Source of the DNA: Aquila chrysaetos chrysaetos
Lineage: Eukaryota; Chordata; Aves; Accipitriformes; Accipitridae
Direction of reading: 5' to 3'
Length of the DNA: 64,000 bases
NCBI RefSeq assembly: GCF_900496995.4
Contig: NW_024470393.1
Span: 112,709 to 176,708, forward strand
Shown: positions 1 through 64,000 of the stretch, one piece after another
Layout of the letters: each line of letters begins with the position of its first letter
Numbering within the stretch: the first letter of the stretch is position 1
Program-made: the position numbers and the translations under genes
Notes under the pieces: generated by a model
Databases searched by the model: none
Told to the model about the DNA's origin: nothing
Seen by the model: the letters and a program-made list of their open reading frames with translations, nothing else

Positions 1-81
1 AGGGGACCCCAAAAACCTTAGTGCCCTTGGGGAGTTCAGGTATCCAGGGTCTCTCAGGGATTCCCTCCCCTTTCCGTGTAG

Positions 82-1402
82 ATATGCTGAAGAAAGTCAT
101 CCGGGAATACAGAGATGTCTACTCAGAGATTGTCAACCGGGCGGGCAAGACCCTGCAGCAGGTGGGGGTATTTTTTTGGGCGGGGGGAGGGGCAGAAACC
201 CCCTGCTAGATTAACCCTTTGCTTTTTGCAGGTATTTGGGTTGCAGCTGGTGGAGATTGACACCAAACACCATATCTACATCCTCACCAGCGACCTGCCC
301 CGTGCCGAGGGGGAGAACCTGCACCGGTGAGGGGCTACTGCTGGGTAATTGGGGGGGGGGGGAGCAGACCCCATCAGCGTGTGTCCCCCGCTCACGTGGG
401 TGACACACATTTCTCTCTGCTGCAGGGACAACCAGACAGCAAAGCTAGGGCTGCTCCTCATCATCCTCAGCTTCATATTCATGAAGGGCAACACGGCCAA
501 AGATGGTGAACCCCCCCCCCCCCCGGCTTTCTGTACCCCACTCCCCCTTTGTGCCACCCCCCCCACCACTGACACCCCCTCTTCCAGGTGCTGTCTGGGA
601 ATTTCTCCGCCGGCTCCGGGTGCAACCAGGGTAGGATACTGGGGGGGACATGCACATACACAGATAATGGGGGGACACGGGTCTCGTTGCTGCCGCACCT
701 CGTTAACCCCACCGCCCTCAGGGAACGACACGAGGTCTTCGGCGATGTCAAGAAGTTGGTGACAGAGGAGTTTGTGCGGCAGAAGTGAGTCTGGGGATCC
801 ATTTTTCCAGACTGTGGGGGGTGGGGGGTGTCCCCCCCTGCCTTTTTCCAGACCCTGGGGTTGCCCCTGTCCCCGTCGTGTTGTTCCCCCCCCCCCCCCC
901 CCCCCCAAAAAACCCCGGTGCGCACAGAGCAGCCCCGGCACCAGTCTCAGCCGGGCTGTTTATACCGTACCGCAGATCAAAAAAAAAAAAAAAAACCAAC
1001 CTGCGGCCCCCCCCGCCTCCCCCCAGCGACTTGAGAGGTCTGTTGTGGGGCTGGGGAGCGCCGGACAACCCCTCTGGGGTACCCAAAAGGTGTTGGGGGG
1101 TTTCACCATGCCCCCCCCCCCTTGCAGGTATTTAGAGATCACCCCCATCCCCCTGACAGACCCCCCCGAATTCAGTTACCAGTGGGGGCCGCGGGCGGCC
1201 AAGGAGACCTCCAAAAGGGACGTGCTGCGCTTCGTGGCAAAGGTGAGGCTGTGTTGGGGGGTGGCCCTGGGTTTTGGGGGGGCCCGGGGCTCGATTTAAC
1301 AACCCCCCTCTCTTTTTCTTCCCCCCCCCCCCCCCCCAGATCCAAGGGAAGGATCCCACGTTTTGGATGAGCCAGTACAACGAGGCCGAGGCCACCCCCT
1401 GA
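82..1402 (+). CDS. MAGE-D-like protein, C-terminal exons (5' end outside window)
   Basis: This is the 3' part of a MAGE-family gene; its start lies upstream of the window. Exons are at 82-161, 232-326, 426-505, 588-630, 722-784, 1128-1242 and 1340-1402 (stop TGA), and all phases agree. The translation covers most of a MAGE homology domain: [66 protein letters not shown], then a [12 protein letters not shown] tail. The wording is closest to the mammalian MAGED/TRO group, which also sits beside PFKFB1 in mammals. MAGE proteins are adaptors that bind and modulate RING E3 ubiquitin ligases; birds are thought to keep a single multi-exon ancestral MAGE gene. It could also be annotated NSMCE3-like. 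It converges on PFKFB1, with only about 140 bp between the two stop codons. Confidence 0.85.
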
Positions 1403-1434
1403 CCCCCCCAAACCCTGGCATTCCCCCCCCCCAA

Positions 1435-1440
1435 AATAAA
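1435..1440 (+). terminator. Polyadenylation signal AATAAA of the MAGE gene
   Basis: AATAAA lies 33 bases after the TGA stop of the MAGE-D-like gene, a normal position for cleavage about 15-25 bases further on. Confidence 0.75.
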
Positions 1441-1499
1441 GGTGCCCTTTTGGGGTGCAGCCCTGCAACTTCCAGGCTCAGTGCTTCGTTAAGGCAAGG

Positions 1500-1505
1500 T
1501 TTAAT
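1500..1505 (-). terminator. Probable PFKFB1 polyadenylation signal (ATTAAA)
   Basis: On the minus strand this reads ATTAAA, the commonest variant signal, about 40 bases after the PFKFB1 stop. The 3' UTR would be very short and would nearly touch the convergent MAGE transcript. Confidence 0.5.
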
Positions 1506-1544
1506 TTGGGGGGGGGCCCTGGGCCCCCCCTTGCCGAGGACCCC

Positions 1545-5245
<3,701 letters not shown>

Positions 5246-5718
5246 TTTGGCGGGGGGGGGGGTGGGAAACGGGTGCTGCGGTTGCCCCCCGGGAAGGTCA
5301 GAGGTAATGCTATACCCTGGCCGGTCGCCACGTTAGGAGGGAGGATGGGACAAGGCGGGGGGGGGGGCAGTGGGGGCCCCCCCAGGGTCCTGATCCTATC
5401 CCCTGGAGGGGAGGGGGTGTCCCCATTCTGTCCCCTTTTTTTTGGGGGGGGGGGTGGTCTTAATGTTGCCCCCTCCGGGGGGGTCTTGACCCCATCCCCC
5501 TTGGAGGGGGGGGTGTCCCCATCCTGTCCCCCCTCCCCTTGGGGGGGGGGGAGGTCCCCCCATCCTCTCCCCCATAGGACTCCCCACCCGTGTGTGTGTA
5601 TGTCGTGTGTGTCCCCCCCCTCTTCCCTCCCCCCCCCCCCGGCCCTCCCACGATCCCTCCCGAGCTCCGCCCCCCCCCCCCCCCCCCCGCTCGCATTGGC
5701 CGGGCAGCGGGAGGAACG
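5246..5718. promoter_or_regulatory. Bidirectional promoter between PFKFB1 and HSD17B10
   Basis: The start codons of PFKFB1 (minus) and HSD17B10 (plus) are 473 bp apart, head-to-head. The interval is extremely GC-rich, with several long G and C runs. An inverted CCAAT box (ATTGG, near 5695) lies about 25 bases upstream of the HSD17B10 ATG. No TATA box was seen. Confidence 0.55.
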
Positions 5719-7701
<1,983 letters not shown>

Positions 7702-8094
7702 TTTTTTTTTGGGAGGGGGGGGCCCGTATCCCAATTTTGGGGTGTTGGGGGGGGGGGTGTCCACAGTGGGGAATGCTCCCTGTAACCCCAGGGGTGGATG
7801 GCCATGAAGCTCCCTGGGGTGAGTGGGGGGGATGACACGTGGATTGGGGACACCTCCATGAGTGCCCTCCCCCCCCCGCCACGAGTGGGGATACCCCTGG
7901 GATTTGGGGGATCCCCCCCTCCCCAGAATGTGCACCGGGGGCACCCCTGGGAGCTGGGACACCCCACGATAGGGACACTCCACGGGACCCATCCTGGGCG
8001 TGGGGACCCCCCCCCGTGGGGACCCCCCTTCCCCCGCAATAAAGCGTGTTCAGCCACGCCGCCTCTGTGTGCTCTGCGCTGCCCCGCCTTTCCT
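7702..8094. other. HSD17B10 3' UTR and AATAAA signal
   Basis: This is G/C-run sequence downstream of the TAA stop. AATAAA at 8038-8043 is the likely polyadenylation signal, giving a 3' UTR of about 360 bases. No other gene was seen here. Confidence 0.65.
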
Positions 8095-8529
8095 CCCTCC
8101 CCATTGGCTCACGGCGCTGTCAATCCGTTGCGCCGCTAAGCGCGATTGGGTAGGGAAGGGGGTGGGAGAAGGTAAAGCTCGTCCCAGCCTCCCCCCCCCT
8201 CCGCCCCTTCCCCGGGGTGCAGCTGTGATTGGTTGGCAGCAGTTGAGCGGTGGGTTTGGCTGGGGTCCGCGTGACTCGCGCGGAGGTCGTCTCTGATTGG
8301 TTGAGGGCAAAGGGTAGAGTGGGGCGTGGCTAGTCCCGTCTCCGCCCCCCCAAGCTCCAGTCACTGATTGGCTAAGGCGGCTGTCAGTACGTCGCGAGGC
8401 GGGATGAGCAGGGGGGCTGGATAAGCGGGTGGACGGGCTTAGCGCTGATTGGTCGGGGTGACTCCTTCCGCCGGAAGCGGCGCCAGAGGGGAGAGGGAAG
8501 GCGGCGGAACCGGCGGGGCGGCCGCAGCC
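8095..8529 (+). promoter_or_regulatory. NAA10 promoter with a cluster of inverted CCAAT boxes
   Basis: Six ATTGG boxes (CCAAT on the minus strand) occur near 8102, 8143, 8228, 8295, 8364 and 8448, several within GATTGG. This is a dense NF-Y cluster in a CpG island just upstream of the NAA10 ATG. It has no TATA box, as expected for a housekeeping gene. The positions are seen; NF-Y binding is inferred. Confidence 0.65.
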
Positions 8530-11898
<3,369 letters not shown>

Positions 11899-11996
11899 GG
11901 GCCCCCCCAAATTTGGGACACCTGCCCCAAATATGGGAGCCCCCCCCCCCGACCCTGAGACCCCCCCAGACTCCCCCTTGGTGCTGGGGGGGGGGC

Positions 11997-12002
11997 AATA
12001 AA
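11997..12002 (+). terminator. Polyadenylation signal AATAAA of NAA10
   Basis: AATAAA lies about 100 bases after the NAA10 TAG stop. Confidence 0.8.
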
Positions 12003-12174
12003 CCCCCTCCCTCTCCAGCCCATGCCTCTTTTCTCCCCCCCCTCCTGTAGTCTGGGGGGCTTGTGGTCCTGGGGGGGGGGGGGGGTTGTGGGTGGGTAAT
12101 GTGGGGGGGGGGATCTCTCGCTGCCCCCCCCCCGCGGCCATAGAGGTGGCTGTGGGGAAGGGAGGAGGAATGAG

Positions 12175-12378
12175 GGGGCGTGGTATCGCCTGGCCGCGCC
12201 TCTCCCCGCGTCGGCCACGCCCCCCCATAGCTGCCTGATGTTGCTAGAGGGTGGTTAAGAGTGGGGGCGTGGCCTGCGCTTCTCCCTCACCCGCTGATTG
12301 GTGGCGGCGCGGCCTCGCAGTTTACGCGCCCCGCCTCCTTCCCTCTGATTGGCGGAGGCGCGGCGTTGCGGCGCCGCC
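12175..12378 (+). promoter_or_regulatory. Promoter region of the NUDT16-like gene
   Basis: This GC-rich interval holds two GATTGG inverted CCAAT boxes, near 12295 and 12347, just upstream of the ATG at 12379, plus several GGGGCGTGG GC boxes. No TATA box was seen. Confidence 0.5.
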
Positions 12379-13687
12379 ATGTGGGAGAGAGGGGAGCAAG
12401 CGCCGCTAAGCCGAGCGGAGGCTTTGGCCTTGGGCCGGAATGGTACCGGGAACCGGGCAGCAGGAGCGGGCTGGCGGCACGCCTGCCACGTCATGCTGTA
12501 CGCCCCTCTACCCACCGGCTCCCCACCGCCTGGCTACGCCGTACTGGTGCGTACTGGTGAAGCGGGGGAGGGAGAAACCCCCCCTCCTTGCCGGTTTTCG
12601 TGACTGATCCCTGCCGCTCCGGTAGATGCAACTGCGGTTCGACGGGCGGTTCGGGTTCCCGGGGGGGCTGGTGGAACCCGACGGGGAATCGCTGGAAGCC
12701 GGCTTACACCGAGAACTACGGGAAGAACTAGGCCCGGCGACGGCCGGTTTACGTTTACGACCCCGCCACCATCGGGGCGCGAGGGTTTGGCCGGCGGGTG
12801 GCACCGGAAGCGGAAGTGACGCCGGGCTCGTGACGCATTTCTACATCCGGCGCTTATCCTGGGAGGAACTGGTGGCCATCGAGAGGGGCGGCCCGCGGGC
12901 ACCGGAGCACGGCCTGGAGGTGGGGGGGGGGGGGGGTCTTGGGGACACCGGGACCCGTTGAGGGGGAGTTTAAAGGGGCGGGGGGGGGGGCTGGGGGACA
13001 CCGGCACCCGATGGGGGGGGGGTCTTGGGGACACCCGCACCTGCTGGGGGGGGGGTTTAAGGGGCGGGGGGGCTGGGGGACACCGGCACCGGTTGGGGGG
13101 GGAGTTTAAGGCGGGGGCGGGGGTCTTGGGGACACCGGGACCCGTTGAGGGGGAGTTTAAGGGGGGGGGGGGGCGGGCTGGAGGACATCGGCACCGGTTG
13201 GGGGGGGTCTTGGGGACACCGGCATCGGTTGAGAGTGGAGTTTAAGGGGGGGGGGGGCTGGGGGACACCGGCACCGGTTGGGGGGGGGGGGAGCTTAAGG
13301 GGGGTTGTGGTGTTATTTGGGGCCTGGGGGGGGTTGAGTTGGGGGATAGGCACCGGGGGACATGGGTACCGGGGAAGGGGGGGGCTCCATCTGGCCCGCC
13401 TTTTTTCTGTCGGGGGGGGGGGTGGTGGTGTCACTGGGGTAGTTTAGGGGGTTTCCTGGCACTCTGGGGGATCCCCCTGCCCCCCCCAGGTGCAGGGGCT
13501 GGTGCGGGTCCCCCTGGGCAGCGGGCTCCCCGCTTTCCTACGGCATCGCTTCGCCGGGGATGCCCGGGAGCAGCTGCTGGGGGCCCTCCTCGCTCTCGGC
13601 ATCCGACCCTCCCCCCTCAACGAGGAACCAGCGGGGGACCCCCAAATCCAGGTGGCCGGGGAGCTCCCCCCGCCCCCCCAAACTTGA
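12379..13687 (+). CDS. NUDT16-like Nudix hydrolase (U8 snoRNA-decapping type)
   Basis: This is a Nudix pyrophosphohydrolase of the NUDT16/NUDT16L1 group. NUDT16 decaps U8 snoRNA and some mRNAs in the nucleus and hydrolyses IDP/ITP. Exons: 12379-12546, 12626-12919, 13490-13687; 660 nt, 219 aa. GWRHACHVMLYAP, MQLRFDGRFGFPGGLVEP, SLEAGLHRELREELGP, LVTHFYIRRLSWEELVAIE and HGLEVQGLVRVPL follow the NUDT16 order. The Glu-rich Nudix helix RELREEL is intact, unlike syndesmos (NUDT16L1), which has lost it, so catalysis is plausible. The chosen ATG (12379) is in good context; an upstream in-frame TTG is not needed. Intron 2 (12920-13489) is a G-rich minisatellite. It is tandem to NAA10 on the same strand; in mammals NUDT16 is not X-linked. 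Confidence 0.85.
12920..13400. repeat. G-rich minisatellite in intron 2 of the NUDT16-like gene
   Basis: Units of roughly 35-45 bp are based on GGGGACACCGGCACCGGTTG followed by a G-run and GAGTTTAAGG. The G-runs would form G-quadruplexes. Confidence 0.8.
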
Positions 13688-13714
13688 GAGCGGGGTGGGG
13701 AAATGATCTAAAGG

Positions 13715-13720
13715 AATAAA
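13715..13720 (+). terminator. Polyadenylation signal AATAAA of the NUDT16-like gene
   Basis: AATAAA lies 28 bases after the TGA stop at 13685-13687. Confidence 0.75.
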
Positions 13721-13818
13721 AGCACCCCAAAATGCCTCCACCACCCCCTTTTGACATCATCACCCACTAAGGGGGGGATTTGGGGGTTCAGGGGAGCATC
13801 CATGTACCCCGTTAAATC

Positions 13819-13824
13819 TTTATT
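13819..13824 (-). terminator. Polyadenylation signal of TSPYL2
   Basis: The minus strand reads AATAAA here, about 320 bases after the TSPYL2 stop, inside a short AT-rich stretch (13810-13910) typical of a 3' UTR end. The NUDT16-like and TSPYL2 transcripts converge here. Confidence 0.65.
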
Positions 13825-14143
13825 ATAATATATTTTTAGATATAAAATGGCAATTTTACAAGATTTTGACCCAAAATGTACAAAAATGGTCCTAAATTAG
13901 TTGTATTTCTCTCTCTCTGTGGGGAGGGGGGAAGATTTGGGAGAGGGAACCCCAAGGAGTTGGGGAGACTGGGGACACCTCCCCCGCCATGGGGGGTTCC
14001 TGGAGGGGGGGCCTCGGGTTGGGGGGGGTTTCAAGGCCAACAAACACCCTGAGCTGTGTTGGGGGCCCCCCCAGCCCCTCGTTACCCGCAATGCCTTGAG
14101 GGGGAGGGGGGGGCTGGAGCACGCCCCAGCCCCCACCCCGCAA

Positions 14144-16624
<2,481 letters not shown>

Positions 16625-17090
16625 GGCGGCGGTACCGGCGGGGCGGGGGCGGTTCCGGCACTCGCTAGGCCCCTAACGGCCGCCGCCCAACGGCCGAAAA
16701 GCGCGCGCGCCGCCGCCTCGCCCCGCCCACCCCTTTCGTCACGCGGCGCCGCCCATTGGTTGCCCGCCTCTCCCCCCCCCCCCGCCGCCAGCCGGTTACC
16801 GTGGCGACGCCTGTCACGTGGGGCGGGGGATCGCGCAGCCAATCGGCGCCACTCCCTTTGGCGGGCAACTGGGGGGGGGGGGGAAGTGCGCGCAGGCGCA
16901 GCGCGCGGCGCGCACGTGCGGCCGGCGCGAGCGCCCCGCCGTGACGTGACTAGGCGCGAAGCTCCGCCCCGTCGCCCAGAGTCGTCGGGACCCTCTGAGG
17001 GGACGGAGGTGTCGCGGCCGCGTTCCGCTGCGGGGCCTACACCGGTGGGTTCGGGGGTGCCGGGAACCCCGCTCGACTGCATCCAGGGGA
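16625..17090. promoter_or_regulatory. TSPYL2 promoter CpG island
   Basis: Very CpG-rich sequence upstream of the TSPYL2 ATG. It contains an inverted CCAAT box near 16754, a direct CCAAT near 16839, a CACGTG E-box near 16816 and GC boxes. It may fire in both directions, but I see no plus-strand gene starting here. Confidence 0.55.
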
Positions 17091-17094
17091 TGAG

Positions 17095-17675
17095 GACCCC
17101 CCCGCCTATGCCCAGGAGGCTAAAGACCCCCCCCACCTGCCTCCTTGAGGGCTGAGGACCCCCTCCAGTGGGCTAAGGACCCCCCCCAGCAGGCTGAGGA
17201 CCCCCCCCAGCAGGCTGAGGACCCCCCCAGCTGCCTCCCTGAGGGCTGAGGACCCCCCAGTTGAGCTAAGGACCCCCCCTAGCTGCCTCCGTGAGGGCTG
17301 AGGACCCCCCCCAGCAGGCTAAGGACCCCCCCAGCTGCCTCCCTGAGGGCTGAGGACCCCCCAGTTGAGCTAAGGACCCCCCTAGCTGCCTCCATGAGGG
17401 CTGAGGACCCCCCCCAGCAGGCTAAGGACCCCCCAAGCTGCCTCCCTGAGGGCTGAGGACACACCCAGTGGGCTAAGGACCCCCCCAGCTGCCTCCCGGA
17501 GGGATGAGAACCCCCCCAGCAGGCTAAGGAACCCCCTTGCTGCCTCCCTGAGGGCTGAGGACCCCCCGCAGTGGGCTAAGGACCCCCCCCAGCTGCCTCC
17601 CTGAGGGCTGAGGACCCCCGCAGTGGGCTAAGGACCCCCCCCCAGCTGCCTCCCTGAGGGCTGAGGACAGCCCTC
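17095..17675. repeat. Minisatellite upstream of TSPYL2
   Basis: About eleven units of roughly 50-57 bp carry the markers AGCTGCCTCCCTGAGGGCTG and GGCTAAGGACCCC. There are no coding features. Confidence 0.85.
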
Positions 17676-18268
17676 ACCCCGTCCCGGATGCCTCCCAGGG
17701 GGCGTGGACCCCCTCCATCATCACACAGGCCACGACCACGTTGTGACACCAAGGGTGAGCCCCCCCGCCACCCCACCCGGTGGGAAGCCAGGGCCCCCCC
17801 CTCCCCAAATCTCCCCGGGAGTGGGCTGTTTGTCACCCACTGGGCCCGTGACCTTTGCTGGGGACCTTCCCTGGGGGCAGGAAACGGCTGCGACAGAGAA
17901 AGGAGGGGGGGGGAGGGAAACCAGCCCCCCCCCCAAAGAGGGAGAGCCAACCCGCTTCCCCCCCGCTTTGCACCCCAAACCCCCCCCCCACCATCGCAAT
18001 CACCCCCACAAGGACTCGGGGAGACCATCTTTCTATGGCTGTATGTACACAGGGGCACCCCAAAACCCGGGGGGGGGGCTCACGAGTCTGGAGGGGGTCC
18101 CCCAAAATGGCCACCACCCCCACCCAAGGTGGGGGGGAGCCAATTCCCAAATTTGGGGGTGCAGTTTGATAGTCCCATGCTGCAAATCAGCCCCCCCCCC
18201 CTTGACCGTTTTAGGCAGTGTCCCATGCTTTCAGGGGTGAAAATTTGGGGGGAGGGGGCCCCCCCCCT
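17676..18268. other. Intergenic or 3' UTR sequence downstream of PPP1R3F-like gene
   Basis: This is C-rich sequence between the minisatellite and the PPP1R3F-like stop. It probably contains that gene's 3' UTR. I found no clear minus-strand AATAAA and no other gene. Confidence 0.4.
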
Positions 18269-19785
18269 TCATGTCAGCCAGGCCAGCGCCAGGTAGAGCC
18301 CCAAGGCTAGGGCGGCCGTGGGCCCCCCCCCCATCCCCCCAAGCCACCGGTACCAGTACGGCCAAGGCCAACACGACCCCGCACCCCCTCAGGGCCCCCC
18401 CCAAACCCCCCCCCCCGCCCCCGGGGGGGCCTCGCCGGCACCACTAAGGCCCCCTCCACCGGCCCCCCCCTCCCTAATAAAACCGGGGGGCTGCGGCGAC
18501 CCCCTCCCGCTTCATAACGCAGCGCCATCTCATTAGCTAACGAGGTGTTGGGGGCTCGTTCGGGTAAAGGGGGACCCCCGTTTCTCGGGGGGGGGCCCCC
18601 GTTGTCGCCGGGCTCCCCCCGCAGCCGGCGGAGGTGGGAGAGGTAGAGCTGCTCCAGCTCCCGCGCCACCGCCTCCTCCTCGGCGCCCTGGGGGGGGGGG
18701 GGGGGGCAAGATTTTGGGGTACCCCCTCCTCCTCGAGGGAGGGGGCACCCCACTTTTTTGGGGGGGGGGTTTGTCTCACCTGTGCCGGGGGCTGCTCCGC
18801 ATCCACGGGGGGCGTTGGGGAAGGGTCGGGCTCTGTGGGAGGGAAAGGGGGGGGGTGCTAGGGCGGGTACCCCTAAAATTGGGGGGGTACCTTTAAAATT
18901 GGGGGGTACCTCTAAAATTTGTGGGGGTACCTCTAAAATTTAGAGGGGGGGTGATACTTACCCGCGCCACGGTCGGGGGGTGGGGGCTGCGTGTCCTCTG
19001 CCTCCTGTGGCCTTTTTGGGGGACACGGGGGGGGGGTCATCGGAGAGGACCACCCCCCCCCCAAAAAAAAAAAATTGGGGGGCAGGGGGGCGGCGTCTGC
19101 AGCCCCCCCAGAGGGTGACCCACATTCGGGGGGGGGGGAGGACCCAGGCATGCCCCATAGCCCCCCCCCCAATTTAGAGGGGCGCATGCGGGGAGGGGGG
19201 GGGCGTTGACCCCATTTTTGGGGGTGGGCCCCCCCATGCAGTTTTGGGCCCCCCCCCCCCCCCCCCCAGTCTCTTACCTGCCCTTCCCAGGCCTCATCCA
19301 GCTCACGGGGGGCTGCTCCCCCCCCCGCGCCCCCCTCCCCACCCTGGGGGGGGTCCCCCAAAACCCCCGCTCCCCCCCCCCCGGGATCCCTCCCCCCCGC
19401 CCCCGGGGGTCCCAGGGCCGGTATTGCCGCAGGCGGGTAAGGGGGAGCCCCAAAGCGTCAGCGAAAAGGACCCGCCGGGACCCCCCCCCCGGGGGGGGGC
19501 GCGGGGGTGTCGGGGTCCCCCGGGGGGGGGGACACGGGGTTCTGGGGGTCCCCCAGGGGAACCCAGGCGTCCGGGAGGGACGAGACCGGGAGCCAGGAGT
19601 CCGGGGGGGGGGGAAAAGCCGCCGTGGGGGGCATGGGGGGAAGGAGGGGGGGTCCAAGGGGGGTGAGGGGGGGTCCCGGGCCGCGGGGCAGGCTGGGAAG
19701 GGCCCCCCCGGCGCGGGGCATGCCGGGAGTCCGGCCAAGGAGCGGGAGGGGGGGGAGCCGGGGCGGAGGCGGGTGCCCGGGCCAT
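18269..19785 (-). CDS. PPP1R3F: PPP1R3F-like protein phosphatase 1 regulatory subunit, frame-broken in homopolymers
   Basis: PPP1R3F targets PP1 to glycogen at membranes. The exon near 19440-19490 encodes SRRVLFADALGLPLTRLRQY, an RVxF-type PP1-docking motif close to the family's N-terminal sequence, and runs to about 19280 (ELDEAWEGQ). Further exons with agreeing phases: 19004-18962 (EAEDTQPPPPDRGA), 18832-18780 (EPDPSPTPPVDAEQPPAQ), 18687-18269 (ARELEQLYLSHLRRLRGE, TSLANEMALRYEAGG). Removing one base from each of the C-runs at 18395-18402 and 18323-18332 joins the last exon to a hydrophobic C-terminus (VVLALAVLVPVAWG, then TAALALGLYLALAWLT). That fits the known C-terminal membrane anchor. 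The N-terminus is unclear: ATGs at 19785 and 19721 are in other frames. I could not find the carbohydrate-binding CBM21 domain. Its place beside FOXP3 supports the name. Confidence 0.6.
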
Positions 19786-20989
19786 GGCGGGAGGGGGCGT
19801 GGCCGGGAGGGGGCTGCGCAGGCGGCGGGGGCGGGGCTTGTGGGCGGAGGGGAGGGGCGTGGTCTGGGCGGGGCTTATGGGGGTCCCAGGGCGGGGGAAG
19901 AGGGGTGCATGGGTCCCAGGGGAGGGGGGGGGGGTGAAACGCCCCCCCCCCCCCCCCGCCGGACGCTGAGGGGTGTTTGGGGGGGGGTCCTGGAGACTGG
20001 GGGGTTGTCTTGGGGGTGGTGGTTAAAGGGGCATCCCTGTACTCCTGGGTCCCCAGGGGCCGTGGGGGGGGGCAAAGCGAGGTCCCCCAGATGCCTGCAC
20101 CCGTTGTGGGGGGGGGGCACTGGGGGCGAAGCGGGGTCCTCAGGACGCCTTGGTCCCTTTGTGACCCCCACCCCCCAAAAGGGAGCTTCAGCACAAGTGA
20201 AAGTTTGGGGCGGTGCTGGTGCCCCCCCCCATCCCAATGGGGAGGGGGCGGAAGCGGGGGGGGTGTGGAGGATTTGGGGGGGGCCCCCCAGGACCCCCCC
20301 CCCAAGAGGGGGAGGGTTCTCTGACATCACGGGGGGGGGTACCATAAAAAGCGGGGTGCCACGGGTGGGGCGGGCAGGCGAGCGGGGTGCTGCTGGTAAG
20401 CGGGGTTCGGGGGGGACGACAGATGGGGGGGCTGCGCCCCAACACACGCAGGCACAAGGCGGGGTGGGGGGCAGCCAGCGTGCAAGGGCCTTCGCACGAG
20501 GGGCCCGCGCACGCCCTCACGCCGCGGCACATGGCCGCCACGGGGATGGGGTTGGGGGGTCCCTATGGCGGGGCGGGGAGGCATTTTGGGGTGTGGGGGG
20601 AGTGGAGCAGGCCCGGACGCCTGGGTCCCCTGGCCCTCCCCCCCCCCGGTTTCCTGCTGTCTCAGGGCAAGTTTCAAGTCGCTTCGAGCTGGGGAAGTCC
20701 CCGGGGGGGAAAAACACTCCCAACCCCCCCTTTCCCTCCCGAAACCGGGGAGAGGTCCCAGTGTGCTGAAACCAGGAGCAGGTTTGGGTTAAAGCGGGGC
20801 GAATTCGGGGTCGGAAAGCGTCAAAAAAATAACATTAAACCGGCGGGTTTCAGGTGCGCCATTTCCTCGCGAAAAGGGCAAAAGTCGGGGCCTGCAGCTG
20901 GCAAACGCCCCCCCCCCTCAAATTATGGGGGTACGGAGGGGGGCTTTGTCGAGGGGTTTTACCCTTTCTGAGCAATTTTTAAGGATTTG
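19786..20989. other. GC-rich intergenic region between PPP1R3F-like and FOXP3
   Basis: CpG-rich PPP1R3F promoter side (19786-19900), followed by G-run sequence. At 20320-20400 there is a TGACATCA (CRE-like) motif, a CATAAAAAG TATA-like box at about 20343, and CTGCTG followed by GTAAGC, a good donor, at about 20392-20400. Together they could be a non-coding first exon of the FOXP3 transcript. Long proline/glycine open frames here on both strands reflect base composition and are not called. Confidence 0.3.
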
Positions 20990-22445
20990 AGGGTGCCCAA
21001 GCGATTCAGGTCCATTTTGGTGCATTTCCCGGCTTTTTGGAGTGTGTTGTAGCTACTTTTTCTGACAGCATTTTTTGGGGGCATTTCGGGGTGGTTTTTG
21101 GCATGACAGGACACAGGAATGGGGGGGCAGCACCCCTGTTTTGGGGTGTCACCATCCAGTTGTTTCAGGGTGCCGTTTTGGGGGCGTTTCTCCGGCTTTT
21201 GGGGTGTTTCCACCTGGCTGGTTTTGGGTTTTCTCTGCCCGGCCATTTTGGGCATTTTGCTGCATTTTGGGGTGTCTGCCTGGCCAATTTGGGGTGTCTC
21301 TGCCTGGCCATTTTGAGGCATTTATCTGCATTTTGGGGTGCCTTTGCCTGGACGATTTGGGGTGTATCTGCCTCATCTTTTTGGGTATTTTCTCCAGATT
21401 TTGGGGGTTTTCTGCCTGACCAGTTCGGGGTGTTTCTGCCTAGCCATTTTAGGGCATTTCTCTGCATTTTGAGGTGTGTCTTTATGGCCATTTTAGGGTG
21501 TCTGTGCCCAGCTGTTTTGGGGCATTTCTCCTCATTTTGGGGTGTCCCTGCCTGGCTGACTCAGGGTGTCTCTGACCACCCATTTTGGGGCATTTCTGCA
21601 GGTTTTAGGGTGTTTCTCTGTGGGTATTTTCGGGTGTCTCTGTCTAGCCATTGTAGGATATCTCTGCCTGGCCATTTTGGGACATTTCTAAGCATTTTGG
21701 GATGTTTCTGTCCAGCTGTTTTGAGGTGTCTTTGCTAAGTCATTTGGAGGGCATTTTTCTGCATTTTGGGATGTCTCTGCCTCGTCGTTTTGGGGCATTT
21801 CTCTGTATTTTGGGGCCTCTCTGCCTGGCCGATCTGGGGTGTCTCTGTCCAGCCATTTTGGGGTATTTCTGCAGGTTTCAGGGTGTTTCTCCCTGGTTAT
21901 TTCAGGGTGCCTCTGGCCGGCCATTTTAGGGTGTCTGTGGCCAGTTGTTTTGGGGCACTTCTCCTCATTTTGGGGTGTCTTTGCCTGGCTGACTTGGGGT
22001 GTCTGTGCCCAGCTCTTTTGTGGTGTTTCTCCTCTTTTTGGGGTGTCTCTGCCTGGCTTATTTGGGGTGTTTCTGCCCAGTTGTTTTGAGGCATTTCTCC
22101 ACATTTTGCAGTGTCTTTGTCTAGCCGTTTTGGGACGTTTCTGCAGGTTTCAGGGTGTTTCTTCATGATTATTTTGAAGTGTCACTGCCCAGCCATTTTG
22201 GGGCATGTCTCTCCATTTCGGGGTGTCTCTATCCAGCCAATTCAGGGTGTTTCTGTCCGGTCTGTTTTGGGGCATTTCTCTGCATTTTGAGGTGTCTCTG
22301 CCTGGCCATTTTGGGGCATTTCTCTGCATTTTGATGCATCTCACCCCGGCTGTTTCAGGGCATCTGTTCCCACTCATTTTGGGGCATTTCTCTGCATTTT
22401 GGGGTGTCTGTTCCCCATCCCTTCGGGGCTGTCACTTCCCCAGCT
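20990..22445. repeat. G/T-rich minisatellite upstream of FOXP3
   Basis: About 1.45 kb of diverged units of roughly 50-60 bp carry the markers CATTTTGGGGTGTCTCTGCC, TGGCCATTTTGGGGCATTTC and TGCATTTTGGGG. Open frames on both strands come from the repeat. Confidence 0.85.
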
Positions 22446-22503
22446 GTTTTGGGGTGCCCTTTTGGGTCTGGGGGGGCCCATCCCCGGCCCCCCGCCCCCG
22501 CCA

Positions 22504-22535
22504 TGACTCAGGGCTGTGGTTTCCCGTCTATAAAT
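22504..22535 (+). promoter_or_regulatory. Candidate FOXP3 core promoter: AP-1 site and TATA box
   Basis: A perfect AP-1 consensus TGACTCA is at 22504-22510 and a TATAAAT box at 22529-22535. Both are in non-repetitive sequence wedged between two minisatellites. An ATG with a following splice donor begins 35 bases after the TATA box (22570). A T-cell-inducible promoter would suit FOXP3, but the function is inferred. Confidence 0.45.
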
Positions 22536-22569
22536 CGGGGGCAGAGGTGCCCGGGTGTCGCCCAGAGCC

Positions 22570-22589
22570 ATGGCGGGCGCCCGGGACCC
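22570..22589 (+). other. Candidate first coding mini-exon of FOXP3
   Basis: ATG opens MAGARDP and is followed directly by the donor GTGAGC at 22590. It could splice to an acceptor at 23514. The resulting frame joins FOXP3 exon 2 only if the eight-G run at 23573-23580 is really seven. The 5' UTR would be only about 10 bases. Moderately speculative. Confidence 0.35.
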
Positions 22590-23340
22590 GTGAGCTGGGG
22601 GCACTGGGAGGCACTGGGAACTTACTGGGGGGCACTGGGCGGCACTGGGAACTCACTGGGGGGCACTGGGCGGCACTGGGAACTCACTGGGGGGCACTGG
22701 CATGATGCTAGATGGGACCGGGAGGGCACCAGAGTGATGCTGGGTGGGACTGGGTGGGACCAGAGGGGACTGGGAAGGGAGACTGGGAGGCACTGGGTGG
22801 TGACTGGGATGGATTGGGGATTGGGGAGGGGCTGGAGGAGCACTGGGTGGGGAAAACGGGGAGACTGGGAAGGACTGGGAGGCTGCTGGGGGGTACTGGG
22901 GTGGACTGGGTGGCACTGGAAAGGACTGGAAGGGGTTTTGGCTTACTGAGAGGGACTGGGGGGCGTTGTGAAGGACTGGGAGGGATTGCGGCTTACTGGG
23001 AAGGACTGGGAGGCGCTGGGAAGGACTGGGAGGGATTGAGGCTTACTGGGAAGGGCTGGGGGATGCTGGGAAGGACTGGGATGGACTGCGGCTTACTGGG
23101 GGATGCTGGAAAGGACTGGGGGAAACTGGAAGGGACTGGGGGGCTACTGGAAGGGACTGGGATGGACTGGGGAGACACGGAAAGGGACTGGGGGCACTGG
23201 GATGGACTGGGAGCTCCATAGAGTGACAGTGGATGGGATGGGGAGGGGGTGCCAGGGGAGGACAGGAGTGGGTCCAGTTCATACTGGGAGCACTGGGAGA
23301 TACTGGGGAAGGTGGGGGGGAACAACTGGGGGTGCCACAG
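22590..23340. repeat. CACTGGGAG minisatellite upstream of FOXP3 coding exons
   Basis: An array of diverged GGCACTGGGAACTCACTGGG and GGGAAGGACTGGGAGG units. The same CACTGGGA motif makes arrays in several CACNA1F introns. Confidence 0.85.
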
Positions 23341-23570
23341 GGCGGGGGGGGGGGGGGGGGCCAGTCCCCCCCACCCACGCGCTCATGCCGGGACTTGCCA
23401 TGACGCAGGCCCCTCGTGCGAGGCGGCTCGCACGCTTATGTCACACAATTTGGGGGGGGGGGGGGGGGCCGAGGCCGGGGGGGGGGTTGTCTGACACAGT
23501 GCCACCCCCCCCAGGCTGCGCCGCCCCCCCCGCGGCCCCCAGGATCGCCCCACGGTGCTGACCCGCGGAG

Positions 23571-26248
23571 ATGGGGGGGGCCCCTCGGCGCGCTCAGGTG
23601 GGGGGGGCTGGGCCCGGAGGGGGGGGTGCTTGGGGCGGGGGGGGGGTGTGCGTCAGGATGTGGGGGTTCACTTCTTGCTTCCCCCCCCCCCTAAAATCTA
23701 TAGGTGCCACCCGAGGGGGGGTCACGCCCCCCCTTCCTGCACATCCAGCACCCCGGGGTGCTGGTGATGAGGACACGGCTCCCCCCAGAGCATGGTAAGA
23801 CCCCCCCCGCCAAACCTGCACCCCCTCCTTTTGGGGGGTCCCCCCTTTTTGTGACCCCCCCCAAACTCTTCCAGGTCTCCCCAGTTTTGAGTGGGGCCCC
23901 AAAGACCCCCCTGGCCGTGATCGAGCCCCCTCACCCGCCCCCGCCGGCAGCGACCCCCCCCAGCTGCCCCCGAGTGCCGCCCAGCCCCCCAGGTGAGTGG
24001 GTCCCTTGTTGGGGGGGGGGGGGGCACCCCGAACCCCTGGGTCCTCACCCGCCCTCCCAAAAATATGTGCGCCCGCCCCCCCCCCAACGCAGGGCACCCC
24101 GCTGTGACCTGGGGGAGGTAGCGCAGTGCCTGCGGCAGCTGGAGAGGATCCAGGAGCTGGAGCAGCAGGTGAGGGGGGGCCCCCCCAAATCCTCCCCACC
24201 CCCCCCCCCAAATCCCACCCTGAACCCCCCCAAGTGCCCTGTGACCCCCCAAAACCATGACACCCCCCCCCCAAAGCCTGTGCCCCCCATGTCCCCCCCC
24301 AAAACCTTTGCTCCCCTAAACTATGTCCTCCCTGTGCCCCCCCTCAATCTGTGGCCCCCCAGACCCCCCCCAAATCACCCCCTAAACCTGTGGGCCACCC
24401 CCATGTCACCCCGAAACCTGTGGCCCCCCCAGACCCCCCCCAAACCATGTCCCCCTCCCAAACCCATGCCCTCCACATGCCCCCCTAAACCTGTGGCCCC
24501 CCTGTACCCCCCACACCATGCGCCCCCCCAAACCTGTGTCCCTCCCGCAACCACACCACCCCCACCAAACCCATGTTGTGTCCCCCCCCACCCCCGTGCC
24601 CCCCAAAACTTGTGTCCCCCCCCCCAGCTGGCCCGCGAGCGGCACCGCCTGGGGCTGTTGCAGGCGCAGCTCATCCGGAGGAGCCCCCCCACAGCGGTAA
24701 GGGGGGGGGGGGGGCAAAATGACAATGACACCCCAAAACAGGGGCGGGGGGGACTGGGCCCCCCCCCCCAAAGTGCTGCCAGTCCCTCACCTGTGTTCTC
24801 CCCCCCCCCAGGGCCCCCCCGGGAAGGGCCAGGCTGGGGTACCCCCAATTTGGGGCCAACCGCCCCCCCCCCGAGGGGGAGCCTGAGATCCCGCTGCACC
24901 CCCCAGGGCACTCCTGGGACCACGGGAGGCTCTGCCCAGGTGAGCACCAGGTTTGGGGGGGGTGGGAAGACAGGGGGGGGCCCCCAAATAACCTGGGAGG
25001 GGACCCAGATGCCTGGGTCCCCGCTGACCCCCCCCTTGGCTGCCCCCCAGAACTGGAGTACTACCGGCTCAGCACTGCCCGGCCCCCCTACACCTACGCC
25101 ATGCTCATTCGCTGGGTGAGTGACCCCCCCCCCCGCGTCACCTATAGCCCCCCCCCATGTCCCCTACACCCCCCCCGCCCTATACATTCCCCCCGATTCC
25201 TTATAGCCCCCCCAAGTCCTTCACCCCCCACAGCTTTCCTGTTCCTGTGGCTGTTCCCCATAGGAATCCCCCTCTCCATGTCCCCATACCCCCCCCCCCC
25301 GTTCCCCCCCCCCCCCAGCCATCCTGGAGCCCCCCCATGTCCCCAAACCCCCCTGCCATGTTCCCATGACTCCCCCAAACCATCCTGGAGTCCCTTCCCC
25401 ACCCCCCCATATCCCACCCCCCAAAAAAAGTGTCCCTAAAGCCTACCATAACTCCCCTGTGTGCCTACCCGCCCCAGCACCCCATGTGTCCCCATACCCC
25501 CCCCGTCCATCCCAGAGTGTCCCCATACCCCCCCAAAGTGTCCCCAAACCCTGCCATGTGCCCCCCCCAAAAATGACCCCTAGAATGTCCCTGTACCCCC
25601 CACCATGCCCCCCCCCAAACCCTGCCGTGCCCCCCCTCCCCCAGACCATCCTTAACTGTCCCTCTGCCCCACTCCCAAAATGTCCTGTGTCCCTGATCCT
25701 GCCGTGTCCCCAATCCTCTTGAGCCCCCCCAAAATGTCCCAACACCCCACCAACCCTGCTGTGCCCCCCCCCCCAAAACACCCCCCCCCCAAGGCCATCC
25801 TGGAGTCCCCCCAGCGCCAGCGCACCCTGGGCGAGATCTACCACTGGTTCAGCCGCATGTTCGGGTACTTCCGCCACAACACCGCCACCTGGAAGGTGGG
25901 GACCCCCCCTGCACCCCCAAATCCCGCCCCCCCGACCCCCCCCCACCAGTTTGGGGTGGGGGGGGGTTACCCCAACACCTCCCTAAAAGATCAAGGGGCC
26001 ACACAGGACCCCCCCCCATCACCACCACTGGGAGGCAGGGGATCACTCCCCAGCACTGCAAAATGTTGCCACACAAAACGTGGGACCCCCAAACCGGTCC
26101 CCTGGGACCCCCCAATGCTGCTCCAGGGACAACCCCCCCAACACAGCCCCCCCCCCCCCCAAAAAGTGGGGAGGATGACACCCCCAATTCTCCCAGAGCC
26201 TCTCCAACCATCACCACCCCACTCTTGCAACAGCTCAGAGACACCGCA

Positions 26249-26293
<45 letters not shown>

Positions 26294-26675
26294 AGAAAAC
26301 CCCTAAATATGCCCCAGACCACCCCAAAATTCCTCAGGGAATTTGGGGGGGGGGGGAGCCCACCCTAATTCCCCGGAGTTTCCCCCCCCAGAACGCCGTG
26401 CGTCACAACCTGAGCCTGCACAAGTGCTTCGTGCGAGTGGAGAACGTGCGTGGGGCCGTCTGGACGGTGGACGAGGCTGAATTCAGGCGCAAGCGGGGTC
26501 AGCGCTACCCCAGGTACCCCCAAAATTGGACCCCAAAACCAGAGGGGGGGGTCCTTAACCCCCCCCCCCCCCAACCGTCCCTGATAAACACGGGGTTCCC
26601 CTCTAAACCCCCCTCCCTCCCCACTTCCCCCACAGGGACTGCGACCTGAAGTGCTTTATGCCCCCCCGGAGCTGA
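23571..26675 (+). CDS. FOXP3: Forkhead box P3, avian form lacking the zinc finger
   Basis: FOXP3 is the lineage transcription factor of regulatory T cells. Exons: 23571-23597, 23704-23794, 23875-23992, 24093-24168, 24628-24696, 24783-24939, 25051-25115, 25794-25895, 26392-26513, 26636-26675; 867 nt, 288 aa (human 431). N-terminal pieces [14 protein letters not shown] and [10 protein letters not shown] resemble the mammalian repressor region. The coiled coil reads [19 protein letters not shown] then [15 protein letters not shown]. Then [19 protein letters not shown] leads into a complete forkhead: [61 protein letters not shown] and IYHWF are FOXP3-type; as I recall, FOXP1/2/4 have LIRQ and IYNWF. 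The C2H2 zinc finger that precedes the coiled coil in other FOXPs is absent. The ATG at 23571 is one option; an upstream exon at 22570 is another. It is convergent with CCDC22, as in mammals. Confidence 0.9.
24180..24610. repeat. C-rich simple repeat in FOXP3 intron
   Basis: Units of roughly 24-35 bp, such as AACCTGTGGCCCCCC and AGACCCCCCCCAAA, fill the intron that splits the coiled coil. Confidence 0.7.
25116..25793. repeat. C-rich degenerate repeat in FOXP3 forkhead intron
   Basis: Loosely repeated GTCCCCATACCCCCCC, AAACCCTGCCATG and TGTCCCC units fill the intron after LIRW. No exon was seen inside. Confidence 0.6.
26251..26293. repeat. 43-nt pure C tract in FOXP3 intron
   Basis: Forty-three consecutive C residues lie in the intron between forkhead exons 25794-25895 and 26392-26513. 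It is the longest homopolymer noticed in the window and a candidate i-motif/G-quadruplex; its true length is uncertain. Confidence 0.85.
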
Positions 26676-26795
26676 GGGGGGAGGTCCCACCGCCCCCCCC
26701 AAAACCACAGTGGGGGGGCAGAGATGGGGGGGGTGTCCCTCCAAATTCCCCCCAAAAGGAACATGATGACACCCCAAAAACCACTGTGCTGAGAC

Positions 26796-26801
26796 TTTAT
26801 T
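26796..26801 (-). terminator. Polyadenylation signal of CCDC22
   Basis: The minus strand reads AATAAA about 155 bases after the CCDC22 stop. No clear AATAAA for FOXP3 was seen between its stop (26675) and here, so the FOXP3 3' UTR probably overlaps CCDC22. Confidence 0.7.
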
Positions 26802-26953
26802 GAAACCATAAAGGAACCGCTCTATCCTCCACCATGGGTGCATTTTGGGGGGGGGGGCTTCAGGCACGCCCACACCCCACTGTGTGCATGGGGGGGGGGG
26901 GTGACAGAGCCCCCCCGCAAGGGGATTTTGGGGGGACACCCAGGTTTTGGGGT

Positions 26954-29900
26954 TCAGGTGTGGCGGGCTTGTGCAGCCAGCAGCGCGTTCTCCTCCCGCA
27001 GTGCCCGGCAGTCGCTGAGGATCCGGTCGAGGCTGGCGGGGGGCTTCGCGCTCGTCTCCCCCTCGATCTGGGGGTAACAGGGTTGGGGGGGGGTGATTTA
27101 AATGGGGGGGGGCCCCCATAAAATGGGGGCGGGGGGGGCACAAAATGGGGGGCAAAGAGGTTGGGGGACAAACAGGATTACAAAGAGTTGGGGAAGGTCA
27201 CAAAGAATGGGGGGTTACAAAGAGATGTGGGGAGATATGAGCGGTTAATTAATAGCCCTGGGGGGGGCCCCCAGGGACACCCCAATCCTCGCCCCCCCCC
27301 CCCCCCATTATATCCTGCCCCCCCCCCAAACCCCCACCTGTTCCTCCAAGTCCCGGATCTCCCTCTGGATGGTCCCAGTGTCTTCGATGGTCTGGATCAG
27401 CTGGGCACAGTTCTGGGGGACAAAAAGGGGGGGTTCTGGGACCCCCCAAAAACCTCCAGGTCCCCCCAATTCTACCTGGCGCCCCCCCAAACCTTCACAC
27501 GCCCCCCTCCAGCCCCCCATTACCTCATGTAGAGCTGCCAGGTACTTGTAGGCTTTTCTCACCACCTCATCCCGCTTGGCATCCTGGGGGGGGGGCACGT
27601 GGGACAATTTGGGGGGGGGATACATGGGACAGTTTGGGGGGGCACACGGGACAGTTTGGGGTGGTCTTAGCACCCCAAACTTCCCCTCTTCCTTTGGGGT
27701 TATCCCATAGAGGGGGTGCCCTTGAGCATCTGCCCCAGGCCCCCCCCCAAATCCCACCTTGATCCCCCTGGGGGGGGGCCCCCCCACCTCAAGGTGTCCC
27801 CCAAGTACATGTGGAGACCCCCCCCATCCCAGGACCCCCCCCCCAACCTTGAAGAGCAGCTCGTCGGTGACGCTGAAGGTCCTCTCCAGCTTCCCCACCA
27901 GGGAGTTGATCTCCTTCTGCAGCGCCCGCGTGTCCACCAGGATCTGGGGAGACCCCCCCCCCCCGGGGTTCTCAGGTCTAGGGGGAGGGGGGGAACCCCA
28001 AACCCCCTCATTTTGGGGGTGCACCCACAGACACCCCCTCCAAACACCCCCTGCCCCCCCCCCAAGACCTCAAACAGAACCTAATACCCCAAGGACTCCC
28101 CCCCCCAGGACTCCTCTACATTGCCCTAGGGACCCTAAACTACCCCCCCCAAGGCCCCCCAAAATCTCCAGGGCCCCCCCAATGCCCACCCCCCCCCCCC
28201 AAAATCTTCCCCCCACCTTGCTGATCTCCTCCTTCTGCTTGCGGATGTTGCCCACGATCTCCAGGATGCGCTGGGTGTAGACGGCGCGTGAGATGTCACG
28301 GGGCAGCGCTTCCAGCTCCGCCACCTGCATCCGGGGAAGGGGTTGTGTGTGTGTGTGTGTGTGGGGGGGGGGGGGGGTGGTGCGTGAAAGTGGGGGGCAG
28401 CCCCCCAAATCACCCCGTGCCCCCCCTCCCCGCCATGGGTACTCACCAGTTGTTTGTACAGCTCCTCCTTGCGTCGGGCTTCGTCAGCGGCCGAGCGGCT
28501 GCGCTCGTGCAGGGCCCGGATCTCCGACAGCCGCCGCGACGACTCCAGCTGGGGTAGGAGAAATAAAACAAAAGGGCCGGGGGGGGGGGGGGGGGTGTGG
28601 GTGTCGGGGCACCCCCAAATCCACCAAGGGGTGGGACCTCAGAGACCCCCAAACCCCCAAAAAAGGGACTCCAGAGCCCCGAAACTACTGCGAAAGGGTC
28701 ATCAGAGTCCCAAAGTCACCGGGAAGGAGACCCCAAACCCGCTGAGAAGGGGATCTCTGCATCCCCAGGAACCCCAAAATGCATTTGGGGGGATATGGAC
28801 ACCCCAAACCCACTGGGAAGGGAACCCAGAGCCCCCAGGGACCCCCAAAACCCATTTGGGGGGATCTGGACACCCCAAACCCACTGGGAAGGGAACCCAG
28901 AGCCCCCAGGGACCCCCAAAACCTATCAGGGAGAGACCCGGGGACTCCCAAACCCACTGGGAAGGAACCGCAGACCACCAAAACCTATGGGGAAGGGGAC
29001 CCCAAACCCACTGGGAAAGGACCCCAGAGACCCCAAAACCCATTTGGGGGATAATCTGGGCACCCCAAACCCACTGGAAAGAGAATTCCAGAGATCCCAA
29101 AACCTACCAGAGAGAGACCTGAGGACCCCCAAACTCAGGAAAAAAAGGGACCTGAGGACCCCCAAAGAGGGGGGACAGACCCCAGACCCCCCCCTTACCT
29201 GAGCGGAGTCGCGCAGGGCCCGGAGGTGCCGGTATTCGGCGAGGAGGGGTCCCCGGTGCCGCTCCCACTGCCCCACCAGGCTGACGATGCGGCGGCTGCT
29301 CGCCTCCACCACCAGCTGGGAACAGGGTCAGGGCACCCCCAAAACGCTTCTTTCTGCCCCCCCCCCGCACCCCCAAAAGTGCCCCCCAGCACCCCCAAAT
29401 TGCCCACCCCTCCCCTTCACTCATCTGCCACCAGGACAGTTGCACACCCCAAACCACCCCTCTAAACCTCCTCCCCACACCTGCTGTGGCCCCAGACAGC
29501 TTCACAGCCCCCCCCCAAAAGACCCCCCCCCCCCCCCAGGGGGCACCCCAAAATCCTCACCTGGAGCTTGGCCATGTTGTTCTGGGCATCCGGGAGCAGC
29601 TCGACCGCCCGTGCCTTCAGCCGAAGGGCGTCCTCCCGGGCCCCCAGCGCCAGCCGGCCCTGCCGCACCTCCGCCTCCACCTGGGGGGGGGGGCGGGTAC
29701 CAACCATCAGGGCACCCCAAAACACCCTGCAAACCCCCCCTTAACTTCCCCCCCCCCAACCCCGGCACCCACCTGGGTGAGGCTGAGCTGGGCGTCCCGC
29801 ACCTCCCCACGGCAGCCCTCGATTTCGGCCTCCAGCCGAGCCAGGGTCTCCTCCAGGGCAGCCTCCTCGCTGGCCTGGCGTGCCCCTGCGTCCTAAGGTG

Positions 29901-32730
29901 GGGGGGGAAGGCCCTTCTAAATGCGGCCATCAGTAGGGTCCAGAGCGAACACCCATTCAACAGAGCCATCGGTAGAGTCCAGCGTGAACACGCGGCCATC
30001 AGTAAGGTTCAGAGTGAACGACCCCCCCATCCTCTCACCTCCTCAGAGCTCTTTGAGGGGTGCAGGGTCTCGGCAGCCACCTGGATCTGCTGCAGCAGGA
30101 TTTGGGGGTCCTGCGGGATGAGACCCCGGAGCAGGTCAGACCCCAGAGCAGGGGGGCCCCCCCCAAAACAACTCCCAGCCCTCCAGCAGCCCCCCCCCCC
30201 CCCCAAAACAACACTCCAGCCCTCCAGCAGCCCCCCAAAACAACTCCCAGCCCTCCAGCAGCCTCCCCCAGCCCCCCCAAAACAACTCCCAGCCCTCCAG
30301 CACCCCCCCCCAAAACAACGCTCCAGCCCTCCAGCACCCCCCCCAGCCCTCCCAAAACACCCCCCAGCCCCCCAGCAGCCCCCCCACCCTACCTGCTCAT
30401 GGGTCAGGTGCTGGGTGCGGGTGAAGCGGGACCCCTTGGGCAAGGCCCCCCCAGCCCCCCCAGTCCCAAAAGCTTCTTGGAGCCAAGTGGAGTCCAGGGG
30501 TCCTGGGGGGGGTCCCTGGGGTCGGGGGGGGCAAACCTGGCGCAGGGGCTCCAGGGCCCGGAGTCGAGCACGGAGCCGCTTCCGCCCCACATATTCCTGG
30601 GGGGGGGGGGGGAGGAAAGGGGGTGTCAGACCCATAGGGATCCCCAAAACAGACCCATAGATGTCCCCCCATATTGCTGGGGGGGGGGGTGTCAGACCCA
30701 CAGGGCCCCCTTCCCCCAAAAATAGCTCCATAAACATCCCCACAGCCCCCCTGTAGTCCTGGGGGTGGGGGGGAGGCTAAAGGGGGTGCCAGACCCACAG
30801 CAACCCCCAAAACAGACTCATAACCATCCCCCCAACCCCCCTGTAATCCTGGGGGGTGAGAAAGGGGGGGGTCAGACCCACGAGGACCCCCAAAACAGCC
30901 CCCTCCAACCCCCCCGCCCCAGGACTCAGAGAAAGGGGGTCAGACCCACGGACAAACACCTCTCCCCCCCCCCCCCCCCCCCCCCAAACTCCTGGGGGTG
31001 AGAGAAGGGTGGGACCCATAGGGTCCCCCCCAAATCCTGGGGACCCCCCCAGGACCCCCCGCAGTGGATGGGGGGGGGCGTCTCACCTGGGGGGGGCAGG
31101 CGGGAGGCCAGACCGGGACCCCCCCACTCGGCCTCCCAGTCATGGCGGGCGCTGAGCTGGGCTGCGTGGGTCTCCAGCAAGGCTGGGGGGGTCCTGGTGG
31201 AAAGGGGGGGCTGTGCCGGCACAGGGGGGGGCAGCCCCCCCAAAATACTCCTGCAGCTCTACAGGGACGGGAGGTGTGTGTGAGCAGACCACTCCCCCAA
31301 AACAAGGACACCACCCCCCCCCCAAATTCCCCCCCCCCAACTCTTACCTGGCGGTCCCCCACTTTGGGGCAGAACCAGGGGGCACGTAGTGAAGGAGTAG
31401 AGGCGACCTGTACCCTAAAAAGGGTTAATTAATGGATTAATTGCCCCTCCCAATTGAGAATTAGCCCCCCACAATTGGGGGGGGTCAGGGCCCCCCCCAA
31501 AGTTCACCTGCAGGCGCTGCAGCTGGGGGGTGCGGCAAGCTGGGGGCACCCAGGGGATCCCCAGCTGCTCCCGGATGCGGGTGCCAATGGCTCGTAGCAG
31601 AACCCCCGATTTCCCTGGGGAAGAAGATAAGGAGTGGTCAGCCCCCCCCCCCCCCGAAAAAAAAAACCAGGGGGGGACCCCCCAAAATCCATACCGGGGG
31701 GTTCAGCCCCTCTTTCGCTCTCGTCCCGCGGCAGTTTCTCCACGAGGAAGAGGAGGAGGCGGCGGGTGTCATGCTCGGAGCTGTAGAGGAAGGTCTGGTA
31801 CCCCACGTCGCCCCCAAATCCCAGCTCCTGAGGGTGAGAAATAGGAGGGGGGGACACCCCAAAATTTTTGGGGTCCCCCCTTCAAGATTTGGGGGTATTT
31901 TTCGGGGGGGGGGGTAGCAAGGTCTGGAACCCATCGCCTGTAAATCTCAGTCCTAGAGGAGAGCGGTGGGGTGGTCCGGGGTGGTGTCCCCGTCCCCCCC
32001 CAAAATTTTGGGGGTCCCTCAAGATTTTGGGGGGGGAGGGGGGATAATACCTGGCAAGCGGCTGCCAAGTCGGAAGCGAGTCGGAAGCGAGCGGAGATGC
32101 CGGGGGGCAGGAGGGGGCTGAGGGGGGCCCCCAAAGCCGGACGGATGGCCCGCAGGCAGCGGACGGCCGCTTCCACCACCAGCTCCGGGGAGAAGTCCCG
32201 CACGCTCTGCGCCTCGGGGGGCACCGGCCTTTTTGGGGGGGGGGGGGGGGACACACAAAAAAAATCATGGGGACCCCCCCCCCCCCCCCAAATCCTGAAA
32301 TACCCCCACCCCCCACCCTGGGTGTCACCTATGCACCTCCAGGCACTCCCACCCCTCTCCCAGCGGTCACCCCCCATCTCCAGTCATGCCCCCCCCCCCA
32401 AAAGTGTTTCTGTCCCCCGGGGACCCCCCCACCTCCAGTTATGCCCCCCCTCCCCAAATTCTTAGGGTGCTCCCCCAGGGAGCCCCAAAACTCCTTAGGG
32501 TCCCCCCAGGTGTCCCCTCACACCCCTAGTTCCCGCCCCCCAATTCCTTAGGGTCCCCCCCCTCCAGTCCCTTGACCCCCCCAAAACTCTTTAGTGCCCC
32601 CCCACCCCCCCCCCCCCCAAATCCCCCAGAGTTGCCCCCCCTCCCCCGCTCCCCCCAAATTCCCCCCCTCCCACACTCACGTCCCCGCCTGCCGCAGGGA
32701 GTGGATCAGGATTTTGTCCACCTCTTCCAT
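26954..32730 (-). CDS. CCDC22: Coiled-coil domain-containing protein 22
   Basis: CCDC22 is a scaffold of the CCC complex (COMMD proteins, CCDC93), which works with Retriever and WASH in endosomal recycling and supports NF-kB activation through IkB turnover. Seventeen exons (5'-3'): 32730-32681, 32228-32051, 31827-31695, 31614-31508, 31414-31348, 31182-31087, 30596-30393, 30110-30039, 29892-29773, 29680-29561, 29315-29199, 28548-28447, 28324-28217, 27943-27848, 27583-27524, 27412-27338, 27067-26954. The N-terminal CH-like domain opens MEEVDKILIHSLRQAGT and has SPELVVEAAVRCLRAI. The C-terminal half is coiled coil: ALPKGSRFTRTQHL, LGAREDALRLKARAVELLPD, VYTQRILEIVGNIRKQKEEI, RKAYKYLAALHE. Exon 6 has eight Cs at 31089-31096 where seven would restore LPPQ and the frame. 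Corrected length is 605 aa (human 627). Confidence 0.93.
28650..29165. repeat. About 71-bp tandem repeat in CCDC22 intron
   Basis: Units carry AAACCCACTGGGAAGGGAAC, CAGAGCCCCCAGGGACC and CCCATTTGGGGGGATCTGG. Two adjacent units near 28800 and 28871 are almost identical; the others are diverged. Confidence 0.85.
30130..31025. repeat. Two C-rich minisatellites in CCDC22 introns
   Basis: 30130-30380 repeats CAGCCCTCCAGCAGCCCCCC with CAAAACAACTC (about 30 bp). 30600-31025 repeats GGGGGTCAGACCCACAGG with CCCCAAAACAGAC (about 60-70 bp). They flank the exon at 30393-30596. Confidence 0.75.
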
Positions 32731-33010
32731 GTTTTTTTTTTGAGGGGGGGGTCCCCCAAATCCTGCGGGGGGGGGGGGGGAAGCGGAGGCGGTTTGGGGG
32801 GGGGGGGGACCCCGGCTCTGCCGCACCCCCGCGAGCCCCGCCGCGAGTCACGTGAGGCGGAGCCCGCCGCGGAAGCGAGGCGGATCCCGCGCGGGGCACG
32901 ACGGGAGTTGTAGTCCGGAAGGGGGGCTGTGGCCGCCGCGCGCGCGGGGCACGACGGGAGTTGTAGGCGGCGCGAGGCGCGGCTGAGGCGGGAAAGTTGA
33001 GGGGGGCGCG
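32731..33010. promoter_or_regulatory. CCDC22 promoter CpG island with twin ZNF143-type motifs
   Basis: CpG-rich sequence upstream of the CCDC22 ATG. A 25-bp segment is repeated exactly at 32889-32913 and 32942-32966. Its minus strand reads CTACAACTCCCGTCGTGCC, close to the ZNF143/THAP11 motif (ACTACAAYTCCCAGMRTGC), which marks TSSs of many housekeeping genes. There is no TATA box. Confidence 0.6.
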
Positions 33011-33029
33011 AGGCGCGAGGGGCGGCTGA

Positions 33030-33740
33030 GGGGGGAAATGGCGGCCGTGAGGGGAAATGGAGCCCCTGAAGGGAAATGGAGCTCGTGAGGGGTGGTGAAG
33101 GGGGAAATGGTGCCTGTGAGGGGTGGCTGAGGGGGAAATGGTGCCCCTGAGGGGTGGTGAAGGGGGAAATGGTGCCTACGAGGGGCGGCTGAGGGGGAAG
33201 TGGTGCCCGTGAGGGGTGGTGAAGGGGGAAATGGTGCCTACGAGGGGCGGCTGAGGGGGAAGTGGTGCCCGTGAGGGGTGGTGAAGGGGGAAATGGTGCT
33301 TATGAGGGGCGGCTGAGGGGGAAGTGGTGCCCGTGAGGGGTGGTGAAGGGGGAAATGGTGCCCGTGAGGGGTGGTGAAGGGGGAATTGGTGCCCGTGAGG
33401 GGTGGTGAAGGGGGAATTGGTGCTTACGGTGCCCGTGATGGGTGGTGAAGGGGGAAATGGTGCTTACGACAGGTGGCTGAAGGGGAAATGGTGCCCATGA
33501 GGGGTGGTGAAGGGGGAAATGGTGCCCGTGAGGGGTGGTGAAGGGGGAAATGGTGCCTAGGAGGGGTGGCTGAGTGGGAAATGGAGCCTGTAAGGGGTGG
33601 TGAAGGGGGAAATGGTGCTTACAAGGGGTTGCTGAGGGAGAAATGGTGCCCGTGAGGGGTGATGAGGGGGAAATGGCGCCTGTTTGGGGTAACTGAGGCA
33701 GGAAATGGCGTCCATGGTGCGTGAGGGGCAGCTGAGGTAA
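33030..33740. repeat. 31-bp minisatellite between CCDC22 and CACNA1F
   Basis: Units of 31 bp alternate two versions (GAGGGGTGGTGAAGGGGG and GAGGGGCGGCTGAGGGGG, each followed by AAATGGTGCC or AAGTGGTGCC). This gives a 62-bp higher-order period in the middle of the array. Confidence 0.88.
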
Positions 33741-34362
33741 GAAATGGCGGCAGCACATCCCTCAAATGTGTGTGCCCCCTACTTGTTCCCTCTCGCATGC
33801 ATCTGCCACATCTGTGTCCCCGCATCTGTGTGCATCCCAGCCCCGTCCACCCCATCCACATGCGTGTGCCCCCATCCCTCTTGTGGTTGTGCCCTTGCTC
33901 CGCTTACACACGCGTGTGCCCCAGCACGTGGGCAGCGCTGCCCTCCCTGTCTCTGGCACACACGCCCTCGTTAAGCCCTTAATCTCCCAGCAGTGACAAG
34001 CCGGGGACCTCAGGACGAGCCGTGGGGAGGGCCCAGGAGCTACCCCAGCACCCACAGACCCCCCCTAAACACCCCTAAACTCCCCCTAAATACCCCCAAA
34101 CCTCTTAACTATCCCACCCCCCCAAATATCCACACCCTCCCCAAGTACACCCTATATATCCCCTAAATGCTCCTAAACCATAACAGATCCCTGAAATCTA
34201 CTTGAGAGTCTCTCAAGACCATCCAAACACCCCCCCAGACCCTGTAGGTACCCTCAGAATACCCCAACCCTATCGGACACCCCTAAAATAATCCCCCCCG
34301 ACCCCCTTTGATCCCCTACAGGTACCCCCAGACTTCTGGAAAGACCCCAGACACCCCTCACC
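33741..34362. other. CACNA1F upstream region
   Basis: Non-repetitive, less G/C-skewed sequence upstream of the CACNA1F ATG. It holds several CACACGCGTGTG-type stretches and a C-rich segment (34050-34350). It probably carries the retinal promoter and 5' UTR, but I could not pick out a TATA box or CRX site with confidence. Confidence 0.35.
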
Positions 34363-50100
<15,738 letters not shown>

Positions 50101-50149
50101 GACCCCGCAGCTGCCGGAGCGAGGCGTTTGCGAGGGGTCACTGGGGACG

Positions 50150-51175
50150 GGACAGGGGGTTTACCTCGAAAAGAGGAGGGTATTCCTCCAAAAAAAGGAC
50201 TGGTTTCCTCAAAAAAAAGGGATTTACCTCAAAAAAAGGAGGGTTTTACCTCAAAAAAAGGAGGGTTTCCTCAAATAAGGGAGGATTTTACCTCAAAAAA
50301 AGAGGGTTTTACCTCAGAAAAAAGGAGGGGGTTCCTCAAATAAAGGAGGGGTTTACCTCAAAAAAAAGGAGGGGGTTCCTCAAATAAAGGAGGGTTTTAC
50401 CTCAAAAAGGAGGGGTTTCCTCAAAAAAAGGATGGTTTTACCTCAAAAGGAGGGGGTTCCTCAAATAAAGGAGGGCTTTACTTCAAAAAAAGGGAGGGTT
50501 TTCCTCAAAAAAAAAAAGTTTTACCTCAAAAAAAAAAGGGGGGGGGGGGTTTCCTCAAAAAAGGAGGGGGTTACCTAAAAAAAAAGAGTTTTCCTCAAAA
50601 AAAGGGAGGGTTTTCACTCAAAAGGGGGAGGGGCTTACATAAAAAAAAAGGGGGTTACTTCAAAAAAAGGGAGGGGTTTTCCTCAGGAAAAGTGATATTT
50701 ACCTCAAAAAAGGAGGGTTTCTCAACAAAAAAGAATGTTTTTCCTCATAAAAGGAGGGGGTTTACCCCCACAAGCAGAGTTTTATCTCAGGAAAAGGGAT
50801 ATTTACCTCGGGGTGGGGATCCTCAAAAGAGGAGGGTTTTTCCTCAAAAAAAGGCATATTTACCTCACAGAGGGGGATTTTACCTCAGAAAAGGGGTTTT
50901 TACCTCAGGAAAGGTAAATTTTACCCCACAGAGGAGCATTTTACCTCAAAAAAATAAGGTGTTTACCTCAAAAAAAACCCCCCCAAAATGGTGTATTTAC
51001 CTCAGGGAGGGGGATTTTACCTCACCAAGTATAGTTTACCTCAGGAAATGTAGATTTTACCTCACAGAGGAGGTTTTTACCTCAGGGAGGGGATCTTACC
51101 TCAGAAAAGGGGATTTTTACCTCAGGAAAGGTAGAGTTTACCTCATGGAAGAGATTTTTACCTCAAGGGAGGGTG
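50150..51175. repeat. A-rich TTTACCTCAAAAAAAGGAGGG minisatellite downstream of CACNA1F
   Basis: About forty units of 20-27 bp directly follow the CACNA1F stop and may be transcribed as its 3' UTR. Their minus strand carries GAGGTAAA, a 5' splice-site-like string, once per unit. Confidence 0.88.
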
Positions 51176-51239
51176 GGGGGGGGAGGAATCGCTCTCAGAG
51201 GAGAATCGACAGTCGCCGCCTCGCGCCACCACCACCACC

Positions 51240-51375
51240 TGCCCGGGACCTCGCCCTTCCCCGTTCGCCCATTGGCGGAGACCGCGGCCAATGGGAAAGC
51301 GCCTCAGCTCCCACTGCCACCCATTCGCATGCGCAGTGCGAATTCTCCCCACGTGTCGCGCAGGCACTTCTGGTG
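51240..51375. promoter_or_regulatory. Promoter-like CpG island between CACNA1F and KDM5C 3' ends
   Basis: CCCATTGG at 51268-51275 and GGCCAATGGG at 51286-51295 are opposed CCAAT boxes. CGCATGCGCAGTGCG at 51326-51340 resembles an NRF1 site. No gene obviously starts here, so its function is unknown. Confidence 0.4.
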
Positions 51376-51433
51376 GGGGCCCCAAACCTGCCCCCCCCCC
51401 CCCAAACACCCAAATCCCTTTTAGCCTCCAAAG

Positions 51434-51468
51434 TTTAATAATAATAAAAAAAATCATAATACAATAAA
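51434..51468. terminator. Overlapping polyadenylation signals of CACNA1F (+) and KDM5C (-)
   Basis: An AT-rich island in GC-rich surroundings. Plus strand: AATAAA at 51443-51448 and 51463-51468, candidates for CACNA1F with a 1.35-kb 3' UTR. Minus strand: ATTAAA at 51439-51434, a candidate for KDM5C. Confidence 0.5.
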
Positions 51469-51903
51469 ATAAGGCCCCCCGTCCCCGTCCCGCTACAAAG
51501 AGCCCAAGACTGTTAGTGTCGGCGGGGGGGGGGCAGGGGGGCCCCAAATCCGCCCCCCCCCCTCTCCCCCACCCCCCCCCAACCCTATAAAAAACCCGGT
51601 GCGAGGAGGGGGGGGGCTGGCCCTGCTGTGCTGGTTGGGGTCCCCCCCGGTTTGGCGGGGGGGACCCCCGGACCCCCATCTGTGTGTGTGGCCCCCCCCC
51701 GGGGCTTAAGGATACAAAAGAAATCAACTCAAATAATTACATCGCGGGGGGGGATAGGGGGGTAAGGGAGGAAGGGGGGGGAGCCCCCCCCCAGTCCGAG
51801 GGGGGTTGGGGGGTCCCAGGGTGGGGTGGGGAGGCCCAGTATGGCCCCCCCCAATCCCTCCCGGCCGCTGGCAGGTGTGTCCGTCCGAGCTGGGGGCTCC
51901 ACG

Positions 51904-52526
51904 TCACGAGTCCTGGGAGGGGGGGGGCAGAAGGGGGTTTGTTGGGGAGGGGGGGCACCCCATAACTGCACCCTGAAATGCCATGGGGAGACCCCCCCCC
52001 CCCCCCCCCGGTTCTGGGGGTGCCTTGCCCTGTGCCCCATAACCCCACACCCCGTCACTCTCACCTCCCAGGACATGAGGGTCCCGCACCCCATAAGACC
52101 CCCATGACACTGGGCCTGCACCCCACACCTCCACTGTGCCCCCCCCCATGTACCCCATAACCCCTCCCATGCTCCTCCTGGGAGCCCCCACCCCATAACC
52201 CACCCTCATGTACCCCTACAGGACCCTCACCCCATAACTCCCCCCCCCCTTCACCCCACAACCCCCCACCGTGGGCCCCCCCACCCCGAATTCTGAGTTG
52301 TTTCCCCCCCCACTCCCCAGCACTACCTCCCCTACTCACCCCCGGGGCATGGGGGCCAGGCGGGGGGCTGTCCCGGGGGGTCCCCCCCTCGGGACCCCGA
52401 CTCCTCTTTGGCTCCAGCTCCTCCTTGGCCAGGGGGGGGAGGTCACCCCTGCTCCGCCCGGCGTTTCCGACGTCTTTCGGGGTCCCGGCCACGGGCGCGA
52501 GCACCCCGCCGCTCCGCCTGCTCCAG
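51904..52526 (-). CDS. KDM5C: Lysine demethylase 5C, last two exons (rest outside window or beyond satellite)
   Basis: KDM5C is a nuclear H3K4me3/me2 demethylase. Only the C-terminal end is here: an exon at 52526-52340 and the final codons at 51912-51904 (GDS, stop). The exon opens LEQAERRGARARGRDPERRR and later reads AKEELEPKRSRGPEG. As I recall, human KDM5C ends with [20 protein letters not shown] and REELEPKR in the same order and spacing. The two halves are in different frames: the first meets a TGA after RRKRRAEQG, and one base fewer in the GGGG at about 52447-52450 would join them. JmjN, ARID, JmjC and PHD exons are not in the window. The 3' UTR runs to about 51430. Confidence 0.65.
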
Positions 52527-52649
52527 CTGGGAAGAGAAGAGGGGGGGGACGCACACCCAACCCATCAGTCACACACAGCCCCCCCCCCCCCCAAATTGGG
52601 GGGGACCCCTGGAAGGGGAGTTTAGGGTCCCCAGGGAGCTCTGAGGTCA

Positions 52650-55600
52650 TTTTGAGGACCCCATCTTGAGGAGAAGGTGGAAGAAGGTAAGGGGAGCAAG
52701 GTAGGGTTGGTTTGGGGGTCCCTGGGGTTGATTTTGGGGTCCCCAGAGGAGTTTCAGGGTCCCAGGGGGGTGGGGTGGGGACCCTAACTTGAGGAGAAGG
52801 TGGAAGAGGGTCACGGGAGGAGTGTGGGGCCGGTTTTGGGGTCCCCGGGGCAGTTTGGGGGGGTCACCAGCAGAGTTAAGAGATGGTTGAGAGGGGTTCT
52901 GGGATGCAAGGGAATGGTTTAGGGTGGCTGTAAGGTGAGGGGGCACTTCTGGGGTGCCAAGAGTGGTTTGGGGCAGTTTTGGGGTCCTGGGGATGCTTCA
53001 GGGTTTTTTTGGGGGAGGTTCAAGGATGGTTTGGGGCAGTTTTGGGGTCCTGAGAACGCTCTGGCATGGTTTTGGGGTCCTGACAGTGGTCTGAGTGAGT
53101 TTTTGGGTCCTGGGGAGACTTTGGGTTTGTTCCAGGATCCCGAGAGTAGTTTTGGGCAGTTTTTGGGATGCTGTGAGGTAGTTCTGGGGTCCTGAATGTG
53201 ATTTAGGGTAGTTTTGGGGTCCTGGGGAGAATTTGGGGTGGTTCTGGAGTCCCAAGAATGGTTTGTGGGTTTTGTGGATGCCTTGAGGAGGTTCTGTGGT
53301 CCCTGAGAATGGTCTGGGGCAATTTTGGGGTCCTGGGGACACCTTAGCATGGGTTTGGGGTCCTGAGATTGGTTAGAAGCAGTTTTGGGGTCTTGGGGAG
53401 ATTTTGGGGTTGTTCTGGGATCCCAAGAGAGGATTGGGGCAGTTTTGGAAATGCTTTGATGTGATTCTGGCGTCCTGAGTGTAATTCAGGGTAGTTTTGG
53501 GGTCCTGGGGACCTTTTGGAGTGGTTTTGGGGTTCCAAGGATGGTTTGGGGCAGTTTTGGGGTCCTGAGGAGACTTTGCGGGGGATGTTGGCATCCCGAG
53601 AGTGGTTTGGGGCAGTTCTGGTATCCTGGGCATGCTTTTTTTGGTGGGTTCAAAGAATGGTTTGGGAAGGTTTTGGCATTCTGAGAAAACTTTATTGTGG
53701 TTCTGGGGTCCTGAGAGTGGTTTGGGGCAGTTTTCTAAGGTTAGCTCTGGGGACGCTTTGGTGTGGTTTGGGGATCCCAAGTGTGCTTTAGGGTAGTTCT
53801 GGGGTCCTAGGGAGACTTTGGGATGGTTTTGGTGTACCAACAGTTGTTTGGGCCAGTTTTAGGGTCCTGGAAACACACTGGGGTGGTTTGGGGATCCCAA
53901 GGATGGTTTGGGGCAGTTTGGGTGACGCTCTGAGGTGGGTCTGGGGTCCTGAGAGTGGTTTGGGGAAGTTCTGGGGTCATGGGGGACGCTTTGACCTGGG
54001 TTTGGGGTCCTGAGATTGGTTAGAGGAACTTCTGGGGTCCTAGGGAAACTTTGGGGTTGCTCTGGCATCATGAGAGTAATTTAGACTACATTTGGGGTCC
54101 TCGACAATGCTTTGGGGTGGTTTTGGTGTCCCAAGGGTCGTTTGGGCCCGTTTTAGGGTCCTGGAAACATTCTGGGATCCCAAGGACAGTTTGGCACAAT
54201 TTTGGGGATACTTTGAAGTGCGTCTGGGATCCCGAGAGTGGTTCGGCACAGTTTTGGTGTCCTAGGGACGCTTTAGGGGTTTTTTAGGTTTCCAAGGATG
54301 GTCTGGGTCAGTTTTGGGTACTGGGGGGAACTTTGGCGTGCTTTTATGGTCCCAAGGGTGGTTTGGGCCAGATTTAGGGTCCTGGAAACACTTTGGGTTG
54401 ATTTGGGGATCCCAAGGACAGGTTAGCGCAATTTTGGGGATGCTCTGAATTGGGTCTGGGGTCCCGAGGGTGGTTTGGCACAGTTTTGGTGTCCTAGGGA
54501 TGCTTTAGGGGTTTTTGGGGGTGGGTTCCAAGGGTATTTTGGGGAAGTTTTGGGGTCCTGAGGATGCTTTGCGGTGGTTTGGCGATCCCAAGGATGATTT
54601 GGGGCAGTTCTGGGGATGCTTTCAGATGGTTCTGGGGTCCTGAGCACAGTTTAGGGCAGTTTTGGGGTCCTGGCTATGCTCTGGTTTGGTTTGGGGCAGT
54701 TCGGATGCCCTGGGGACACTTCAGGCATTTCTGGGGAGTTCCAAGGATGGTTCGGGGCAATTTTGGGGATGCCTTCAGAGGGTTCTGTGATCCTGACAGC
54801 AGTTTAGGTGGTTGTGGGGTCCTGGGGAGACTTTGGGCTGGTTTTGGTGTCCCAAGGGTCGTTTCGGCCCGTTTTAGGGTCCTGGAAACACTTTGGGATC
54901 CCAAGGACAGTTTGGCACAATTTTGGGGATGCTTTGAGGTGGGTCTGGGGTCCCGAGAGTGGTTCGGCACAGTTTTGGTGTCCTAGGGACGCTTTAGGGG
55001 TTTTTTAGGTTTCCAAGGATGGTTTGGGGCAGTTTTGGGGTCCTGAGGACGCTTTGGAGTGGTTTTGGGATCCCAAGGATGGTTTGGGACAGTTTTGGGG
55101 ATGCTTTCAGAGGGTTCTGTGATCCTGACAGCAGTTTAGGGTGGTTTTGGGGTCCTGGGGAGACTTTGGGCTGGTTTTGGTGTCCCAAGGGTCGTTTGGG
55201 CCCGTTTTAGGGTCCTGGAAACACTTTGGGATCCCAAGGACAGTTTGGCACAATTTTGGGGATGCTCTGAGGTGGGTCTGGGGTCCCGAGAGTGGTTCGG
55301 CACAGTTTTGGTGTCCTAGGGACGCTTTAGGGGTTTTTTAGGGTTCCAAGGATGGTTTGGGGCAGTTTTGGGGTCCTGAGGACACTTTGGAGTGGTTTTG
55401 GGATCCCAAGGATGGTTTGGGACAGTTTTGGGGATGCTTTCAGATGGTTCTGTGATCCTGACAGCAGTTTAGGGTAGTTTTGGGTCCTGGGGAGACTTTG
55501 GGCTGGTTTTGGCATCCAGAGAGTGCTTTGAGGCAGTTTCTGGATCCTCAGGAGACTCTGGGGTGTTTTGGGGTTCCAAAAGTGGTGAAGGGCAGTTTTG

Positions 55601-58600
55601 GGGACCTGGGGACATTTTGGTGTGGTTCTAGGGTCCTGAGTGTAATTTTGGTGTGGTTTTGGGGTCCTGGGCAAGCTTTGGGGTCGATTTGGTGTCCCAG
55701 GGGTGGTCTGGGCCAGTTTTAGGGTCCTGGAAACACTTTGGGTTGATCTGGGGATCCCAAGGACAGGTTAGCGCAATTTTGGGGATGCTCTGAATTGGGT
55801 CTGGGGTCCCGAGGGTGGTTTGGCACAGTTTTGGTGTCCTAGGGATGCTTTAGGGGTTTTTGGGGGGGGGGGTCCAAGGGTGTTTTGGGGAAGTTTTGGG
55901 GTCCTGAGGATGCTTTGCAGTGGTTTGCCGATCCCAAGGATGGTTTGGGACAGTTTTGGGGATGCTTTCAGAGGGTTCTGTGATCCTGACAGCAGTTTAG
56001 GTGGTTTTGGGGTCCTGAGGAGACTTTGGGCTGGTTTTGGTGTCCCAAGGGTCGTTTCGGCCCGTTTTAGGGTCCTGGAAACACTTTGGGATCCCAAGGA
56101 CAGTTTGGCACAATTTCGGAAATGCTCTGAGGTGAGTCTGGGGTCCCGAGAGTGTTTTGGCACAGTTTTGGTGTCCTAGGGACGCTTTAGGGTTTATTTG
56201 GGGTTCCAAGGATGGTTTGGGGCAGTTTTGGGGTCCTGAGGACACTTTGGAGTGGTTTTGGGATCCCAAGGATGGTTTGGGACAGTTTTGGGGGATGCTT
56301 TCAGATGGTTCTGGGGTCCCATGAGTGATTTAGGGCAGTTTAGGGGTCCTGGCTATGCTCTGGTTTGGTTTGGGGCAGTTCCGATGCCCTGGGGACACTT
56401 CAGGCATTTTGGGGGAGTTCAAAGGATGGTTTGGGGCAGTTTTGGGGTCCTGGGGTGACTTTGGAGTGCTTTTAGGGCTCCAAGGATAGTTTGGGACAGT
56501 TTTGGGGATGCTTTCAAATGATTCTGGGGTTCCAAGAGCGATTTAGGGCAGTTTTGGGGTCCTGGGCAAACTCTGGGGTGGTTTTGGGGTCCTGAGAGTG
56601 GTTTGAGGCAGTTTTGGGTACTGGGGGGGAACTTTGGAGTGCTTTTAGGGTCCCAAGGACAGTTTGGCACAATTTTGGGGATGCCTTCAGAGGGTTCTGT
56701 GATCCTGACAGCAGTTTAGGTGGTTGTGGGGTCCTGGGGAGACTTTGGGCTGGTTTTGGTGTCCCAAGGGTCGTTTGGGCCCGTTTTAGGGTCCTGGAAA
56801 CACTTTGGGATCCCAAGGACAGTTTGGCACAATTTTGGGGATGCTTTGAGGTGCGTCTGGGGTCCCGAGAGTGGCTCGGCACAGTTTTGGTGTCCTAGGG
56901 ACGCTTTAGGGGTTTTTTTAGGGTTCCAAGGATGGTTTGGGGCAGTTTTGGGGTCCTGAGGATGCTTTGGAGTGGTTTTAGGGTCCCAAGGATGGTTTGG
57001 GACAGTTTTGGGGATGCTTTCAAATGGTTCTGTGATCCTGACAGCAGTTTAGGTGGTTTTGGGGTCCTGAGGAGACTTTGGGGTGGTTTTGGTGTCCCAA
57101 GGGTCGTTTCGGCCCGTTTTAGGGTCCTGGAAACACTTTGGGTTCCCAAGAACAGTTTGGCGCAATTTTGGGGATGCTTTGAGGTGCGTCTGGGGTCCCG
57201 AGAGTGGCTCGGCACAGTTTTGGTGTCCTAGGGACGCTTTAGGGGTTTTTTTTATGGTTCCAAGGATGGTTTGGGGCAGTTCTGGGGTCCTGAGGACGCT
57301 TTGGAGTGGTTTTGGGATCCCAAGGATGGTTTGGGACAGTTTTGGGGATGCTTTCAAATGTTTCTGTGATCCTGACAGCAGTTTAGGGTAGTTTTGGGGT
57401 CCTGGGCAGACTTTGGGCTGGTTTTGGCATCCAGAGAGTGCTTTGAGGCAGTTTCTGGATCCTCAGGAGACTCTGGGGTGTTTTGGGGTTCCAAAAGTGG
57501 TTAAGGGCAGTTTTGGGGACCTGGGGACATTTTGGTGTGGTTCTAGGGTCCTGAGTGTAATTTTGGTGTGGTTTTGGGGTCCTGGGCAAGCTGTGGGGTC
57601 GATTTGGTGTCCCAGGGGTGGTCTGGGCCAGTTTTAGGGTCCTGGAAACACTTTGGGTTGATTTGGGGATCCCAAGGACAGGTTAGCGCAATTTTGGGGA
57701 TGCTCCGAATTGGGTCTGGGGTCCCGAGGGTGGTTTGGCACAGTTTTGGTGTCCTAGGGATGCTTTAGGGGTTTTTGGGGAGGGGTTCCAAGGGTATTTT
57801 GCGGAAGTATTGGGGTCCTGAGGATGCTTTGCAGTGGTTTGGCGATCCCAAGGATGATTTGGGGCAGTTTTGGGGATGCTTTCAGAGGGTTCTGTGATCC
57901 TGAGAGCGGTTTAGGGTAGTTTTGGGGTCCTGGGGAGACTTTGGGCTGGTTTTGGTGTCCCAAGGGTCGTTTGGGCCCGTTTTAGGGTCCTGGAAAAACT
58001 TTGGGATCCCAAGGACAGTTTGGCACAATTTTGGGGATACTTTGAGGTGCGTCTGGGATCCCGAGAGTGGTTCGGCACAGTTTTGGAGTCCTAGGGACGC
58101 TTTAGGGGTTTTTTAGGGTTCCAAGGATGGTTTGGGAGAGTTTGGGGGATGCTTTCAGATGGTTCTGGGGTCCCCTGAGTGATTTAGGGCAGTTTTGGGA
58201 TCCTGGCTATGCTCTGGTTTGGTTTGGGGACGTTCGGATGCCCTGGGGACACTTCAGGCATTTTTGGGGCGTTCAAAGGATGGTTTGGGGCAGTTTTGGG
58301 GTCCTGGGGTGACTTTGGAGTGCTTTTAGGGTCCCAAGGATGGTTTGGGGCAATTTTGGGGATGCCTTCAGAGGGTTCTGTGATCCTGACAGCAGTTTAG
58401 GTGGTTGTGGGGTCCTGAGGAGACTTTGGGCTGGTTTTGGTGTCCCAAGGGTCGTTTGGGCCCGTTTTAGGGTCCTGGAAACACTTTGGGATCCCAAGGA
58501 CAGTTTGGCACAATTTTGGGGATGCTTTGAGGTGCGTCTGGGATCCCGAGAGTGGTTCGGCACAGTTTTGGTGTCCTAGGGACGCTTTAGGGGTTTTTTA

Positions 58601-61600
58601 GGTTTCCAAGGATGGTCTGGGTCAGTTTTGGGGTCCTGAGGACGCTTTGGAGTGGTTTTGGGATCCCAAGGATGGTTTGGGAGAGTTTTGGGGATGCTTT
58701 CAGATGGTTCTGGGGTCCCATGAGTGATTTAGGGCAGTTTTGGGGTCCTGGCTATGCTCTGGTTTGGTTTGGGGACGTTCTGATGCCCTGGGGACACTTC
58801 AGGCATTTTTGGGGAGTTCCAAGGATGGTTTGGGGCAGTTTTGGGGTCCTGGGGTGACTTTGGAGTGCTTTTAGGGCTCCAAGGATAGTTTGGGACAGTT
58901 TTGGGGATGCTTTCAGATGATTCTGGGGTTCCAAGAGCGATGTAGTGCAGTTTTGGGGTCCTGGGCAAACTCTGGGGTGGTTTTGGGGTCCTGAGAGTGG
59001 TTTGAGGCAGTTTTGGGTACTGGGGGGAACTTTGGAGTGCTTCTAGGGTCCCAAGGATGGTTCGGGGCAATTTTGGGGATGCCTTCAGAGGGTTCTGTGA
59101 TCCTGACAGCAGTTTAGGGTAGTTTTGGGGTCCTGGGGAGACTTTGGGCTGGTTTTGGCATCCAGAGAGTGCTTTGAGGCAGTTTCTGGATCCTCAGGAG
59201 ACTCTGGGGTGTTTTGGGGTTCCAAAAGTGGTGAAGGGCAGTTTTGGGGACCTGGGGACATTTTGGTGTGGTTCTAGGGTCCTGAGTGTAATTTTGGTGT
59301 GGTTTTGGGGTCCTGGGCAAGCTTTGGGGTCGATTTGGTGTCCCAGGGGTGGTCTGGGCCAGTTTTAGGGTCCTGGAAACACTTTGGGTTGATCTGGGGA
59401 TCCCAAGGACAGGTTAGCGCAATTTTGGGGATGCTCTGAATTGGGTCTGGGGTCCCGAGGGTGGTTTGGCACAGTTTTGGTGTCCTAGGGATGCTTAGGG
59501 GTTTTTGGGGGGGGGGGTCCAAGGGTGTTTTGGGGAAGTTTTGGGGTCCTGAGGATGCTTTGCAGTGGTTTGCCGATCCCAAGGATGGTTTGGGACAGTT
59601 TTGGGGATGCTTTCAGAGGGTTCTGTGATCCTGACAGCAGTTTAGGTGGTTGTGGGGTCCTGAGGAGACTTTGGGCTGGTTTTGGTGTCCCAAGGGTCGT
59701 TTGGGCCCGTTTTAGGGTCCTGGAAACACTTTGGGATCCCAAGGACAGTTTGGCACAATTTCGGAAATGCTCTGAGGTGAGTCTGGGGTCCCGAGAGTGT
59801 TTTGGCACAGTTTTGGTGTCCTAGGGACGCTCTAGGGTTTATTTGGGGTTCCAAGGATGGTTTGGGGCAGTTTTGGGGTCCTGAGGACACTTTGGAGTGG
59901 TTTTGGGATCCCAAGGATGGTTTGGGAGAGTTTTGGGGGATGCTTTCAGATGGTTCTGGGGTCCCATGAGTGATTTAGGGCAGTTTTGGGGTCCTGGCTA
60001 TGCTCTGGTTTGGTTTGGGGACGTTCTGATGCCCTGGGGACACTTCAGGCATTTTTGGGGAGTTCCAAGGATGGTTTGGGGCAGTTTTGGGGTCCTGGGG
60101 TGACTTTGGAGTGCTTTTAGGGCTCCAAGGATAGTTTGGGACAGTTTTGGGGATGCTTTCAAATGATTCTGGGGTTCCAAGAGCGATTTAGGGCAGTTTT
60201 GGGGTCCCGGGCAAACTCTGGGGTGGTTTTGGGGTCCTGAGAGTGGTTTGAGGCAGTTTTGGGTACTGGGGGGAACTTTGGAGTGCTTCTAGGGTCCCAA
60301 GGATGGTTCGGGGCAATTTTGGGGATGCCTTCAGAGGGTTCTGTGATCCTGACAGCAGTTTAGGTGGTTGTGGGGTCCTGAGGAGACTTTGGGCTGGTTT
60401 TGGTGTCCCAAGGGTCGTTTCGGCCCGTTTTGGGGTCCTGGAAACACTTTGGGATCCCAAGGACAATTTGGCACAATTTTGGGGATGCTCTGAGGTGTGT
60501 CTGGGGTCCCGAGAGTGGCTCGGCACAGTTTTGGTGTCCTAGGGACGCTTTAGGGGTTTTTTTAGGGCTCCAAGGATGGTTTGGGACAGTTTTGGGGTCC
60601 TGAGGGATGCTTTGGAGTGGTTTTAGGGTCCCAAGGATGGTTTGGGGACAGTTTTGGGGGATGCTTTCAGATGGTTCTGTGATCCTGACAGCAGTTTAGG
60701 TGGTTTTTGGGGTCCTGGGGAGACTTTGGGGTGGTTTTGGTGTCCCAAGGGTCGTTTGGGCCCGTTTTAGGGTCCTGGAAAAACTTTGGGATCCCAAGGA
60801 CAGTTTGGCAGAATTTTGGGGATACTTTGAGGTGCGTCTGGGATCCTGAGAGTGGTTCGGCACAGTTTTGGAGTCCTAGGGACGCTTTAGGGGTTTTTTA
60901 TGCTCCCAAGGATGGTTTGGGAGAGTTTTGGGGATGCTTTCAGATGGTTCTGGGGTCCCCTGAGTGATTTAGGGCAGTTTTGGGATCCTGGCTATGCTCT
61001 GGTTTGGTTTGGGGACGTTCGGATGCCCTGGGGACACTTCAGGCATTTTTGGGGCGTTCAAAGGATGGTTTGGGGCAGTTTTGGGGTCCTGGGGTGACGT
61101 TGGAGTGCTTTTAGGGCTCCAAGGATAGTTTGGGACAGTTTTGGGGATGCTTTCAAATGATTCTGGGGTTCCAAGAGCGATTTAGGGCAGTTTTGGGGTC
61201 CCGGGCAAACTCTGGGGTGGTTTTGGGGTCCTGAGAGTGGTTTGAGGCAGTTTTGGGTACTGGGGGGAACTTTGGAGTGCTTTTAGGGTCCCAAGGATGG
61301 TTCGGGGCAATTTTGGGGATGCTTTCAGAGGGTTCTGTGATCCTGACAGCAGTTTAGGTGGTTGTGGGGTCCTGAGGAGACTTTGGGCTGGTTTTGGTGT
61401 CCCAAGGGTCGTTTGGGCCCGTTTTAGGGTCCTGGAAACACTTTGGGATCCCAAGGACAGTTTGGCACAATTTTGGGGATGCTTTGAGGTGGGTCTGGGG
61501 TCCCGAGAGTGGTTCGGCACAGTTTTGGTGTCCTAGGGACGCTTTAGGGGTTTTTTAGGGTTCCAAGGATGGTTTGGGGCAGTTTTGGGGTCCTGAGGAC

Positions 61601-64000
61601 GCTTTGGAGTGGTTTTGGGATCCCAAGGATGGTTTGGGACAGTTTTGGGGATGCTTTCAGATGGTTCTGGGGTCCCATGAGTGATTTAGGGCAGTTTAGG
61701 GGTCCTGGCTATGCTCTGGTTTGGTTTGGGGAAGTTCGGATGCCCTGGGGACACTTCAGGCATTTCTGGGGAGTTCCAAGGATGGTTTGGGGCAGTTTTG
61801 GGGTCCTGGGGTGACTTTGGAGTGCTTTTAGGGTCCCAAGGATGGTTTGGGACAGTTTTGGGGATGCTTTCAGATGGTTCTGTGATCCTGACAGCAGTTC
61901 AGGTGGTTGTGGGGTCCTGAGGAGACTTTGGGCTGGTTTTGGTGTCCCAAGGGTCGTTTCGGCCCGTTTTAGGGTCCTGGAAACACTTTGGGATCCCAAG
62001 GACAGTTTGGCACAATTTTGGGGATGCTTTGAGGTGCGTCTGGGGTCCCGAGAGTGGCTCGGCACAGTTTTGGTGTCCTAGGGACGCTTTAGGGTTTTTT
62101 TTATGGTTCCAAGGATGGTTTGGTGCAGTTCTGGGGTCCTGAGGACGCTTTGGAGTGGTTTTGGGATCCCAAGGATGGTTTGGGACAGTTTTGGGGATGC
62201 TTTCAAATGTTTCTGTGATCCTGACAGCAGTTTAGGGTAGTTTTGGGGTCCTGGGCAGACTTTGGGCTGGTTTTGGCATCCAGAGAGTGCTTTGAGGCAG
62301 TTTCTGGATCCTCAGGAGACTCTGGGGTGTTTTGGGCTTCCAAAAGTGGTTAAGGGCAGTTTTTGGGGACCTGGGGACATTTTGGTGTGGTTCTAAGGGT
62401 CCTGAGTGTAGTTTTGGTGTGGTTTTGGGGTCCTGGGCAAGCTGTGGGGTCGATTTGGTGTCCCAGGGGTGGTCTGGGCCAGTTTTAGGGTCCTGGAAAC
62501 ACTTTGGGTTGATTTGGGGATCCCAAGGACAGGTTAGCGCAATTTTGGGGATGCTCTGAATTGGGTCTGGGGTCCCGAGGGTGGTTTGGCACAGTTTTGT
62601 TGTCCTAGGGATGCTTTAGGTGTTTTTTGGGGAGGGGTTCCAAGGGTATTTTGCGGAAGTATTGGGGTCCTGAGGATGCTTTGCGGTGGTTTGGCGATCC
62701 CAAGGATGATTTGGGGCAGTTTTGGGGATGCTTTCAGAGGGTTCTGTGATCCTGAGAGCGGTTAGGGTAGTTTTGGGGTCCTGGGGAGACTTTGGGCTGG
62801 TTTTGGTGTCCCAAGGGTCGTTTCGGCCCGTTTTGGGGTCCTGGAAACACTTTGGGATCCCAAGGACAGTTTGGCACAATTTTGGGGATGCTTTGAGGTG
62901 CGTCTGGGGTCCCGAGAGTGGCTCGGCACAGTTTTGGTGTCCTAGGGACGCTTTAGGGGTTTTTTAGGGTTCCAAGGATGGTTTGGGGCAGTTCTGGGGT
63001 CCTGAGGACGCTTTGGAGTGGTTTTGGGATCCCAAGGATGGTTTGGGACAGTTTTGGGGATGCTTTCAAATGGTTCTGTGATCCTGACAGCAGTTTAGGG
63101 TAGTTTTGGGGTCCTGGGGAGACTTTGGGCTGGTTTTGGCATCCAGAGAGTGCTTTGAGGCAGTTTCTGGATCCTCAGGAGGCTCTGGGGTGTTTTGGGG
63201 TTCCAAAAGTGGTTAAGGGCAGTTTTGGGACCTGGGGACATTTTGGGTGTGTTCTAGGGTCCTGAGTGTAATTTGGTGTGGTTTTGGGGTCCTGGGCAAG
63301 CTTTGGGGTCGATTTGGTGTCCCAGGGGTGGTCTGGGCCAGTTTTAGGGTCCTGGAGAAACACTTGGGGTTGATTGGGGATCCCAAAGGGACAGGGTTAT
63401 CGCAATTTTGGGGGGGACGCTCTGAATTGGGTCTGGGGTCCCGAGGGTGGTTTGGCACAGTTTTGGTGTCCTAGGGATGCTTTAGGGGGTTTTGGGGGGG
63501 GGGTTCCAAGGGTATTTTGCGGAAGTATTGGGGTCCTGAGGATGCTTTGCAGTGGTTTGGCGATCCCAAGGATGATTTGGGGCAGTTTTGGGGATGCTTT
63601 CAGATGGTTCTGGGGTCCTGAGCGCAGTTTAGGGGTCCTGGCTATGCTCTGGTTTGGTTTGGGGCAGTTCCGATGCCCTGGGGACACTTCAGGCATTTCT
63701 GGGGAGTTCCAAGGATGGTTTGGGACAGTTTTGGGGATGCTTTCAGAGGGTTCTGTGATCCTGAGAGCGGTTTAGGGTAGTTTTGGGGTCCTGGGGAGAC
63801 TTTGGGCTGGTTTTGGTGTCCCAAGGGTCGTTTGGGCCCGTTTTAGGGTCCTGGAAAAACTTTGGGATCCCAAGGACAGTTTGGCACAATTTTGGGGATA
63901 CTTTGAGATGCGTCTGGGATCCTGAGAGTGGTTCGGCACAGTTTTGGAGTCCTAGGGACGCTTTAAGGGTTTTTTTATGCTCCAAGGATGGTTTGGGAGA
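52650..64000. repeat. G/T-rich satellite with higher-order repeats, running off the window
   Basis: More than 11 kb of tandem subunits of about 52-60 bp. Examples are TTTTGGGATCCCAAGGATGG, CAGTTTTGGGGTCCTGAGGA, GGATGCTTTCAGATGGTTCT and GTGTCCCAAGGGTCGTTTGG. A block of about 370 bp beginning GCTGGTTTTGGCATCCAGAG occurs five times (55502, 57417, 59148, 62266, 63129). The left part (52650-54000) is more diverged than the right, as expected for an ageing array edge. No exon was seen inside. The many short open frames on both strands exist because the repeat is poor in stop codons. Confidence 0.92.

Follow-up and report, generated by a model that had tools for sequence, protein, structure and literature searches.

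The golden eagle genome carries an orthologue of FOXP3, the gene that defines regulatory T cells, which has no C2H2 zinc finger. We put the probability at roughly 0.87 that this reading holds as a whole: the gene is an avian FOXP3 orthologue without the finger, the breaks in its frame are assembly miscounts, the living gene encodes about 303 residues, and the finger exon was lost in the sauropsid lineage. The gene lies on the forward strand of a window comprising the terminal 64,000 bases of a 176,708-base contig, part of an assembly of 1.23 Gb in 144 contigs.

Plain tblastn against the window was too noisy in the GC-rich DNA, and a spliced, frameshift-aware protein alignment was used instead, with chicken P0006, falcon P0002, and Accipiter gentilis (hawk) P0001 as queries. 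A chicken Foxp3 was reportedly described by Burkhardt et al. in 2022, and P0006 is taken here to be that protein. The alignment yielded 11 coding exons at 22570-26675. All ten introns were GT-AG, and the window contained no N, so no sequence gap falls at FOXP3. The original prediction had described a complete gene of ten exons with agreeing phases at 23571-26675, a range that holds exons 3-11 and part of exon 2, with exon 1 and positions 23515-23570 outside it. The forkhead exons with LIRW and IYHWF stood, while the coding exons number 11 and the phases break twice, and "complete" was wrong for the sequence as assembled.

Exon 1 (22570-22589; MAGARDP) ends in phase 2 and matches the N-termini of the chicken and falcon proteins. 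Exon 2 (23515-23597), placed by spliced alignment, contains a run of eight G (23573-23580). It is followed by exon 3 (23704-23794), which, like exons 6 and 11, was recognized from both the sequence and the spliced alignment, and by exon 4 (23875-23992; GLPSFEW...QPPR), the aligned counterpart of the mammalian segment preceding the finger exon; exon 4 ends in phase 2. The next intron, of 100 nt (23993-24092), lies at the site of the finger exon and holds no finger remnant. The coiled coil starts in exon 5 (24093-24168) and continues in exon 6 (24628-24696). Exon 7 (24812-24939), which encodes the linker before the forkhead and contains a run of ten C (24863-24872), was placed by spliced alignment, as were the forkhead exons 9 (25794-25895; IYHWF) and 10 (26392-26513). 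Exon 8 (25051-25115), with the end of the linker and the forkhead start including LIRW, was placed by both the spliced and the forkhead alignments, and exon 11 (26636-26675) carries the C-terminus and the stop codon. P0001 concurs with this model from exon 2 onward, its own predicted start being intron here; 298 of 308 aligned residues are identical, and the hawk protein runs in frame through both faulty places. Chicken P0006 has the same exons and the same MAGARDP start, and likewise lacks the finger. Within the introns, tandem repeats of about 70 bases were observed at 24266-24546, as well as an unbroken run of 43 C at 26251-26293, which is likely a sequencing trouble spot. "Sequence stuttering" is described for chicken dot-chromosome introns in passages of a 2026 paper (PMC12954441).

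The identity of the gene as FOXP3 was supported by its best matches, the forkhead tree, and synteny. Among the best 120 of 795 matches, the closest were bird FOXP3 or FOXP3-like models, a few of them otherwise named, with Accipiter gentilis at 90% and Gallus at 78%. The forkhead was identical to those of hawk, falcon, and chicken at 83 of 83 residues. In the forkhead phylogeny with FOXP1-4 that had been proposed as a check (34 forkheads, 86 columns), the window sequence fell inside the bird FOXP3 clade (99/99) and FOXP1/2/4 formed a separate clade (99/92); with these 86 columns, the tree leaves FOXP3 monophyly over all vertebrates without resolution. The idea that the gene is a FOXP1/2/4 paralogue or copy draws on its forkhead identity to FOXP1/2/4 (62-65 of 83 residues), a value near that to mammalian FOXP3 (64-66), but the tree rejected it. 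The introns and synteny also speak against it, as do the tryptophan of LIRW, where all eight FOXP1/2/4-type proteins listed read LIRQ, and the C-terminal forkhead, with only 23 residues after the Pfam forkhead match. In addition, a FOXP4-like gene sits elsewhere, on contig C24, and we consider a FOXP1/2/4 origin practically dismissed. A C-terminal forkhead is named as a distinguishing feature of FOXP3 in the relevant passage of Denyer et al. (2016, PMC4777427).

The gene order in the window is NAA10-like (at about 10876, forward), PPP1R3F-like (reverse), FOXP3 (forward), CCDC22 (reverse), and L-type calcium channel alpha1 (forward). Among the flanking genes named in the original prediction, CCDC22 and an L-type calcium channel alpha1 gene were borne out, with PPP1R3F assigned by motif only and CACNA1F by position only. 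CCDC22 (32730-26957, reverse; 17 coding exons, stop codon excluded) lies tail to tail with FOXP3 and is identical to the Mycteria protein at 600 of 630 residues. The Aquila chrysaetos CCDC22 protein P0121 matched the window at 30770-30318 with 93% identity across 151 residues. The differences fall in its first stretch, and the match extends past both ends of the CCDC22 exon at 30596-30393. The coordinates of the calcium channel gene (38639-45351, forward) give the extent of two tested ORFs (38639-39085 and 44449-45351), not of the gene. The partial PPP1R3F-like gene (18310-20326, reverse) had no Pfam match and carries at about 19474 the motif RRVLFADALGLPL, which we take to be a PPP1R3F motif. 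Mammalian FOXP3 has the coiled coil, the linker, the C-terminal forkhead, the LIRW tryptophan, and the neighbours in common with the eagle gene, the last on the basis of the human gene order. The order in the window also matches that given for the ground tit in the passages of Denyer et al. (PMC4777427), which supports FOXP3 orthology.

Compared with hawk, falcon, and chicken FOXP3, the assembled eagle gene has an extra base in each of two homopolymers. All three bird proteins concur that the G run at 23573-23580 is one base above the conserved frame, while at the C run (24863-24872) hawk and chicken indicate one extra base and falcon a one-base codon at 24872. Exon 6 ends in phase 0, and exon 7 read in that frame runs into a TGA, which one extra base in 24863-24872 explains. 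As assembled, the frame is open only as far as a stop in exon 4; with both runs one base shorter, the phases agree throughout and a protein of 303 residues starting with MAGARDP is encoded, free of internal stops. A third shift, at 23514, occurred in the hawk alignment only and is due to the start of the hawk model in the intron. One neighbouring gene, CCDC22, served as the control, and alignment with three bird CCDC22 proteins revealed extra-base shifts at 31089-31096 and 31224-31231, both in 8-base runs. The two genes together contain eight coding runs of at least eight bases, four of which have a fault in or beside them, and no further frame fault was found in their 2,806 coding nt save the hawk-model shift at 23514, the comparison proteins being mostly predicted models that can mask frame faults.

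Since CCDC22 carries two similar shifts in 8-base runs, assembly miscounts are likelier than decay of FOXP3, and a general homopolymer miscount would be the simplest account of the frame breaks. Slippage mutations also favour homopolymers, and thus the runs alone are no proof of a miscount. If FOXP3 were decaying in this lineage, both frameshifts would be real and the locus a pseudogene or a broken allele. This would suit the assembled frame, broken at both runs, and, if the contig is from such a chromosome, the extensive loss of genes from bird dot chromosomes described in part of the 2026 paper (PMC12954441). Against it stand the same type of shift, twice, in the adjoining gene, the ten GT-AG introns, the forkhead identical to those of three other birds, and the phases that all fit, without an internal stop, once both runs are shortened by one, so that we regard decay as unlikely. 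Even less probable is the protein originally predicted, which would start at the ATG at 23571 and enter exon 7 at the AG at 24874-24875 with the phase restored. That ATG does share the frame of exon 3, and exon 7 would follow exon 6 in phase if it began at 24876. However, the ATG is out of the conserved frame and directly precedes the faulty G run, and the resulting protein would drop both the MAGARDP...QDRPTVLTRG start, whose counterpart is kept in falcon and chicken, and the exon 7 segment, whose counterpart is kept in falcon, chicken, and hawk. The preferred reading of an intact gene with miscounted runs carries a warning that GC-rich bird genes may look broken in an assembly though they are probably intact. 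The earlier suggestion that the gene had been hidden by its GC content agrees with the literature in the parts consulted and with the 68% GC measured over 22570-26675.

The statement that there is neither room for nor trace of a finger was upheld by the 100-nt intron at the site and by a search of all six frames of 22570-24700, in which neither a C2H2 pattern nor a CxxGC-type cysteine pair was found. A finger concealed in the intron at 23993-24092 was likewise rejected, with no pattern in six frames. The Pfam FOXP-CC domain, which comprises the finger and the coiled coil, was matched in the window over positions 37-67 of 69, and in macaque FOXP3 over positions 1-68. In the FOXP4-like gene on C24, used as a positive control from the same genome, a 105-nt exon that starts and stops in phase 2 encodes the two cysteines, and the 88-nt exon after it opens with the histidines. 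Such a symmetric exon can be removed without a frame shift. In the window gene, the preceding exon joins the coiled-coil exon directly in phase 2. At 76 nt, this coiled-coil exon is 12 nt shorter than its FOXP4-like counterpart, and it has lost both histidines. This suggests that the symmetric exon was probably lost and that the remainder was eroded, exon 5 being the eroded counterpart of the exon opening with the finger histidines. From gene models and one paralogue, we infer that the cysteine exon was lost in the sauropsid lineage and that the histidine half eroded.

Macaque FOXP3 models that skip the cysteine exon join in the same way as the bird gene, and a review excerpt (PMC5859138) states that deletion of exon 5 from human FOXP3 keeps the frame and omits the finger. 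While the human protein lacking exon 5 is a possible or predicted isoform, the eagle FOXP3 DNA allows no other form. A point against the preferred reading is that a passage of Denyer et al. (2016, PMC4777427) gives the finger as a domain common to all four FOXP proteins. Because it is absent from the sauropsid FOXP3 models examined, it was not used here to define FOXP3.

The proposed alignment with other bird and reptile FOXP3 proteins was carried out on the best 120 of 795 and the best 120 of 1,353 matches. Among the matches listed were 55 sauropsid FOXP3 models, counted as models and not as species (25 bird, 1 alligator, 8 turtle, and 21 squamate), and the finger pattern was found in none of them, so its absence is common to the models examined. 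A model was held to cover the site if it had the coiled coil with at least 40 residues ahead of it, a rule that 38 models passed (23 bird, 1 alligator, 5 turtle, and 9 squamate) and by which 17 were dropped. Bird and crocodilian models covering the site had the finger in 0 of 24 cases (23 birds and 1 alligator) among the matches listed. Again among the matches listed, 13 of 17 covering mammalian FOXP3 models had the finger, the four misses skipping the cysteine exon and two more models being dropped; five amphibian models out of ten passed the pattern, P0283 probably by chance, and several others join past the cysteine exon; the pattern also occurred in 3 of 4 shark models, none of which passed the coverage rule. 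The amphibian models that join past this exon indicate that a finger may be absent from a model through faulty prediction. The same fault likely explains why only 4 of 8 FOXP1/2/4-type proteins, including those of a songbird and a snake, had the pattern. Among the forkheads themselves, those of squamates often read LISW, LIGW, or LICW in place of LIRW (P0079, P0242, P0249, P0254, P0258, and others), with LISS or LISL in two geckos, and the songbird forkheads P0009, P0010, and P0011 share changes, such as R in place of A before TWKNAV and VEAARG in place of VENVRG, that hawk, falcon, and chicken lack.

A leucine zipper of the form I-x6-L-x6-L-x6-L spans exons 5 and 6, and the Pfam FOXP-CC match in the window was weak (E 0.0019, below the cut-off). 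In a structure model of chicken FOXP3 (pTM 0.36), a helix covers residues 107-144 with a pLDDT of 93-97 over 111-140, and the forkhead is present, with low confidence at the N-terminus. According to the sections consulted of a study of human FOXP3 (PMC2779587), DNA binding requires the zipper and the forkhead, the finger is dispensable, and C204S, which alters a cysteine of the finger, has no effect. The absence of the finger in sauropsids agrees with this dispensability, and the predicted reliance on the coiled coil is in line with the published human protein, an agreement by analogy. By extension from human and mouse work, eagle FOXP3 would pair through its coiled coil, bind forkhead sites through its forkhead, and dispense with the finger.

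The loop before the forkhead was also compared. In mouse FOXP3, the aromatic residues Y330, F331, and Y333 of this loop serve head-to-head dimers, as described in passages of Leng et al. (2025, PMC12820563). Among the matches listed, aromatics in the last 20 residues before the forkhead numbered 5-6 in 17 therian models and 3 in two monotremes. Of the 22 readable bird models in that set, 15 had 3 and the others 1-4, and the alligator had 4. Turtles had 2-3, 13 of the 20 readable squamate models had 2, amphibians had 2-4, and sharks 2-5. Mammalian FOXP3 thus has the finger and, in therians, 5-6 aromatics before the forkhead, while birds have no finger and mostly three aromatics. Visual inspection of the alignment gives Y, Y, and L for the eagle at mouse positions 330, 331, and 333, two of the three being kept, and N, N, and V at positions 377, 400, and 401, as in FOXP1. 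An aromatic-poor loop might change head-to-head dimerisation. A wider reading would make sauropsid FOXP3 a lasting "exon 5 minus" form, its finger exon removed without a frame shift by the time of the last common ancestor of living sauropsids, with altered DNA binding in which multimers on TnG repeats are kept and head-to-head dimers are weak or absent in birds. We find this doubtful. Frog and platypus FOXP3 also have three aromatics, and hence the low count is not specific to sauropsids. In the same passages of Leng et al. (PMC12820563), loops of other species, with platypus and frog among the constructs, keep the dimer with a modest loss of affinity for some, and changes at 376-378, 400-401, or 414 are not decisive. 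Their constructs come from platypus, opossum, frog, and zebrafish, with no bird or reptile in the list consulted, and chicken is not mentioned in the main text. A different dimerisation of bird FOXP3 is no more than a guess.

The original prediction set the novelty too high, since avian FoxP3 with its neighbours, and a missing finger in the ground tit and in reptiles, have been in print since 2016, in passages of Denyer et al. (PMC4777427) that left absence from all archosaurs as a question. The ground tit FoxP3 described there, alongside that of falcon, resembles the eagle gene in its 11 exons (a forecast), its neighbours, the missing finger, and the isoleucine opening the zipper, and has 298 aa against about 303 residues in the eagle. 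These passages do not name the lost exon, and the eagle comparison points to the cysteine exon. No report of exon-level finger loss was found among open-licence papers on reptile or turtle or golden eagle FOXP3, judged by titles and abstract starts. The exon-level route of finger loss is therefore modestly new, as is the aromatic-poor loop before the forkhead. The archosaur question gains the data from the 24 bird and crocodilian models, and a FOXP3 that seemingly lacks the finger in a large branch of land vertebrates offers a natural test of the finger's purpose. As for expression, the relevant parts of two chicken studies report FOXP3 in CD25+ CD4 cells and in CD4 cells of the spleen (PMC12716188) and, as a point against the preferred reading, no expression in single-cell data from blood leukocytes in which it was sought (PMC10826067).

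Several further features of the window were recorded. The coding end of FOXP3 at 26675 faces that of CCDC22 at 26957 on the opposite strand; no AATAAA or ATTAAA was found on the forward strand in 26676-27500, and a lone TTTATT, which is AATAAA on the reverse strand, lies at 26796. A NUDT16-like Nudix domain was detected at 12626-12958 on the forward strand (Pfam E 1.1e-24). Near the contig end, diverged tandem arrays occupy 53026-62136, with units of, for example, 172, 214, 273, and 333 bases, a strong GC skew, and a GC content below that of the genes.
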